A stretch of DNA of 64,000 nt, taken from positions 2,312,462-2,376,461 of the forward strand of contig NZ_CP017448.1 of the NCBI RefSeq assembly GCF_001753165.1. Reading direction: 5' to 3'. The notes below the pieces were generated by a model. It did no database searches. It was not told the origin of the DNA and saw only the letters and a program-made list of their open reading frames with translations. The position numbers and the translations under genes are program-made. The stretch's first letter is position 1, and each line of letters opens with the position of its first letter. This document shows, one piece after another, positions 1-64,000 of this stretch. This DNA is from Acidihalobacter aeolianus. GTDB lineage: Bacteria > Pseudomonadota > Gammaproteobacteria > DSM-5130 > Acidihalobacteraceae.

Positions 1-1141
1 CTGTGCCAGCCAGGGCCACCAGTTGATAGGTCTGGCGATCATCCGTAAGCACGCTCCCGACGGGTGCACGAGCAAGCATACGGCCCACTGCCAGATCGAT
101 GCGGGCAGCCTCATCGTGACCAGCGACGAGCAGATGTCGCATGTTCGGTACGGCAACGAGCCATTGGAGAAGCACTGCCACAAGCAGGGTCGTATGCCCC
201 CAGCCGGAGACTCGCCGCGGCATGCTGGTAACCGCAAACAGCGTGAACAAGGCCGCCACCGCCGCATTGCTGGCCAGCCCCAGCGTCGGTGAAAAAACGA
301 TCATGATCAGCGGTACCAGATGCACCAGCAGGCGCAGCGGCGAACGAAACAGTAACAACAGCGCCGTGCCCCAGTAGATGGGAGCCGCCCACAGCCAATC
401 CGCGAAAAATGCCTTGTGGAAATACAGCGCTGGATAGGCAAAGGCCACTTGTCCCGTAAACAGCCAGGATAGATAAGCCCAGATGCCGAGTGCAGCCATG
501 GTCGGAAATGCCAGAACGCCGGCGGCCGCCAACAATGCACGCCATGGGTAGCCAGGGGAAAAAAACGGCAGCAGGATGACGAATGCAGGCAGAAAGTACA
601 GCGCCGAAGGCGTTGCCAAAAATGCCGCCGAGAGCCACAAGCCCGCCTGAAAGGCGTACACGATCTGCCTGTCGACGACATATTTTTCGTAATTCACGAA
701 AGAAAGGAACAGAAACAAGAAACCGAGCATGTCCGGCAGATCCTGCGTCGCCAGACGCAGGAATTCCGGATTGAAGAAGATACTGCTGGCAATCAACACG
801 ACCAACCAGCGGTTGAGATCGGTGCGCAACAATTCGCGCAGCAACAGCGTAGCCAGCAAGCCGGCAGTAGCCACGCTGATCAGCGCCAGCCAGGCAGGCG
901 AGTGCCCTGGCAGCAGCAACAAAAAAGGCAACGGCGGATACACGAAGCCGATGGACTCCAACCGTCCCGTCGCGATCACGAGATATGTCTTTTCGAGCAA
1001 AAACGCTGCTGTGTCGCTCAAGTAATGCTGCCGCAGCATGACTTCCGCCAACAGCGCATAGGGCAGCGTCAGCGCCGGCCACCAGAACCAAACGGGCCAA
1101 CGCGGCAGACTAACCGACCGACTTAGACTTACTGAGTCCAT
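1..1141 (-). CDS. Polytopic membrane protein, GT-C-like (partial, runs off left edge)
   Basis: The reading frame is open from an ATG at 1141 to the window edge, about 380 codons with no stop. It overlaps the end of the upstream glycosyltransferase gene by 32 bases. The protein is almost entirely hydrophobic, with roughly eight or more membrane segments. An early loop carries the motif GFVYPPLPF, and the visible C-terminal part is soluble. Such a layout (a loop with acidic residues, then YPP, then many helices) is common in GT-C type, lipid-sugar dependent transferases, but no catalytic signature is decisive. Its place as third gene after the BcsB-like and GT2 genes suggests a role in assembling or modifying that polysaccharide; this is inference. 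The longer-looking ORF at 111-1100 in another frame is a shadow. Confidence 0.7.
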   Translation of the reverse strand, partial: MDSVSLSRSVSLPRWPVWFWWPALTLPYALLAEVMLRQHYLSDTAAFLLEKTYLVIATGRLESIGFVYPPLPFLLLLPGHSPAWLALISVATAGLLATLLLRELLRTDLNRWLVVLIASSIFFNPEFLRLATQDLPDMLGFLFLFLSFVNYEKYVVDRQIVYAFQAGLWLSAAFLATPSALYFLPAFVILLPFFSPGYPWRALLAAAGVLAFPTMAALGIWAYLSWLFTGQVAFAYPALYFHKAFFADWLWAAPIYWGTALLLLFRSPLRLLVHLVPLIMIVFSPTLGLASNAAVAALFTLFAVTSMPRRVSGWGHTTLLVAVLLQWLVAVPNMRHLLVAGHDEAARIDLAVGRMLARAPVGSVLTDDRQTYQLVALAGT

Positions 1142-2942
1142 GGTGGGTTTTTTCCCAGTAGAACGGCCGGGTCATCAGCTGCCACAGCCCCTTGTACGCG
1201 GCGACACTGTGTAGCAGCCAGTAAAACGGATTGGTTAGACTGAAAATCAACAGCCCATACAGCCTGCGCTTGAACACCGCCAGCATGGACAGATAGATGC
1301 CAAAGGCATTGCCGACCAAGAGATTGAACAACCCTACGTACAGCACCCAGGACGGGAAATAGGCATCGAGCGCGTGCGTGTCCGTGGCCAGCCAGATGAA
1401 ATACAGCACCACCGTAGGCAGGTAAGCCAGAAACGCGACGGGTGTACCGCCGATCAACAGGGCGAAACCCAGAGCCTGCTTGAGTCCCACACTGCGTAGC
1501 AGGCGCAGCGGATGACGACCGTGTACCAGCGCCGTCTGCATGTAGCCCTTGATCCAACGTGAACGCTGGCGAATCCAGTTCGGGATATGGTTATTGGCCT
1601 CCTCCATGGTCGTCGAATTGACGATGCCGACGCGGTAGCCAAGTGCGGTGGCGCGGATGCCCAGATCCGCGTCCTCGGTCACGTTGAAGGGGTCCCACCC
1701 CGCCAGTTCACGCAAACGGTCGACGCGAAAATGATTGCTGGTACCGCCGAGCGGGATCGGTAGGCGCAACTTCTGTAGCCCTGGCAGCATGTAATCGAAC
1801 CAATACGAATACTCCAAGGTAAACATGCGCGTCAGCCAGTTCTCGTCGGCGTTGAAATAATTCAGCGCCGCCTGCACACAGACCAAGTTTTCCGGCCCCT
1901 CGCGAAACGCTACCAGTACCTTCTTGAGCTGATCCGGGTCAGGAATGTCCTCTGCGTCGTAGATCACCAGATATTCCCCACGCGCAAAAGACAGCCCGAC
2001 GTTGCACGCCTTCGGTTTGGTCTTGGGCAGCGCGTGCGGGATGCGCACCAAATGCACGAAATCGGGCGGCCGCCCCAGCAGGGCCGCGTCCCAAGTTTCG
2101 TCATCGTCCTCCTCGATCAGGATCAGGATTTCGAGCTTGGCTGAGGGGTAATCCAGCGCTGCCACATGCTCCATCACGCGATTGACGATGCCTGCCTCGC
2201 GATAAACGGGCACCAACACCGTGTAGAAAGGCAGCTCATCGTCCTGCAACTCGGCCACCTGCTCGTCCGTGATGTCGATGTCGTTTTCGGCGAACGCGCC
2301 CGCCATGCCCAAGCCGAACTTGAACACCACGTTTACAAAGAAAAACAGCGTGACAAGCACATTCAGGCCGATCAACGTCGCGGTTGGATGTTGCACCAGT
2401 GCCAGGAAGCCCCCCACGATCAATACGGCCATGGCGACGTACTGCGACACCGTCAGCACCGTGTACGCCGACACTTCCTGATGCTGGGTATACAGACCGT
2501 AAACCGAACGCTCCAGGATGATCTGGCGATAACAGCGACGCAGATAGCGGTCGATGTCCCAGTGCGTCGTCACCCAGTATGCAGGTTCGACATCGGGATA
2601 ATGTGCCGCCAGCGCGGCGGCGAGTTCCGGGCCAGGCAACTCGGCCGTGGCCACGCGCAATCGGCCGTCGCTTTCGCCCAAAACCACCGCGCGGAACGAT
2701 ACCGCCTCGTCCAGCGGCCAAGCCGATGTCGTGGCGCAGGCCTCGTCATCGAGGCGCAAATAAGGCATCCCCCATAGCGTGGACAACGCCTGATACAAGT
2801 CCTCGCGCTTGACCAGTGACAGCGCCAACAGGATCTCGCCCAACCGTTCGCCGCTCTGCGTCTGCACCTGCAGAGCGTAGTCGAGGTCCTGCTGTGCGAG
2901 CGTGCCCTGCGCGACCAGATAATCGCCGAGGCGTACGATCAT
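1110..2942 (-). CDS. Family 2 glycosyltransferase with N-terminal MshEN (c-di-GMP-binding type) domain
   Basis: This 610-residue protein probably polymerises or starts an exopolysaccharide at the inner membrane. Residues 4-56 match the MshEN domain: RLGDYL...G...L..AL..Q at 4-27, a five-residue spacer, then a second RLG motif from 33. In MshE this double motif binds cyclic di-GMP. Membrane segments lie around 165-205 and in the last 150 residues. The GT2 domain covers about 240-470, with DAED (329-332), TED (422-424) and QRSRW (459-463), so the processive-synthase signature is complete. The ATG overlaps the stop of the BcsB-like gene by 4 bases, which suggests translational coupling. E. coli NfrB is a relative with the MshEN domain at the other end. 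The function as a c-di-GMP-gated synthase is inferred; the substrate is unknown. Confidence 0.92.
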   Translation of the reverse strand: MIVRLGDYLVAQGTLAQQDLDYALQVQTQSGERLGEILLALSLVKREDLYQALSTLWGMPYLRLDDEACATTSAWPLDEAVSFRAVVLGESDGRLRVATAELPGPELAAALAAHYPDVEPAYWVTTHWDIDRYLRRCYRQIILERSVYGLYTQHQEVSAYTVLTVSQYVAMAVLIVGGFLALVQHPTATLIGLNVLVTLFFFVNVVFKFGLGMAGAFAENDIDITDEQVAELQDDELPFYTVLVPVYREAGIVNRVMEHVAALDYPSAKLEILILIEEDDDETWDAALLGRPPDFVHLVRIPHALPKTKPKACNVGLSFARGEYLVIYDAEDIPDPDQLKKVLVAFREGPENLVCVQAALNYFNADENWLTRMFTLEYSYWFDYMLPGLQKLRLPIPLGGTSNHFRVDRLRELAGWDPFNVTEDADLGIRATALGYRVGIVNSTTMEEANNHIPNWIRQRSRWIKGYMQTALVHGRHPLRLLRSVGLKQALGFALLIGGTPVAFLAYLPTVVLYFIWLATDTHALDAYFPSWVLYVGLFNLLVGNAFGIYLSMLAVFKRRLYGLLIFSLTNPFYWLLHSVAAYKGLWQLMTRPFYWEKTHHGLSKSKSVG

Positions 2943-4879
2943 GAGCCTGCCGGCCCGCCTTTACGTACCAATCGCGGATACAACCAGACCAGAATCGCAA
3001 CCACAAGCAAGCCGAACAGCACGATGAACCAGTAGCGATACTGCTGCCAGAAAACATCCGGGCGCACCGGCAACGGTTGAATTTCCAGGCCCTTACCCAT
3101 CATGCGCGCCTGTACCGGATGTCCCGATACGCCTTGCAACACCGTATCTCCGTGCAACTCGTACCAACCGGCACCCACCAGGGCGCGACTCAGCAAGGCT
3201 GCGCGCAGCTTCGGCGGGCCTGCCAGCACGAGAGTCTGTCCGTAGGCTTCCAGTGCTGCGAAGCGCGAACCCGGCACATAGCGCAGCAACGTTTTACCCT
3301 CGGTATCACGCAGTTCGAACGGCTTGATCTGTAGGAACGCGCTGGACGGCGCGGTTTCACCCACGTAAAGCACCGGCCCCGAATCGGGCAACTTGCCGAC
3401 AACCATCGGGTGCAATTGCATCCGAACCGTTTTCTGCATAGCCTCGAGCAGGGCAACCGCCTGGGCCAGATCGGTGCGGTTATCGCTCTGCAGATAGACC
3501 GGCATTTTCTGCGCGAAGGCCACTGGGAAACGATCGAAACCACCGGGCAAGCTGTCGCTACGATTAAACTGTAAATAACTTGCGTTCCGCACCATGCCCA
3601 TGAACGGCAACGAACCCTGGGTGCAATTGCCCCCGCCCGGCGTGTAGGCGAAAGAAAGCTGCACCACGTTGTCACGCTTCATCAGTCCGGCAGGCACCGA
3701 CGCATAGAAATCGTAGCGTGTGCCATCAATCGGTTGGGCATAAATCGCCACACCGTTGAACTTGACGCTGATATAACCGCTCGCATGCTCCGGCAAGGGA
3801 CTATTCACCCCGGCAAACCGAACCGCCATGTCCTTGACTGCCCCCCCGAGATCAGTCTGCGAAAAGCGATATGTCACATTCAGGGTGCCCACGCCCTGCA
3901 CCTGCTCGTCGGGATAACCGAGTTGTGCGAAAGTCGTCTTGTCCTGTGCGACCTCGGCAGGGTTCTGCACCGATACCGCCAGATCGGTGGCGCTGGTCAC
4001 TGCCATCGCCGGCATCAAGCGTGCGTGGCGAAATACAGCCTGGGTAGCCATGACCGGGTCAGGGCCCAGCTGCAGCGCTAAATAGGTATGGCGGTTATCG
4101 GCAGCGTCAAGGCGCACTACGCCCAGCTGGGTGCCACCAAGAATCACCGTTCGCGAGAATGCAGGATTCGGCGGCATCCTGCGCTTGTCCACCAATACGA
4201 TGCGCGGCGGCACTGCATAGCGATGGGTGATGTAAGAAGCGACGTCGAGCACCGCCTGCGCGTCGCCGCTCCCGAGCATTTCGGGTACGACGATATACAC
4301 CGTCTTCAAGTAAACGGGGAAAAACTGGTTGATTGGCGGCACACCGGCCTGCGGTTTCTGTGTAAATGAAAGCACGCTATCCGGCCCAATATCCATCCAG
4401 TTGCCGGCCATGGCCTGGCAGACATTGGGATTGTCCACCACCATATGAATTTCCAGCGGCACCACACCGTCAACCGGCATCGCTCCCATTAAGGGCACCG
4501 ACCACACGCTGGTCTCTGTCCTCGGAATACTTTCCTCCGCTAGCACCCGATGATTGCTCTCGATCCATAGCTTGCCAGTCGGCATCTCAGGTGCAAAACG
4601 CAGGTGTAACTGCAACGTAGCAGCCTTCAACGAAGGATTTTCGGGCAAATAAAGCGTTTTCACCGCGTCCGCGCCCTGCAGTCGGATACCGTCAGGTTGG
4701 CCGATATCCTGCAGCGTCAGCGAAACCACATCGCTTGGTGTGGCCTGATTCGCGGCCGCCGACAATGCAGTAGTTGCCGCCAAAGCGGATGGCATCGACA
4801 GTTGAATCAATAAAATCCCGCAGGCAAGGCTACCGATCAATTTCGGCAGCCCACGCACAAATCCGTGGGTATGGTTCAT
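2939..4879 (-). CDS. BcsB-like periplasmic polysaccharide synthase subunit
   Basis: A 646-residue protein with an N-terminal signal/membrane segment (to about residue 35), a long periplasmic part and one C-terminal membrane helix followed by a basic tail. This is the layout of BcsB, the periplasmic partner of cellulose synthase BcsA. BcsB-type features include the jelly-roll region with LHLRFAPEMPTGKLWIESN-like text near the start and the block around VDNPNVCQAM. I place the start at 4879, because AGGA lies 7 bases upstream; ATG 4885 is in frame but too close to it. No BcsA, BcsC or BcsZ is visible. Instead the next gene, overlapping by 4 bases, is the MshEN glycosyltransferase, which probably takes the BcsA role. 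The polymer need not be cellulose. Confidence 0.85.
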   Translation of the reverse strand: MNHTHGFVRGLPKLIGSLACGILLIQLSMPSALAATTALSAAANQATPSDVVSLTLQDIGQPDGIRLQGADAVKTLYLPENPSLKAATLQLHLRFAPEMPTGKLWIESNHRVLAEESIPRTETSVWSVPLMGAMPVDGVVPLEIHMVVDNPNVCQAMAGNWMDIGPDSVLSFTQKPQAGVPPINQFFPVYLKTVYIVVPEMLGSGDAQAVLDVASYITHRYAVPPRIVLVDKRRMPPNPAFSRTVILGGTQLGVVRLDAADNRHTYLALQLGPDPVMATQAVFRHARLMPAMAVTSATDLAVSVQNPAEVAQDKTTFAQLGYPDEQVQGVGTLNVTYRFSQTDLGGAVKDMAVRFAGVNSPLPEHASGYISVKFNGVAIYAQPIDGTRYDFYASVPAGLMKRDNVVQLSFAYTPGGGNCTQGSLPFMGMVRNASYLQFNRSDSLPGGFDRFPVAFAQKMPVYLQSDNRTDLAQAVALLEAMQKTVRMQLHPMVVGKLPDSGPVLYVGETAPSSAFLQIKPFELRDTEGKTLLRYVPGSRFAALEAYGQTLVLAGPPKLRAALLSRALVGAGWYELHGDTVLQGVSGHPVQARMMGKGLEIQPLPVRPDVFWQQYRYWFIVLFGLLVVAILVWLYPRLVRKGGPAGS

Positions 4880-5200
4880 CGCCATGTCCTAAATGTCGCT
4901 GGATGGATGCTTGATTGTTATTGCTTAGTTATTGGTTCCGGTTGGAGCTTGTATCTTGTGGAGCGAGTAATACCACATGTACTACCCAACCCGTTGGAGG
5001 CACTAAAAGAGCACCGGCGGCACCGACGAATACGCGATGCCTAACCGATTTGCATGAAGCCCCACGTGACGCAAACGACCAGAACACCAAGTCAGTATCG
5101 CAGCGATACCGCGTATGGCGGAGACTTATAAATCATGCCCGCTAACACTAACCGATATTTTTTGTCCAGCACAACTGTTAATTACGGGTTATCACCACAA

Positions 5201-5237
5201 TGCGCCAAAAACACATAAATCGTGTGTTTTTGGCGCA
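5201..5237. repeat. Perfect 15-bp inverted repeat
   Basis: TGCGCCAAAAACACA at 5201-5215 is the exact reverse complement of 5223-5237, around a 7-base loop (TAAATCG). There is no flanking T-run, so a protein-binding site or an RNA hairpin is as likely as a terminator. The half-site TGCGCCAAAA recurs at 34481-34490, upstream of manC. Confidence 0.8.
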
Positions 5238-5528
5238 GACACTTTCAGTCGGTAGCGCCTTGGCAATATGAAGAAACGGGAGCAGATGGGGGAATCGGAC
5301 AACGTCCGGAAATTTGGCAACGCAAATACCACAAGCCAGAAAATCAATGACAAGGTGAACAAGTATTCACCAAGCTCAACGCTTATACACGCGGGAATAG
5401 CCAGACAAGATCATGTGTTGACCACAGGCGCTACCCGTTTCCCGAGCACTTGTGACTAGCACTTCACGCAAATGGGTCGAGCTGTTTTGCCCAAATAACC
5501 ATGCCAGCTATACTCAAGCAACCCAAGC

Positions 5529-5554
5529 GAGCCACTTCGGCTACGGCTCTTTTT
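5529..5554 (+). terminator. Terminator-like hairpin
   Basis: GAGCC (5529-5533) and GGCTC (5545-5549) can pair around an 11-base loop and are followed directly by five T. The stem is short and no plus-strand gene is recognised upstream, so it may be a chance structure or the end of an unrecognised transcript. Confidence 0.35.
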
Positions 5555-5639
5555 ACCCGCGACCGCTCTACCTAGCAGGCACTTATCCTTGCCGCTTAAG
5601 GCCAGATCGAGTCATCACGAAACACATCAGGACGACATA

Positions 5640-6938
5640 GCAGGCTGTTGAAAATTCCCCCGATTTAGCGGTTATCATGTTGATCAGGGTCCATTGGCGA
5701 CGTGCCCCTTCGGATCTGGGGCCTGATTTTTCCCGAAAACAGCCCAAATCCCGATCTCTGGGCGCACCGATCCCTTGATGTGTGCCTTCAACATGCTGCC
5801 AGTCCCAGATTGCGCATCCGCACCAGGTTGTAGGCCGCCGCGCTGAGCACAAACTGGAAATCCAGTTTCTCGCGTCCGACAAACCGACTTTTGCGCAGAC
5901 CCGCAATGGTCTTGAGCCAACCGAAGCATTCTTCGATCCGCTTGCGGATCGTCAGGCTGGTTCGGTAACCGGGATGGCCGATGGTGCGCCCGTCGATGGC
6001 CGAGCGGCGCCCGGCCGTGTTCTGAGCCACATGCGGCGTGACGTTTCGTCCACGCATCGCCGCCACAAAGCCTTGCGTGTCATAGTTCTTGTCCGCGCCC
6101 AGCGTGATCCGGTGGCTCCCGCCGAGCGCGTCGACAAGCTCGACACCGGCCTCGCGCTCGGCCGTGCCGGTGGCCTGGCTCGTCTGCGACTCGACGATCA
6201 GGCCGTGGCGGTTTTCCATCAGCAGGTGTCCGAGGTAGCTGAGCTTGGCGGTCGTGCCTTCGCTCTTGCGATACAGCAAGGCATCCGGGTCGGTCCTGGA
6301 GACGTGCGTTTCCCGACACCGCTTCTGCCCGCGAAAGTCCACCGTGGGATTGCGCCCGCCACCGCTCGGCGGCGCGTCCTCGTCCCGGGGCCGGTAGCTC
6401 TTGTGCGAGGCCAGCGCTTCGATCAACGTGCCATCGACGCTGAAGTGTTCGCTAGACAGCAGATCGGCCGCACGGGCCTGATCCAGCACCCGGGCGAAGA
6501 AGGTGCGGGCCACATCGCCTGCAAGCAGGCGGTCACGGTTCTTGGTAAACGTGGAGTGGTGCCAGACCGGATCGTCCATGGAAAAGCCCACAAACCAGCG
6601 AAACAGCAGGTTGTAGTCGATCTGTTCGACCAACAGGCGTTCGCTGCGGATGGTGTAGAACGCCATCAACAGTTGCGCGCGCAGCAGCTTCTCCGGCGGG
6701 ATCGAGTCACGGCCCATATGGGCATACAGCGCATCGAAGTCAGCGTCGAGTTCTTTGAGCGCTTGATCGACCATCCGCCGGATCGGGCGCAGAGGATGGT
6801 CCTTCGGCACCCGTTGCTCCGGGCTGACCGTGCTGAACAGCCCATCCTGATGTATGTCGGCACCGCGCATCGGCCACAACCCTCACTCAACAATACAAAA
6901 CCAATCTTCCGGGTTTACAGGACTTTTTCAACAGCCTG
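5640..6938 (-). mobile_element. IS5/IS1182-type insertion sequence
   Basis: About 1.3 kb bounded by inverted repeats CAGGCTGTTGAAAA (5641-5654) and its complement (6925-6938), around one transposase gene. If base 5640 is counted as part of the element, ATA flanks both ends (5637-5639 and 6939-6941) as a 3-bp target duplication. Joining the flanks without the IS gives AGGA, then 7 bases, then the ATG of the sulfotransferase at 6942. The element therefore appears to have separated that gene from its ribosome binding site. Confidence 0.85.
5788..6879 (-). CDS. IS5/IS1182-type DDE transposase
   Basis: A 363-residue transposase with an N-terminal region typical of IS5/IS1182-type enzymes (FSTVSPEQRVPKDHPLR) and a DDE catalytic core: HFSVDGTLIEA carries the first Asp near the middle, LGADKNYD the second, and RIEECFGWLKT the Glu. 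It appears intact and could still be active. It lies wholly inside the inverted repeats at 5641-5654 and 6925-6938. Confidence 0.9.
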   Translation of the reverse strand: MWPMRGADIHQDGLFSTVSPEQRVPKDHPLRPIRRMVDQALKELDADFDALYAHMGRDSIPPEKLLRAQLLMAFYTIRSERLLVEQIDYNLLFRWFVGFSMDDPVWHHSTFTKNRDRLLAGDVARTFFARVLDQARAADLLSSEHFSVDGTLIEALASHKSYRPRDEDAPPSGGGRNPTVDFRGQKRCRETHVSRTDPDALLYRKSEGTTAKLSYLGHLLMENRHGLIVESQTSQATGTAEREAGVELVDALGGSHRITLGADKNYDTQGFVAAMRGRNVTPHVAQNTAGRRSAIDGRTIGHPGYRTSLTIRKRIEECFGWLKTIAGLRKSRFVGREKLDFQFVLSAAAYNLVRMRNLGLAAC

Positions 6939-7707
6939 ATAATGCCTCATCACACTCAGGCTCCCATATTCATACATTCATTGTTTCGCTCGGGAAGCAC
7001 ATGGATTTTTGAAAAATTTCGTGCTTCGCCAGCCGGTTACTGGTGTTACCAGGAGCCTTACCATGAAGCCTTGCTGCAGTTGAACACGAATCCAGAATCG
7101 CTTCTCTCCTATTCTGAAGAAACTGCACTGTCGCTTCGACATCCGAGCATGACCGCACCTTATTTCCGGGAGTTCTATGACATAAAGGAGAAATTGACCG
7201 GCAAGTTCGACAAGTGCATCAGCTACGACAGCTTCTTCGACCCTCAAACTTGCCCCGCCATCTTCCCGTATACCGAGACATTAATTGCTGAAGCCAAAGG
7301 CAATCCGGTGCTGCAGTGCTGCAGATCGTTCGGCAGAGTCACCCCGCTTAAAGAACAATTCGGAGGAACGCACATCCTGCTTTGGCGCGACCCGGTCAAT
7401 CAGTGGCTTTCATATCAGATAAACGACTATTTTGACGCGACCAGCCTCGCCATCATCAATGCACAAAATCCCCCAGTCATCATTCAAAGACTACGCCAGG
7501 AAATCGGATTCAACGAAGTCCACGCAGAAAATGTTCAGAGCGAGTTCGCTGCGTTTTCCGAGGCATCGCTGGATGCCGGTCAAAAGTATTTGATCTTTTA
7601 TGGACTCTGGCTTTACCACCTGCTGGAAAACCAACCTCTTTGCGAAGCCGAAATTAATTTAGACATGCTGTCACGCAGCGAAGAATATGTGGCAGGCAAA
7701 ACCACAG

Positions 7708-9411
7708 GTAACTACTCAGTGAAAATAATTACAAAAAGTACTTGACAGGGTTTTTGGTAGTTTTTTTGAAAATATGGCGGCGCTGTAACGAGTGCGATTA
7801 TTGGTCTCCGAAAGCGACAGAGGCGTAGTCTTCCTTGCGACATCACGCGAGGCACTGCCCCACCGTCAGTCAATTATTTTACGCCGCCAGATCGCCTTAC
7901 AAACGAGAAAATTGGCACTTCAAAACCCGTGAGATAATAGCTTCATTACTTCTTTGGAGCAGTCTTGCGTGCGGATCGACGGCGTCGATATCGAGATCAC
8001 CCTGGCACAGGTCAGGGCGCAACTGGAGCAGGAGAAAGACCTATCTCCGGCACTCCGCGCCAGTATCGAGATGATGCTCATGTTGTTCGTCGTGTTACTC
8101 AACCGTCTCGGGCTCAATAGCCGCAACAGCAGTCAGCCGCCGGCATCGGATCCCAATCGGCCACGCAGCCAGCGTGTGCGCTCAAGCCGACCTTCCGGTG
8201 GCCAGCCGGGGCACGTGGGCAAGACCTTGCGCCCGGTCGAGCATCCCGATGAGATCGAGGTCCTCAAGATCGATCGTCGTCGCTTGCCGAAAGGCTGCTA
8301 TACCGAGGCGGGTTTCGAGACTCGCCAGGTTTTTGATATCGACATCAGCCGGATCGTGACCGAGTATCGGGCGCAGATCCTGGAGAATGAATCAGGCCAA
8401 CGTTTTGTGGCTTCATTCCCGGAAGGGGTGGATAAGAAGGTGCAGTATGGTTCCGGCCTCAAGGCCCATGCCGTCTATCTGTCCCAATATCAGCTCTTGC
8501 CCTACAAGCGGATCCAGGATTACTTTGCCGATCAGTTGGGCATCCCTTTGAGCGATGGTTCACTGGTGAACTTCAATCGCGAGGCATTTACCCGCCTGGC
8601 GGCCTTTGAGGCGATCAGCAAAACGGCATTGGCCAAAGCCGTGTCCGCTCATGCCGACGAGACCGGGGTCAACATTGATGGCAAACGCCATTGGCTGCAT
8701 GCTCTGTCCAATGCTGATTGGACGCATTATCAGGTCCACAGTAAGCGAGGCCAGGAGGCGATGGACGCGATCGGGATCCTGCCACGGTTCCGCGGTGTGC
8801 TGTGTCATGACCATTGGAAACCCTATTACCGTTATCGGGACTGCACCCATGCCCTGTGCAATGCCCACCACCTGCGCGAACTGGAACGAGCATTCGAGCA
8901 GGACGGACAACAATGGGCGGAAGCGATGGGCAAGCTGCTCAGAGAGATTCATCAGGCCGTCGAGAACGCTGGCGGCATCCTGCCGCTGACCGAGGCCAAT
9001 GCTTACCGGCAGCGCTACCGAGATGTGCTCGAGGCGGGGCAACTGGAATGCCCTGAGCCGGAAAAACCACCCGACAACAAGCCTCGGGGGCGGATCAAGC
9101 GGAGCAAGGCCCGCAATCTGCTGGAGCGTCTGATGGCCTATGAAGACGATGTGCTGCGTTTCATGGTGGACGTCAATGTGCCGTTCACGAACAATCAGGC
9201 GGAGAACGATATCCGTATGACCAAAGTGCAGCAGAAGATCTCCGGCTGCTTCCGCAGCCTGGAGGGTGCCGCGATGTTTTGCCGCATACGGGGATATCTA
9301 TCGACCTGCCGAAAGCAGGGGGTCACGGCTTCGGAGGCGTTGCGCCTAGTATTCGATCGCAAGCTACCGGCTTTTGCTCTGGCGATCTCTGAGAATTAGC
9401 TGAGTAGTTAC
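7708..9411 (+). mobile_element. IS66-family element with perfect 8-bp target duplication
   Basis: The 1704-bp element starts GTAACTACTCAG (7708-7719) and ends with the exact complement (9400-9411). The sequence AACCACAG stands immediately outside both ends (7700-7707 and 9412-9419), an 8-bp target duplication as expected for IS66. It carries a transposase gene only, without tnpA/tnpB helper genes, which fits the ISBst12-like branch of the family. The perfect duplication and inverted repeats suggest recent insertion. Confidence 0.95.
7954..9399 (+). CDS. IS66-family transposase
   Basis: A transposase of up to 481 residues. It has a coiled-coil N-terminal part, a Pro/Arg/Ser-rich stretch (about 65-95), and a DDE domain with ADETGVNIDGKRHWLH and, near the C-terminus, VPFTNNQAENDIRMTKVQQK, which contains the catalytic Glu region typical of IS66. 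The start is uncertain: TTG 7954 gives the full length, but GGAG at 7956-7959 would better serve a GTG at 7969. The stop lies 1 base inside the right inverted repeat. Confidence 0.92.
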   Translation: MEQSCVRIDGVDIEITLAQVRAQLEQEKDLSPALRASIEMMLMLFVVLLNRLGLNSRNSSQPPASDPNRPRSQRVRSSRPSGGQPGHVGKTLRPVEHPDEIEVLKIDRRRLPKGCYTEAGFETRQVFDIDISRIVTEYRAQILENESGQRFVASFPEGVDKKVQYGSGLKAHAVYLSQYQLLPYKRIQDYFADQLGIPLSDGSLVNFNREAFTRLAAFEAISKTALAKAVSAHADETGVNIDGKRHWLHALSNADWTHYQVHSKRGQEAMDAIGILPRFRGVLCHDHWKPYYRYRDCTHALCNAHHLRELERAFEQDGQQWAEAMGKLLREIHQAVENAGGILPLTEANAYRQRYRDVLEAGQLECPEPEKPPDNKPRGRIKRSKARNLLERLMAYEDDVLRFMVDVNVPFTNNQAENDIRMTKVQQKISGCFRSLEGAAMFCRIRGYLSTCRKQGVTASEALRLVFDRKLPAFALAISEN

Positions 9412-9984
9412 AACCACAGAACTGAATGCCCTCAATATACAGGACATCGATCTAACGCAATGTAGCGCACCCAACTCGCCCGTAACAGAGGCGGAAAAAG
9501 CGTATTTCGAAAACATCGAAAGACATGTTGAAAATATATTTCTGGAAGTAGGCTACGCACCCGAACGGATTGAACAGGCACTTCATCTCAGGCAGAAACA
9601 CCGGCCACAACCCAAACATAACAGGAAGGCATTGATTGAAAGTGCCGGCAGAGCCCGCAACTTCGCTTTCCGATATGCAAATCACCTTGCCGCTGCGCAC
9701 AGCCAAATCCACCATCTACGCACACAGATTCAGCAACTGCTTGCCGAAAACAACGCAGCGCGCGAAGCGCAAAAAAAGAGCCAGCTAGAAGCTTCAGAGG
9801 CGCTCGCTCAACTAGAACAGACCAAAGCCGACGCCATACGAACGAGTTTGATCGCCTACGAGGCCATGGCTGAAGGACATCAAGCGAAAGCGGAAGCATT
9901 CAAAGCTCAGGCACGCATACTACGAGAGCAAATCGACCCGTGACGGGCGGCGATTAATTGCACAGAACGCAGCAACAAGACTCG

Positions 9985-10533
9985 CTATCTCTCGAACACC
10001 TCGGCCTTGCCCAGCGCGACACCATCCTTATCCTTGCCCGAAAGATTGAACGGCCCTTCCCCCGGCCAGTCGATGCCGATGTCAGGGTCATCCCAGATGA
10101 TGCATCGCTCGAATTCGGGCGCGTAGTAATCCGTCGTCTTGTACAGAAATTCGGCATGCTCTGAAAGCGTGACGAAGCCATGGGCGAAACCCGGCGGCAC
10201 CCATAATTGGCGTTTGTTATCGGCAGATAACACCTCACCCACCCAGTGGCCGAAGGTCGGTGAATTGCGGCGGATATCCACGGCCACGTCGAACACCTCG
10301 CCGACCACCACACGCACCAGCTTCCCCTGCGGCTGCTGAATCTGGTAATGCAGACCGCGCAGCACATTACGCGCCGAACGTGAGTGATTGTCCTGCACGA
10401 AATCGACGGAACAACCCACGGCTTCCTCAAAACGTTTACGGTTAAAGCTTTCGAAGAAAAAACCTCGTTCATCACCGAATACCTTCGGCTCGATCAACAC
10501 GACGTCGGGAATCGACAAACGGGTGGCCTGCAT
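9985..10533 (-). CDS. rfbC: dTDP-4-dehydrorhamnose 3,5-epimerase
   Basis: RmlC/RfbC inverts C3 and C5 of dTDP-4-keto-6-deoxyglucose in dTDP-L-rhamnose synthesis. The 182-residue length is normal for the family. The cupin motif RGLHYQ with the catalytic His62 is present, preceded by DERGFFFESF and the DNHS segment. It is the last gene of the rfbBDAC operon, starting 21 bases after rfbA. A decayed second copy of its 3' half lies at 22598-22932. The stop is about 40 bases from the convergent end of the broken sulfotransferase gene. Confidence 0.96.
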   Translation of the reverse strand: MQATRLSIPDVVLIEPKVFGDERGFFFESFNRKRFEEAVGCSVDFVQDNHSRSARNVLRGLHYQIQQPQGKLVRVVVGEVFDVAVDIRRNSPTFGHWVGEVLSADNKRQLWVPPGFAHGFVTLSEHAEFLYKTTDYYAPEFERCIIWDDPDIGIDWPGEGPFNLSGKDKDGVALGKAEVFER

Positions 10534-10554
10534 GATTCGAACCCCTTGGATTGA

Positions 10555-11439
10555 TTAACGAACGCCGTCGTTGAGAATGTGCAAAAGATACTTGCCGTAG
10601 CCGTTCTTCTGCAGCGGCTGCGACAGGGCCTCCAATTGTTCGTCCGAAATCCACCCCTGCCTCCATGCGATCTCCTCCGGGCAGGAAACCTTGAGCCCCT
10701 GCCGCGACTCGATGGTGGCGATGTATTGCCCGGCATCCAGCAATGAATCGTGGGTCCCAGTATCCAGCCAGGCATAGCCGCGACTCATGACCTCCACGCT
10801 CAACTGACCCTGCAGCAGATATCGGTTGTTGAGGTCGGTGATCTCCAGCTCGCCGCGCGCCGATGGCTTCAGGCCCTTGGCGAACTCGACCACCTGATCG
10901 TCATAGAAATATAGGCCCGTCACCGCATAATTCGATTTCGGGCGTGCCGGCTTTTCCTCCAGCGACAGCACCTTGCCGTCGTCGTCGAATTCGGCCACCC
11001 CGTAACGCTCCGGATCCTGAACGTGGTAGACGAACACGCTCGCACCCTCGGTGCGCGCATCCGCGTCCTCCAGCAGGTTTTGCAGGTCATGTCCGTAGAA
11101 CAGGTTGTCCCCGAGCACCAACGCGCTCGGCGAATTCCCGATGAAAGGCTCGCCGATCAGAAAGGCCTGGGCCAGTCCATCGGGCGAATCCTGCACCGCG
11201 TAGCTCAGATTCAAACCCCATTGTGCGCCGCTGCCGAGCAACTGCTCGAAGCGTGGCGTGTCCTGGGGCGTTGAGATGATCAGAATGTCGCGGATACCTG
11301 CCAGCATCAACGTGCTCAAGGGGTAGTAGACCATCGGCTTGTCATAAACCGGGAGGAGCTGCTTGCTGACCGCCAGTGTCGCCGGATGCAGCCGCGTACC
11401 CGAGCCCCCCGCCAGAATAATGCCCTTGCGTTGTGTCAT
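10555..11439 (-). CDS. rfbA: Glucose-1-phosphate thymidylyltransferase
   Basis: RfbA/RmlA makes dTDP-glucose from glucose-1-phosphate and dTTP, the first step to dTDP-L-rhamnose. The 294 residues carry the nucleotide-binding motif GGSGTRL (11-17), the LGDNLFYG segment and the EEKP motif of sugar nucleotidyltransferases. It is the third gene of rfbBDAC, 25 bases downstream of rfbD. Confidence 0.97.
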
Positions 11440-11464
11440 CGGCTTCCCATTCCTGAGTTTTGAA

Positions 11465-12355
11465 TCAAAGAATCTCGCTCAACATGCGCGCGACACCTTG
11501 CTGCCAGGGCGGCAATGCCAGCCCGAAATCCGCCTGCAGTTTCGAGGTATCCAGCCGCGAATTGTGCGGGCGCTTCGCCGGCGTCGGAAAGGCCGAGGTC
11601 GGCACTGGATCGACGGCCTCCGCGCCGGCCTTCAGCGTCGCCCCCAGCTCAAGCGCGCTGGCAATCACGAACCGCGCATACGCGTTCCAGGTCGTCGTGC
11701 CACCTGCCGCAAGATGGTAAATGCCGCGCAGACGGCTGTTTCCCATCGCTTGACTGACAGCATGTGCGGTGACGTCCGCAATCAGCTCCGCACCCGTCGG
11801 CGCGCCGAACTGATCGTCGATCACCGTCAAGCGCTCGCGCTCGCCGGCCAGGCGCAACATGGTCTTGGCGAAGTTGCCGCCGCGCGCCGCATACACCCAG
11901 CTGGTGCGGAAGATCAGATGGTTGGACGTCAGTGCGGCAATCGCCCGCTCCCCTTCCAGCTTGGTGCGACCGTACACGCTCAGCGGCGCCACCGGGTCGG
12001 CTTCACGCCATGGCGTTTCCCCATCGCCGGCAAACACGTAGTCGGTGGAGTAATGCACCAGCAGCGCACCCAGACGCTTGGCCTCGTGCGCGAGCACACC
12101 GGGCGCCAACCCATTGACCGTGTGCGCCAGCTCGGGCTCGCTCTCGGCCTTGTCCACCGCGGTATACGCCGCGGCATTCACGATCACGCCAGGGCGCACC
12201 TGCCGCACGGTTTCGGCAATCCCATCGAGATCGGACAGGTCGCCGCAGTAATCCGCGCCATGTCGGTCGAGCGCGACCACCTCGCCCAGCGGCGCGAGGC
12301 TGCGCTGCAGTTCCCAGCCCACCTGCCCGTTACGGCCCAGCAGCAGTATTTTCAT
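11465..12355 (-). CDS. rfbD: dTDP-4-dehydrorhamnose reductase
   Basis: RfbD/RmlD reduces the 4-keto group in the final step of dTDP-L-rhamnose synthesis. The protein has the Rossmann motif GRNGQVG (7-13), the STDYVFAG segment and the catalytic YGRTK. I start it at ATG 12355, giving 296 residues, 2 bases after the rfbB stop. The frame is open 31 codons further up, but that extension lies inside rfbB and has no family similarity. Confidence 0.96.
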
Positions 12356-12357
12356 GC

Positions 12358-13422
12358 TCAGGCCCGCTCGGCGTAGTTGGTCTCCAGCCAGTTGCGGTAG
12401 GCGCCCGACTGCACGCCCTCCACCCAGTCGCCATGCTCCAGATACCACTCGACCGTCTTGCGGATACCGGTCTGGAAGGTTTCGGCCGGACGCCAGCCCA
12501 GCTCGCGCTCGATCTTGGTCGCGTCGATCGCATAACGCCGGTCGTGCCCCGGGCGGTCGGTCACATAGGCGATCTGTCCCGCGTAGGGCTTGCCGTCCGC
12601 ACGCGGGCGCAGTTCGTCCAGCAGTCCGCAGACGATCTTCACGATCTCGATATTCGGCATCTCGTTCCAGCCGCCGACGTTGTAGACCTCACCCACCTGC
12701 CCCGCTTCGAGCACGCGGCGGATCGCACTGCAATGATCCTTCACGAACAGCCAGTCGCGAATCTGCATGCCGTCGCCGTATACGGGCAGCGGCTTGCCGG
12801 CCTGGGCATTGACGATCATCAGTGGGATGAGCTTTTCCGGGAAGTGATAGGGCCCGTAATTGTTCGAACAATTGGTGGTGAGCACCGGCAGGCCGTAGGT
12901 GTGGTGATACGCGCGCACCAGATGATCCGAAGCCGCCTTCGAGGCCGAGTACGGACTGTTCGGCTCGTAGCGATGGGTCTCGGTGAAGGCCGGCGCATCG
13001 GCGTCCAGCGAACCGTAAACCTCGTCGGTGGACACGTGCAGAAAACGGAATGCCTGTTTGGCTGCCGCATCCAGCCCGCCCCAGTAGCCCCGCACCGCCT
13101 CCAGCAGCTGGAAGGTGCCGACCACGTTCGTCTGGATGAAATCGCCGGGTCCGTGGATCGAGCGGTCGACATGCGACTCGGCGGCGAAGTTCACCACCGC
13201 ACGCGGCTGATAACGCGAAAGCAGATCGCTCACCAGCGCGAAATCGCCCATATCGCCATGAACGAAGATATGGCGCTCATCGCCCTCAAGGCTGGCAAGG
13301 TTCGCCAGATTACCCGCATAGGTGAGCTTGTCGAGATTGATTACCGGCTCATCGTTCTGCGCCAGCCAGTCGAGCACGAAGTTAGAGCCGATGAAGCCGG
13401 CGCCGCCAGTCACGAGAATCAT
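12358..13422 (-). CDS. rfbB: dTDP-glucose 4,6-dehydratase
   Basis: RfbB/RmlB converts dTDP-glucose to dTDP-4-keto-6-deoxyglucose with bound NAD. The 354 residues show the Rossmann motif GGAGFIGSN (6-14), the catalytic STDEVYG segment and YSASK. It is the first gene of the rfbBDAC operon; about 200 bases without recognisable features separate it from the end of the phosphohexomutase gene upstream. Confidence 0.97.
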   Translation of the reverse strand: MILVTGGAGFIGSNFVLDWLAQNDEPVINLDKLTYAGNLANLASLEGDERHIFVHGDMGDFALVSDLLSRYQPRAVVNFAAESHVDRSIHGPGDFIQTNVVGTFQLLEAVRGYWGGLDAAAKQAFRFLHVSTDEVYGSLDADAPAFTETHRYEPNSPYSASKAASDHLVRAYHHTYGLPVLTTNCSNNYGPYHFPEKLIPLMIVNAQAGKPLPVYGDGMQIRDWLFVKDHCSAIRRVLEAGQVGEVYNVGGWNEMPNIEIVKIVCGLLDELRPRADGKPYAGQIAYVTDRPGHDRRYAIDATKIERELGWRPAETFQTGIRKTVEWYLEHGDWVEGVQSGAYRNWLETNYAERA

Positions 13423-13624
13423 CTGGATAGTCCTTGGTTGAATTCGGTTTGTTCATAAGCCCCCTGTGGGTCGAGGCAGCATAACAGCATGAATCCACGC
13501 CGCTGAGTCTCTCTAGTTTCAGGTCCGACTCCTACAGAAACATGTTGCTTGAATAATCCGTTCACAGCACGAGTCCACAGCGGTTGTCGAGTAACGAAAG
13601 CCATCACCGTAATCCATCAGAAAC

Positions 13625-15073
13625 CTACCGCCACTGGGCCATCACGCCCATGGCCGCATCCAGAATGGATTGGGCCCGCTCCGGGCTATCCGCCTCGGTG
13701 TAGCAGCGCAACTCCGGCGCATTGCCGGACGGCCTGAGATGAACGATCTCGCCGTTCTCGAAGGACACGCGGATGCCATCGGTCAGATCCATGGACTCAG
13801 CCTGCCCGCAAATCTCACCGAATGCATCAGAAAACGCGCCCAGATTCTGTGCCTCGTCCGGGGTTCGAAAACGGTCCAGACATTCCCGCGCCCTGGCGAC
13901 GGGAAACTCCTGAAGCCGGTTACTGGCGGTATAGCGGGAAGGCAAGGCCGACAAAAGGCCCGACAAGGGGAGATCTTGCTGTTTGGCTTGCGCCAATACA
14001 GTGAGCATGGGCAAAAATGCATCCCGGGTCGGCAAGGGGGCCAAGACGCGGTCGCCCTGGTGTAAAGCGCTCCCCAGCAGGAAGCCTCCATTGGCCTCGT
14101 ATCCACCCGCCGACGACGCCCCCCTATCCACCTCGGCTTGCATCGCCTCAATCACGAAAGGCGACCCGATTCGGGTGCGCGACACACGCTCGAAAGCCTG
14201 TGTGCGCTCAAGCGCGGTGTTGCTGCTCACCGGTGTAACCACAGACTGCACACCCAGCGCCTGCGCCACGATGATGCCCAGCACATCGCCTCGCCACCAA
14301 GCGCCTTGTTCGTCTGCGATCATGGGCCGATCCGCATCGCCATCCGTGGTCAACAAGGCATCGAGCGAATATTCTTCAACCCAGTTTTTGGCCAGGGCCG
14401 CGTCTTCCGGGCGCAGCGCTTCGGTATCCAGCGCCACGAACTCATCCGACCTGCCCAGTGCTATCACCTCGGCGCCGAGCGCCTCAAGCAACTGGGGCAA
14501 TAAGTCACGCGCCACACCGGAATGCTGGTACACCCCCAGTCGCAGACCAGTAAGACTGCCCTCACCGAAGAAGTCGCGATAGCGCCGCAAATATGCGGTC
14601 ACCCACTGCTCAACGGGCAAAGGAAGCTGTGGTGCATCACGCAAGCCACCATCGCTATCGAACAGCGTCGAATCCAGCACCGGCAGGCGTTCAAGAATCC
14701 CCGGCTCATCGCTCTTCATCAACTCGCCCGTGGGGCGATTGAACTTGATGCCGTTGCGATCGAACGGGATATGGCTTCCGGTAACCATCAGCGACGGCAC
14801 CTTGCGGGAAAATCCGGCCAGCGCGAGGGCGGGAGACGGCAAATAGCCCGCAAAGGAAGGCACGCCTCCGGCGGTCTCCACAGCCGCCCAGGCCGCGCGC
14901 AGCAGACGGGGCGTACTCGGCCTGAGATCGCCGCCGAGTATCACCTGACCACCGGCGTCGAACTCACCGACATCTTTCAGATATTGCAGAAACGCCACGA
15001 CATGGCCAAAGGCCACCGCATCGGTCAGTTCGCTCACCAACCCACGCAGACCACTGGTGCCAAATGCAACCAT
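13625..15073 (-). CDS. manB: Phosphomannomutase/phosphoglucomutase
   Basis: This enzyme interconverts hexose-6-phosphate and hexose-1-phosphate. With ManC (32959-34413) it would feed GDP-mannose to Gmd. The 482 residues carry all four family loops: the phosphoserine loop VTGSHIP, the metal-binding loop TDGDADRP, the sugar-binding loop GGYEANGG (a variant of the usual GEESG), and the phosphate-binding loop RPSGNAPELR near the C-terminus. A strong AAGGGG ribosome binding site precedes ATG 15073. The altered sugar loop leaves open whether mannose, glucose or glucosamine phosphate is preferred. Confidence 0.9.
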   Translation of the reverse strand: MVAFGTSGLRGLVSELTDAVAFGHVVAFLQYLKDVGEFDAGGQVILGGDLRPSTPRLLRAAWAAVETAGGVPSFAGYLPSPALALAGFSRKVPSLMVTGSHIPFDRNGIKFNRPTGELMKSDEPGILERLPVLDSTLFDSDGGLRDAPQLPLPVEQWVTAYLRRYRDFFGEGSLTGLRLGVYQHSGVARDLLPQLLEALGAEVIALGRSDEFVALDTEALRPEDAALAKNWVEEYSLDALLTTDGDADRPMIADEQGAWWRGDVLGIIVAQALGVQSVVTPVSSNTALERTQAFERVSRTRIGSPFVIEAMQAEVDRGASSAGGYEANGGFLLGSALHQGDRVLAPLPTRDAFLPMLTVLAQAKQQDLPLSGLLSALPSRYTASNRLQEFPVARARECLDRFRTPDEAQNLGAFSDAFGEICGQAESMDLTDGIRVSFENGEIVHLRPSGNAPELRCYTEADSPERAQSILDAAMGVMAQWR

Positions 15074-15136
15074 GCTTTACCCCTTTCTCCCAACGATTCT
15101 TTGCATCGTGATCACCGCGCATCGACCACGGCGGCT

Positions 15137-16675
15137 TTAGTCAGCCGAGCTGATTTTCCCTAAAAAATCGGCCCATTGCGGCAGAACTTTCTCAGGTAGA
15201 TAGCACGAGCTTTGCAGCTGCCCTTGCTCGCGCAAGGCTGCCAATTGGGCATCGGCGTCCACAGAAAACGCCATGTTCTGCAAGGCAGCGACCAAGCTGC
15301 CCGTATCGTAAGGGTTGAAATACGCAGCCGCGTCGCCGTAAACCTCGCGATGAACCGGGATATCCGAGGCCGCAACCACACCGCCGCAGCGCATGGCCTC
15401 CACCCCGGAAAAATCGAAGCCCTCGCCCACGCTGGGGCACACGGTCACGAGCGCCTGGCGATACAACACGCGCAGCGCGTCCGCCGGCACGTTCTGCAGC
15501 ATGAAAAGCCCGCCCTGCTCGATCCAGGTTTCGCACGCCGGTAGCAAATCCTTGTAATCACAGCCGATATGTCCAACGAACACCAGCTTGATGTCCTTGT
15601 CCAGTCGATCGCGCAATACCTCCCAGGCCTCCAGCAGACGGCGATGATTCTTGCGCGGTTCGATGGTCGATACCATCAACAGAAAACGGGTTTGCGGGTT
15701 AAAGGTCTGTTCGTAAAACGCCGTTTTATCCGCCTCGCCGCCAAACTGCCGCGACAGCCGATAAACCCGGTCATTTTTCTTGGACAGCGGCGGCTTGAAT
15801 TCGCCTATCTGGTAGCGGCGCATGATCCCGGCCAACCGTTCCGGCTCGGGCTCGGACGGGTAGTAATGCGCAGGCAGCATGTTGTGGATGGTCACCGAAC
15901 GCGGCTCAGCCTCAGGGAAAAGGCTCAGCAGGTCCTGCCGCGTTGCCTCCGAAACGCAAACGAAGTGCGCGCCATCGCGCACATTCGCCGCCAGCGCGTT
16001 GAAGTGGCTTGCTTCATGAAACGCCCGGTCGGATATCGTATGCGGCATCAACACAGGGATCGCATCGTGGTAATGCACCACCAGCTTCGTCTTGCCCGAG
16101 AGACGGGCCGGGTACGGCGTCTGGGCAATGAACAGATCGAACTCAGCCGCATCGAGCTTCGGATATCCGGATGCCCTCATCAAGGATTTACGCTCGATAC
16201 CGGCAAGATGCATCCAGCGCCAGGGTGAGGCGCAGACCCGGTGATCGCAGGCAAGAATCCTCTCGCGCTCTTCGCTCGGCACACTGCGGGCAAACAGTGT
16301 CTGCCAGATAAAATCCTCGAAAAATTTCGTCTCGAATTGTTTGAGCCCGACAGCACCCACGCCAAAATAAGCGGCCAGGCGCAAACGCCAGTGCTCTACT
16401 TGCTCTTCGATAAAGCCAGCCAAACCGGCCTTCCAGTCGACAGAGGCACTACCCTTGAGCGAAACGACCGTTCTGGAATACCGATGCACCTGCTCCGCCA
16501 CCGACATCTTCTGGTGCGGTGTCACGCCTCCCAGGGTCATGCGCTTGGACATCTGCAACAACCCGCTCAGCTCAATCTCAGGCAGGCCGGCCAAGGCACT
16601 GAACAGCAGCCGGGTTTCCTGCGGGATACCGAAATGTCCGTCCAGGGCTGGACGCAGTTCCATCAATAAGCGCAT
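15137..16675 (-). CDS. Family 4 glycosyltransferase
   Basis: A 512-residue GT-B fold enzyme. The C-terminal half has the GT4 features: VSTIEPRKNHRRLLEAW, then VCPSVGEGFDFSGVEAM with the E-x7-E type nucleotide-sugar site, and the usual GDAAAYFNPYD segment. It resembles rhamnosyl/mannosyltransferases of O-antigen and capsule loci. Its place beside rfb, gmd and manB suggests that it adds rhamnose or a GDP-derived 6-deoxyhexose. Parts of this gene (16091-16329 and the 5' end) recur at 22934-23238. Confidence 0.92.
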   Translation of the reverse strand: MRLLMELRPALDGHFGIPQETRLLFSALAGLPEIELSGLLQMSKRMTLGGVTPHQKMSVAEQVHRYSRTVVSLKGSASVDWKAGLAGFIEEQVEHWRLRLAAYFGVGAVGLKQFETKFFEDFIWQTLFARSVPSEERERILACDHRVCASPWRWMHLAGIERKSLMRASGYPKLDAAEFDLFIAQTPYPARLSGKTKLVVHYHDAIPVLMPHTISDRAFHEASHFNALAANVRDGAHFVCVSEATRQDLLSLFPEAEPRSVTIHNMLPAHYYPSEPEPERLAGIMRRYQIGEFKPPLSKKNDRVYRLSRQFGGEADKTAFYEQTFNPQTRFLLMVSTIEPRKNHRRLLEAWEVLRDRLDKDIKLVFVGHIGCDYKDLLPACETWIEQGGLFMLQNVPADALRVLYRQALVTVCPSVGEGFDFSGVEAMRCGGVVAASDIPVHREVYGDAAAYFNPYDTGSLVAALQNMAFSVDADAQLAALREQGQLQSSCYLPEKVLPQWADFLGKISSAD

Positions 16676-16801
16676 ATCGTCTCTTCGTTCAAATCACTGG
16701 AAGGCCAGCAAATAATATTTCCGTGATAGCACACCGAATCTGCAATGGGCGATGGCTGATCACATCCTGCGTGCTCGACCACTGAATCCCATGAATACCC
16801 A

Positions 16802-18592
16802 TTATTCTCGAAGCTTTACATGCTCCGGGAATAGCGGCAACTGCCGTAGGTGCCAAGCCTCTGCCTCAAAAATGAAGTGACGTTCGAGAAAGTGCTTGGC
16901 CGTGGCGTTCTTCCCGGTCTCATGCCACTTGGCAACGACCCCATTGGTCGCACCGTCCATCGAAGCGACTCGATGCAACAAGGCATCCTCCAGCCCAAGA
17001 CCGAAAACTCGGCAAGACAGCACCATCTGTTCGAGTCTATCGGCATACAGGAGCGCCAATCCGACAACCCCATGATCGGCCAATCGATCCGAAGCACGGA
17101 GGGCATACAGGAGCCCACCCTCACCGAGGAAACGGGTCAATTCCTCCGCTGTCCAACGCCGCCCGGTCGTATTGAATTGATTGGTTTTGTTAAGCAACTC
17201 AAACGCACGAGCATATAGCTTGTCATCCTGATGAGTGACAGGGAAAACATCCACAACCATGGCCAGATCGCGCAAATAACTTGCGCGATCCGTCTGCGCC
17301 ATTTCACGATCTCGGGTGATCTTAGCCTGTATCAATTCGGTCTTCTTGGCACTTTCCTCGGTCATTCTGGGTGTCTGGAAAGGCACTCCATACAAAAGCT
17401 CCATACGCCAGACATGAGGATCGCCCGTCAAGGTACGCATGCCCGGAAATGCGCGGATTACCTCCGCGATCTCAAGAGGATTATCGTCAATAAAAAGTAC
17501 GTTTTCCGGCAAAATATTGACTTCTTTCAGAATCTCAAAAAGATTCTTGGATTTGGGCTGCCAATTGATCTTGACGGAACAAAAATCTTCCAGACGCATA
17601 CGACCATACCAGACCTTATCGAAATTTGTTCGCGTAGATGCCTCATCATTTTTTGAACAGATGGCCAGCAATATACCGCGCTTTTTGCACGCCATCAGCG
17701 CTTCAGCGTAACCAATTGGCCAACCTTCGGTATGGTCGCCCGGTATAATTTCGTCTTCCTCGGCAAGCACGCCTTTCCATAAGGTGCCATCAAGATCAGT
17801 GACGATCAGCTTGACAGGTTGCTCCTGGTGCAGCACAGCCAAAACCTTGCCCACACGGCGCATGACCGCAGCAGGAAACGACCGGGCTGAAGTATCCCCG
17901 TGAATACCCGAGTGGGCATAGCAAACCTCATAACCGTCATACCAGTCCCGGTCGCCATAGGCGCGCAGCAGATCGTTTGTTTCCAGATAATAAGCCCCAT
18001 CAATATGAGCCAGCCGCTCGGCCATGTAGTCGTTAATATCTCGCGACAAACGGTAAATACCCCCAGAATTACGCGCATTCAGTAAGCCTGCGCTAGTCTG
18101 CGGTGGCTCAATGAAAGAAAGGAAAAATACGGGTGACTTACCCAGAAATACTGATTGAAATTTACTCAATAACTGATCGATCAGAGACTTGATCGTCGAC
18201 AACAACTCATCATATGGGAGGTTTTTTTGATACACCAAGTCCGCATCATGAAAGCCCAACAGTCTTTCGGCCGATTGCCCTACGAGTGTGCGAAATGCAA
18301 ACCCGACCAGAACGGCATCGAAAGATGATCTGAGTGGGAGCGTAGGTTCTTCGTGCAGCCCGGATTGATATAAAAGATGCTCGACCTTCATCCCAAGTCG
18401 CTGGCCGGCCTTGGCCAGTAACTCGGTAACGCACCCCCCATAAAGCAAGACATGGGCAGCTGATATGGGCGGATCGAAGCACCCACCCTCATAGCATGAA
18501 GCAGAATGTGAATCTGGCACATTGCCGACGCCAAGATCGCTCGTAGGGTTGCCGGGAGCATTTTTGCGGTTACGCCATCTGCGCCATATCAA
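16802..18592 (-). CDS. FkbH-like HAD/GNAT protein
   Basis: The central HAD-type domain contains VTDLDGTLWKGVL, and further on VLFIDDNPLE, as in FkbH and related HAD-IIIC proteins. The last 150 residues look like a GNAT acyltransferase fold. FkbH enzymes load three-carbon acyl units onto carrier proteins; homologues in O-antigen loci are thought to help make acyl groups for sugars. I favour TTG 18592, because GGAG lies 7 bases upstream, but the frame is open to 18610. The N-terminal 200 residues are less conserved. The 3' end is duplicated almost exactly at 23365-23644. Confidence 0.85.
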   Translation of the reverse strand: MIWRRWRNRKNAPGNPTSDLGVGNVPDSHSASCYEGGCFDPPISAAHVLLYGGCVTELLAKAGQRLGMKVEHLLYQSGLHEEPTLPLRSSFDAVLVGFAFRTLVGQSAERLLGFHDADLVYQKNLPYDELLSTIKSLIDQLLSKFQSVFLGKSPVFFLSFIEPPQTSAGLLNARNSGGIYRLSRDINDYMAERLAHIDGAYYLETNDLLRAYGDRDWYDGYEVCYAHSGIHGDTSARSFPAAVMRRVGKVLAVLHQEQPVKLIVTDLDGTLWKGVLAEEDEIIPGDHTEGWPIGYAEALMACKKRGILLAICSKNDEASTRTNFDKVWYGRMRLEDFCSVKINWQPKSKNLFEILKEVNILPENVLFIDDNPLEIAEVIRAFPGMRTLTGDPHVWRMELLYGVPFQTPRMTEESAKKTELIQAKITRDREMAQTDRASYLRDLAMVVDVFPVTHQDDKLYARAFELLNKTNQFNTTGRRWTAEELTRFLGEGGLLYALRASDRLADHGVVGLALLYADRLEQMVLSCRVFGLGLEDALLHRVASMDGATNGVVAKWHETGKNATAKHFLERHFIFEAEAWHLRQLPLFPEHVKLRE

Positions 18593-18769
18593 AACCGCAT
18601 CTCCTCTCAAACTTTCAAACTTCGCGCTCAGTTATGACGAGTATGGCCGCAATCCACGAGATCACCCTTCCAAGGGGCGCACCAAACGCAAGAGGGCGCT
18701 TAGCGTTACTAATGGCTTCCCATGTTACGGAATCGATTTATTCGCTTTGATGAATCATGTGCCCATGAA

Positions 18770-19654
18770 TCAATTTTCCAGCATCCAACGCAACGTCTCC
18801 TCAAGCGGAATGCCAGGCTGGAAACCTGTGTACTTGAGTAGGTTTGAATGATCCCCCACCAATTTCGGCACTTCATTTGCACGGACAAAAGCAGGATTAA
18901 CACGCACCTCAAGCCGATGCCCACTCAGTGTTGAAACCTTCTCCAACACATCACGCAGCGCATAGGCGCGCCCCGAGCAGATATTGACGGTCTGCCCTAT
19001 CGCATCCTGAGAAGTCAGCAATCGAGCATACACTTCAGCCACATCGCGTACATCGCTGAAGTCTCGCGCCACATCGAGATTACCCAGCTCAATCGCTTCT
19101 GCACGGCGTTTGAAGTGCGACACGATTTTCGGGATCAAGAATTTCTCGTCTTGCCCCACGCCCGTATAGTTAAACGGTCGCACCAGCACGATCGGTAAGC
19201 GATCGCACCAAGTCCGCACCATGTGCTCCATTGCCAGTTTGCTGTTGGCATAATGATTCACAGGCCCCGGACACACCGATTCGTCCAGTACCTCAAGCCC
19301 CGGCGTACCGTAGACATTGGCCGAACTGGCAATAATGACCCGCTCGGGCGCAGCCGGTAGTTTCGCCAAGGCCTCAAGCAGGTTAAGGGTGCCAAACAGA
19401 TTCACGTCGTAAAATGCGCGCGCATCGCCATGGCCGACAAAGGACAGCGCCGCCAGATGAACCACATAGGTCGGCGCGTAGGCAGCAATGATTTCGGCCA
19501 ACTCATCCCTGCGCGACAGGTCGCCACTGACCTCGTCCGCGGCATTGGCCGGCCCCTGCACAAGCCCCAGCACGTCCATACCCAGTGCGCGAAGCCGTTC
19601 GGCGACATAGACGCCGGTAAACCCACGGTATCCCGTTATCAGAACTTTAGTCAT
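18770..19654 (-). CDS. rmd: GDP-4-keto-6-deoxy-mannose reductase type SDR
   Basis: A 294-residue extended SDR with GYRGFTGVY at the N-terminus (NAD(P)-binding) and HYANSK holding the catalytic Tyr and Lys. It starts 5 bases after the stop of gmd, so it very likely uses the Gmd product. Likely products are GDP-D-rhamnose (Rmd) or GDP-6-deoxy-D-talose. A fucose synthase (WcaG) is less likely because the typical WcaG text is missing. The stereochemistry cannot be settled from sequence by eye. Confidence 0.85.
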   Translation of the reverse strand: MTKVLITGYRGFTGVYVAERLRALGMDVLGLVQGPANAADEVSGDLSRRDELAEIIAAYAPTYVVHLAALSFVGHGDARAFYDVNLFGTLNLLEALAKLPAAPERVIIASSANVYGTPGLEVLDESVCPGPVNHYANSKLAMEHMVRTWCDRLPIVLVRPFNYTGVGQDEKFLIPKIVSHFKRRAEAIELGNLDVARDFSDVRDVAEVYARLLTSQDAIGQTVNICSGRAYALRDVLEKVSTLSGHRLEVRVNPAFVRANEVPKLVGDHSNLLKYTGFQPGIPLEETLRWMLEN

Positions 19655-19659
19655 GGGGT

Positions 19660-20697
19660 TTAAAAGGTCACGCCACCGCCGGCGTTACGCTCAAGGTCCT
19701 TCTCGACCATCATGGAACAGAGCTCTTCCAAGGTGGTTTGAGGCTCCCAACCGAGTTTCTCCTTGGCCTTGGCTGGGCTTCCGATCAAAAGATCCACTTC
19801 AGCCGGGCGGTAGAACTTGGAATTCACACGAACGATGGTTTTACCCGTCGCCGCATCGACCCCAGTTTCCTGCTCATCCTTACCCTTCCAGTCCAGCTCT
19901 ATACCGGCTGCCTTACCTGCCATGGTCACGAAATCGCGCACCGTCTCCGTACGACCTGTCGCCAGCACATAGGTATCGGGTTCATCGGCCTGCAGCATAC
20001 GCCACATGCCCTCGACATATTCCTTCGCGAAGCCCCAGTCGCGTTTGGCATCAAGGTTGCCGAGTTCCAACACATCCTGCTGGCCGAGCTTGATGCGCGA
20101 AATAGCGTGGGTGATCTTGCGGGTCACGAATTCAAGACCACGCAGCGGACTTTCATGATTGAACAGAATCCCACTCGACCCGAAGATGTCGAAACTTTCA
20201 CGGTAATTCACCGTGATCCAGTGCGCATACAGCTTTGCCACGCCGTAAGGGCTGCGCGGATGGAATGGCGTCTCCTCATCCTGCGGAATGACACGTACCT
20301 TCCCGAACATTTCGGAAGTGCTGGCCTGATAGAAACGAATTTTCGTATCGAGTATTCGAATAGCTTCGAGCAAATTCAGGGCCCCTACACCCGTAATCTG
20401 TGCCGTAGTATGTGGCTGATCGAAACTCACGCCGACAAAGCTTTGTGCAGCAAGATTGTAGATTTCAGTCGCAGCACTTTTTTCTACCAAGCGCATGATT
20501 GACCCCATGTCGGTCAGATCAAATTCGACCAAATGCAGACTTGGATGATCTGCAATCCCCAGTGCCTCGATGCGCCAGAAATTAACAGAACTCGTGCGGC
20601 GGTATGTTCCCCAGACTGAATAGCCATGGGACAAAAGGAAGTCAGCCAGATATGCTCCGTCCTGTCCAGTGATGCCAGTTATAATCGCAGTGCGCAT
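19660..20697 (-). CDS. gmd: GDP-mannose 4,6-dehydratase
   Basis: Gmd makes GDP-4-keto-6-deoxymannose. The 345 residues show [15 protein letters not shown] at the NAD(P)-binding N-terminus, the STSEMFG catalytic segment, and YGVAK with the catalytic Tyr and Lys. [10 protein letters not shown] near the end is a Gmd hallmark. Its substrate would come from ManB and ManC. It forms a pair with the following reductase gene. Confidence 0.97.
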
Positions 20698-21362
20698 AAT
20701 TTGTTCAACCCCTAATAGTCACATTAGCTAACATACTATCAAAATGAACCACTGTGACGACATCATTTATCGATAGCGAAACTCGCTAACACGAAACCAA
20801 AAATAAAATGACATGAGCACATCCATACTCCAATCATTATTCGCATATACCAGCACAATACTCAGTAAGTATCCCCCGGCAAAGCCGGGGGCTTTAGTTG
20901 TGAACCGCTCAAAGCGGTCTAAAGACGGAGCCGCAAGCGGCTCCTTGAGCCCCCCAAGGGGGCTTACATCAGCCTCAACTGCTCTATTCGACGATCTTCG
21001 GCTTCCTGGTGCCGAATGTATTCTCGAATAACCTGTTCATCCCGACCTACCGTCGAGACGAAATACCCTCTTGCCCAGAAGCTCTGACCGACGTAGTTCC
21101 GTTTTCGACCTGCGTATACCCTGGCAATGTGGATGGCGCTCTTCCCCAACCACCTGCGACACGGCATACTTCGGCGGTATTGAAATCATCATGTGCACAT
21201 GATCAGGCATCAGATGCCCTTCCTCGATCTCGCTTTCTTTCTGCCTCGCCAGACGGCGAAAAACATCTCCCAGTTCCTTCCTGATCTGCCCGAATATCGC
21301 CTTCTTCCGATACTTCGGAATGAACACCACGGGGTACTTACACTCCCATCGAGTGTGACTTA

Positions 21363-22457
21363 CTAAGCGGTACGTTAATTACCCGACATTATTGTGGATG
21401 TAGGCGAGGTTTTTATCCTGGAAAAAGCCTTTGACGATGTGAGTGAGCCGCTGCAGCCTGCGCAGAAATCGCGAGACCGTTTGGCGAAGCTGATCCGGGC
21501 CACTGTGGCGGACCTTGCCCAGGTGGTGCCGCTTGAGCCAGTTCCATACCCATTCGTCCGGGTTCAGATGAGGTGAGTACGCCGGCAGGATAAAGAGTCG
21601 GAGCCGACCCGCGGTGCCGTCAACGAAGTCCCTGACTTTGCGTGAGCGGTGCACCGGGTGTCCGTCGACAATCAGAAAGACCGGGGTGGTAGCCCCCTCG
21701 ATCAGCCGTCCCAGAAAGTCGATGAACATAGGCGCCGTCAGGGTGCCGGTGAAGGTCATAAAGCGCAGCCCGCCTCGGGGGCTGACGGCCGAGATCATGT
21801 TCACGCCAAATCGAGCGCCGGTGGTCTCAATGACCGGCGTCTGACCGATCGGTGCCCAGGAGGTGCCGCTGTGGTGATCCGAACGCACGCTGGCCTCATC
21901 ACCGAAGTAGATCGTGGCCTTCTCGCGCTTGGCCAGCCGACGTATCTCGGGGTAGGCCACGGCCTGCCCATGCTCGACCGCTGCCTCGTCACGTTGATAG
22001 GCCCGGTGCAAAGGACGCTGTGGCGACAGCCCCAGCGTACGCAGCAGACGGCCCACCGACACCTCGCTGAGGCGTACCTTAAACTCGCGGCGGATGAGTT
22101 CGCGGACCATCGCACGCGTCCACAGAGCGAACTCGAACTTCAATTGCGTGGGGTTGTGCTCGGTGATGAGCCGGTAGAGCCGATCCAGCTGCCCGCCCCT
22201 GAGCTTCGGCTCCCGACCCTTGGCCTTGCGCTGGCGAAGCGCCTCAAGACCGCCCTCGCGGTACGCCGCCAACCAGGCGTAAATCTGGCTACGATGAAAG
22301 CCCAAGGCCTGGATCACGACTTCGGGGCTTTCGCCGGCCTCGACCCTCATCACGGCTCGAATGCGAATGGCTTCCAGCGTGCTGCGATCAAGCTTGCGTC
22401 CGTCTAATTTCTCCATCCCTAAATCATATCATGTCGGGTTATCAATGTACTGCTTAG
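21363..22457 (-). mobile_element. IS630-family element inserted in IS200 tnpA
   Basis: A 1095-bp element with imperfect inverted repeats of about 30 bases: CTAAGCGGTACGTTAATTAC at one end and CTAAGCAGTACATTGATAAC at the other, both followed by CCGACAT. It is flanked by TA dinucleotides (21361-21362 and 22458-22459), the target duplication characteristic of IS630. Confidence 0.92.
21379..22416 (-). CDS. IS630-family transposase
   Basis: A 345-residue transposase with an N-terminal helix-turn-helix region (winged-helix type, first 120 residues) and a DDE/DDD catalytic domain: YFGDEAS, LIVDGHPVH, and SPHLNPDEWVWNWLK. It is uninterrupted, so the element may be functional. Confidence 0.93.
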   Translation of the reverse strand: MEKLDGRKLDRSTLEAIRIRAVMRVEAGESPEVVIQALGFHRSQIYAWLAAYREGGLEALRQRKAKGREPKLRGGQLDRLYRLITEHNPTQLKFEFALWTRAMVRELIRREFKVRLSEVSVGRLLRTLGLSPQRPLHRAYQRDEAAVEHGQAVAYPEIRRLAKREKATIYFGDEASVRSDHHSGTSWAPIGQTPVIETTGARFGVNMISAVSPRGGLRFMTFTGTLTAPMFIDFLGRLIEGATTPVFLIVDGHPVHRSRKVRDFVDGTAGRLRLFILPAYSPHLNPDEWVWNWLKRHHLGKVRHSGPDQLRQTVSRFLRRLQRLTHIVKGFFQDKNLAYIHNNVG

Positions 22458-22597
22458 TAAACTTTCTATCGATCTCATGGTTTCTCCGTTGCGTGCTGCT
22501 TGGCGGCTCACGCTTCGGAGTTACTGTGAGATTCCTGTTACTGTCAAACTCTTGGTGCCGCCCCAGCAGAGCTGGGGGGTCTCCCATATTTGTCTAG

Positions 22598-22932
22598 GCT
22601 TCGAACACCTTTGCATCGCTCAGCAGCGCATCCTGACGATCCTTCCCCGAAAGGTTGAACGGCCATTCCCCCGGCCAGTCAATGCCGATGCCAGGATCAT
22701 CCCAGATGATGCATCACTCATGTTCAGGAGCGCAGTAGTCCGTTGTCTTAATAAAGAGATTTTTCATGCTCTAAAAGCGTGACGAAGCCGTGGGCGAAAC
22801 TCGGCGCACCCATAATTGACATTTATTATCGGCAGACAACACCTCACCCACCAGTGGCCGAAGGTCGGTGAATTGCTGCGGATATCCACGGCTACATCGA
22901 ACACTTAATCCACGACCACACACACCAGCTCC
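22598..22932 (-). pseudogene. Decayed remnant of rfbC 3' half
   Basis: This stretch aligns along its length with the 3' part of rfbC (about 9994-10323), at perhaps 75-80% identity. Small deletions and stops break the frame. It is much more diverged from rfbC than the adjoining segment is from its own source, so it is older or came from a different rfbC allele. It joins the next segment at CACCAGCT, a sequence present in both parent genes. Confidence 0.8.
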
Positions 22933-22933
22933 T

Positions 22934-23238
22934 CTTGCCCGAGAGACGGGCCGGGTACGGCGTCTGGGCAATGAACAGATCGAACTCAGCCGCATCGAGC
23001 TTCGGATATCCGGATGCCCTCATCAAGGATTTACGCTCGATACCGGCAAGATGCATCCAGCGCCAGGGAGAGGCGCAGACCCGGTGATCGCAGGCAAGAA
23101 TCCTCTCGCGCTCTTCGCTCGGTACGCTGCGGGAAAACAGTGTCTGCCAGATAAAATCCTCGAAAAATTTCGCTGGGTTTCCTGCGGGATACCGAAATGT
23201 CCGTCCAAGGCTGGACGCAGTTCCATCAATAAGCGCAT
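22934..23238 (-). pseudogene. Duplicated fragments of the GT4 gene
   Basis: 22934-23172 matches 16091-16329 and 23175-23238 matches 16612-16675, both almost exactly. About 280 bases of the source gene are deleted at the join. The fragment keeps the original ATG (23238) and first codons of the glycosyltransferase, then goes out of frame. It cannot encode an active enzyme. Confidence 0.92.
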
Positions 23239-23364
23239 ATCGTCTCTTCGTTCAAATCACTGGGAGGCCAGCAAATAATATTTCCGTGATAGCACACCGA
23301 ATCTGCAATGGGCGATGGCTGATCACATCCTGCGTGCTCGACCACTGAATCCCATGAATACCCA

Positions 23365-23644
23365 TTATTCTCGAAGCTTTACATGCTCCGGGAATAGCGG
23401 CAACTGCCGTAGGTGCCAAGCCTCTGCCTCAAAAATGAAGTGACGTTCGAGAAAGTGCTTGGCCGTGGCGTTCTTCCCGGTCTCATGCCACTTGGCAACG
23501 ACCCCATTGGTCGCACCGTCCATCGAAGCGACTCGATGCAACAAGGCATCCTCCAGCCCAAGACCGAAAACTCGGCAAGACAGCACCATCTGTTCGAGTC
23601 TATCGGCATACAGGAGCGCAAATCCGACAATCCCATGATCGGCC
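23365..23644 (-). pseudogene. Duplicated 3' fragment of the fkbH-like gene
   Basis: 23365-23644 matches 16802-17081, the last 90 or so codons of the FkbH-like gene including its stop, with very few base changes. The intergenic region between the two genes is duplicated too, so 23175-23644 is one continuous copy of 16612-17081. Beyond 23644 the similarity ends abruptly. Confidence 0.92.
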
Positions 23645-24023
23645 CACTCACATTCACACCTGCAGCCACCAATGCCGCTGACAGGCCGAGGAGCACCCAG
23701 ACCATACACTGCACAAAATAATGCTTACAAACCAATTCAAATAGAGCATTTGAGCCATGGCTCGAAAGCCATGTTTCTCTGTCACGTATTACAGCGCAAA
23801 ACCCATGACACCCCACTTCTCATGGAGAAGTAGTCGTCTTGACTGTCATCACAGCATTGCTACATGATGCCAAAAATCCTATCATTGGGCATCATAATAG
23901 GCCTTTTTTGAGTACTATAAATTCGTACGGACCTTCTAGCAGCCGCGATGCTAATCCTGCTTTCTTACTGAGTACAAGCGTAACTATTTTGAGCTGAGAA
24001 TACCTAATGAGTAGTCGATGTCA
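23645..24023. other. Gene-free stretch at the border of the AT-rich island
   Basis: About 380 bases with no intact gene. On the minus strand, next to the fkbH fragment, about 30 codons read as a membrane-like segment (VQCMVWVLLGLSAALVAAG, roughly 23650-23720). This may be the remnant of another deleted gene. The rest is AT-rich with stops in all frames and contains nothing I recognise. Confidence 0.4.
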
Positions 24024-24899
24024 TTATTGACAAGACTTAAACTTAGATATTTTCTCAGCGATAGAAAAAACATAACGCTCAAGACCATCACGCCATACAG
24101 GCACCTCGGCATAGCCGAGGCAATTTAATTTCCAATTAATTGCTGACTCATTGAATGATACACTTGCTTTACGCTTAAAAGCACCCGGTTCAGAAGGCAT
24201 AACGTCAACCCCGCAACCCGAAAATTCTAGTATTTTTTTAACATACTCATACCTAGAAACCGCTTCTACACTGACGCAATTAAATATCCCTGAACGATCA
24301 TCCTTTACCAGTTCCAGAATTATCTCTGCCGCATCCATCACATAAAGCGGATTACCAAATTGAGTAGGATCCGAAACTATCGATCCGTTAGAGCGAATAG
24401 CATCAAGAATGCGCCTAACTACAAAATTTTTTGGATTATCAATATCGCCACCAAACAACCACCCAACCCTAATGACCAAGGATCCTGTTAACGCATCAGC
24501 AGCAACTTCACCCATTAATTTCGCTTTGTGATAGTGCGTAGTAGGAATAGTATCATTATATTCCTTATACGGAGACATCTGATAATTCCCATAAACACCA
24601 GTACTTGATATATAAACAAGCTTAGTTTTAGATCTTACCGCATAGCCCGCTATTAATTCGGTCAGAAGGTAATTATCCCTATAGCACTCATCTGGATTAA
24701 TCTCACAATACTCAACATCTGTATTAGCCGCAGCATGTATTAATACATCACATTTTGTAATTACATCTGCAGCCTCACCATGCATTCCACCATAAAATAT
24801 AGACCGAGGGATGGGTACACACACCCAGCCGCGCCTCGAACATAACTCAAGGATTGCACCACCAAGCATACCTGATGCACCTGTTAACCCGATATACAT
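24024..24899 (-). CDS. SDR-family sugar-nucleotide reductase (RfbD-like)
   Basis: A 291-residue extended SDR with GLTGASGMLGGAIL at the N-terminus, a YISSTGVYG segment and a YHKAK motif supplying the catalytic Tyr and Lys. It resembles RmlD-type 4-ketoreductases. It is the last of four genes in order rfbF-rfbG-cupin-SDR, so the likely job is to reduce a CDP-4-keto-6-deoxyhexose to a CDP-6-deoxyhexose. AT-rich codon use matches its neighbours, not the rfb operon. Confidence 0.85.
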   Translation of the reverse strand: MYIGLTGASGMLGGAILELCSRRGWVCVPIPRSIFYGGMHGEAADVITKCDVLIHAAANTDVEYCEINPDECYRDNYLLTELIAGYAVRSKTKLVYISSTGVYGNYQMSPYKEYNDTIPTTHYHKAKLMGEVAADALTGSLVIRVGWLFGGDIDNPKNFVVRRILDAIRSNGSIVSDPTQFGNPLYVMDAAEIILELVKDDRSGIFNCVSVEAVSRYEYVKKILEFSGCGVDVMPSEPGAFKRKASVSFNESAINWKLNCLGYAEVPVWRDGLERYVFSIAEKISKFKSCQ

Positions 24900-24903
24900 C
24901 GAC

Positions 24904-25296
24904 TCACCCTTCTATTGGAATATTTACAGCCTCATCTGGATCGTGCTCAAGATTGGCAATATTTAACACGAGATTCAAATCGCCAGATAGCCCTTCAAAC
25001 GAAACCCAATTACCAGGCTCAACGACTAAGCGGACGTAATTATCATCACCAACCTCTATGGCTTCAACTTGACCACTATCATTCTTAATAGTAAACCGGA
25101 CCATACCTACAGGCACAATCAAATTCATCCACATCCTCAAGTGCTTCTTCCATCCTTTTATTTCCCCGTACTTAATAGTAGTAAAATATGCCTCACCAAA
25201 ACCACGGTACCCATCGTCTGTATGTTTCAATGCATGAAATATATCACCCTTTGGATGATGTATTTTTCTTAGCGGGTATATTTTTATGCCGTCCAT
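24904..25296 (-). CDS. Small cupin, dTDP-4-dehydrorhamnose 3,5-epimerase-like
   Basis: A 130-residue single-domain cupin, shorter than RfbC (182). The segment IKGWKKHLRMWMNLIVPVG corresponds to the RGLHYQ...KLV region of RmlC, with a His in the expected place. It overlaps the end of rfbG by 13 bases and lies 4 bases before the SDR gene. I infer that it epimerises the CDP-4-keto-6-deoxyglucose made by RfbG. A binding-only role cannot be excluded. Confidence 0.8.
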   Translation of the reverse strand: MDGIKIYPLRKIHHPKGDIFHALKHTDDGYRGFGEAYFTTIKYGEIKGWKKHLRMWMNLIVPVGMVRFTIKNDSGQVEAIEVGDDNYVRLVVEPGNWVSFEGLSGDLNLVLNIANLEHDPDEAVNIPIEG

Positions 25297-26384
25297 GCAA
25301 GCCCCCTTGAGAGAGCGATCTCTTCATATTCTTGAATCTGGTCGATCGTGAATTTCATCATATTTGAATCAGAATGATAGTAATTGTAATACCAGTCCGA
25401 AGTGAATCGGACCATCTCATGGTATTTCAGAACGGCAGACCAGTTCATATGGAATAACGCCTTATCACAATTGAGCTTCAACAAACCAGCTTCCTTAAAA
25501 CTATTATTTGTTTCAATATCAAAACTATCTTCAGGAGTCGAAAACCCCCAGAACACGCTCAGATCGCTTAGCAACTGCTTGACTGTATAATCACCGTCTG
25601 GCTTTGGACCAAAGTTAAATGCCTGGCCATGTAATAACTCACCCTCATATAATTTTTTGCCTAATAAGAGATAACCACTCAACGGCTCAAGTACGTGCTG
25701 CCATGGTCGAGTCGCATTAGGGCTCCTTATCCTTACTTTTTCACCTTGACTCCAATTTCTCATGCAATCTACTACTATTCTATCTACTGCCCAGTCCCCC
25801 CCTCCAATAACATTGCCCGCTCGAGCCACACCTATTCTGACATTACTATCAGATTTTATAAAATAGGAGTTTATATATGACTTAATTACCAGTTCAGCAG
25901 CCCCTTTTGAACCGCTATAGATATCTTTGCCACCTAAAGCATCTATCTCACGATACCCCCAAACTTGCTCTACATTATCATATGCTTTATCGCTTGTTAT
26001 AATAACAGCAACACAATTATGATTCGATCTTCTCAGAGCCTCTAAAATATGTGCGGTACCAATTACATTACTAGAAAAAGTATCAATTGGATTTTTATAG
26101 GAAGTAGATACAATTGGCTGAGCAGCAAGATGAAATACAAAATCCGGCCTCACCGCATTAATCACATCTACTACTTTATTCAAATCAACGATATCGAGCA
26201 TATGATGTTCGACACGTGATGAGAGCCCTAAAGTCTCATACATTGATGGAGTTGTAGGGATATCTCTTGACATACCTACTATATTCGCTCCTAGTTTATC
26301 GCACCAAGCACTCAACCACGCCCCCTTGAATCCGGTATTCCCAGTGATTAGGACTTTTTTCCCACTATATATATTTGAAAACAT
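25284..26384 (-). CDS. rfbG: CDP-glucose 4,6-dehydratase
   Basis: RfbG converts CDP-glucose to CDP-4-keto-6-deoxyglucose. The 366 residues have GNTGFKGAWLSAW at the NAD-binding N-terminus, SDKAYDN in place of the usual STD motif (a CDP-glucose dehydratase trait), and YSGSK with the catalytic Tyr and Lys. It begins 3 bases after rfbF ends. The usual partner RfbH, needed for 3,6-dideoxyhexoses, is absent here. Confidence 0.93.
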   Translation of the reverse strand: MFSNIYSGKKVLITGNTGFKGAWLSAWCDKLGANIVGMSRDIPTTPSMYETLGLSSRVEHHMLDIVDLNKVVDVINAVRPDFVFHLAAQPIVSTSYKNPIDTFSSNVIGTAHILEALRRSNHNCVAVIITSDKAYDNVEQVWGYREIDALGGKDIYSGSKGAAELVIKSYINSYFIKSDSNVRIGVARAGNVIGGGDWAVDRIVVDCMRNWSQGEKVRIRSPNATRPWQHVLEPLSGYLLLGKKLYEGELLHGQAFNFGPKPDGDYTVKQLLSDLSVFWGFSTPEDSFDIETNNSFKEAGLLKLNCDKALFHMNWSAVLKYHEMVRFTSDWYYNYYHSDSNMMKFTIDQIQEYEEIALSRGLAWTA

Positions 26385-26387
26385 AGA

Positions 26388-27161
26388 TCACCACACCTTC
26401 CAAGGAGCGCATTTTTGTTGCCAAAGATCTTCAAGATAAATCTTATCCCTTAATGTATCCATCGGCTTCCAGAATCCATCATATTGAAATGCATACAGTT
26501 CGCCATTATGAGCAAGAGACTTCAACGGCTCATCTTCGAAAACTACTTGATCGTTTGGCTGAATATAATCGAATACATTAGCATTGCATATAAAGAAACC
26601 AGAATTAACCCAACCACCGTCCCCCTTAGGCTTTTCTAGAAACCTTGACACACGCCCATTATCTCCGATAGACAACGCACCAAATCTTCCATCTGGTTGC
26701 GAAGAAAGCATAGTAATTGAACCTTGATGTGAATTATGATATCGAACCATGTCATTAATATTCACATTGGTGACACCATCTCCATACGTAAGCATGAATT
26801 GCTCATTACCCACATAATTCTGAACGCGCTTAATTCTCCCCCCAGTCATACTCTCCACACCCGTATCTACTAGCGTCACCCGCCAAGGCTCAGCAGCATT
26901 AGTATGGATTTCCATAGAGTTATTTTTAATGTCCATTGTTACATCGCATTGATGCAAAAAATAGTTTGCAAAATATTCCTTAATGTAAAAACCCTTATAA
27001 CCGAGCATTATTATAAAATCATAATACCCATAATGAGAGTATATTTTCATAATATGCCATAAGATTGGCTTGCCGCCTATCTCAACCATAGGTTTTGGCC
27101 GCAATGTCGTTTCTTCTGATAAACGCGTGCCATAGCCGCCAGCCAGAATAAGCACCTTCAT
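26388..27161 (-). CDS. rfbF: Glucose-1-phosphate cytidylyltransferase
   Basis: RfbF makes CDP-glucose from glucose-1-phosphate and CTP. The 257-residue length is normal. It carries LAGGYGTRLSEET at the nucleotide-binding N-terminus, MVEIGGKPILWHIMK, the LTYGDGV segment with the metal-binding Asp, and FWKPMDTLRDK near the C-terminus, all typical of RfbF. It is the first gene of the CDP-sugar set. Confidence 0.95.
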   Translation of the reverse strand: MKVLILAGGYGTRLSEETTLRPKPMVEIGGKPILWHIMKIYSHYGYYDFIIMLGYKGFYIKEYFANYFLHQCDVTMDIKNNSMEIHTNAAEPWRVTLVDTGVESMTGGRIKRVQNYVGNEQFMLTYGDGVTNVNINDMVRYHNSHQGSITMLSSQPDGRFGALSIGDNGRVSRFLEKPKGDGGWVNSGFFICNANVFDYIQPNDQVVFEDEPLKSLAHNGELYAFQYDGFWKPMDTLRDKIYLEDLWQQKCAPWKVW

Positions 27162-27213
27162 GTCATCTCCTTATATACTCACAATACACACCAAGCCACA
27201 GACAATGAACACG

Positions 27214-28746
27214 TTATCTTGAAAAATCAGACAGCTCTGCCAAAAGTTTATATTTTTTACCATCGGGCCGATTCCTTTTGTATATGGAATCATCACCATG
27301 CCACGAACAGGAAAAATGATGGCACAAGCAGGTGTTTTTAGTATAGCTATCAACAACAAAACCACCAATGCCATCCTTTACAGTTGGCTTCATAGGAGAA
27401 AACCATTCTTGCGGATATATTTTCACACCAGCCACGACAACAGGCTCATCCAAATTAGGCGTACTCCCCATTCCTTCTACATTCCACCCTGACGACGCAA
27501 AGTAAAGGGACGTTAATTGCGGCGCCATCATGTAAAATATTTTTCTTCTCCATATTGATAAAGCCCCCATAGACTCATAAGCATCACACATAAATTTTGA
27601 TATTTTGCTGTCCTTTTTTGATGCCATTGAGTGCGCCGTATACCAACCATCCAATTTACTGTCAATTCCTATTACTGCTTCATAGTTGTTACTACTACCA
27701 AGATCATTAATGATTGCATCAACCTGCCCCCCATTAACGACCTCGACGTCTGCGTCTAAATAAATACCACCATGCTCTTTCAACACCCACCACCTAAAGT
27801 AATCACTAAGAAATGCATGATCCTTCTCTTGAAGCATTAACCGAGAATATTCGCAGTTTTCCAACGGTAGATTTGTAGAGTCCCAATGAATAATTTGGTA
27901 ATCTGGAAGCTCTTTAACCCAAGTATCTAAAAACTCTCTATATGGATCAGGCTTCCCATCGAATCCAAAATATATTCGATGTATCTTTTTTAATTCTTTG
28001 CTTTTCATTAACACAAGATCGTTACCTTTCTTTGCTAATTTACTAGCTTCGTCAGACCGCACGCCCTTATTGATCAGATCAAGGTACTCACAGTATTCAT
28101 TAAATAATAGTGGGTTTTTTCGGTGTTCTTCTGCCTCTGGATCGACATCTTTAACATTTAAATTGGCAAATAAATGATATATACAAGTATTTTCACTGGT
28201 TGAAATTTTCTTACCGGTTGTTGTAAATTTTGGAGAGAAATACTCTTGTGGATATATTTTCACGCGGCCGACAATAATAGGTTTTTCTAATTTTGTAGCA
28301 AAACCTTTAGTCTCTTCTAGCCCATGCTCACGAAAATACAAACTCATTAGTTGTGGCCCGATTAAACCTCTCTCTCCTCTCCAATGCCAGAGTGCGGAGG
28401 ATAATGGGCCGGTGTACATCTTATACATGAAATCAACCAAATCAGAGCCGCATTTAGCCGCTATAGTTTGTGCAGTAGGATGTCCATTATGAAATTCTTC
28501 CACTCCCACGAATGCGTCATATTCATCTGACGCCTCAAGTTCTTCGACTAACCTATTAAAAACACGTCCATCAAGCACTTCACAATCACTATCTAAATAG
28601 ATACCACCATACGTTTTTAAAACATCCCATCTAACAAATTCACTCAAAAACACAGGATCATCTGCTTCAGCAGATCGGCGCATCCACTCGTTAACTGTAA
28701 CATCTACATTTTCTGGGCCCCATTTCATGATTTTATATTCTGGCAA
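27214..28746 (-). CDS. Double GT32-type glycosyltransferase (3' part of a frameshifted gene)
   Basis: The frame encodes two tandem GT32/OCH1-like modules. Each has FLS(E/D)..RW.VLK..GGIYLD(S/A)D, where the DxD motif binds nucleotide sugar and metal, and each ends with a KIYPQE(Y/W)FSP block. The first module lacks its own beginning. That part (LPKILHRVYF) lies in the upstream ORF in another frame. The nominal start at 28746 is a TTG inside a conserved segment (LPEYKIM), so it is not a real start. Restoring one base near 28786-28790 would give a single protein of about 770 residues: DUF4214, GT32, GT32. Confidence 0.85.
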   Translation of the reverse strand: MPEYKIMKWGPENVDVTVNEWMRRSAEADDPVFLSEFVRWDVLKTYGGIYLDSDCEVLDGRVFNRLVEELEASDEYDAFVGVEEFHNGHPTAQTIAAKCGSDLVDFMYKMYTGPLSSALWHWRGERGLIGPQLMSLYFREHGLEETKGFATKLEKPIIVGRVKIYPQEYFSPKFTTTGKKISTSENTCIYHLFANLNVKDVDPEAEEHRKNPLLFNEYCEYLDLINKGVRSDEASKLAKKGNDLVLMKSKELKKIHRIYFGFDGKPDPYREFLDTWVKELPDYQIIHWDSTNLPLENCEYSRLMLQEKDHAFLSDYFRWWVLKEHGGIYLDADVEVVNGGQVDAIINDLGSSNNYEAVIGIDSKLDGWYTAHSMASKKDSKISKFMCDAYESMGALSIWRRKIFYMMAPQLTSLYFASSGWNVEGMGSTPNLDEPVVVAGVKIYPQEWFSPMKPTVKDGIGGFVVDSYTKNTCLCHHFSCSWHGDDSIYKRNRPDGKKYKLLAELSDFSR

Positions 28747-29522
28747 CTGTTGACTCCACGTTTCAAGATAATGCGAAAATGGATCATAATATGCGCATAG
28801 TTATAGAAATAGACTCTATGCAGAATCTTCGGTAAATCATATGCGCGTTCATACCCGATATAATTATCCTTTTCTTTAGGGCTGGCGACCGACATATTGA
28901 TATTTCTTAATCTATTTGAAATGGATTCTCTTTCACTAGCCTTTTTTATCCCAGAAAGCATATCACCAATATCAGATAGGCCCTCAGTAATATTTTTTGA
29001 CATAACAGACAGTTCATGCTCAATACTATTCAACCGCATCTGTTGCAACTTATTTGACTTCATTGAGGAAAGAAGCGGAATAGCAGATTTACTTTTTCTT
29101 GCATATTCCTTGTTAATAGCTTTAATTTTACGAAGTCTGTACTTTATCGAGCGATATTCATCCGACATAAGAATATCATCGACAATTTTCCTTCTGTCTT
29201 TAGTTAATTCTAATCGATGGAGATAATGACTCAACCCACCCGAGTCAACCTGTCTTTTTAGCAGAGCCCAATATATTTCCTTTATAAATAAATCATTAGA
29301 CGCAGTCACATAATTATTAATTTCTATTACTCCACGTGCTTCATTTGAAGCCAACATTTGATTTATTATCGATGTCTTTGAGTAGCCAGCACGCAATCTA
29401 TTCAAATAGTATTCCAATCCTATCGCATCGGAATCCCTTTTAAATATAAACTCATACGCTCCCCTAATAAATTCTACGCCTGTTAAATTTATAATTTCGT
29501 GATACTTTTGTATTAAGTCCAT
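28725..29522 (-). CDS. DUF4214 protein with start of a GT32 module (5' part of a frameshifted gene)
   Basis: Residues 15-135 contain two DUF4214 repeats, recognisable from FIKEIYWALLKRQVDSGGL, SHYLHRL and the trailing SDEYRS. A helical linker (about 140-220) follows. The frame then reads LPKILHRVYFYNY, which is the start of a GT32 domain, before running into 15 unrelated residues and a stop. The other frame continues with YDPFSHYLETW directly after. The break therefore looks like a one-base deletion, either a real mutation or a sequencing error. DUF4214 is often found attached to glycosyltransferases and surface proteins. Confidence 0.82.
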   Translation of the reverse strand: MDLIQKYHEIINLTGVEFIRGAYEFIFKRDSDAIGLEYYLNRLRAGYSKTSIINQMLASNEARGVIEINNYVTASNDLFIKEIYWALLKRQVDSGGLSHYLHRLELTKDRRKIVDDILMSDEYRSIKYRLRKIKAINKEYARKSKSAIPLLSSMKSNKLQQMRLNSIEHELSVMSKNITEGLSDIGDMLSGIKKASERESISNRLRNINMSVASPKEKDNYIGYERAYDLPKILHRVYFYNYAHIMIHFRIILKRGVNSCQNIKS

Positions 29523-29575
29523 TTCAAAGCCCCGTCATATCAGATATGGTTCCCATTATTAAATTCTTAATGAAG

Positions 29576-30334
29576 TCACTGCGACCCAGTTTTGCCTTTT
29601 CGCTTCTGCGTCATATCTCTGATCGCCCTGTGAAAACTAGCATTTGATTTCCCACTCAGAATGAATTCATCAAAAACATTAGGAGGGCTCTTAAATGAAT
29701 TTTTGAGTCTCTTATGATGCTCTAATGATACGTAAAATCTATTGAGTCCGTCGAAATATACGAATTTGTACCCATAATTTAATATTATCTTCTCCCAATC
29801 CTTATGGGTTTCATTTTGCGTCATAGGTTTCGTGCTTTCCACAAGAACCACCCATGGCCTCACAGTGGATGGAGTCCAGCTCATAAGAACTTCAGCCTCG
29901 TTACCTTCTACATCAACCTTTAACCAATGCACATCGCTAGAACTACACATATTTAATATTTTACTTAGCGGCATCATCAATACCTCGCGCTCTATTATCG
30001 AGTAACCATATTTTTCGTACTGAGACGCATAGTCCGGGCGCACGGTTGATATACCGCTTGCTGATACTTCGTAAAATTTTACATCCTCTTTTCCTAAACC
30101 CACCACCGCCTCTATAACTTTATCCTCAGGTCGCTGCACTAATAACTTCTCTACACATGATCTAACTGGCTCCACGTTAATACCACGCCAACCTCGCTCA
30201 TAAAATGCATGACTCACCGAATCAATTACTGGATCATTGGCACCAATATCTATATAGCACCCATTTTCTATTGAACCAAGAGCTCGCCACAAAATTACAT
30301 CTTCAAAATTTTGCGCATATGATGTTATACCCAT
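29576..30334 (-). CDS. FkbM-family methyltransferase
   Basis: A 252-residue SAM-dependent O-methyltransferase. YIDIGANDPVIDSVSHAF is the SAM-binding motif I of the FkbM family, followed by GINVEPV (motif II region) and WLKVDVEGNEAEVL, a strong family hallmark. In polysaccharide loci such enzymes methylate sugars. It is AT-rich like its neighbours and probably co-transcribed with the ABC exporter genes. Confidence 0.9.
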   Translation of the reverse strand: MGITSYAQNFEDVILWRALGSIENGCYIDIGANDPVIDSVSHAFYERGWRGINVEPVRSCVEKLLVQRPEDKVIEAVVGLGKEDVKFYEVSASGISTVRPDYASQYEKYGYSIIEREVLMMPLSKILNMCSSSDVHWLKVDVEGNEAEVLMSWTPSTVRPWVVLVESTKPMTQNETHKDWEKIILNYGYKFVYFDGLNRFYVSLEHHKRLKNSFKSPPNVFDEFILSGKSNASFHRAIRDMTQKRKGKTGSQ

Positions 30335-30356
30335 GAAATAAACCTCATTCTAAATA

Positions 30357-31019
30357 TCATAGCTCACGATATATTGAAATCGCTTCCTCAACATCTTCAT
30401 ATATAGTTAGCTTACCTGAATCTATAATGGCCGCTTTAGTGCAATAATTTTTAATTAAATCTGTTTGATGCGATACCATTATCATTGCTCTATCGGACCT
30501 TTTCTCAAAAAGATCCGTGTTACATTTCTCAGTAAAACGATGGTCTCCAACTGACAAAATCTCGTCAATTAAATAACAATCGAATTCAATTGACATTGAG
30601 ATCGCAAATGCCAATCTAGCACTCATGCCAGATGAATAGCTTTTTACTGGCTCTCCCAGATACGCACCAAGTTCGGAAAATTCTTCTACATATGCAAGCA
30701 TTTTTTTGTAATTAATACCATAAACTCTTGCTATTAACCTCGTATTATCTCTACCCGTCAAACTGCCTTGAAACGCACCACCAAAAGCGAGCGGCCATGA
30801 GACAGACATTCCCCTACGAACCTCTCCACCATTAGGATGTTCTGAGCCACTGATGATACGTACCAAAGTTGATTTTCCTGCACCATTCCGCCCCATGATG
30901 CCCCATTTCTCGCCTTTTCTGACCCGAAGATTGATTCGATCTAAGATCAACCGTTTATCGCGGCCATGATTCACCGGGTAATATTTGGTGACGTTATCTA
31001 TTTCCAGCACGCCATCCAC
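30357..31019 (-). CDS. kpsT: Capsular polysaccharide ABC exporter, ATPase
   Basis: The ATPase that powers polysaccharide export through KpsM. It has Walker A GRNGAGKST, the signature YSSGMSARLAFA, Walker B CYLIDEIL and a switch His (VSHQ). The 220-residue size is that of KpsT/CtrD, without the C-terminal glycan-binding extension of O9a-type Wzt. I start it at GTG 31019, because GGAG lies about 10 bases upstream and the first residues then match KpsT. The frame is open to 31082, but that stretch is kpsM sequence. It lies 4 bases downstream of the kpsM stop. Confidence 0.92.
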   Translation of the reverse strand: MDGVLEIDNVTKYYPVNHGRDKRLILDRINLRVRKGEKWGIMGRNGAGKSTLVRIISGSEHPNGGEVRRGMSVSWPLAFGGAFQGSLTGRDNTRLIARVYGINYKKMLAYVEEFSELGAYLGEPVKSYSSGMSARLAFAISMSIEFDCYLIDEILSVGDHRFTEKCNTDLFEKRSDRAMIMVSHQTDLIKNYCTKAAIIDSGKLTIYEDVEEAISIYREL

Positions 31020-31023
31020 GACT

Positions 31024-31830
31024 TTACGCTCCACCCATGATTTTGACGCGCTTGATGGCCAGTTCCGCCAAGGCGTAACCAAACAGCGTCATACCTATTA
31101 ATACCACTACGGTATAACCCAGGTTGTAATACGTCGGCATGCGAGGCCCGAAGTACCCCGCGTGAAAAAATTCAACTGCATCGATGAGGGGGAAGTACAT
31201 CAACCATTCCCTATATGGCTGGGGCACCACGTAGAGCGGGAAAAAAACGCCAGTGACCGGCAACATCAGGTACAAGATGATATGGGAGGTTCTTTCAATC
31301 GATTCGCTGAGTTCGGAAAGTGAAGACATAATCATGACGAACGCAAACGAGAACCAGATCACCAGCAGATACCCCATCGCAAAATCGAACCAGTCATACG
31401 GTAGACGGGTTATGCCCAGAAAAGTAAATACTGGGTAGAGTACGAAAAAAGCAGCTGCACCGCTTGCAAAGGTCAAGATGATACGCGCGTACACCACGTC
31501 AATCGGCCGGATAGGCTGATGGTGCAACAGCGCACGATTGACATCGATGGCTTTAGTCGTCTTACTCGTTCCGTTTCGCCAGAACAACAAGGTAGGGTAA
31601 CTCACGGCCAGATATTCGGCGGGGCTGATGTTGTTGACGTAATTAGCTTCCATAAAGGAAAAGAGCACCATCACCCCGAGCACGAACATGGCGGGCTCGG
31701 CCACGATCCACAACACCCCCAGGCCTTCGCGACCATACATGGTGATGGTTTCACGCATCACCATGGCCCAGATGACGCGGCGCTGTATGGCGAACTGCCG
31801 TCTCAATGAGGGGCCGGCATTAGTTGTCAT
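31024..31830 (-). CDS. kpsM: Capsular polysaccharide ABC exporter, permease
   Basis: A 268-residue ABC-2 type permease with six hydrophobic segments. The N-terminal cytoplasmic part RRVIWAMVMRETITMYGREGLGVLW is typical of KpsM/CtrC/BexB. ATG 31830 is preceded by GGAG at 4 bases; the nominal start 18 bases further up has no site. The start overlaps the end of the KpsE-like gene by 11 bases. Confidence 0.93.
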   Translation of the reverse strand: MTTNAGPSLRRQFAIQRRVIWAMVMRETITMYGREGLGVLWIVAEPAMFVLGVMVLFSFMEANYVNNISPAEYLAVSYPTLLFWRNGTSKTTKAIDVNRALLHHQPIRPIDVVYARIILTFASGAAAFFVLYPVFTFLGITRLPYDWFDFAMGYLLVIWFSFAFVMIMSSLSELSESIERTSHIILYLMLPVTGVFFPLYVVPQPYREWLMYFPLIDAVEFFHAGYFGPRMPTYYNLGYTVVVLIGMTLFGYALAELAIKRVKIMGGA

Positions 31831-32938
31831 GATGCTCCTTGATACCACCGATCACGATGTACAACACGCCCCAGATCATCAGAGAAATAACCAAGGTTGC
31901 AAATACGCCTCTAATCCGTTTAGGGTCCTGTGGGGCGTCAGGCAGATTGGGCCTGCTGATCGTTTCCAGATAAAGCTCCTGCTTCTGAGCTGTCACCCGG
32001 GCCTGCTGTAGCGAAGTAAAGGCAGCTTCCAGCAACTTTTCAGCCAGCAACTGATTCACCGTGAGCTGTTCGAACTCAATGTCCTTGCTGGCCAAGGATT
32101 GATCCGAGCCAGTTACTTTGCCCTTCTCACGCGCTATTTCCCGCTCCAAGGCCCTGACCGCACTACGCAATACGGGTATCTGCGGATTATTCGGCGCATG
32201 CGAGAGAAGTGCGTCCAGATTCGTCTTTTCGGATATGAGTTTTGTCTGCAGGTTGGCAATCAGGTCGAGCTGCATTTTGGATTGCGCCGGCGGGCTGAAT
32301 ACCGCATGCATGTTTCGGTATTCTGCGAGCGCCAGCGTGGCATGCTTGAGCTGGGCTTCGGCCTGGGCGACGTTGTTTTCCGCATAGGACACCGCTTTCT
32401 GCCGCGCCTGCTCGTTGAGCATGTTCACGATTTCCTGGCTCTTGTTGAGCAGGAATTCGTTCAGCTTGTGCGCATCCTTAGCCGTATAGGCGCGCACATG
32501 CAGTTCGCTGATCCCGGTGGCGCTGTCCAGGGTGTCAGACACCATTGCGCGGTAATACTTGAGCAGCTTCACGTCGCTGGTGAACGGGTAAAACACGCCC
32601 CCAAAGCGATCGAAGATATCGATCGAGTCGTTCCCGAAGATCATCTTCAGGTTGTACTTTCGATTGAGCGCCATCATGGCATCCCAGGAATTCACGTAGG
32701 AGCTGACGGTTTGCGCGGCGCTGGTCGAGTTGCTGCCGCCAAAGGCGCTGAGCAGACCAGCCAGCCCGGAAGAGCTGACCCGCTCATTCGGGCTGTAAAT
32801 CACAAACCGCGATTCCGAGATGTAAACCGGCGAGGCGATCAATCCGAAGTACAGTATGGAAAGGGTTGTGGGCACGATCACCACCCACATGAACAGCTTG
32901 CTGATGCCTCTTAATTTCGCGAACAGCTTTTCAAACAC
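31820..32938 (-). CDS. kpsE: Capsule export inner-membrane protein, KpsE/BexC/CtrB family
   Basis: A 372-residue polysaccharide co-polymerase-like protein. Membrane helices lie near residues 17-35 and near 345-365, with a long periplasmic coiled coil between (about 165-320). SPVYISESRFVIYSP after the first helix and the PN.PD.P..PKR segment before the last helix are family features. It links the KpsMT transporter to the outer-membrane KpsD/Wza-like channel. It is the first gene of the kpsE-kpsM-kpsT run, 20 bases after manC. Confidence 0.92.
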   Translation of the reverse strand: MFEKLFAKLRGISKLFMWVVIVPTTLSILYFGLIASPVYISESRFVIYSPNERVSSSGLAGLLSAFGGSNSTSAAQTVSSYVNSWDAMMALNRKYNLKMIFGNDSIDIFDRFGGVFYPFTSDVKLLKYYRAMVSDTLDSATGISELHVRAYTAKDAHKLNEFLLNKSQEIVNMLNEQARQKAVSYAENNVAQAEAQLKHATLALAEYRNMHAVFSPPAQSKMQLDLIANLQTKLISEKTNLDALLSHAPNNPQIPVLRSAVRALEREIAREKGKVTGSDQSLASKDIEFEQLTVNQLLAEKLLEAAFTSLQQARVTAQKQELYLETISRPNLPDAPQDPKRIRGVFATLVISLMIWGVLYIVIGGIKEHHDN

Positions 32939-32958
32939 GCAGACTTTCCTTCGATTGA

Positions 32959-34413
32959 TTACGCCGCGGGGCTTCCTTGCTCAACGCGGCCATACACGTC
33001 GTCGAAGCGGACGATGTCGTCTTCGCCGAGATAGGCCCCGCTCTGCACCTCGATGAGCACGAGGTCGATGACGCCCGGATTGCTCAGGCGATGCGCAGTG
33101 CCCGCGGGGATAAAGGTGGATTCATTGGTCATCACCAGCTTTTCGGTGCCGCCCACATGCACGAGCGCCGTCCCGGAGACGACGATCCAGTGTTCGCTGC
33201 GGTGGTGATGCATCTGCAGGGAGAGCTTTTCGCCGGGCTTGACCACGATGCGCTTCATCTTGAAGCGGTCGCCCTCCTCCAGCACGGTGTAGGTCCCCCA
33301 GGGCCGGTGCATGGTGGGATTGATGTCGTAGCTCTGGTGTCGGCGCGCCTTGAGTGCGTCCACCAGCACACGCACCTCCTGGTCGCGCGACTTGTCTGCG
33401 ATCAGCAGGGCGTCTGGCGTATCCGCCACCAGCAGGTCCTCCACACCGAGCAGTGCGGTAAGGCGGTGTGGGCTGTGCACGATGCAGTTATGGGTGTCTT
33501 CGACCAGGGACTCCGGAGCGAGCAGCCGATTGCCATCGGCATCCGGCTCCAGGAGTTGCGCGTAGGCGCCCCAGGCGCCAAGGTCGTTCCACGAAAATTC
33601 GGACGGAATCACGGCCACGTCGGTGGCCTTTTCCATGATGGCGTAATCGATGGAGATGTCCGGCGCTTGCGCGAATGAGCCTCCCAGTTCCCAGGCGTCG
33701 CCGAACTCCCGCGCCTCATCCCAGGCAGCCTGCGCAGCGGCGAGCACTTCGGGTGCATGCGTCTGCATCGCTTGCAGCAGCGCATCGGCACGCATGCAGA
33801 AGATGCCGGAATTCCATAGGTATTCGCCGGAGTCGACATAGGCCTGCGCGGTGGCTTCGTCCGGTTTTTCCACGAAACGCGAGACGCGGAAGCCGGGCGG
33901 CAGCGCAGTGCCGATCTGGATGTAGCCGAAGCCGGTTTCAGGAGCGGTCGGCTGCACACCGAAGGTGACCAACTCGCCCTTCTGCGCCATCTCGACCGCC
34001 TTGCGCGTGGCCTCGGCGAAGGCATCGATCTCGGGCACGATGTGATCGGCGGGCATGAACAGAAGGACCGTGTCCGCCCCGCAGGTCTGCTGGGCCCACA
34101 GCGCCGCACAGGCCATTGCCGGGGCGGTGTTGCGGCCGCTGGGCTCGAGCAGGTAACGGAACGGAGCCGCGTCGTCGGGATGCGTCTTGCCGTAGGCGTT
34201 GAAGCTGTCGCGGGTGAGGAAGTAGTACTCGCGGTTAGTGACGGTGAGCACGGTATCCTTCGGCCGAGCCTTGAGGACCCGAGACAGAGTCTTCTGGATC
34301 AGGGTCTCGCCATCCGGCAGCGGGATGTAGGGCTTGGGATGGGATTTGCGGGACAGAGGCCACAGACGACTTCCAGAACCACCAGAGAGAACCACCGACA
34401 CCACTTCCGACAT
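32959..34413 (-). CDS. manC: Mannose-1-phosphate guanylyltransferase / mannose-6-phosphate isomerase
   Basis: A 484-residue bifunctional type II enzyme. The N-terminal part has the nucleotidyltransferase motif SGGSGSRLWPLSR and the FVEKPDE sugar-binding segment. The C-terminal 130 residues are the cupin isomerase domain (RPWGTYTVLEEG, HHRSEHWIVVSG). It supplies GDP-mannose for Gmd. I start it at ATG 34413, with GGGAAA upstream. The frame is open 25 codons further, without family similarity. Confidence 0.95.
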   Translation of the reverse strand: MSEVVSVVLSGGSGSRLWPLSRKSHPKPYIPLPDGETLIQKTLSRVLKARPKDTVLTVTNREYYFLTRDSFNAYGKTHPDDAAPFRYLLEPSGRNTAPAMACAALWAQQTCGADTVLLFMPADHIVPEIDAFAEATRKAVEMAQKGELVTFGVQPTAPETGFGYIQIGTALPPGFRVSRFVEKPDEATAQAYVDSGEYLWNSGIFCMRADALLQAMQTHAPEVLAAAQAAWDEAREFGDAWELGGSFAQAPDISIDYAIMEKATDVAVIPSEFSWNDLGAWGAYAQLLEPDADGNRLLAPESLVEDTHNCIVHSPHRLTALLGVEDLLVADTPDALLIADKSRDQEVRVLVDALKARRHQSYDINPTMHRPWGTYTVLEEGDRFKMKRIVVKPGEKLSLQMHHHRSEHWIVVSGTALVHVGGTEKLVMTNESTFIPAGTAHRLSNPGVIDLVLIEVQSGAYLGEDDIVRFDDVYGRVEQGSPAA

Positions 34414-34811
34414 GCGATTTCCCTTGTATGCAGAGTTTGCATTCTGTCTAGCAGGACTCGCGCCAAGATTGGTCACGAGCTGCGCCAAAACAGGTCATTC
34501 ATAGACAGCCGGCATCCTCACAGATACACTATTTTTAGTCAACGATATATATAATCTACGTCAGAATGAGACCGAAAAAGACTGAATATTAAGCTTTTGT
34601 TACGCTATTTATATTAAGGCGGCATGTCCTAACCCGAATCGGATTCACGTCAACTGCAAACCAAGATGCGCTTATCGCACACCCCTGTCACATTCGTGTG
34701 TATACATTTTGCTTACATCTCTCGTTAGGGCGTTGAACGCTATTCGTTTCAATAGACTTGGCTGTCGCCAGGACGTTGATTTTGAAGTGTAGTGTGTAGC
34801 TGGGACGAGGT
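34414..34811. other. Divergent intergenic region between manC and the kpsD-like gene
   Basis: About 400 AT-rich bases that must hold the promoters for manC-kpsE-kpsM-kpsT (minus) and the kpsD-PKS run (plus). TATATATAAT-like runs occur around 34545-34555 and 34605-34617, but no clean promoter pair could be fixed by eye. TGCGCCAAAA at 34481-34490 repeats the half-site of the inverted repeat at 5201. Confidence 0.5.
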
Positions 34812-36161
34812 TTGGCGGATGAAGTCATGGATGGCGGGCGATGGAAATGGAATCCGACCCACCCAAGAGGGGCTAATTTAGTGCGAACCGCGAACCATTT
34901 TGGTGCAAATCACCAACAACAGCCGCCAGCCGATCTACGGACAAACTCAATAACTTTTATTTATTGTATTCGCGGGACGCTCACCAGGACACTGAAAAAT
35001 ACCGCGCGAGTTCTGGCCCTGGTCGGCGGATTGGCCAGCCTGGCCGGCTGCGCCGGGTTCCTGCCCCATGACGGCCCAACGGCGGGCGCGATATCGGATG
35101 TAGCCAGCAACCAGAAGCTTTCCGGCATCCAGCTGGTCAACGTGAATTACGCGGTCGCCCGACACATCAAGCAGCAACTGGACGCGCCGCGTGCCGCCAT
35201 GCTCAAGGCCTTTGCCAACCCGCATCCCGATGCTTACACGCTCGGGCCCGGCGACGTGGTGGAGGTGTACATCTGGGAAGCGCCCCCGGCGATGCTGTTC
35301 ACGCCCGCGATCACGGCGACCACCGTACCCTCCGGGGCGATCATGACCTCCATCCCTCAGCAGATGGTGGGCACCGACGGCAACATCGTCATCCCCTTTG
35401 CCGGCATGATCCCCTGCGACGGCAAGACGCCCAACCAGATCGCCGCCGAGGTCCGCCAGCATCTCATGGGTCTCGCTCACGACCCACAGGTGGTGGTGAA
35501 GCTGGTCAACAACCACGCGCAAAGCATTTCCGTGGTGGGTAACGTCAAACAGAGCCGGCAGGTACCGATGATCCCCGGCGGCGTGACCATTCTGCAGGCG
35601 CTGGCAGCGGCCGGCGGCGTGGTCCACCCGGTGAGCAAGATCACGCTCCAGATCGCGCGCGACGGCAATGTGCTGCAGCTACCGCTGATGGACGTTATCC
35701 GCAATCCAATGGACAACATCTCGCTGCGCGCGGGCGACGTGCTGACGGCGCTGTATCGTCCGCTGCACGTAACCGCAATGGGTGCCACGATGCAAGCCAA
35801 GGAGATCGACTTCGAGGCCACGGGCATCTCCCTGGCGCAGGCGCTGGCACGCAGCGGCGGGTTGAATACCAACCAGGCGGACGCGCGTGCGGTGTATGTG
35901 TTCCGCTTCGAGTCGCCGACGTTGCTACCACACTGGCCGGAACCGGTGAAGCCGCTGCCGGACGGCAAGATTCCGGTGGTGTTCCGCTTCGATCTAAGCA
36001 ATCCGGCGACCTTCTTCGCGGCGCAGACCTTCCCGATCCAGAACCACGACCTGATCTTCGTGGCCACGGCGCCGTCGCAGGACTTCAGCAAGTTCCTGAA
36101 CCTGATCGTGCAGATCGTGTATCCGTTCCAGACCTTGAATGCGTTGGGTGTGATCAAATAA
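34812..36161 (+). CDS. Outer-membrane polysaccharide export lipoprotein (KpsD/Wza-like)
   Basis: A Poly_export/SLBB-family protein that would form the outer-membrane exit channel for the polymer. The lipobox SLAGC puts the lipidated Cys at residue 80 of the longest frame. YTLGPGDVVEVYIWEAP starts the Poly_export domain and two SLBB-type segments follow. The start is uncertain. The frame begins at TTG 34812, but the 60 residues before the signal peptide are unusual; a non-ATG start closer to 34990 (for example CTG 34992) would give a normal signal peptide. It is the first gene of a plus-strand run leading into the PKS. Confidence 0.9.
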   Translation: MADEVMDGGRWKWNPTHPRGANLVRTANHFGANHQQQPPADLRTNSITFIYCIRGTLTRTLKNTARVLALVGGLASLAGCAGFLPHDGPTAGAISDVASNQKLSGIQLVNVNYAVARHIKQQLDAPRAAMLKAFANPHPDAYTLGPGDVVEVYIWEAPPAMLFTPAITATTVPSGAIMTSIPQQMVGTDGNIVIPFAGMIPCDGKTPNQIAAEVRQHLMGLAHDPQVVVKLVNNHAQSISVVGNVKQSRQVPMIPGGVTILQALAAAGGVVHPVSKITLQIARDGNVLQLPLMDVIRNPMDNISLRAGDVLTALYRPLHVTAMGATMQAKEIDFEATGISLAQALARSGGLNTNQADARAVYVFRFESPTLLPHWPEPVKPLPDGKIPVVFRFDLSNPATFFAAQTFPIQNHDLIFVATAPSQDFSKFLNLIVQIVYPFQTLNALGVIK

Positions 36162-36205
36162 CGGGCCAGGGGTAAGCATCATGAGCAACGACGGCTGATC
36201 GGCGC

Positions 36206-39200
36206 ATGAAAGACACAAGAATCGCCATCGTCGGCTATTCCACGCGGTTGCCGCAGACCAGCGACGCACGTTTCTGGGCGGACCTGCTGGCCGAACGCAG
36301 CCTGATCACCCAGGTCGCGGCGGACCGCTGGGCGCATGGCGCGTACCATCACCCCGAACGCGGCCACCCGGGCACCTCGGTGACCTTCTCGGCGGGTTCG
36401 CTCGGCGACGTGTCCGGTTTCGACGCCGGCTTTTTCCGCATCTCGCCGCGCGAGGCGGCGGCGATGGACCCGCAGCAGCGGCTGCTGCTGGAGATGAGCT
36501 GGGAAGCGCTGAGCCACGCGGGCCTGAAACCCGCAGAGCTGCGCAGCCGGCGCTGCGGGGTGTTCATCGGTCTGGCCAGCACGGACTACGCCTATCGCGT
36601 GGCCGACGACCTTGCCGTGATCGGCCCGAACTCGGCCACCGGCTCGACCGCGAGCATCGCCGCCAACCGGCTGTCCTACTTCTACGACTGGCGCGGACCG
36701 AGTCTGGTGGTGGACACCGCCTGTTCGTCCGGGCTCGTCGCCTTCCATCAGGCCTGCCGCTCGCTGCTGGCGGGCGAGAGCGACGTGGCGGTGACCGGCG
36801 CGATCAGCCTGCACCTGCATCCCTACGGCTTCGTGATCTTCTCCAAGGCGTCGATGCTGTCGGCCTCGGGCAAGAGTCGGCCGTTCCAGGCCGGCGCGGA
36901 CGGCTACGTGCGCTCCGAGGGCGGCGGCGTGTTCGTGCTCAAGCCCTATGAGACGGCTCGACGCGACGGCGACCGTATCCTCGCCGTGGTCGCACGCTCC
37001 GGGATCAACGCCGACGGCTACAAGTCCGGCCTGACCGTGCCGCGCGTGGACGCGCAGGCGGCGCTGCTGCGCGAGATCTACGAGGCCGCCGGCATCGACC
37101 CGAACGAGGTGGATTACCTGGAGGCGCACGGCACCGGCACGGCGGTCGGCGACCCCATCGAGGTGGAGGCCATCGGCCAGGCGCTGGGGCAGGCACGGCG
37201 CGAAGGCCATCCGCTGCCCATCGGTTCGGTGAAGAGCAATCTCGGGCACTTGGAGACCGCCTCCGCCGTGCCGGGCCTGCTCAAGGCGATCCACGCGCTG
37301 CGCGAACGCGCCGTACCGCCGACCATCGGCATCGCCGAACTCAACCCCCGCCTGCCGCTGGATCGCTACGGACTGGAGGTGGTGACGCGCACCCGACCGC
37401 TGCGCAGCCGCGGTCAGCTCACCATCGGGGTGAATTCCTTCGGCTTCGGCGGCGCGAACGCACATGTGATCCTGCAGAGCCCGCCAGCGCAGCGCCGCCG
37501 CGTGCGCAGCGCGCCGCCGGCCGAGCCGGCCACGGCGCAACGGCCGCTGATGCTCACTGCGGCCTCGCCAAGCGCCCTGCGCCAGTTCGCACGCGACCTG
37601 CATGGGGCCATCGCGGCGCAGAAACCGGCGCAGTGGGAGGCGAGCCTCTATCAACTCAATTTCCGCCGCGAGTGGCTCGCCCAGCGCGCGCTGCTGTGGG
37701 TATCCAGCCGCGGCGACCTGCTGGACAAGCTCGACGCCTTCGCCGAACGCGGCGTGCACGCGCAAACCGGCGAATCGCTGGCCGATTGGCGTACACCGGA
37801 CAGCACACCCGGCGGGCCGGTGTGGGTGTTCTCGGGCAACGGCTGCCAGTGGGAAGGGATGGGGCGAGAACTGCTCGACGACCCGACCTTCGCCGCCAGC
37901 GTGGACGAGATCGACGCGACCTTCGCGCCGCTGGCCGGCTACCGCCTGCGCGACGATCTGCTGGGCCTGCTCGGCGAGCACCGCTATGCGCTGACCCAGT
38001 TCGCCCAACCGGCCCTGTTCGCGCTCCAGGTCGGGCAGGCGGCGATGCTGCGCGCGCACGGCTTCGAACCCACGGCGGTGATCGGTCACAGCGTGGGCGA
38101 GGTGGCCGCGGCCTGGGCCTGCGGCGCGCTGTCTCTGGCCGACGCGACGCGCGTGGTGTTCTATCGCAGCCACGAGCAGGAACGCGCGCGCGGCTTGGGT
38201 CAGATGACGGCCGTGGCGGCGGCGGCAGAGGATGCCGCCGAATGGATCGCCGAACTGCGTCTGGACGCACAGCTCTGCGTCGCCGCGCACAACAGCCCGC
38301 GTGGCTGTACGGTGGCCGGCGACACCGAGGCGCTGACCCGGCTGGAAACCTTTCTGCGCGGACGCGGCGTGGCGTGCAAACGCCTGCCGCTGGACTACCC
38401 GTTCCACGGCCCGCACATGGACGCGCTGCGCGAGCCCCTGCAGGCGCACCTCGCGGCAATCGAACCGCGCGCGAGCACGATTCCGTTCTTCTCCACGGTG
38501 ACCGGCGAGATGCTTTCCGGCGAGCAGCTGGACGCCGACTACTGGTGGCACAACGTGCGGGCGCCGGTGAGCTTCACGGCGGCCTTCGCCGCCTCCGCCG
38601 AATACGGCAGCCTGTTCGTCGAACTGGGCGGCCACCCGGTGCTGCGCAGTTACATGCAGGACATCCTGGCACACCACGGCCGCAGCGGGCGACCGATCGA
38701 AACCCTGCGCCGCGACCAGTCCGCGCAGCGCGAGGCCCTGCGTGCAGCGGCCGGCGAGCTGTGGATCGCCGGGCTGCCGGCGCAGTGGGAGCGGCACTAT
38801 CCGCAGGCGCTGCCTTTCGTCGACCTGCCTCACTACCCCTGGGAACACGAACGCCACTGGCACGAGATCAGCGCCGAATCCGCCGGTCTGCTGCACCGTC
38901 ACCCGGCGCACCCTCTGCTCGGCCACCCGGTTGCCGGACATCCGGGCGCCTGGGAGCAGCGCGTGGACACCGCGAGCTTCCCGTGGCTGGCCGACCATTG
39001 CGTGGGCGACGGCGCGATCTTCCCTGGTGCGGGCTACGTCGAACTGATGCTTGCCGCGGCCACCCAGGACCCTGAACGCGATCCCGCCACGGGACTGCGC
39101 GTGGAGGGTCTCGAAATTCTCGCCCCGCTGCTGCTGGAGGAGAACGCTGCCAAGATCGTGCGCACGCGGCTCTCCGACGAGGGCAGCGTGGAAGTCCAGG

Positions 39201-42200
39201 CACGCCCGCTGCTTGGCGATGCGTGGACGCTGCATGCGCGGGGTCGCATCAGCGAGTACACGGGGCCGGGCGACGCGCCGCATGCCCCGCCGGAGGGCGG
39301 CGGCGACGGCTTCGACTTCGCCGCCGAGCAGCATTACGCCATCGCCGACGCCGCCGGCCTGCACTACGGCCCGGCCTTCCGCACGGTGGCCTCGGGGCGC
39401 TGTGACGGTGACCGCCTGTGGGCGAAGCTGACGACCTCCGAAGCGCTGCCCGTACAAGGCTTCTGCGTGCAGCCCGCCCTGCTCGACGGCGCGTTCCAGC
39501 TCTTTATCGACCGTCTGGTGCTGGACGGCACCGCCGAACGCGGCTGGGGTTTCGTCCCGGTGCGCGTGGAACGCCTCACCTGGCATGCCGGGACGGGTAC
39601 GCCAGTGGCCGCGAGCGCCCGCCTGCTGCGGCGTTCGCCGCAATCCTTCCTTGCCGAGGTGCAGCTGCTCGATGCCGAGGGCCGCGTCTGCGCCAGTTGT
39701 AGCGGCGTACGCATGCGCCGCCTGCGCCTGCAGCGACACGACACCGAACGGGTGCGCAGTTTCGCGACCCTGCTGCAGCCCCTGCCGCGTCCCGAGGCGC
39801 CGGCTGCGTTCGCGGCCGACGATCTGATCCGCCATGCCGGACCGGCACTGACCGACAACGAGGCCTGCCGCCTGTACGCCGAGGAATACGCCCCGCTGCT
39901 GGCCGCGTATCTGGAAGACCTGGGCGGCAACGTCGAGAGCGGCATGGACGCGGTGGATGCCGACGCGCTGTGGCAGACCCTGCTGCAGGATTACCCGGAA
40001 TTCCTCGACTGGACGCTGGCCGCGGGGCGCCGCCGACTGGCCGCACAGGGGCTCGGCGAAGCCGCCGGCAACGCGGGCGACATGCTCGCCGGCGGCTATC
40101 GCCGTCTGCTTGCCCTGCCCGTGCGCAGCCTGAGCGGCGCGCTGGCGACTGCCGTGCTTGAACGCCTCGCGGTGCTGCCCGGCAGCGGACGCCTCGATGT
40201 GCTGGAACTGGCCGAGGGGCAGCCCGAACTGCTGCCCCGGCTCGCCGGGCACGTCGATGCTGCAGGGCCTCACCTCGGCCTGCAGCATGCCGACCCCGCG
40301 CCGGTGGAGCCTTGCAGCGGGTGCGGTTGGTCCACCTTCGACCTCGCCCGCCCGCCGGCACATCTCCCACCGCTCGACCTCGTGTGGATACGCCAGGATC
40401 TGCGCGACACGGAGGCGCGCCGCGGCGCATTCGCCTTCGCCGCCGAGCGCTTGCGTCCCGGCGGCTGGCTGCTGGTTTCCGGCCTCGAACCCGAATTCTG
40501 GTGGCACGAGCTGGGCATTCCCGCAGTCAGCGCGAGCCTCGACGAGTGCCTGGCCGAGCTGACCGCGCTCGACCTCGAAATCGGCGAGACGCAACGCCTC
40601 GACGCGGGCGGGCACTGGCTCGCCCTGGCCCGGCGGGGAACCGCCGTGGCCGACCAGCCCAGCGCTGCCGACTGGCTGCTGACGGGCACCGGCGGTAACC
40701 TCGCGCCCCTGGCCGCCGCCCTGCGCGAGCGCCAGCAGGCGGTGCACATGCCGAAATCCGCCCCCCCGACACGCGGCGGCGAGGCGCTAGATGCGGTGCG
40801 CTGGCAGCATGCCAGCCGCAACCTCCTGTTCCACGTTCCCGCCCAGCCGGGCCCGGCTGCGGGAGAGCAACCCGCGCAAGGCCTGCTCGCGACCTGCGAG
40901 GCGCTGCGCCGCACCGGTCTGTGGGCCCTGCGCCAGCACCCTGCGCCACACCTGACGCTGCTGCTGCCCGGCGCGCTGGCCGATGGCGACGCGGGCAGCG
41001 CTCTGCTCGCCCGCGGCGTGGCCGCCTTTGCGCGCACGCTGCAGAACGAATGGCCCGACCTCGAACTGCGCATCCTCGACGCCGACCCGGCCGCGGAAAG
41101 CGTGCGGAACGCGCTGCTCGACGAACTGCTGCACCCGGATGCCGAACGCGAAATCCTGATCGACGCGGCGGGAACCCGTCATGTGGCGCGGGTGGTCGAA
41201 CGCAGACCGCAACCGGACATCGCGCAGCCCGACCCGGTGCATCGGCTGGATTTCTCCACCCCCGGACAACTGCGCCATCTGAGCTGGCGCGAACGGTCGG
41301 CCGCTGCGCCCGGGCCGGGCGAAGTCGAGGTGGCCGTCCGCGCCACCGGGCTGAACTTCCGCGACGTGATGTACACCCTCGGGCTGCTCAGCGACGAGGC
41401 GCTGGAGAACGGCTTCTCCGGGCCGACCCTGGGCCTGGAGTTTGCCGGCGTGCTCACCGCCGTCGGCGAAGGCGTCAGCGGCTGGTCGGTGGGCGACCGC
41501 GTGCTCGGTTTCGCCGCGGCCAGCTTCAGCGACCGTCTGGTCACCTCCGCGACGAGCATCGCGCCGCTGCCGGCGGACCTGAGCTTCGTGCAGGGTGCGA
41601 CGGTTCCGACCGTGTTCTTCACCGCCTGGTATGCGCTGCACGAACAGGCCCGGCTGCGCGCCGGCGAACGCGTGCTGATCCACGGCGGCGCGGGCGGCGT
41701 CGGCATCGCCGCGATCCAGATCGCACAGCAGGCGGGCGCCGAGGTCCTGGCCACCGCAGGCAGCCCGGCCAAGCGCGATTTTCTGCGTCTCCTCGGCGTG
41801 CAGCACGTCTACGACTCGCGTTCGCTGGCATTCGCCGACGAGATCCTGCGCGATACCGACGGCGAGGGCGTCGACATCGTCCTCAACAGCCTGGCCGGCG
41901 AGGCGATGCGCCGCAGCCTGCACCTGCTCAAGCCCTTCGGCCGCTTTCTGGATCTGGGCAAGCGCGATTTCTACGCCGACACGCCGCTCGGCCTGCGCCC
42001 GATGCGCAACAATCTGAGCTACTTCGGCATCGATGCCGACCAGATGATGGCGGTGCGCCCGGCGCTGACCCAGGACATTTTCAAGGCCTGCCTCGCGGGT
42101 TTCGCGGACGGCTCGCTCTCGCCGCTGCCGGCCACGGTGTTCTCCACCCATGGCGTGGTGGACGCCTTCCGCCACATGCAGCACTCGCGGCAGATCGGCA

Positions 42201-43462
42201 AGATCGTGGTCGACATGGGTGGTCCGTTCCTGCCCAGAGCGGCCGACACGGCCCCTGCCCCGGCGCGCCTTGAACTCGACCGGGATGGGGTTTATCTGAT
42301 CACCGGCGGGACCGCGGGCTTCGGCCTGCAGAGCGCGCTGCGCCTGGCCGAGCGCGGTGCCCGGCGACTGCTGCTGGCAAGCCGCTCCGGCAACCCGGAC
42401 GAGGCCGGCGCGGCGACCCTGGAAGCCCTGCGCCAACAGGGCGTGGAACTGCGCTGCGTGCGCTGCGACATCGCAGACGGCGCGCAGGTGCATGCGCTGT
42501 TCGCCGAGGCCGCGGAGATGGGCACGCTGCGCGGCCTCGTGCACGCCGCCGCGGTGATCGACGATGCCCTTGCCGAAAACCTGGACGAGGCCCGTCTGCG
42601 CAGCGTGCTCGCGCCCAAGGTGGACGGCGCGTGGCACTTGCACCGCCTGAGCCGCGGCCAGGCGCTCGACTTCTTCGTGGTGTATTCCTCCATCGCCAAC
42701 CTGCTCGGCAACGTCGGCCAGGCCGCGTATCTGGCCGCCAACGGCTGGATGGAGGCGCTGGTGCGCCTGCGCCGCGCCCAAGGCCTACCGGGTACCGCGG
42801 TGCAGTTCGGCCCGATCGCCGATGCCGGCTTCCTGACCCGCAACGAGCAGACCCGCTCCGCACTGGAAAAACGCATCGGCGGCGCCGCACTCTCGGCGAC
42901 GGCCGCGCTCGACGCGCTGGAGGCAGCCCTGCTTGGCGACGAGCCGGTGGTGGCGGCCGCGGATCTGCACTGGGGCGCGATCCGGCGCTATCTGCCGCTC
43001 GCGGAAACCCCGCAGTATGCCGAACTCGACGCGCAGGACGCGGACCCGACCGGCGGCATCGACACCACGGATCTGCGCGCGCATTTGGCCGAGCTCGGCG
43101 AGGACGAGGCAGCCGATACGCTGGGCGGCTGGATCATCCACGAGGTCGCGCAGATCCTGCGTCTGGCCCCGGAAAAGATCGACCGCCAGAAGAAACTGAC
43201 CGAGATGGGCTTCGACTCGCTGATGGGCATGGAGCTCGCATTGGCCCTGGAGGAGCGCCTGGGCTTCAAGGTGCCGACCTTCGTGCTCAGCGAGGAGCCG
43301 ACCGTGCAGAAACTCGCGCAGCGCCTGCTGCGTGAGCTGCTGCAGGAGGAATCCGCACACGATACCGCGCGCGGGGATGAACGCCACCTTTCCGCCCTCG
43401 CCGAACAGCACGGCGTCGGCGCCGAGGAGTACAGTGCGGTGGTTGGATTCCGCGAGGGTTGA
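36206..43462 (+). CDS. Type I polyketide synthase, KS-AT-DH-(degenerate MT)-ER-KR-ACP, RkpA-like
   Basis: A 2418-residue single-module, fully reducing synthase. The KS has Cys173 (DTACSSG) and the EAHGTGT and SNLGHLE histidines. The AT has Ser629 in GHSVGE and a YPFH specificity motif. The DH has His931 and LLDGAFQ. About 1200-1480 is a region with only traces of a methyltransferase fold. The ER nucleotide site GGAGGVGIA is near 1826, the KR site GGTAGFG near 2033, and the ACP serine is Ser2338 (GFDSL). No thioesterase is present. All catalytic residues seem intact, so the product should be a saturated acyl chain handed to the oxoamine synthase encoded 4 bases downstream. A five-codon mini-ORF at 36181-36198 with a better ribosome binding site precedes ATG 36206. 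Confidence 0.95.
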   Translation: MKDTRIAIVGYSTRLPQTSDARFWADLLAERSLITQVAADRWAHGAYHHPERGHPGTSVTFSAGSLGDVSGFDAGFFRISPREAAAMDPQQRLLLEMSWEALSHAGLKPAELRSRRCGVFIGLASTDYAYRVADDLAVIGPNSATGSTASIAANRLSYFYDWRGPSLVVDTACSSGLVAFHQACRSLLAGESDVAVTGAISLHLHPYGFVIFSKASMLSASGKSRPFQAGADGYVRSEGGGVFVLKPYETARRDGDRILAVVARSGINADGYKSGLTVPRVDAQAALLREIYEAAGIDPNEVDYLEAHGTGTAVGDPIEVEAIGQALGQARREGHPLPIGSVKSNLGHLETASAVPGLLKAIHALRERAVPPTIGIAELNPRLPLDRYGLEVVTRTRPLRSRGQLTIGVNSFGFGGANAHVILQSPPAQRRRVRSAPPAEPATAQRPLMLTAASPSALRQFARDLHGAIAAQKPAQWEASLYQLNFRREWLAQRALLWVSSRGDLLDKLDAFAERGVHAQTGESLADWRTPDSTPGGPVWVFSGNGCQWEGMGRELLDDPTFAASVDEIDATFAPLAGYRLRDDLLGLLGEHRYALTQFAQPALFALQVGQAAMLRAHGFEPTAVIGHSVGEVAAAWACGALSLADATRVVFYRSHEQERARGLGQMTAVAAAAEDAAEWIAELRLDAQLCVAAHNSPRGCTVAGDTEALTRLETFLRGRGVACKRLPLDYPFHGPHMDALREPLQAHLAAIEPRASTIPFFSTVTGEMLSGEQLDADYWWHNVRAPVSFTAAFAASAEYGSLFVELGGHPVLRSYMQDILAHHGRSGRPIETLRRDQSAQREALRAAAGELWIAGLPAQWERHYPQALPFVDLPHYPWEHERHWHEISAESAGLLHRHPAHPLLGHPVAGHPGAWEQRVDTASFPWLADHCVGDGAIFPGAGYVELMLAAATQDPERDPATGLRVEGLEILAPLLLEENAAKIVRTRLSDEGSVEVQARPLLGDAWTLHARGRISEYTGPGDAPHAPPEGGGDGFDFAAEQHYAIADAAGLHYGPAFRTVASGRCDGDRLWAKLTTSEALPVQGFCVQPALLDGAFQLFIDRLVLDGTAERGWGFVPVRVERLTWHAGTGTPVAASARLLRRSPQSFLAEVQLLDAEGRVCASCSGVRMRRLRLQRHDTERVRSFATLLQPLPRPEAPAAFAADDLIRHAGPALTDNEACRLYAEEYAPLLAAYLEDLGGNVESGMDAVDADALWQTLLQDYPEFLDWTLAAGRRRLAAQGLGEAAGNAGDMLAGGYRRLLALPVRSLSGALATAVLERLAVLPGSGRLDVLELAEGQPELLPRLAGHVDAAGPHLGLQHADPAPVEPCSGCGWSTFDLARPPAHLPPLDLVWIRQDLRDTEARRGAFAFAAERLRPGGWLLVSGLEPEFWWHELGIPAVSASLDECLAELTALDLEIGETQRLDAGGHWLALARRGTAVADQPSAADWLLTGTGGNLAPLAAALRERQQAVHMPKSAPPTRGGEALDAVRWQHASRNLLFHVPAQPGPAAGEQPAQGLLATCEALRRTGLWALRQHPAPHLTLLLPGALADGDAGSALLARGVAAFARTLQNEWPDLELRILDADPAAESVRNALLDELLHPDAEREILIDAAGTRHVARVVERRPQPDIAQPDPVHRLDFSTPGQLRHLSWRERSAAAPGPGEVEVAVRATGLNFRDVMYTLGLLSDEALENGFSGPTLGLEFAGVLTAVGEGVSGWSVGDRVLGFAAASFSDRLVTSATSIAPLPADLSFVQGATVPTVFFTAWYALHEQARLRAGERVLIHGGAGGVGIAAIQIAQQAGAEVLATAGSPAKRDFLRLLGVQHVYDSRSLAFADEILRDTDGEGVDIVLNSLAGEAMRRSLHLLKPFGRFLDLGKRDFYADTPLGLRPMRNNLSYFGIDADQMMAVRPALTQDIFKACLAGFADGSLSPLPATVFSTHGVVDAFRHMQHSRQIGKIVVDMGGPFLPRAADTAPAPARLELDRDGVYLITGGTAGFGLQSALRLAERGARRLLLASRSGNPDEAGAATLEALRQQGVELRCVRCDIADGAQVHALFAEAAEMGTLRGLVHAAAVIDDALAENLDEARLRSVLAPKVDGAWHLHRLSRGQALDFFVVYSSIANLLGNVGQAAYLAANGWMEALVRLRRAQGLPGTAVQFGPIADAGFLTRNEQTRSALEKRIGGAALSATAALDALEAALLGDEPVVAAADLHWGAIRRYLPLAETPQYAELDAQDADPTGGIDTTDLRAHLAELGEDEAADTLGGWIIHEVAQILRLAPEKIDRQKKLTEMGFDSLMGMELALALEERLGFKVPTFVLSEEPTVQKLAQRLLRELLQEESAHDTARGDERHLSALAEQHGVGAEEYSAVVGFREG

Positions 43463-43466
43463 GGCG

Positions 43467-44798
43467 ATGCGACGTATTTCCGGGCAGATCAAGGATCAAT
43501 TGATCCAGAAGGCGTTGCAGCGGCGCATGCAGCAGATCGACGCGGCACCGTCCGCTGCCGCCGCAGCTGCATCCGCGAACGCGATACCCCCGGAGTTCTA
43601 CGATTTCGCCCTGCAACCCGGCTACCAGCAGGTGCGCCTGATGCGCGAGGGCGGCCAGAAGCTCGGCGTCGACAGCCCCTTCTTCCTGGTGCATGAGGGT
43701 TCGGCTTCGGCACACAGCCGGATCGACGGGCACGAGGTGCTCAATTACGCGAGCTACAACTATCTGGATCTCGCCGCCCATCCGCGGGTACGCGAGGCAG
43801 CACAGGCGGCGATCGCCGCCTACGGCACCACGGTCTCGGCCAGCCGCATCGTGGCCGGCGAACGGCCGTTCCACCGCGAACTGGAACGCTCGCTGGCCGC
43901 ACTCTATGAGGCCGACGATGCGCTGGCGATGGTCAGCGGACATGCCACCAACGTCAGCGCCATCGGCCATCTACTCGGCCCGCGCGACCTGATCCTGCAC
44001 GACGAGTACGCGCACAACAGCATCGTGCTCGGCAGCACGCTGTCCGGCGCGCAGCGCGTGCCCTTCACGCACAACGATCTGGACGCGCTGGAGGCACTGC
44101 TGCGCGAGCGCCGGACGAAGGCCGAGCGCACGTTGATCGTGGTGGAGGGCATCTACAGCATGGACGGCGACTTCCCGGACCTGCCGCGCCTGCTGGAGAT
44201 CAAGCAGCGCCATCATGCCTGGCTGATGGTGGACGAGGCGCACGGGCTGGGCGTGCTCGGCAGTACCGGGCACGGGCTCGCCGAGCACTTCTGCGTGGAC
44301 CCGCGCGAGGTGGATATCTGGATGGGTACCTTGAGCAAGACCCTGTCGAGCTGCGGCGGCTTCATCGCCGGATCGCAGGCGCTGATCGACAATCTGCGCT
44401 TCCTCGCCCCGGGCTTTCTCTACAGCGTCGGCCTGGCGCCGCCGCTGGCCGCCGCGGCACAGGCCGCGCTCGAGGTAATGCGCGAGGAACCGGAACGCGT
44501 GGCGCGGCTACAGGCCGTGGGACACGAATTCGTCGCACGCGCCACGGCACTCAAACTCGATACCGGGACGAGCAGCGGGCACGCGGTGGTTCCGTGGATC
44601 GTGGGCGGTTCGCTGCATGCCGTGCGACTGTCCGCCCTGCTGCTGCAGGAGGGCGTCAACGTGCAGCCGATCCTCTATCCTGCCGTGCCGGAAAAACGCG
44701 CACGCCTGCGTTTCTTCATGAGCAGCGCGCACAGCGAAACCGATCTGGAACGGACCTTCGAGGCGATTTCACGCGTCCTCAAAACGCACCCGGGCTGA
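43467..44798 (+). CDS. Alpha-oxoamine synthase (AONS/KBL family), RkpG-like
   Basis: A 443-residue PLP enzyme of fold type I that joins an acyl thioester to an amino acid with loss of CO2. NYASYNYLDLAAHP, GTTVSASRI, DEAHGLGVLG and TLSKTLSS are family hallmarks, and Lys291 is the PLP lysine. An N-terminal extension of about 45 residues (Ala/Gln-rich) precedes the core. ATG 43467 follows the PKS stop by 4 bases; the frame is open further up, but only inside the PKS gene. The likely acyl donor is the PKS-bound chain, giving a sphingoid-like amino-ketone. This is inference from gene order and from the rkpA-rkpG pair of rhizobia. Confidence 0.92.
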   Translation: MRRISGQIKDQLIQKALQRRMQQIDAAPSAAAAAASANAIPPEFYDFALQPGYQQVRLMREGGQKLGVDSPFFLVHEGSASAHSRIDGHEVLNYASYNYLDLAAHPRVREAAQAAIAAYGTTVSASRIVAGERPFHRELERSLAALYEADDALAMVSGHATNVSAIGHLLGPRDLILHDEYAHNSIVLGSTLSGAQRVPFTHNDLDALEALLRERRTKAERTLIVVEGIYSMDGDFPDLPRLLEIKQRHHAWLMVDEAHGLGVLGSTGHGLAEHFCVDPREVDIWMGTLSKTLSSCGGFIAGSQALIDNLRFLAPGFLYSVGLAPPLAAAAQAALEVMREEPERVARLQAVGHEFVARATALKLDTGTSSGHAVVPWIVGGSLHAVRLSALLLQEGVNVQPILYPAVPEKRARLRFFMSSAHSETDLERTFEAISRVLKTHPG

Positions 44799-44879
44799 AA
44801 TCCCTGCTGGCCCTGTCCCTACCCCCCCTGTTGTATCCAGGCTGACCGGCCGATGGGCCAGATTAACGAGGCCGCACGA

Positions 44880-45137
44880 TCAGCGGCGGCGCTTGGCCTT
44901 GGGCTTTTCATCCCGGATTTTCAGGCTGTTGCCGTTGAAGTCCTTGCCGTCCAGGGCGGCCTTTGCCTCCCGCGCCTCATGGCCTTCCATGTCGATCAAG
45001 GCAAATCCACGGCATTTGCCCGAGAAGATGTCGCGAGGGAATTCAAGCTTGCGGACCTTGCCGTATTGGGCAAAGAGATCGGTCAAGGCGCTCTCGGTGG
45101 TTTCTGCGGGAATGTTGCCAACGAATAATGTTTTCAT
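44880..45137 (-). CDS. RRM-type RNA-binding protein
   Basis: An 85-residue single RNA-recognition motif. RNP2 is LFVGNIP (residues 3-9) and RNP1 is KCRGFALIDM, with a basic tail KPKAKRRR. Such glycine-poor small RRM proteins occur in many proteobacteria and bind RNA, often under cold conditions; here it lies just downstream of a cold-shock gene. ATG 45137 has GGAGG upstream. Confidence 0.93.
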   Translation of the reverse strand: MKTLFVGNIPAETTESALTDLFAQYGKVRKLEFPRDIFSGKCRGFALIDMEGHEAREAKAALDGKDFNGNSLKIRDEKPKAKRRR

Positions 45138-45193
45138 GCGATACCTCCGAATCGAACGCATGGATAGCGGTTGTTGCCGGGCACAAACGAAAA

Positions 45194-45239
45194 CGGGCCG
45201 GAGCCCTGCATCCTTGTACGGATGCGGAACTCCGACCCG
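45194..45239 (-). terminator. Terminator after the cold-shock gene
   Basis: Read on the minus strand, CGGGTCGGAG...GCATCC pairs with GGATGC...CTCCGGCCCG around a 6-base loop and is followed by TTTTCGTTT. It lies between the csp stop and the RRM gene, so it probably limits read-through. Confidence 0.75.
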
Positions 45240-45302
45240 AACCCCTTATCCCGAAGCTCGGAAGCGACGCTGACGCGCGCCCCGAAGTTCGTCGATACGG
45301 AT

Positions 45303-45506
45303 TTACTGTGCGACGACGTTGCTCGCCTGCGGACCCTTCGGCCCGGTCTCAACGTCGAAGCTGACGGCCTGACCTTCGGCCAGAGTCTTGAAGCCGGAAC
45401 CCGAGATCGCGCTGAAGTGCACGAACACGTCCGGGCCGCCGTTGCTCTGGGAGATGAAGCCGAAGCCTTTCGACTCGTTGAACCACTTGACAGTACCTGT
45501 TGCCAT
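45303..45506 (-). CDS. Cold-shock protein (CspA family)
   Basis: A 67-residue OB-fold nucleic acid chaperone. RNP1 is KGFGFI and RNP2 is VFVHFSAI, both complete. The start has AAGGT upstream. The preceding region probably contains a long 5' leader, usual for this family, but no cold-box could be fixed by eye. Confidence 0.96.
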
Positions 45507-45916
45507 TTAAATTACCTTTGACTCATTAGAACGATGGTGTGAGCGCACAGGACTTGTCAGGATGGATCAGGAGATTCGAAGACGATAGCTGCTGAAGGTG
45601 TCACTAACAGTATCTGACGCTTCCCGGACTATAGGCCTATTCGCCGCGAATAGCCAACAGTTTTGGGCTAGGAATCACTCCCTATCGGATTTGCCGCCCG
45701 GTCAAATCCTGTGGCAGATGCCGCATCGGGCGCCGCTTCACGCCCTGTTTCGCAGCGCGAGACCGAACCTGAAGGTGTGTCTGATGAGGCGCATTCCGAG
45801 GGATCTTCCGATGCCGCCTCGAAGGGGTTTCCCGCGCTCGAGAATGGGGGTGAATCCCGAAGGGAAATTAAAGGGGTTCAGCGCAGTATCCTGGCGGGAA
45901 AAGGTGGGCCTTTTTG
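45507..45916. other. Upstream region of csp and a possible gene remnant
   Basis: About 400 bases. From about 45680 to 45917 the plus strand has an open, acidic, Ser/Ala/Glu-rich frame (containing SQRETEPEGVSDEA and ending LAGKGGPF), with no start or family that I recognise. It ends with a TGA that overlaps the ATG of the next small ORF (TGATG). This could be the tail of a deleted gene of the Dot-like locus. Confidence 0.35.
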
Positions 45917-46096
45917 ATGGGAAAGTATTACCCATTTCCTTCGGCATATTGGGTCACTCCCCCCGTTAGGTATAGGAATAAAAGTCAATATATTGCAAAA
46001 GCAATAGCTATACCCGGTGAATTTTCAATTGATCTACTTTTCCCGCCCCCAAATTTCGGGCTTTTTCCAAGCGGGTTATACCCGACTAATGTATAG
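45917..46096 (+). CDS. Small ORF before dotD (doubtful)
   Basis: A 59-codon AT-rich frame opening with MGKYYPFPSAYWVTPP, overlapping the previous open frame by one base and ending 11 bases before dotD. No family is recognised. The tight spacing argues for translation; the odd composition and the hairpin-forming text inside it (GGTATAG...CTATACC, about 45967-46013) argue against. Confidence 0.25.
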   Translation: MGKYYPFPSAYWVTPPVRYRNKSQYIAKAIAIPGEFSIDLLFPPPNFGLFPSGLYPTNV

Positions 46097-46107
46097 GTAG
46101 GTGAAAG

Positions 46108-46617
46108 ATGATAACGCGACATTTTCCGCCAAAGGCGTTAGGGATTCCCTATCGGGTTGCGCTCGGTGTCTCGGCGGTGATTTTGTTGGGTGGGTGCGCC
46201 GCTCAGCGTCCGCCCGTCACGCCGGTTTCGCCTCAGCAGCAGGCGCTTGAGCGATCCATTGCGCAGATCAAGCAGGTGTCGGAAAGCCTGCGTACGGCCG
46301 ATCGACCGTATAACGGTTTTCCGTTGCCTGGCCTGGGCGGGTCGCCGGTTTGCTCGGGGCTGAATCCTGACTCTCCGCTTGCTGAACGCATGTCGGTGCA
46401 GTGGTCTGGTCCTGCCGCAACATTGCTGTCTGGACTGGCGGCGCGTTGGGGGTGGTCCTTCTCGAATCGGTTGGGTGCGTTGCAGCCCGATCCTGACGTA
46501 TCGATCTATGCGCGTCACAAGGCGGCGGCCGACATTTTGGCGGAGGTAGCCAGGCAGACGCCATCCGATATTGAGATTCGAGTGATGCCGGGCATGATTG
46601 TACTGGAGGGTCGATAG
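46108..46617 (+). CDS. dotD: DotD/TraH-like type IVB secretion lipoprotein
   Basis: A 169-residue lipoprotein: signal peptide with lipobox LLGGC (Cys30), then a helical segment and a small secretin-N-like domain near the C-terminus (ADILAEVARQTPSDIEIRV). This is the DotD layout. In Dot/Icm systems DotD and DotC bring DotH to the outer membrane. It lies directly before a dotC gene with 1 base between stop and start, the conserved order dotD-dotC-dotB. Confidence 0.85.
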   Translation: MITRHFPPKALGIPYRVALGVSAVILLGGCAAQRPPVTPVSPQQQALERSIAQIKQVSESLRTADRPYNGFPLPGLGGSPVCSGLNPDSPLAERMSVQWSGPAATLLSGLAARWGWSFSNRLGALQPDPDVSIYARHKAAADILAEVARQTPSDIEIRVMPGMIVLEGR

Positions 46618-46618
46618 G

Positions 46619-47509
46619 ATGCGTTACCGCAGAACTTTGCTGGCGGCGATGGTGATGAGTGTTATGCCATCGGTCATGGCTGCACAACAGCCTGATTTGC
46701 ATCAGATTTTATCAATGTCGTCCAGTTCTGCCCAGGCAGAAGCCTCGGCTGGTTCTGCGGTTACGGGGGTGCGCGACAAGGCGGTGTATCAAGCGGCTGA
46801 GACCTATTCGGCACAGGTGGCTTACTGTCACCAAGCCAAGGTACTGATGGCTTTTACGAACAATGAGAAGGCTCAGCTTGATGCGGCTTATGATTTTGCC
46901 AGTCTGTTATTGGATGGTGGACGGGTATTGCCGCCGGTGATCGAGCAGGACGATGCCTCTTATCGCCAACAGGGGAATGACATGGCCGTGACGGCGCAGA
47001 CCACCTGGCACATCCTGCGTCAGGCACGCATTGTCTCCACGGCGCCCAACTGGCGGAATTACTTGTATCTCGTCTGCACGCCGCCGCTCAAGCCGAATCC
47101 TGTCCTGTTGCCGGGTGGCGCGGGCGGTAGCTCTGGCGCGAGCAGCGCGTCCAGCGGGTCGTTTGGCGTGGGTTCATCCGGGGATTCAGGTGAACCCCGG
47201 TTTTCATCCGATGAGGCAGCCTGGCGGGCCGGCGCCAAGATGGGTTGGAAGCTCGGGATCGAGCAGGCCGACGAAGCCTTTGATTTGGGGCTGCATCGGC
47301 TGACGCGGGACTATGCCGGCATGCCGCGTTTCTGGTGGCTGGATCATCGGGGCGTGGTATCGACGCCGATCCTGGCCAAAGGCGAGGTGGGTGTGAAGGT
47401 GGACGGTCGAACGCTCAGCGTAGGCGAGACGGTCTTTCGCCTGACGGCGGGCGCGAACTGGCGCAAGGCTTCATCGTGGCGTCCGGTGATTCAGGGTAGT
47501 GACGAATAA
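46619..47509 (+). CDS. dotC: DotC/TraI-like type IVB secretion protein
   Basis: A 296-residue DotC-family protein. ATG 46619 has GGAGG upstream inside the end of dotD. It opens with a signal peptide ending around MAAQQ. Family features include the internal ETYSAQVAY segment, GGRVLPPVIEQ and the later AWRAGAKMGWKLGIEQADEAF. A Ser/Gly-rich insert (about 165-195) is unusual. Legionella DotC is a lipoprotein, but no Cys follows the signal peptide here, so anchoring may differ. Confidence 0.88.
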   Translation: MRYRRTLLAAMVMSVMPSVMAAQQPDLHQILSMSSSSAQAEASAGSAVTGVRDKAVYQAAETYSAQVAYCHQAKVLMAFTNNEKAQLDAAYDFASLLLDGGRVLPPVIEQDDASYRQQGNDMAVTAQTTWHILRQARIVSTAPNWRNYLYLVCTPPLKPNPVLLPGGAGGSSGASSASSGSFGVGSSGDSGEPRFSSDEAAWRAGAKMGWKLGIEQADEAFDLGLHRLTRDYAGMPRFWWLDHRGVVSTPILAKGEVGVKVDGRTLSVGETVFRLTAGANWRKASSWRPVIQGSDE

Positions 47510-47528
47510 TCACGAGGTCGGTCCAGCT

Positions 47529-47666
47529 TCGCATGCGAGTCGCATGCGAATGGGTATCGACTCGCATGCGAAATCGTTTGGGTGGGGAGTTAATGGGTAT
47601 TCGAGGTTGAATCTTATGACTAATTGCATGCGATTCGCGTGCAATTAGCTGTCAATTCGCATGCGA
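47529..47666. repeat. Cluster of TCGCATGCGA palindromes
   Basis: Perfect 10-bp palindromes TCGCATGCGA occur at 47529-47538, 47540-47549, 47562-47571 and 47657-47666, with a near copy TTGCATGCGA at 47624-47633 that itself forms an inverted repeat with GCGTGCAATTA. They lie between dotC and the dotB remnant. The density suggests a binding site array or an origin-like region and is far above chance. Confidence 0.8.
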
Positions 47667-47682
47667 AATGGTGTCTGATTGA

Positions 47683-47973
47683 ATGGAATCGCCGGTTTCC
47701 CTGTATCCAGCCGAGCCGCCCGTTGGGGGGTGGGGGGACCTGGATGTGTTTGATGAATTCCTGCGTTGGTCGGTGTCGCACGGCGCGTCCGATATCAAGA
47801 TCACGCCGACCGATCCGATTTCGTTGTCGATCTCGGGGGCGTGGTGGGCAGTGACTCGGCGCGCGCTCAAAAGTTTCATACGGCATGAGTTTCGGCTATG
47901 CCGCACACAGCAAACCCTGAGCCATGAGGTAAAGTCCAGGTATGACTGTCAGAAGGGTAAAACCAGATTTTAA
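47683..47973 (+). pseudogene. Truncated dotB/traJ-like ATPase
   Basis: The first 60 residues match the N-terminus of DotB: WSVSHGASDIKITPTDPI and ISGAWWAVTRRAL are typical. After residue 65 or so the similarity stops, and the frame ends 30 codons later without the Walker A, Asp-box or His-box of the ATPase. Only a fragment remains, so the secretion system is not complete here. Confidence 0.75.
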
Positions 47974-48178
47974 CGTATCCGCTCAACCTTCATCGCCCAG
48001 GTCAGGCACGACTATTGGCATCAAATCATGCATACGATCAGATAAGACCATGCGGTCGTGTTCGTGCTTGGATACGAGTCTTCCTCATGGGTTTCGGTAG
48101 CGAGTTGATACCAACTCGCTACCGATTCGAGCAGCCGACAGTATTTACCCACATGATCAAGTGGGTAAATAGTGAGGT
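47974..48178. other. Gene-free stretch with two strong inverted repeats
   Basis: No coding frame is recognised after the dotB homology ends near 47875. TCGGTAGCGAGTTG (48094-48107) and its exact complement (48112-48125) form a 14-bp stem around ATAC. TATTTACCCAC (48142-48152) and its complement (48161-48171) form an 11-bp stem 8 bases past the stop of the cytochrome gene and may end its transcript, although no T-run follows. Confidence 0.6.
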
Positions 48179-48634
48179 TTATTTCGGCTTACCGCCCATG
48201 TCGATCGGCTTGCCCTGCGACAGCGAGGTCAGATAGGCGACCATGCTGCTCATGGCCATGCTGCCCGGGGCCGGCGGCTTGCCCTTGAGGCCGCGGGCGA
48301 TGCAGCCGCGGATCTGGTCTTCGAGGGTGATGACCTTGTGCGCGCGCGGGTTGTAGCGCGGGAAGATCGCTGCGGCGTTGGCCAGGCTGGGGAAACGGTG
48401 GCCATGCACGATGGTCGGACCCATGCCCGCTGCGCGGTGGCAGGTCTCGCACGTTGCACCGTCACCGCCGAAGGTATCGTGAATGAACATGTGCTTGCCG
48501 TGATTGATGGCTTCCTGCAGAGGGCCGGGAGCCGCGTTTGCGCTCGCCATGGCGCCGAATCCTGCGATTGCAAGGCCTAGCGCGAGGGCTTTCAGGCGCT
48601 TGACGTTTCCTTGTGCTGCTGACACTCGGGACAT
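48179..48634 (-). CDS. Periplasmic c-type cytochrome (one haem)
   Basis: A 151-residue protein with a signal peptide (cleavage near ANAAPG) and one CxxCH haem site, CETCH. MSSM near the C-terminus could supply the axial Met. HGHRFPSLANAAAIFPRYNPR and ITLEDQIRGCIARGLKGKPP resemble the class I cytochromes associated with sulfur oxidation (SoxX/SoxA-like small cytochromes), but no sox genes are in the window. The start has a good GGAGAGAG site. The electron partners are unknown. Confidence 0.88.
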   Translation of the reverse strand: MSRVSAAQGNVKRLKALALGLAIAGFGAMASANAAPGPLQEAINHGKHMFIHDTFGGDGATCETCHRAAGMGPTIVHGHRFPSLANAAAIFPRYNPRAHKVITLEDQIRGCIARGLKGKPPAPGSMAMSSMVAYLTSLSQGKPIDMGGKPK

Positions 48635-48735
48635 GCCACTCTCTCCTTATGATGGTTGGATAGGTTCGGGACGGCCGCAGGGCGACATCCGCGAATCCAA
48701 TAGGATGTGACCGCCGTGGCGTGGGTTCGTTCCCT

Positions 48736-49002
48736 AGGGCCTGTTCACACGATGCAGTGGAGCGCTGTTGTGACTGAAAAACCGCCCATCAAGGCGCGAG
48801 GAGCGCAGTTTGGTGACGCCAAATCAGTGACGAGCAACACAGAGCGGCAGTTTTTCAGCCGCAACCCGCAGGGCCGGGCCGCTTTCCGCATCTCGCGGTG
48901 TTGCCGCTCGCTCATGTGGCCGGCCACACCGCGCTCGCGGCGCCTGCCGAGCCGCGTAAAGTGGCTCCGGCAGCACACCACCCCATAGTGTGAACAGGCC
49001 CT
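48736..49002. mobile_element. MITE-like element with 15-bp terminal inverted repeats
   Basis: A 267-bp segment starts AGGGCCTGTTCACAC (48736-48750) and ends with the exact complement (48988-49002). It encodes nothing convincing. The small size, perfect inverted repeats and lack of a transposase fit a miniature inverted-repeat element moved by an IS elsewhere in the genome. Its right end is 10 bases from the hslR stop. No target duplication was obvious. Confidence 0.75.
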
Positions 49003-49011
49003 GGACGCGCA

Positions 49012-49407
49012 TCAGTCGTGACCGCGCAACTGACGGATACGCCGGCGCGCATGCTTGTCCGGCCGCTGTGCGGGTGCGACCGCCCCGGCTCGCTCGAAAC
49101 GCCTTTCCTGCGCACGTGTTTCCCGAGCCTGCCGCGCAGCTTCGTTTTCGGCGTAGAGGGCCTGCGCTGCCGTTGCCGGACCACGCCGCTCGCTGAGTTG
49201 TACGATCTCGACTTCGTAGCGATCCTCGCCGCGCAGGATCGCCAGGCGATCGCCCGGCTTGACCCCGCGCGACGGCTTTACGCGCGCCCCGTTGAGATGT
49301 ACCTTGCCCCCGTTCACGGCGGCGGCCGCCAGTGTACGCGTCTTGAAGAAGCGCGCAGCCCACAGCCATTTATCGATCCTGACCGATTCTCCCGACGGCG
49401 ACTGCAT
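49012..49407 (-). CDS. hslR: Heat-shock protein Hsp15, S4-domain RNA-binding protein
   Basis: Hsp15 rescues stalled 50S subunits carrying peptidyl-tRNA. The 131 residues carry the S4 domain (RIDKWLWAARFFKTR, GGKVHLNG, GDRL) and a basic C-terminal tail. I choose ATG 49407, preceded by GGAGG; the frame is open 13 codons further up. The MITE-like element lies immediately downstream. Confidence 0.93.
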   Translation of the reverse strand: MQSPSGESVRIDKWLWAARFFKTRTLAAAAVNGGKVHLNGARVKPSRGVKPGDRLAILRGEDRYEVEIVQLSERRGPATAAQALYAENEAARQARETRAQERRFERAGAVAPAQRPDKHARRRIRQLRGHD

Positions 49408-49457
49408 CAGCGACTGCCTCCTTTGCTCATCTGCAACCCCATCCAACGGAGACGCCC

Positions 49458-50123
49458 ATGGCCCTTGAACTGATCAGCTTCAAGCTTTGCCCCTTCGTGC
49501 AGCGCAGCGTCGTCACGCTGCTGCACAAGCAGGTGCCCTTCGACATCACCTATATCGACCTCGCCAGCCCGCCCGACTGGTTTCTCAAGATCTCGCCCTT
49601 CGGCAAGGTGCCGGCACTGCGCCTGGACGACGGCAGCGCGCTGTTCGAATCCGCGATCATCAACGAGTACATCGACGACATCACGCCGCCGCACCTGAAC
49701 CCGGAGGACCCGCTGGTCCGGGCGCGCAACCGCAGCTGGATCCAGTTCGGCGAGCAGTGCATCGGCGATCAGTATCATCTCACAGTGGCCAAGGACGAAG
49801 AGGCCTTCGAGACGGTGCGCGCCCGCGCCGAAGGCAACCTGGACAAGGTGGAGGCGATTCTCGGCGAGGGGCCCTACTTCAACGGCGAGCGCTTCTCGCT
49901 GGTCGACGCCGCCTATGCGCCGATCTTCATGCGCTATGCACTGATCAAGCCGATGGACGATGTGATGCCGGAATCCCGCTATCCGCGACTGAACGCGTGG
50001 GCACGCACGCTACTGGCCCTGCCTGAGGTGCAACGCTCGGTGGTGGACGAGTTCCCGACCCTGTTCGCCGAGTATGTGCGCAAGAACAGCGCTTACGCCG
50101 CCGAACGGCTGATCGCCGCCTGA
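49458..50123 (+). CDS. Glutathione S-transferase family protein
   Basis: A 221-residue GST-fold protein. The thioredoxin-like N-terminal domain opens with LISFKLCPFVQRS; the CPF motif puts a Cys at the catalytic position as in omega-class and StsA-like GSTs. GKVPAL has the cis-Pro and ESAIINEY the glutathione-contacting Glu-Ser. A helical C-terminal domain follows. The substrate is unknown. Confidence 0.92.
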   Translation: MALELISFKLCPFVQRSVVTLLHKQVPFDITYIDLASPPDWFLKISPFGKVPALRLDDGSALFESAIINEYIDDITPPHLNPEDPLVRARNRSWIQFGEQCIGDQYHLTVAKDEEAFETVRARAEGNLDKVEAILGEGPYFNGERFSLVDAAYAPIFMRYALIKPMDDVMPESRYPRLNAWARTLLALPEVQRSVVDEFPTLFAEYVRKNSAYAAERLIAA

Positions 50124-50130
50124 GCATTGG

Positions 50131-50571
50131 TCAGCGCAGCCACTCGACGATGCGTTCCTCAATGTCGTCGACCTCGCGCTCGCTCACGCAGCGACCGCGA
50201 ACGGAGATGCCGGCACGGTGCACCGCCTCGCGGTCGCCGCACTCGAGGTGGTGCCACTCCGGCAATGTCTGACCGGCGGCGAGCAGCCGGTAGGCACAGG
50301 TCGCCGGCAGCCAGTCGAAATTTTGCAGGTCGCGCAGGGTAAGCTCGATGCAGTCAGGGACTACTCGGCGGCGGTGTGTGTAATCGCGGCACTGGCAGGC
50401 CTGGGCATCGAGCAGATGGCAGGCGACGTCGGTGAAGAAGAGTTCGCCGGTGTCCTCGTCCTGCAGCTTGTGCAGGCAGCAGCGGCCGCAGCCGTCGCAC
50501 ACCGCCTCCCATTCCTCCGCGGTCATCTGCGCCAGCGGAATGCGGCGCCAAAACTCGACTCTCAAGCTCAT
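50131..50571 (-). CDS. ycgN: YcgN-family cysteine-cluster protein (UPF0260)
   Basis: A 146-residue protein with the conserved Cys pattern of the YcgN/YkgJ-like family: CDGCGRCC near residue 25, then CHLL, CQCRDY, and PATCAYRLL. These Cys are thought to bind a metal or Fe-S cluster; the function is not established. It overlaps the following minus-strand gene's upstream neighbour by 4 bases and is convergent with the GST gene. Confidence 0.9.
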   Translation of the reverse strand: MSLRVEFWRRIPLAQMTAEEWEAVCDGCGRCCLHKLQDEDTGELFFTDVACHLLDAQACQCRDYTHRRRVVPDCIELTLRDLQNFDWLPATCAYRLLAAGQTLPEWHHLECGDREAVHRAGISVRGRCVSEREVDDIEERIVEWLR

Positions 50572-51248
50572 CCCCTCTTCGCGTAGTCGCCCGCCATGCC
50601 TTCGATGCGCGCACGCACGGCAGGGAATGCCGAGGGCGCGACATAGTGCAGCATCGCCCGACCGTCCGAGTGCCGCAACAGCGCCAGCCCCCGGTCGGGA
50701 TAGAGCCAGTAGGTCTGGCCGTCCGCCACCTCGATCCGGGTTGCCGGCTTGCCGAAGGATTTCAACGCCAGATCCACATCGTATCGCACGCGCGGTACAT
50801 AGGTGATGCCGACGATAGGCAGTCCCAGCGCTTCGTGTACGGTCTGCTCGGTCAGCTCCATGCGCCAGGCACCGGTGACGGTCGGCTGCCGGGCGATGGC
50901 AGAGGCTGCAAAAGCGCGCAGAGTGCCTGCCGAGGCATCGAGTGTCACTTCTAGGCGGGCCTCGAACATACCGAGGGTGAGCGTGCCGTAGTATGCCTCG
51001 AGACTCAGGTGCCCATTGGATGATTCGAACAGCGCGACACGCGGCACACTGTGCAGACGCTGGTCGAGTTCGCGTGCCGTGGTCCGTCCCAACGTCACAC
51101 CGAACACCCGCGACGCACCCTCCGGAAGACGCTCGACCTGCCAGGGCAGGTCCGTAACCTCAGTCGGTTTGCCGTGCCCAAACCAGCTTGCCGCACCCAG
51201 CAGCAGGACCAGCACCAACAACACCCAGAGCAGGCTGTTGCGCAACAT
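50568..51248 (-). CDS. Membrane-anchored protein of unknown function
   Basis: A 226-residue protein with one N-terminal membrane helix (residues 5-22) and a soluble remainder, probably periplasmic. I do not recognise the family. The sequence has repeated beta-rich stretches such as LSLEAYYGTLTLGMFEARLEV. ATG 51248 has GGGGGAT upstream; the frame is open far upstream, but only antisense to other genes. It ends overlapping the ycgN start by 4 bases, so the two are probably one operon. Confidence 0.8.
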   Translation of the reverse strand: MLRNSLLWVLLVLVLLLGAASWFGHGKPTEVTDLPWQVERLPEGASRVFGVTLGRTTARELDQRLHSVPRVALFESSNGHLSLEAYYGTLTLGMFEARLEVTLDASAGTLRAFAASAIARQPTVTGAWRMELTEQTVHEALGLPIVGITYVPRVRYDVDLALKSFGKPATRIEVADGQTYWLYPDRGLALLRHSDGRAMLHYVAPSAFPAVRARIEGMAGDYAKRG

Positions 51249-51344
51249 CAAGATCCCCCCATTTGGACCCAGTTTAGCATCCGCCGTAGCCGGAACCGGC
51301 TGATATACTGCCGCCCATCCCAAGCATTCTGGAGACCCGTGAAG

Positions 51345-51956
51345 ATGCTCCCCGACTATCGACCGGATACCTCGCTGTGCGAGCGCTTCGCGGATTTCCG
51401 CGAGCGCGGCTACTGGGTGTTCTACGCACCCAATACCAGCGAAGGCGAGGAAGCGCGTGCCTATGGCGTGCTGTTCGACATCCTGCGCAAGAAGACCGCG
51501 ATCATGATGATCTCGCCCGCCGACTCCGAGCGCTACGAGCCGGTTTATCGCGACGCGCTCAAATACAGCCTGCCGACAATCCGGCATACGCGCCTGTTCA
51601 CTTCGAAGGTGCCCAAGAACAACCGCATCTATTTCATCGAGGACCCTGAGCCGGTGTCCGATTTTTACGCCTGCGCCGATGTGGTGCTGCTCGGCGGCAC
51701 GCTGACTGCTGAAGCGACCTCCGAGCCCGATCTCGTCACGCCGATTCTCGCCGGTAAACCGGTGATCGCCGGCCCTGGCGGTCAGCGCAACCCGGATGTC
51801 GCGGCCGCCGCCGCGGCCGGCGTGATCCGCCGCACCGATACGGTCGAGGAAATGGCCGACGCCCTGCGTGCACTGCAGGACGATCCGGAAGCGACCCGGA
51901 AGCTCTGTGCCGATGCGCGCGCCTGGCTCGAGGCCCGCACGGACAAGTCCGCATGA
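51345..51956 (+). CDS. GT-B C-terminal-half protein, Kdo-transferase-like
   Basis: A 203-residue protein that resembles only the C-terminal nucleotide-sugar-binding half of GT30 Kdo transferases (WaaA): YFIEDPEPVSDFYACADVVL, then LGGTL and GKPVIAGP. No acceptor-binding half is present upstream, so it cannot be a standard GT-B enzyme alone. The start is ATG 51345 or GTG 51339 (TGGAG at 51330). It overlaps the next gene by 4 bases. It could be a nucleotide-sugar-binding partner, or a relic; the complete frame argues for a real protein. Confidence 0.75.
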   Translation: MLPDYRPDTSLCERFADFRERGYWVFYAPNTSEGEEARAYGVLFDILRKKTAIMMISPADSERYEPVYRDALKYSLPTIRHTRLFTSKVPKNNRIYFIEDPEPVSDFYACADVVLLGGTLTAEATSEPDLVTPILAGKPVIAGPGGQRNPDVAAAAAAGVIRRTDTVEEMADALRALQDDPEATRKLCADARAWLEARTDKSA

Positions 51957-52465
51957 ACGAACGCGCCGAAGATCCGCAGGACGCACTGGACGCGCTCCAT
52001 GCGCAGTGCCGTTCGCTGATTCTCGCGACGCTCGACGAGAACGGGTGCCCGCACGCCAGCCCCGCTCCCTTCGTGCGCGATGCCGGCGGCGACTACCACG
52101 TATTCGTCAGCGGACTGGCCGCACACACGCGCCATCTGGCCTCCGGTCGACCGGTGTCGGTGCTGCTGGTGCGCGACGAAGCGGACAGTCCGCAGATCTT
52201 CGCCCGCGCCCGGCTCAGCCAGGTCTGCGAGGTGACCGAAACCGAGGTGCACGCGCCCGCGGGCAGCGCCCTGCTGGCGGCCTTCGCGGAACGCTTCGGC
52301 AACGTGATCGAGGTGCTGCGCAGCCTGCCGGATTTTCGCCTGTTCCGCCTGCACCCGCTGGATGGCGGACGCCTGGTGACCGGTTTCGGCCGCGCCTACG
52401 ATCTCGTCGGCGGGGAGATCCGCCCGGTGGGCCCGCCGTCCGCCGGCGACGCCGCTCAGGACTGA
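51953..52465 (+). CDS. HugZ/HutZ-like flavin-fold protein
   Basis: A 170-residue split-barrel protein of the pyridoxamine-phosphate-oxidase-like superfamily, close to HugZ/HutZ haem-utilisation proteins: LILATLDENGCPHASPAPFV, then FVSGLAAHTRHLASG, and a C-terminal FRLHPLDGGRLVTGFGRAY segment. Known members degrade haem. No haem uptake genes are near, so the exact role is uncertain. It is translationally coupled to the previous gene. Confidence 0.88.
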   Translation: MNERAEDPQDALDALHAQCRSLILATLDENGCPHASPAPFVRDAGGDYHVFVSGLAAHTRHLASGRPVSVLLVRDEADSPQIFARARLSQVCEVTETEVHAPAGSALLAAFAERFGNVIEVLRSLPDFRLFRLHPLDGGRLVTGFGRAYDLVGGEIRPVGPPSAGDAAQD

Positions 52466-53097
52466 CGCGCGCGGAACTCGCGCAACCAGCGTTCGGCCGC
52501 TTCGCCCGCGCGCAGGCGATCTTCCGCACCCAGTTCGCGCGCCACCCGCTCGCGGTAGCGGGCCGCATTCGCCGCGCCCAACTCGGCCGCGATGGCGAAC
52601 CACTTGAAGGCGTCGACGTCGCTGCGCGTCACTCCTTCGCCCATCGCGAAACAACGCCCGAGATTGCTCGCCGCATGCGCCTCGCCCGCCTCGGCCGCGC
52701 GGTAATACCAGCGCGCCGCCTGGTCCGCGTCCCGCGGCAGTCCCTCGCCGGTGTCGTACTTGAGGCCGAGCTGGAACTGCGCCTGCGGATTGCCCGCCTC
52801 CGCGGCGACCCAGAACCAGTGTGCCGCCTGCTGCGGATCGCGCTCGACGCCGTCGCCTCCGTCGAGCATCAGCGCGAGGTTGAGCGCAGCATCCGCAAAG
52901 CCCTGCGCGGCGGCTGCGCGATAATAGGCGGCGGCCAGCGGCTTGTCCGCGGCGACGCCTTCGCCCTGATCGTAGATCACCCCGAGGTTGTATTGCGCAC
53001 GCACGTCGCCCTGATCGGCCAGCATGCGCCACAGGCGCAGCGCGCCCTCGCGGTCGCCGCGCAGGTAGAGGTCGAGCGCCGTGTTGAAATCCGTCAT
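52456..53097 (-). CDS. Sel1-repeat protein
   Basis: A 213-residue helical-repeat protein with four clear Sel1-like repeats, each containing A..NLG..Y..GEGV...A..W...AA.G. No signal peptide is seen from ATG 53097, so it is probably cytoplasmic, acting in protein-protein binding. The frame is open to 53184, but the extension has no ribosome binding site. It is divergent from the following GT4 gene. Confidence 0.88.
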   Translation of the reverse strand: MTDFNTALDLYLRGDREGALRLWRMLADQGDVRAQYNLGVIYDQGEGVAADKPLAAAYYRAAAAQGFADAALNLALMLDGGDGVERDPQQAAHWFWVAAEAGNPQAQFQLGLKYDTGEGLPRDADQAARWYYRAAEAGEAHAASNLGRCFAMGEGVTRSDVDAFKWFAIAAELGAANAARYRERVARELGAEDRLRAGEAAERWLREFRARQS

Positions 53098-53131
53098 ACT
53101 GTCGTATTGATGCGTGATTGATGGATTGTGA

Positions 53132-54292
53132 GTGAGTAAAAGCCAAACCCCGATGCCGGCCATGCATCTGTGCGACATCACCATGTTCTATGCGCCCGAA
53201 AGCGGTGGCGTGCGCCGGTATCTCGATGCCAAGCGGCAATGGCTGGCGCATCATACGCTGGCCCGCCACAGCCTGCTGGCCCCCGGCACGCGCCTGGCCC
53301 AGGACACGCCGGGCACCTTCACCGTGCCGGCACCGCCGCTGCCCTTCTCCAACGGCTACCGCTTCCCGCTGCGCCGCGGCCCCTGGGTGCGCAAGCTGGT
53401 GGAGCTGTCGCCCGACCTGATCGAAGCGGGCGATCCCTACCGTCTGGCCGGTGCGGCGCTGACCGCCGGGGAGCGACTGGGCGTGCCTGTGATCGGATTC
53501 TACCATTCCGACCTCCCGCGCCTGCTGGCCAAACGCCTGGGACCGCGCACCCTGCCCATCACGCAGGCCTATGTCCGCCGCCTCTACCGGCGCTTCGATC
53601 ATGTGCTCACGCCCAGTCGCACGATGCTCGAACACCTGCAGGAACTGGGCGTCGAGCGGGTTTCGGTACAGCCCCTCGGAGTCGATGCGGTGGGTTTCCA
53701 CCCCCGTCATCGCGACCCGCACCTACGGCGCCAGCTCGGCATCGGCGCACACACGCACCTGCTGATCTTCGCCGGACGCTACGCCCGCGAAAAGAATCTG
53801 GAACAACTGGTCGAGGCGTTCAAGCGGCTCGGCCCCCACTACCATCTGCTGCTGGTCGGGCCGGACATGCCCTTCCCTTCCAACGGCAACGTGAGCTGTT
53901 TCTCGCACTTCTTCTCTGCCCAGGAACTGGCTCGCATGCTCGCTTCCGCGGACGCGCTGGTACACGCCGGCGACAACGAGACCTTCGGTCTGATCGTGCT
54001 CGAGGCGATGGCCAGCGGCATCCCGGCCGTCGGCGTCGATGCCGGCGCCATTCCCGAGCTGATCAATCCGGCGGTAGGCGCGCTCGCGCGCAGCAGCGCA
54101 CCAGCGCATCTGGCGGAGGCGGTGGAACACCTGTTCACTCAGGACGTCGCGGCGATGGGCCGCGAGGCACGACGGCAGGTCGAGGCCCACTGGACGTGGG
54201 ATCGCGCCTTCACTCAGCTTTTCCAAACCTACTGCCGGCTGCTGGGCGCCGGCAGCCCCGAGCAGGAGACCGGCCGCCGTGCCAGCGCCTGA
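53132..54292 (+). CDS. Family 4 glycosyltransferase
   Basis: A 386-residue GT-B glycosyltransferase starting at GTG 53132. ESGGVRRYLD is the acceptor-side glycine loop, FAGRYAREKNLEQLVEAF begins the nucleotide-binding half and NETFGLIVLEAMASGIPAVG is the E-x7-E block. It is first in a three-gene operon with a deacetylase-like gene (14-base overlap) and a flippase-like membrane protein. It resembles the mannosyl/glucosyl GT4 enzymes that act on lipids such as PimB/MgtA, but the substrate is unproven. Confidence 0.92.
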   Translation: MSKSQTPMPAMHLCDITMFYAPESGGVRRYLDAKRQWLAHHTLARHSLLAPGTRLAQDTPGTFTVPAPPLPFSNGYRFPLRRGPWVRKLVELSPDLIEAGDPYRLAGAALTAGERLGVPVIGFYHSDLPRLLAKRLGPRTLPITQAYVRRLYRRFDHVLTPSRTMLEHLQELGVERVSVQPLGVDAVGFHPRHRDPHLRRQLGIGAHTHLLIFAGRYAREKNLEQLVEAFKRLGPHYHLLLVGPDMPFPSNGNVSCFSHFFSAQELARMLASADALVHAGDNETFGLIVLEAMASGIPAVGVDAGAIPELINPAVGALARSSAPAHLAEAVEHLFTQDVAAMGREARRQVEAHWTWDRAFTQLFQTYCRLLGAGSPEQETGRRASA

Positions 54293-55049
54293 AACGAACC
54301 GCGCACCGCGTGCCGTCAGCGTGGTGCTGCACGATGTCGCCCCCGCCACCTGGCCGGCCTGTGCTTCGCTGCTCAAGACCATCGACGCCTGCGGTGAGGT
54401 GCCCGTCACCCTACTGGTGGTTCCCGACTATCACCACCGCGGCGCCATCACCGCCGACGCGGGCTTCCGCCGCGCGATCGAGGAACGCCTGCAGCGCGGC
54501 GACGAACTCGCCGTGCACGGCTTCCACCACCTCGATGACAGCGCAGCGCCGCCGAGTGGGCCGCTACAGTGGCTGACGCGCCGCATCTATACCGCCTCGG
54601 AGGGCGAGTTCGCCGCCCTGGAAGAGGATGCCGCAGAGGCACTGCTGCAGCGAGGGCTGGCCGAATTCGACGCCCTGGGCTGGCCGGTGCAGGGCTTCGT
54701 GGCACCCGCCTGGCTGATGAGCGAGGGCACCCGTGCGGCACTGGGACGCACGCGTCTGTGCTACACCTCGACCCGTACCCATCTCTATCGTCTGCCCGAC
54801 TGGCAGGTGACCGGCCACCCGAGCCTGGTGTGGAGTGTCCGCTCCGCCTGGCGCCGCGCCGCCTCGCGGGTGGTGAACGAGGTGCAGCACCGCCGTCTGC
54901 GGGCCGCCCCACTGCTGCGGCTCGGCCTGCATCCGGCCGATGCCGCCCACCCACAGGCGGTGGACTACTGGCGCAGGACCCTGGCCCACTCACTGAACGA
55001 CGACCGTACGCCGATGACCAAGGCCGCCTGGCTCGCGGCTGGCGCATGA
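54279..55049 (+). CDS. DUF2334/polysaccharide-deacetylase-like protein
   Basis: A 256-residue NodB-fold protein. VVLHDVAPATWP contains the metal/catalytic Asp position, and ELAVHGFHH supplies the His pair; RLGLHPADA near the C-terminus is the further His motif. These are the conserved blocks of the DUF2334 family. It probably removes acetyl groups from a glycan or glycolipid made by the upstream GT4. It overlaps that gene by 14 bases and the next by 4. Confidence 0.88.
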   Translation: MPAPETNRAPRAVSVVLHDVAPATWPACASLLKTIDACGEVPVTLLVVPDYHHRGAITADAGFRRAIEERLQRGDELAVHGFHHLDDSAAPPSGPLQWLTRRIYTASEGEFAALEEDAAEALLQRGLAEFDALGWPVQGFVAPAWLMSEGTRAALGRTRLCYTSTRTHLYRLPDWQVTGHPSLVWSVRSAWRRAASRVVNEVQHRRLRAAPLLRLGLHPADAAHPQAVDYWRRTLAHSLNDDRTPMTKAAWLAAGA

Positions 55050-56059
55050 AACGCGCGATACTGATCGGACTCGCCCTGCTGCTGAGCCTTGCCATCCCGT
55101 TAAGCTACGGGGGTTTTGGCGTGATCATGCAGTTGCCGGAGGTGGCTCACTGGCTGATACCGACCATCCTAGCCATGGTTTTCGTCGGCTGGCTGTTCAA
55201 CGCCGCCCGTCTGCGCCTGCTGGTTTCGGGTGTGGACGGTCACTTGAGCCGACGGCAGGCATTGGCCACCGTAATCTCCACGGAATTCGCCGGTGCGGCC
55301 TCCCCTGCCGGCGTCGGCGGGCCATTGACCTACGTCTATCTGCTGCATCAGCAACGTGTAAAGCCAGGACATGGCGCCGCGCTGTACGCCGTGGACCACA
55401 TCATGGACCTGGTGTTCTTTTCGACCGCGATGCCGCTCGCACTGGCAGTCTTCACCATCGATCGACACCTGGACCACCCGCTCTGGCTGCTCGGCCTGCT
55501 GATCGGCCTGCTGGGCTGCGGACTCGGCTTCATCTGGCTGGTGCTGCGCCGCTACCGCACAGTTTTACGTGCGTTCGGCCCGCTATTGCGGCGCCTGCGT
55601 GTGAGCATGAGCCGACGCCGGCGCCTGGCGCGCGGCGTACTTCAGTTCCGCCATGCGGTGAAGCTGCTGCTGGGCATGCCCAAGCATCGGCTGGTGACGC
55701 TGTATGCCTACTGCATGGCGCACTGGTTGCTCCGCTACAGCATCCTGCCGGTAGTGCTTTATGCCCTGCATCATCCGGTGCCGTGGTCTTATCTGTTCGT
55801 GGTGCAGGGTATGTTGCTGTTTGCCGGCCAGCTCAGCTTCCTTCCGGGTGGCACGGGCAGTGTCGAACTCGGCTTTTCCGCTCTGCTCGCTGCCTGGCTG
55901 TCGGCGGACAAGCTAGCCTTGGCGCTCATTCTCTGGCGCTTCGCCACCTTCTACTGGTACCTGCTGGCCGGGGCGCCGGTGTTTGCGGCCACCGCCGGTG
56001 CCGCCACCGGCAGGCTACTGGTTGCTCGCCGCCACCGGCACCACGAGTCGACGAGCTGA
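55046..56059 (+). CDS. UPF0104/LPG-synthase-TM family membrane protein
   Basis: A 337-residue integral membrane protein with about seven or eight helices. STEFAGAASPAGVGGPLTYVYLL and, later, LSFLPGGTGSVELGFSALL are hallmarks of the flippase-like domain found in AglD and MprF. ATG 55046 overlaps the deacetylase stop (ATGA). The context suggests that it moves or assembles a modified glycolipid across the inner membrane. Confidence 0.9.
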   Translation: MKRAILIGLALLLSLAIPLSYGGFGVIMQLPEVAHWLIPTILAMVFVGWLFNAARLRLLVSGVDGHLSRRQALATVISTEFAGAASPAGVGGPLTYVYLLHQQRVKPGHGAALYAVDHIMDLVFFSTAMPLALAVFTIDRHLDHPLWLLGLLIGLLGCGLGFIWLVLRRYRTVLRAFGPLLRRLRVSMSRRRRLARGVLQFRHAVKLLLGMPKHRLVTLYAYCMAHWLLRYSILPVVLYALHHPVPWSYLFVVQGMLLFAGQLSFLPGGTGSVELGFSALLAAWLSADKLALALILWRFATFYWYLLAGAPVFAATAGAATGRLLVARRHRHHESTS

Positions 56060-56066
56060 AGCGTCG

Positions 56067-56630
56067 TCAGAGCGACTCGATCCAGGCCTCCAGCCTCTCC
56101 GCCTCGCGGGCCATGAACACAGGATCGGCATACACACTGCCCAGCAGTGTGATGCCCTGGCAGACTGCGAGCATGTGCATCGCCATGGCCTCCGGGTCAG
56201 CGACCTCCAGGCGTGACATCTGCGCGACCAGCCACTCGCGCAACACCTCGAACAGCGCAATCGCCTCCGCCTGCAGTTTGCGCTGAGTTTTGCTCAGATC
56301 CTGGGTCAGCGATCCCACTGGACAGCCATAGCGCAGCACTTCACCACGATTGTCGAGCATGACCTGCACGAAGCAGCGCAATGCCTCACGAGGTTCCGTG
56401 GCCGGATCTGACCATGCCTCCAACTGCTCGCTCAGGCGCGATCTGCGGCTGGCGATAACTGCGGAAAGGATATCGTCCTTACTCTTGAAGTAGTAATAGA
56501 AATTGCCGCGCGAGAGATCCGCTGCCTGTGCGATGTCACTGAATGAGGTCTGGTTATAGCCCTGGTGATAGAACAGCTCATCGGCTGCTTCCACGATACG
56601 CTGACGATTGAGATCACCCTTCGATCCCAT
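56067..56630 (-). CDS. TetR-family transcriptional regulator
   Basis: A 187-residue repressor: an N-terminal helix-turn-helix (TSFSDIAQAADLSRGNFYYYFKSK, within residues 28-51) and a C-terminal ligand domain. Its likely operator is in the 186 bases up to the nicotinate phosphoribosyltransferase gene, where an 11-bp inverted repeat is found at 56672-56711. It is convergent with the flippase-like gene, 7 bases away. Confidence 0.93.
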   Translation of the reverse strand: MGSKGDLNRQRIVEAADELFYHQGYNQTSFSDIAQAADLSRGNFYYYFKSKDDILSAVIASRRSRLSEQLEAWSDPATEPREALRCFVQVMLDNRGEVLRYGCPVGSLTQDLSKTQRKLQAEAIALFEVLREWLVAQMSRLEVADPEAMAMHMLAVCQGITLLGSVYADPVFMAREAERLEAWIESL

Positions 56631-56671
56631 AAATGAATGCTTCTTGTCGCTGAGTTCGCATCAAGTATAAC

Positions 56672-56711
56672 GCTTCGCCCGGCGTCCGCGGACGCGGACA
56701 CCGGGCGAAGC
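56672..56711. promoter_or_regulatory. Inverted repeat between tetR and pncB
   Basis: GCTTCGCCCGG (56672-56682) and its exact complement (56701-56711) enclose a second palindrome, CGTCCGCGGACG (56683-56694). Its location between divergent genes makes it a candidate operator for the TetR protein, but a stable hairpin in either transcript is equally possible. Confidence 0.5.
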
Positions 56712-56808
56712 CGCCAAGTTTGCCGCAACACCAGCGGCCGTCGATAGCCTGCGTTGCGATATATCATCGCAGCCAGCAGCGAGCGGCGCGCTTACGCAGA
56801 GGAGTAAG

Positions 56809-56850
56809 ATGACCCGATGTTCCAAGCGACACACGGGGCAGCTGCTGTGA
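56809..56850 (+). promoter_or_regulatory. Possible 13-codon leader ORF overlapping the pncB start
   Basis: The good ribosome binding site GAGGAG lies upstream of ATG 56809, which opens a 13-codon frame ending in TGA at 56848-56850. That stop overlaps GTG 56847, an in-frame alternative start of the nicotinate phosphoribosyltransferase. Translation may thus be coupled through this leader. Confidence 0.4.
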
Positions 56851-58190
56851 CTGAATGCGTCTCCAAAACGCCACTCATGACCGATCTGTATCAGCTGACC
56901 ATGATGCAGACCTATCTTGCGCGCGGCATGACCGAGCGTGCCGTGTTCGAATTTTTCGTCCGCAGCCTGCCTGCAGAGCGCAGATTTCTGCTGTCCGCCG
57001 GACTCGAACAGGTGGTCGAGTTTCTCGCCTCGCTGCATTTCGAGGATGACGAACTCACCTGGCTTGAACGCGAGGGACATGCCGACAGCCGCCTGATCGA
57101 CTACCTTGCACAAGTCCACTTTACCGGCGACATCGACGCCATGCCGGAAGGCACCGTGTTCTTTCCCGACGAGCCGATCCTGCGCATCACCGCGCCCCTG
57201 CCGCTGGCGCAACTGGTCGAGAGTCGTGTCCTCAGCCTGCTCCATTTTGCGACCCTGATCGCATCCAAGGCGGCACGCGTGCGACTGGCGGCGGAGGATC
57301 GTCTGCTGGTCGACTTCGGCATGCGCCGCGCGCACGGCAGCGAGGCCGGCGTACTCGCCGCCCGTTCGGCCTATCTCGCGGGGTTCGACGGCACTGCCAC
57401 AGTGTTGGCCGGCAAGTCGTTCGGCATCCCCCTGTTCGGCACCATGGCGCATTCCTTCGTCATCGCGCACGAACGCGAGATGGATGCGTTCGAAACCTAC
57501 GCCAGGAATCATCCGGACAATACCGTGCTGCTGATCGACAGCTACGACACGCTGGAAGGCGCGCGCAAGGCCGTGAGGCTCGCCGAACGCCTGCGCGGCA
57601 GCGGAATTCGCATCCGCGGCGTGCGCCTGGACAGCGGCGACCTGGCCACGCTCTCGCGCGGCGTGCGCGACATACTCGATGCCGGAGGACTCGGCGACGC
57701 AACCGTCTTCGCCAGCGGCAACCTCGACGAACATGCGATCCGTGCCCTGCTCGCGAAAGGTGCCCCTATCGACGGTTTCGGCGTCGGCACGCGCATGGAC
57801 GTTTCCGCCGATGCGCCCTATCTGGATTGCGCCTATAAGCTGCAGGAATACGCGGGACAGGCGCGGCGCAAACGCGCGGAGGGCAAGACGACCTGGCCCG
57901 GACGCAAGCAGGTCTACCGGCACTATTCGGCTGACGGCCGCATGGCGGGCGACTGCCTGACTCTTGAGGACGACCCGCAGCAGGGCGAGCCGCTGCTCCG
58001 GCCGGTGATGCGCGAGGGTCGGTTGCTCGCGCCACTGCCCACGCTGGCGGACGCACGCGAGCATACCCAGGCACAGCTCGAGCGGCTAACGCAGACCCTG
58101 CGTGAACTGACGCCAGGGCCATCGGATTACCCGGTAGACATCTCGCCGGCGCTCAGCGAGCTTGTGCGTACGCTGGATTCGGCAGCCTGA
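56817..58190 (+). CDS. pncB: Nicotinate phosphoribosyltransferase
   Basis: PncB condenses nicotinate with PRPP in NAD salvage. The 457 residues have LMTDLYQLTMMQTYL at the N-terminus, FEFFVRSLPAERRFLLSAG, VDFGMRRAHG, and the phosphate-binding RLDSGDLATLSRGVRDILDAG. All the conserved blocks seem intact. The start may be ATG 56817 or GTG 56847; the second is supported by overlap with a short leader ORF. It converges with htpG at a strong hairpin. Confidence 0.95.
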   Translation: MFQATHGAAAVTECVSKTPLMTDLYQLTMMQTYLARGMTERAVFEFFVRSLPAERRFLLSAGLEQVVEFLASLHFEDDELTWLEREGHADSRLIDYLAQVHFTGDIDAMPEGTVFFPDEPILRITAPLPLAQLVESRVLSLLHFATLIASKAARVRLAAEDRLLVDFGMRRAHGSEAGVLAARSAYLAGFDGTATVLAGKSFGIPLFGTMAHSFVIAHEREMDAFETYARNHPDNTVLLIDSYDTLEGARKAVRLAERLRGSGIRIRGVRLDSGDLATLSRGVRDILDAGGLGDATVFASGNLDEHAIRALLAKGAPIDGFGVGTRMDVSADAPYLDCAYKLQEYAGQARRKRAEGKTTWPGRKQVYRHYSADGRMAGDCLTLEDDPQQGEPLLRPVMREGRLLAPLPTLADAREHTQAQLERLTQTLRELTPGPSDYPVDISPALSELVRTLDSAA

Positions 58191-58202
58191 TAGCCGTCCA
58201 GG

Positions 58203-58232
58203 GCCTGTTCCCCGGCCGACCGGGGAACAGGC
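58203..58232. terminator. Bidirectional hairpin between pncB and htpG
   Basis: GCCTGTTCCCCGG (58203-58215) and its exact complement (58220-58232) form a 13-bp stem around CCGA. It lies between two convergent genes. No long T-run follows on either strand, so it may act as a weak terminator or a protective 3' hairpin. Confidence 0.6.
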
Positions 58233-58242
58233 GACCTTCGCG

Positions 58243-60135
58243 CTAGCCTGCCAGAGCCAGCATCAACTGGTTCAGCCGCGACACGAAGCCGGCCGGATCT
58301 TCCAACTGCCCACCCTCGGCCAGCACGGCCTGGTCGAACAGCAGGCGTGCCCATTCGTCGAAGCGCGTGGCATCCTGCTCGGCACCCAGCCGGGCGACCA
58401 TCGGATGGCCGGGATTGATCTCCAGCACCGGCTTGCTGCCCGGCATCTCGTGCCCGGCTTGCTTGAGCAGCTGCTGCATGTACAACGCCATGTCGTGTTC
58501 GCCGAGGACGATGCAGGCGGGCGAGCTGGTCAATCTATGCGATACGCGCACCGACTCGACCTTGTCGCCGAGCACGTCCTTGACGCGCGCAACCAGATCC
58601 TTGGCCTCGGTCTCGATCTCTTCCTGCGCCTTGCGTTCTTCCTCGGACTCGACGGCACCGAGATCGAGATCGCCCTTGGCGACCGACTGGAACTGCTTGC
58701 CGTCGAACTCATTCAAGTTACCCATCAGCCACTCGTCGACGCGGTCGTACATCAGCAGCACCTCGATACCCTTCTTGCGCAGCAGCTCGAGATGCGGGCT
58801 GTTCTTCGCCGCCATGAAGGAATCGGCGGTGATGTAGTAGATCTTGTCCTGTCCTTCGGGCATGCGCGCAATGTAGTCGCGCAGCGAAACCGTCTGCGTC
58901 TCGGTGTCGGTGTGCGTGCTGGCAAAGCGCAGCAGTCCGGCAATGGTTTCGCGGTTGGCGAAATCTTCTGCCGGCCCTTCCTTGAGCACGCGGCCGAATT
59001 CGTCCCAGAATTTCTGGTAATCCTCGGGGCGCTTCTCCGCCATGTCCTCGAGCATACCCAGCAGCTTCTTCACCGAGCCGGCGCGGATCTGTTCGATCAC
59101 CCGGTTGTCCTGCAGGATCTCGCGCGACACGTTCAGCGGCAGATCGGCCGAATCCACCACGCCGCGCACAAAGCGCAGATAGCGCGGCATCAGGTGTTCT
59201 GCGTCGTCCATGATGAACACGCGCTGCACATAGAGCTTGAGACCATGGGTGTGATCGCGGTCCCACAGGTCGAACGGCGCCTTGGTCGGCACATACAGCA
59301 GGCTGGTGTATTCGAGCTTGCCCTCGACGCGGTTGTGGGTCCAGGCCAGGGGTTCGCCAAAGTCGTGGGCCACGTGCTTGTAGAAGGCCTTGTACTCGTC
59401 CTCGCTGATTTCCGACTTGGAGCGCTGCCACAGCGCGGAGGCCTTGTTCACGGTCTCCCATTCCTCGCCGGGCTTGCCTTCGTCGTCACGCTTGCGCATG
59501 CGGATCGGCAGCGGGACGTGGTCGGAATACTTGGTGACGATGCTGCGCAGGCGCCAGTCGTTGAGCAGATCCTCGCGCTCGTCCTCGCGCAGGTGCAGCA
59601 CGATCTCGGTCCCTCGCTGCGGGACTTCCACGGTTTCGAGCGTATAGCTGCCGGTACCCTCGGATTCCCAGCGCACGCCATGCTCCGCGCCCATGCCTGC
59701 GCGACGCGTGGTCAGCACCACCCGGTCGGCGACGATGAACGCCGAATAGAAGCCGACGCCGAACTGACCGATCAGCCGGGTATCCTTGGCCTGATCACCG
59801 GTCAGCTGGCTGAAGAATTCACGTGTGCCGGACTTGGCGATGGTGCCGATATTGGCAACCACCTCGTCGCGATTCATGCCGATGCCGTTGTCGCGCACGG
59901 TCAGCGTGCCCGCCTCGGCGTCGAACTCGACATCCACCTGTAGATTGTTGTCGCCCTCGTACAAGGCGTCGTCGGTCAGTGCCTCGAAACGCAGCTTGTC
60001 GCAGGCATCCGAAGCATTGGAGATCAGTTCGCGAAGAAAGATCTCCTTGTTCGAGTACAGCGAGTGAATCATCAGCTTGAGCAGCTGATTGACTTCCGTC
60101 TGAAAGGCGAGCGTTTCCTTGGTTGAGCTGTTCAT
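58243..60135 (-). CDS. htpG: Hsp90-family chaperone HtpG
   Basis: HtpG is the cytosolic ATP-dependent Hsp90 chaperone. The 630 residues open with [37 protein letters not shown]-type text, and the ATPase Bergerat-fold motifs ([15 protein letters not shown]) are present. The middle and C-terminal dimerisation domains are of full length. I start it at ATG 60135, with GAGAAGG upstream. A sigma-32 type promoter lies about 60 bases above. Confidence 0.98.
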
Positions 60136-60189
60136 GCCTTCTCCCATTAAATCAGTGTCCCGGCCCCACCTCTCGGGTACCAGGACGAT

Positions 60190-60217
60190 TTATGGGGGGA
60201 AATACGCGGATTTCAAG
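60190..60217 (-). promoter_or_regulatory. Sigma-32 (heat-shock) promoter of htpG
   Basis: On the minus strand CTTGAAA (60211-60217) is followed after 13 bases by CCCCATAA (60190-60197). This matches the sigma-32 consensus CTTGAA-N13-CCCCAT-T closely, and it stands about 55 bases upstream of the htpG start. Confidence 0.85.
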
Positions 60218-60300
60218 CTCAGGGCGATGCATGCCCCGGCAAAATGTGACATATTCCCGGCCGGCGCAGAAACAATCACACAAAAGAATCGGAGATCCGC

Positions 60301-61470
60301 ATGGCAGACGGGGGCACCCCGCTCGGAGACGGCGCTCAGCGACAAGAAGCCCCTCCAGATGCCTTCGACCGCATCAAGCGCAGGATGGCGTTGCTGGGCA
60401 TGTCGTGCGGCGGGATCGCCAGCCTCACCGCAGCCGTCCTCGTGCACCGCGTGGGTCTGTTCAACCCGGTCGACGCCCGCATCCTGCCACTGCTCGGCAC
60501 GACGCTGCTGCTTCTCACCGTCGCCCTCTGGCGACGGCCGTTGCTGCTGCCGTGGATAGAACGTATCGCCTGGGGGCTGTTGACCGCCTATCTGCTGACG
60601 GCCCTTGCCTACAAGACGTTTCACTACCCCTTCGGCTCCGGGCCGCTCGGCGCCCGCAACTTTTGGTTTTTCCTGTCTTATCTGCTCGCTTTTCTGATCT
60701 GGTCGCCACGCAACGCACTGTTCGCCAGCCTGGCGGTCACGCTGGCACTGGTCATCCTCGCCCTGTGGACCGGAATCGCAACGGGCGGGCGCAACGTCTC
60801 GCTGCTGGCGTCGATGACCCAGCTCGTCGCCGCAAGCATCGTGTATATCTTCACGCACTTCAGCTTCGCGCAACTGAGGCCGCAGTATGCGCGCATGCGC
60901 ACGCTGGCCTTTTCCGACCCGCTGACCGGCTGCGCCAATCGAAGGCGTGCCGAGGAACTGCTGGCGCATGAAGTCACCCGAGCCAAGCGCTACGGTCGTC
61001 CGCTGTCGGTGATCCTGTTCGATCTCGACCACTTCAAACAGGTCAACGACCAGCACGGCCACGCCATCGGCGACGCGGTGCTGCGCGCGGTGACTCACGC
61101 CGTACGCGAAGATCTGCGCACACTCGACCATTTGGCCCGCTGGGGAGGGGAGGAGTTTCTGATCATTGCGCCAGAAATCTCGCAGCCGCGTGCGCTGCAA
61201 TTCGGCGAACGCTTACGCAAACGGATCAGTGTCCTGCGCGTCGGTGGCAGGGTACAACCGACAGCGAGCTTTGGCGTCGCCAGCTACCGCATAGGTGACA
61301 CGGTCGACAACCTGGTGCAACGGGCGGATCGCGCCATGTATCTCGCCAAGAGTCTGGGTCGTAACCGGGTGGAACAGGAACGTCCGCAAACCGCGGCACA
61401 AACGAACGAGGCCCATGACGAACATCCCGCTGCAGAGACCGAAGACGATCAGCTAGCGCTGGAGGAATGA
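60301..61470 (+). CDS. Membrane-bound diguanylate cyclase (GGDEF)
   Basis: A 389-residue protein with about six N-terminal membrane helices (residues 30-195) and a C-terminal GGDEF domain. The active site is WGGEEF, and the inhibitory-site motif RxxD (RTLD) lies five residues before it, so both catalysis of c-di-GMP from GTP and product inhibition are expected. FDLDHFKQVND is the metal-binding segment. It could feed the MshEN glycosyltransferase at the other end of the window, but this is speculation. Its 3' end overlaps ogt on the other strand. Confidence 0.95.
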   Translation: MADGGTPLGDGAQRQEAPPDAFDRIKRRMALLGMSCGGIASLTAAVLVHRVGLFNPVDARILPLLGTTLLLLTVALWRRPLLLPWIERIAWGLLTAYLLTALAYKTFHYPFGSGPLGARNFWFFLSYLLAFLIWSPRNALFASLAVTLALVILALWTGIATGGRNVSLLASMTQLVAASIVYIFTHFSFAQLRPQYARMRTLAFSDPLTGCANRRRAEELLAHEVTRAKRYGRPLSVILFDLDHFKQVNDQHGHAIGDAVLRAVTHAVREDLRTLDHLARWGGEEFLIIAPEISQPRALQFGERLRKRISVLRVGGRVQPTASFGVASYRIGDTVDNLVQRADRAMYLAKSLGRNRVEQERPQTAAQTNEAHDEHPAAETEDDQLALEE

Positions 61471-61991
61471 GCCTGAACTGTGGCACCCTCGTGCGCTAGA
61501 ATCGCCCGCTTGACCCGCAACAGCCGGCTGTCCGTATCGGTCGCTCCGCCATAACCGCCCCAGCCATTCGAGGAAACCACACGATGGCACGGCACCACCA
61601 GCGCCCAGGGATTAGCACGACAGGCCTGGGCCACGGCGCGTGGACCGCTGCCCAGTGCTGCAGCCAAGGTGCCATAGCTGCGCACCTCACCCGTCGGGAT
61701 CGCACATAACGCGGCCCACACGCGACGTTGGAATGGCGTGCCCAATGCTTCCGTCAGCGGCAGGTCGAAACCCTGTGCCGGGTCCTGGAGATAACGCTCG
61801 ATCTGACTACGGCAGCGCTCCAGCAGCACCCTCTCCGTTGTCGTCAACGGACCACCTTCGGGGGTGACATCGCTTTCCGCAGTCAGCCAGTCCAGACCGG
61901 TCAGACGATCGCTTTCTGCATGCACGCCGAGCGTAGCCCAGGGCATCGGCAATGCACCGATCAGCCTTGAAGTCATAACGGGCTCGTGCAT
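61449..61991 (-). CDS. ogt: Methylated-DNA--protein-cysteine methyltransferase
   Basis: Repairs O6-alkylguanine by irreversible transfer to its own Cys. The active site PCHRVV is present, with YGTLAAALGSGPRAVAQACRANP as the DNA-binding helix-turn-helix before it. About 180 residues from ATG 61991; an in-frame GTG at 62003 is possible but less well placed behind GGTGG. It is convergent with the GGDEF gene, overlapping by 22 bases. Confidence 0.94.
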   Translation of the reverse strand: MHEPVMTSRLIGALPMPWATLGVHAESDRLTGLDWLTAESDVTPEGGPLTTTERVLLERCRSQIERYLQDPAQGFDLPLTEALGTPFQRRVWAALCAIPTGEVRSYGTLAAALGSGPRAVAQACRANPWALVVPCHRVVSSNGWGGYGGATDTDSRLLRVKRAILAHEGATVQAHSSSAS

Positions 61992-62027
61992 GTCAGGACC
62001 CACCGTTTGGATCGCAGCGTAGCGAGT

Positions 62028-63911
62028 TCAGGTACCGGCTGAGGCGTTCCCGTCCGACGCCTGCTTGCCCAGCTCCGCCAATTTCTGTTTAAGGAAGGCC
62101 ACTCGGCCCGGGGCCTTGGTGCGCGCGAGAAGATCTCGGAGAATTCGACGCGCATCGCCTGTCAATCCGCCCTTCGCAAGCACCTGCGCCGCATTGTAAC
62201 GCGCTGTCTGACCCCACTGGTCGTAGGACTGCTGACCGCCGGCCGTTGCGGAATCGAGATACTGCCGGGCTGCTTCGCGATAATGGCCCATCGCCTGATA
62301 GGATTCTCCCTCCCAGAACAGCACCTCTCGGCGTTGCTGGGAGTCGTTCAGGTGCGGTAGTAGTGCCTGGAACAAAGCAATGGCCTGAGTGTTGAGCTTG
62401 AGCGACTGAAGATTGAACAACACCTGCATCAGACGGTCGGCCTGCGTCTTGTCGATGTTCTTACTGCCGTCGATCAGGTGCTTGAGCTGGGCCACACCAT
62501 CATCCGGTTTGCCACCAAGGATCAACACCCGCGCCACTCGCAACGACCAATCGAAGGCATTTTCGCCCGGCGGGGCCTGATTGACACCCACCATCAGCCT
62601 GGCGGCCAGCTTCAAATCATGTCGGTCAACCGCATCGTTGGCGAGCACCAGACGTACAGGTACCGGCAATGCTTCGAGTTTGGGAAAGGTCTTGGGAGCG
62701 GTGAGGAACAGGCGGTCGACCAGTTGCGTGCCATTCGGCTCGGCAAGCAGCGCCGTCAGTAGCCAACGAAATCCGGTCATACGCCCTTGCGGCGTCTGCC
62801 CAGTCAGCGCCAACATCGCGTTATAGGCCCGCGCCTGCAGGGCTTGCCCTGCCTTGCCCGCGGCACCTGCCGCCTTTTCCCAGGCGGTGTCATCGCCGAG
62901 CAGGATGCGGTTGCGATTGCCCAAGGCTTCGCCTTCCTCGCGATAGGTCGCCCACAACGTATCACCGTCGTATGGCAACAACGGGCTCATCGGCACACTG
63001 GGCGCAAGGGCAAGATAGTGCTCCAGTGCCCGCATCGCGGCTGGCCAGTCTTGCAATTGCAGTGCGGCGGCAGCCGATACCGCCCACAAACGTGCAGCAG
63101 CCGTTTGCACAACGCCCTTGGCCTGCGCGGCATCCATCGCCTCCTGCTCGATCTTGGCGGCAGGCAGGGAACCGGCCTTCAAACTGGCCAACAGAAACAG
63201 CCAGCGTGACGCGCTGTTCCCCGACTTCAACAGGGCCAACGCGTAGCGCGGCTCGCCGACGCGCAGCCAGACGCGCGACATGACCTCGCGTTCGCGATTG
63301 TCCGTAAGCGGGTAATCGGCCTGATACTGCAGCAAGGCCAGACGTGCGTCGTCGGCCTGGTCGCTTTCCAGGTAGGCCTCGATCAGGAGACGCCGCCACA
63401 ATCGGACGGAAGAGTCGGCAGGGATGGCGCCGCCCCCCCAGAGGAGATCCAGCAAGGTGCGGCGAGCTTCCTTGCCACGATGCAGCTTCAGCCAGGCGCG
63501 GGCTGCGTCCGTCTGCAGGGCGTCGCGCGCATCCGCAGCAAGCGAAGAGGGCAGTTGCCGCGCCTCATCGGCAATTTCCTGCCATCGTCCGGCGCGCGTG
63601 AGCAGTTCGAATTTAAGCTGCTCCCACTGCAGCCAGCGCTTGGAATGTTGTGCGTAGGGAGGTTGCCCGGCGTGGATGGAGGCCAAGGCGAGGTCGACTG
63701 CCCCTGCCTGCGCATAGGCCTTCACCTGCGAGAACGCAGCCGTGCTGCCCTCCAAGGGCTGCGCGGCTGCGACCGGTTTCTGATCCGCCAGTACGGCCGT
63801 ACCCGGCGCCAGCAGGGCCAGCAGCCCCCAGGCGACAAGCCACGTCCGGGCAGAGCGTCCGAAGCGGCAGAAAAACCGCGACACATCCCGCATCATGGGA
63901 CGTGCGCGCAT
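62028..63911 (-). CDS. Exported tetratricopeptide-repeat protein
   Basis: A protein of about 627 residues with a signal peptide (basic start, hydrophobic LVAWGLLALLAPGTAVLA) and many degenerate TPR-like helix pairs over its length. It is probably periplasmic. The start is uncertain: ATG 63911 lies 4 bases from the rplS stop and ATG 63896 is also possible. No enzyme domain is seen. Its position after rplS suggests read-through expression. The function is unknown. Confidence 0.82.
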   Translation of the reverse strand: MRARPMMRDVSRFFCRFGRSARTWLVAWGLLALLAPGTAVLADQKPVAAAQPLEGSTAAFSQVKAYAQAGAVDLALASIHAGQPPYAQHSKRWLQWEQLKFELLTRAGRWQEIADEARQLPSSLAADARDALQTDAARAWLKLHRGKEARRTLLDLLWGGGAIPADSSVRLWRRLLIEAYLESDQADDARLALLQYQADYPLTDNREREVMSRVWLRVGEPRYALALLKSGNSASRWLFLLASLKAGSLPAAKIEQEAMDAAQAKGVVQTAAARLWAVSAAAALQLQDWPAAMRALEHYLALAPSVPMSPLLPYDGDTLWATYREEGEALGNRNRILLGDDTAWEKAAGAAGKAGQALQARAYNAMLALTGQTPQGRMTGFRWLLTALLAEPNGTQLVDRLFLTAPKTFPKLEALPVPVRLVLANDAVDRHDLKLAARLMVGVNQAPPGENAFDWSLRVARVLILGGKPDDGVAQLKHLIDGSKNIDKTQADRLMQVLFNLQSLKLNTQAIALFQALLPHLNDSQQRREVLFWEGESYQAMGHYREAARQYLDSATAGGQQSYDQWGQTARYNAAQVLAKGGLTGDARRILRDLLARTKAPGRVAFLKQKLAELGKQASDGNASAGT

Positions 63912-63915
63912 CGAA

Positions 63916-64000
63916 TCAGAGCTTTTCCTTGATTCGAGCGGCCTTGCCGGTACGTCCACGCAGGTAGTACAGCTTGGCGCGACGGATATCGCCGCGGCGC
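63916..64000 (-). CDS. rplS: 50S ribosomal protein L19 (3' end only)
   Basis: The last 27 codons of rplS are visible, reading RRGDIRRAKLYYLRGR, then TGKAARIKEKL and a TGA at 63916-63918. This is the conserved C-terminus of L19. The gene runs off the right edge of the window. Confidence 0.95.
   Translation of the reverse strand, partial: RRGDIRRAKLYYLRGRTGKAARIKEKL

Follow-up and report, generated by a model that had tools for sequence, protein, structure and literature searches.

An N-terminal MshEN domain on a BcsB-partnered glycosyltransferase of Acidihalobacter aeolianus: a predicted c-di-GMP-gated variant of synthase-dependent polysaccharide export

Twisted stalks have been known for more than 150 years and have been proposed as a biosignature. 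The published candidate cluster for their synthesis in Mariprofundus is sfz1-6 (PMC8250860), and its counterpart in Ferriphaselus, sfb1-4, is described as 'xag-like' and was earlier named bcsB-xagBCD (PMC4643136). The set was published as a BcsB, a family 2 glycosyltransferase (GT2) with a 'T2SS-E N-terminal domain' and further genes (PMC4643136, PMC8250860). The N-terminus of Sfz2 was read as an EpsE-like domain of the type II secretion system (T2SS) with a possible translocation function (PMC8250860, IPR007831), while c-di-GMP sites in the stalk cluster were sought as RxxD and RxxxR motifs (PMC8250860). The xag locus is a c-di-GMP-regulated exopolysaccharide (EPS) locus for which a c-di-GMP receptor was predicted and none identified (PMC4624772). 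Since fusions of MshEN to glycosyltransferases (PMC5013675) and an Achromobacter nfr cluster that includes a BcsB homologue (PMC8669472) have already been published, the parts are known; the reading of the MshEN-GT2 and BcsB combination given here was not found in the literature searched, in which no single paper treated MshEN and XagB together.

Here we analyzed an operon at the edge of a 64,000-nucleotide stretch of the A. aeolianus genome (the window); in machine type it matches the 'xag-like' stalk cluster sfz/sfb. It probably encodes a synthase-dependent exopolysaccharide machine that is gated by c-di-GMP via an N-terminal MshEN domain. As judged from sequence, the MshEN-GT2/BcsB pair is a new, widespread variant of synthase-dependent polysaccharide export with predicted c-di-GMP gating. 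The initial annotation had proposed a separate kind of c-di-GMP-gated exopolysaccharide machine; what stands of this is a distinct MshEN variant found across phyla, which belongs within a known kind, the sfz/sfb gene set having been published already.

The operon and its genome setting

The BcsB, GT2 and GT-C genes follow one another head-to-tail with overlaps, all on the minus strand, as seen from the layout of open reading frames. The GT-C gene is cut by the window edge and extends for 215 further bases in the genome.

4885..2939, minus strand: BcsB-like gene, 648 aa
2942..1110, minus strand: MshEN-GT2 gene, Sfz2/XagB-like, 610 aa
1545..2225, minus strand: GT2 catalytic domain (residues 240-466), PF13641, with a match to BcsA 4HG6 at 193-533
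1137..1163, minus strand: FYWEKTHHG segment (residues 594-602), almost invariant in alignment A1
1..1141, minus strand: gene for a membrane protein of predicted GT-C fold, in the Sfz3/XagC position, 451 aa in full (L002:15786-17141)
L002:14582-15751, minus strand: secreted protein gene, 389 aa, after the GT-C gene and outside the window
L002:13600-14538, plus strand: outer-membrane protein (barrel) gene, convergent to the secreted-protein gene, just outside the window

The pairing of a BcsB-like protein with the GT2, as initially annotated, is borne out by a PF03170 match above the cut-off (2.5e-7, 29.9 bits against 21) and by the ATGA overlap of the two genes. Hydropathy indicates an N-terminal signal or transmembrane segment, periplasmic domains and a C-terminal transmembrane helix at about residues 614-641. 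All 26 members of the BcsB-like alignment A4 matched PF03170, and the A4 profile matched the solved BcsB structure 6YG8 at 1.2e-18.

The GT2 protein, 44-62% identical to its relatives, contains the features of a BcsA-type core (DxD, TED, QxxRW and flanking transmembrane helices), with E-values of 6.7e-23 for PF13641 and 5e-9 against BcsA 4HG6. In the six-sequence alignment A1, DAED (at the DxD position), TED and QRSRW occupy invariant columns. The FYWEKTHHG segment may be the counterpart of the BcsA gating loop; NfrB carries WDKTTH ahead of its MshEN. The protein passed neither the CelA equivalog TIGR03030 (52.1 bits against a cut-off of 699) nor the NfrB equivalog NF008411 (28.1 bits against 1170, from the MshEN part only). 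PilZ occurs at six places in the genome, and the Pfam domain search found none in the MshEN-GT2 protein; the replacement of PilZ by an N-terminal MshEN on a BcsA-like core, claimed at the outset, agrees with this and with the NF053729 match at the N-terminus.

The multi-spanning, GT-C-like gene that had been noted after the GT2 gene is confirmed as an overlapping third gene, and the predicted GT-C fold of its product is well supported. The AlphaFold model of the 380 residues within the window (pLDDT 88.6) returned top PDB fold matches dominated by GT-C enzymes, namely Pmt4, ALG12, ArnT and PglB (probability 1.00, best E 2.3e-3, TM about 0.5); the assignment was made through this fold comparison, the sequence-profile search against the PDB having given nothing useful. 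Known GT-C relatives draw on polyprenyl-linked sugars at the periplasmic face of the membrane. In the alignment of GT-C relatives, however, the predicted catalytic acid is not clearly conserved, the best acidic column of the first periplasmic loop (E62) reaching 73% and none being invariant. The protein is homologous to gamma genes at 5e-12 to 0.007, and its cluster is present in 59 of 86 surveyed loci.

The operon sits in a polysaccharide island that also contains rml genes, GDP-mannose genes and genes for capsule synthesis (PF05159); the operon itself holds no sugar-nucleotide gene that would indicate the polymer, and no Rfam RNA, c-di-GMP riboswitches included, was found in the window. The island would suit a lipid-linked or cell-envelope glycan, such as an LPS or capsule side chain, for which the GT-C protein would be the main transferase, and GT-C relatives such as ArnT do modify lipid A. 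Nevertheless, the BcsB pairing and the BcsA-like processive motifs indicate a chain-extruding synthase, and the trio occurs in Chloroflexi and also without such genes nearby, so we hold an envelope glycan to be improbable and retain the reading as an exopolysaccharide synthase. BcsA, BcsC and BcsZ, which the initial annotation reported as missing, are indeed lacking at the locus but not genome-wide: a separate and complete canonical operon with BcsAB (PilZ), BcsZ (GH8) and BcsC lies 550 kb off. One genome thus houses two BcsB-type machines that differ in their c-di-GMP sensor, and in this genome GGDEF is matched 57 times.

The MshEN domain and its predicted c-di-GMP site

2862..2933, minus strand: c-di-GMP motif I RLGDYLVAQGTLAQQDLDYALQVQ (residues 4-27), NF053729, in register with 5HTL
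2847..2861, minus strand: spacer TQSGE, five residues (28-32), its length shared by nearly all relatives
2775..2846, minus strand: c-di-GMP motif II RLGEILLALSLVKREDLYQALSTL (residues 33-56), from the alignment to 5HTL
2523..2774, minus strand: MshEN C-terminal subdomain (residues 57-140), PF05157

The match of the GT2 N-terminus to MshEN profiles is far above chance. The NCBI model NF053729 ('cyclic di-GMP-binding, MshE-related') covers residues 4-55 with 53.6 bits (cut-off 38, E 1.4e-14), and PF05157 covers residues 57-140 with a score of 27.1 (cut-off 23.1, E 4.3e-6). With phmmer, the GT2 matched 5HTL, the structure of MshE with c-di-GMP, at 1.8e-8, residues 4-117 aligning with 9-124 and R4 with R9, so that the tandem motif of 53 residues lies in register. 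Among the relatives tested, NF053729 was passed by those of Mariprofundus, gamma, Chloroflexi and Aquificota and failed by those of Mucilaginibacter and Salinibacterium.

The roles of the contact residues in MshEN are described in PMC5013675, where the Gln of motif II hydrogen-bonds c-di-GMP. In the alignment to 5HTL, the contact residues of motif I (R4, L5, G6, L20, L24 and Q27) are all kept; in motif II, R33, L34, G35, L49 and L53 are kept, Gln61 is replaced by Leu56, and the turn Gly47 by Ser42. Eleven of the 12 contacts (R, L, G, L, L and Q in each half, on the basis of the 5HTL numbering) are thus retained. The claim that the first 56 residues match both MshEN halves accordingly holds for the profile match and the five-residue spacer, with an imperfect motif II (S42, L56), and the key binding residues are conserved except for the motif II Gln. 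In the case of E. coli NfrB, motif I departs further from the consensus, having PLG in place of RLG (Pro at the Arg position) and Arg at the Gln position in the sequence comparison, and the protein still binds c-di-GMP with a Kd of 1.0 uM (PMC8669469). Loss of a single contact therefore does not necessarily prevent binding, and with 11 of 12 contacts kept and this precedent, c-di-GMP binding by the GT2 MshEN is likely.

The same N-terminal unit is found in the stalk clusters. The operons of M. ferrooxydans PV-1 (locus L117) and M. erugo (locus L108) correspond to sfz1-6, and the PV-1 GT2 matches NF053729 with 56.6 bits; the predicted MshEN c-di-GMP site in the stalk-cluster GT2 was previously overlooked. 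The proposal made for Sfz2, in which the domain is an EpsE-like T2SS part that drives translocation (PMC8250860), draws on a family that is identical (IPR007831; T2SSE_N is MshEN), and PilB and PilF structures are also matched by the GT2 N-terminus. What is matched, however, is the c-di-GMP-binding N-terminal unit of MshE, PilF and PilB, and the GT2 protein contains no ATPase domain (PF00437); we consider the translocation reading extremely improbable and reject it.

To relate the site to c-di-GMP metabolism, a site score of 0-6 (contact residues kept) was set against the GGDEF count of each sampled genome. In 15 genomes GGDEF is matched once or not at all, and in every one of them the site is eroded (score 0-1); of the 36 genomes in which it is matched two or more times, 32 retain three or more of the six scored contacts (Fisher 1e-9, relatedness ignored). 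Erosion is seen in Bacteroidota together with Ignavibacteriota, and in Microbacteriaceae; four loci have an eroded site with GGDEF present (L066, L072, L088 and L103). When the N-terminal columns were left out of the tree, only two independent contrasts remained, so that a sign test cannot reach significance, and the GGDEF link was rejected as strong independent evidence.

Relatives from genomes without GGDEF keep the MshEN fold and the spacer while losing the site residues, so MshEN is also structural. This persistence, together with a motif II that has neither the Gln nor the turn Gly, would agree with a degenerate scaffold that serves BcsB assembly or oligomerization, the synthase being constitutive or otherwise regulated. 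On the other hand, the 11 contacts are kept here in a genome rich in GGDEF matches, NfrB binds despite its worse motif I, and the residue pattern with Leu in the Gln position recurs in many Chloroflexi relatives, as would be expected of a variant site that is maintained. We therefore regard a pure scaffold as rather unlikely and proceed with MshEN as a probable c-di-GMP receptor.

Distribution, origin and neighboring genes

The trio is not unique: relatives, collected by a scan of genome contigs (80 kept of at least 574), lie in at least 14 phyla. Outside Actinobacteria, 54 loci were testable in having at least 1.5 kb of upstream sequence, and 48 of them carry BcsB, in most cases immediately upstream of GT2; two of the 48, L039 and L081, represent one and the same place. 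The neighborhood is thus conserved in other genomes, as the proposed machine implied. None of the 24 Actinobacteria loci and neither of the two Thermomicrobiota loci has a BcsB neighbor, so BcsB is not obligatory.

Within the class of the window genome, which was itself excluded, five of 274 sampled genomes carry a full-length orthologue, all five in the order BcsB-GT2-GTC and followed downstream by a glycosidase-like gene, a barrel, a CotH-like gene and mostly also an ATP/ADP-carrier-like gene (the glycosidase-like and CotH-like names being taken from the homologues in L071, GH113 and CotH). At 1e-40 the GT2 family appears in 89 of 398 Pseudomonadota genomes, many matches falling short of the N-terminus. 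No full-length GT2 orthologue was found in the genus and family relatives, which means that the operon is not characteristic of the lineage at these ranks. In the tree, the window GT2 groups with Thermus, Gemmatimonadota, Chloroflexota and Actinomycetota (100/99), apart from the gamma-Mariprofundus clade (100/98), which suggests horizontal acquisition.

The barrel family occurs at 20 of the surveyed loci, in diderm phyla only, its gene lying between BcsB and GT2 or downstream in the relatives. It was found at none of 35 Chloroflexota, Actinomycetota and Thermomicrobiota loci, nor at any of 21 Bacteroidota loci, although the latter are diderm. The model of an Aquificota member is 12-stranded (pLDDT 87.5), with the COG4313 channel 4RL8 (TM 0.78) and FapF as closest folds; by sequence profile, the single PDB match was a weak one, again to 4RL8 (0.001). 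The barrel of the window genome clusters with this family by BLAST, and its gene is convergent and not co-transcribed with the operon. For the secreted 389-aa protein, Pfam gave a TIM-barrel match no better than chance (E 0.09), the PDB gave no match, and the surveyed neighborhoods contained no relative; the glycosidases beside the operons of relatives differ by lineage (GH113, GH5). It is possible that the barrel and the secreted protein are the counterparts of the missing Bcs parts. In L076, a diguanylate cyclase gene stands ahead of BcsB, which points to c-di-GMP.

Proposed mechanism and comparison with known systems

In the proposed mechanism, c-di-GMP would bind the four-helix MshEN unit of the GT2, as its residues suggest. 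Binding would release the membrane-embedded, BcsA-like GT2, whose catalytic motifs are in place; the enzyme would then polymerize a sugar nucleotide, the most likely product being a beta-glucan-like chain, and feed this through its own channel. The BcsB homologue encoded next to the GT2 would be anchored beside it and, like BcsB of cellulose synthase, guide the chain within the periplasm, and the GT-C protein, to judge from its fold, may decorate or modify the chain. In diderms, the polymer would leave through the dedicated 12-stranded outer-membrane barrel, and the secreted protein, a glycosidase in relatives, may trim or detach it. Whether these parts define a phylum-spanning exporter class, with an N-terminal MshEN for PilZ, a modifying GT-C protein and a FapF/COG4313-like barrel for BcsC, which would include the twisted-stalk machine and have c-di-GMP on Sfz2 switch stalk growth, we see as an evenly balanced question.

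With this reading, the candidate twisted-stalk synthase of iron oxidizers gains a predicted on/off site for direct control by c-di-GMP, and MshEN-GT2 becomes a candidate receptor for EPS loci of the xag type, where a receptor had been predicted (PMC4624772). PilZ and MshEN would be interchangeable sensors on BcsB-partnered synthases, both of them present in this genome.

Compared with canonical BcsAB, the window operon has the BcsA-like GT2 core and the BcsB partner in common, and c-di-GMP control is presumed for the window. PilZ is C-terminal in BcsA, whereas MshEN is N-terminal in the window GT2; the operon is without adjoining BcsC and BcsZ, has an extra GT-C protein, and its barrel is small and 12-stranded in contrast to the TPR-containing BcsC. 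The NfrB-NfrA system, the phage N4 receptor glycan system of E. coli, likewise combines GT2 with MshEN, but there MshEN is at the C-terminus, NfrA is a TPR porin, and the GT2 core is only 23% identical to that of the window. In MshE, PilF and PilB, the same N-terminal c-di-GMP domain is carried by an ATPase, and in the window by a glycosyltransferase. XagABCD of Xanthomonas (PMC3609779), the relatives after which the stalk-cluster genes were named (Kato et al., PMC4643136), are likened here by description. The sfz/sfb clusters share the gene order of BcsB, MshEN-GT2 and a GT-C protein in the Sfz3-type position. They differ in that the window GT2 belongs to the Thermus/Chloroflexi/Gemmatimonadota/Actinobacteria group and not to the Mariprofundus-gamma clade, and that GH113-type, CotH-kinase-like and ATP/ADP-carrier-like genes are not beside the window operon. 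Where the sfz cluster has the sfz4 glycosidase, the sfz5 barrel and the sfz6 CotH downstream, the window operon, with no CotH, has the secreted protein next and then, convergent to it, a barrel of the sfz5 family.

Genomic setting of the operon

The MshEN-GT2 operon is flanked on both sides by a polysaccharide island. Transposase genes adjoin it, a possible sign of a mobile island. Coordinates refer to the window or to L002, the source genome's stretch around the operon, which reaches beyond the window edge.

L002:6579-12213 and window 9985-24899: polysaccharide island; two Capsule_synth (PF05159) genes, GT1, epimerase, FemAB-like, rml-type genes, phosphomannomutase, GDP-mannose dehydratases
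Window 5788-9399: directly upstream of the operon; DDE transposase (DUF772), 267-aa protein (no match in Pfam), IS66-type transposase
L002:14582-15751: secreted protein, 389 aa, next after the GT-C gene

The secreted protein, which has no significant match in Pfam or PDB and no relative among the surveyed neighbourhoods, is an orphan occupying the place of the hydrolase BcsZ; a TIM-barrel-like fold is only a guess.

GGDEF and kinase genes, and operon variants

Window 60301-61470: GGDEF protein, 389 aa, ~56 kb from the operon

This protein is one of 57 GGDEF matches in the 3.5-Mb genome. In Sporomusaceae, the gene immediately preceding BcsB, and second upstream from the GT2, encodes a diguanylate cyclase (L076:1535-2677). 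Bacteroidota with an eroded c-di-GMP site carry a histidine kinase gene before BcsB (L105:5620-6993; Mucilaginibacter loci, where the gene at -2 encodes 448-457 aa), perhaps as substitute control. In its gamma/zeta version (L039-L043, L071, L081, L090, L108, L117), the operon has a CotH-kinase-like protein as a constant component, a hint that the polymer or a partner is phosphorylated. In one relative (L018/L043), the GT2 N-terminus seemingly bears, ahead of the usual pair, an extra pair of RLG...G repeats, the start codon being unsure.

The canonical cellulose operon

G000:C1:2857597-2866800 (L164:5598-14801), source genome: BcsA-BcsB fusion with PilZ, GH8 BcsZ, BcsC

The fusion comprises 1554 aa, PilZ included; a single genome holds both this canonical cellulose operon and, separate from it, the MshEN-type machine.
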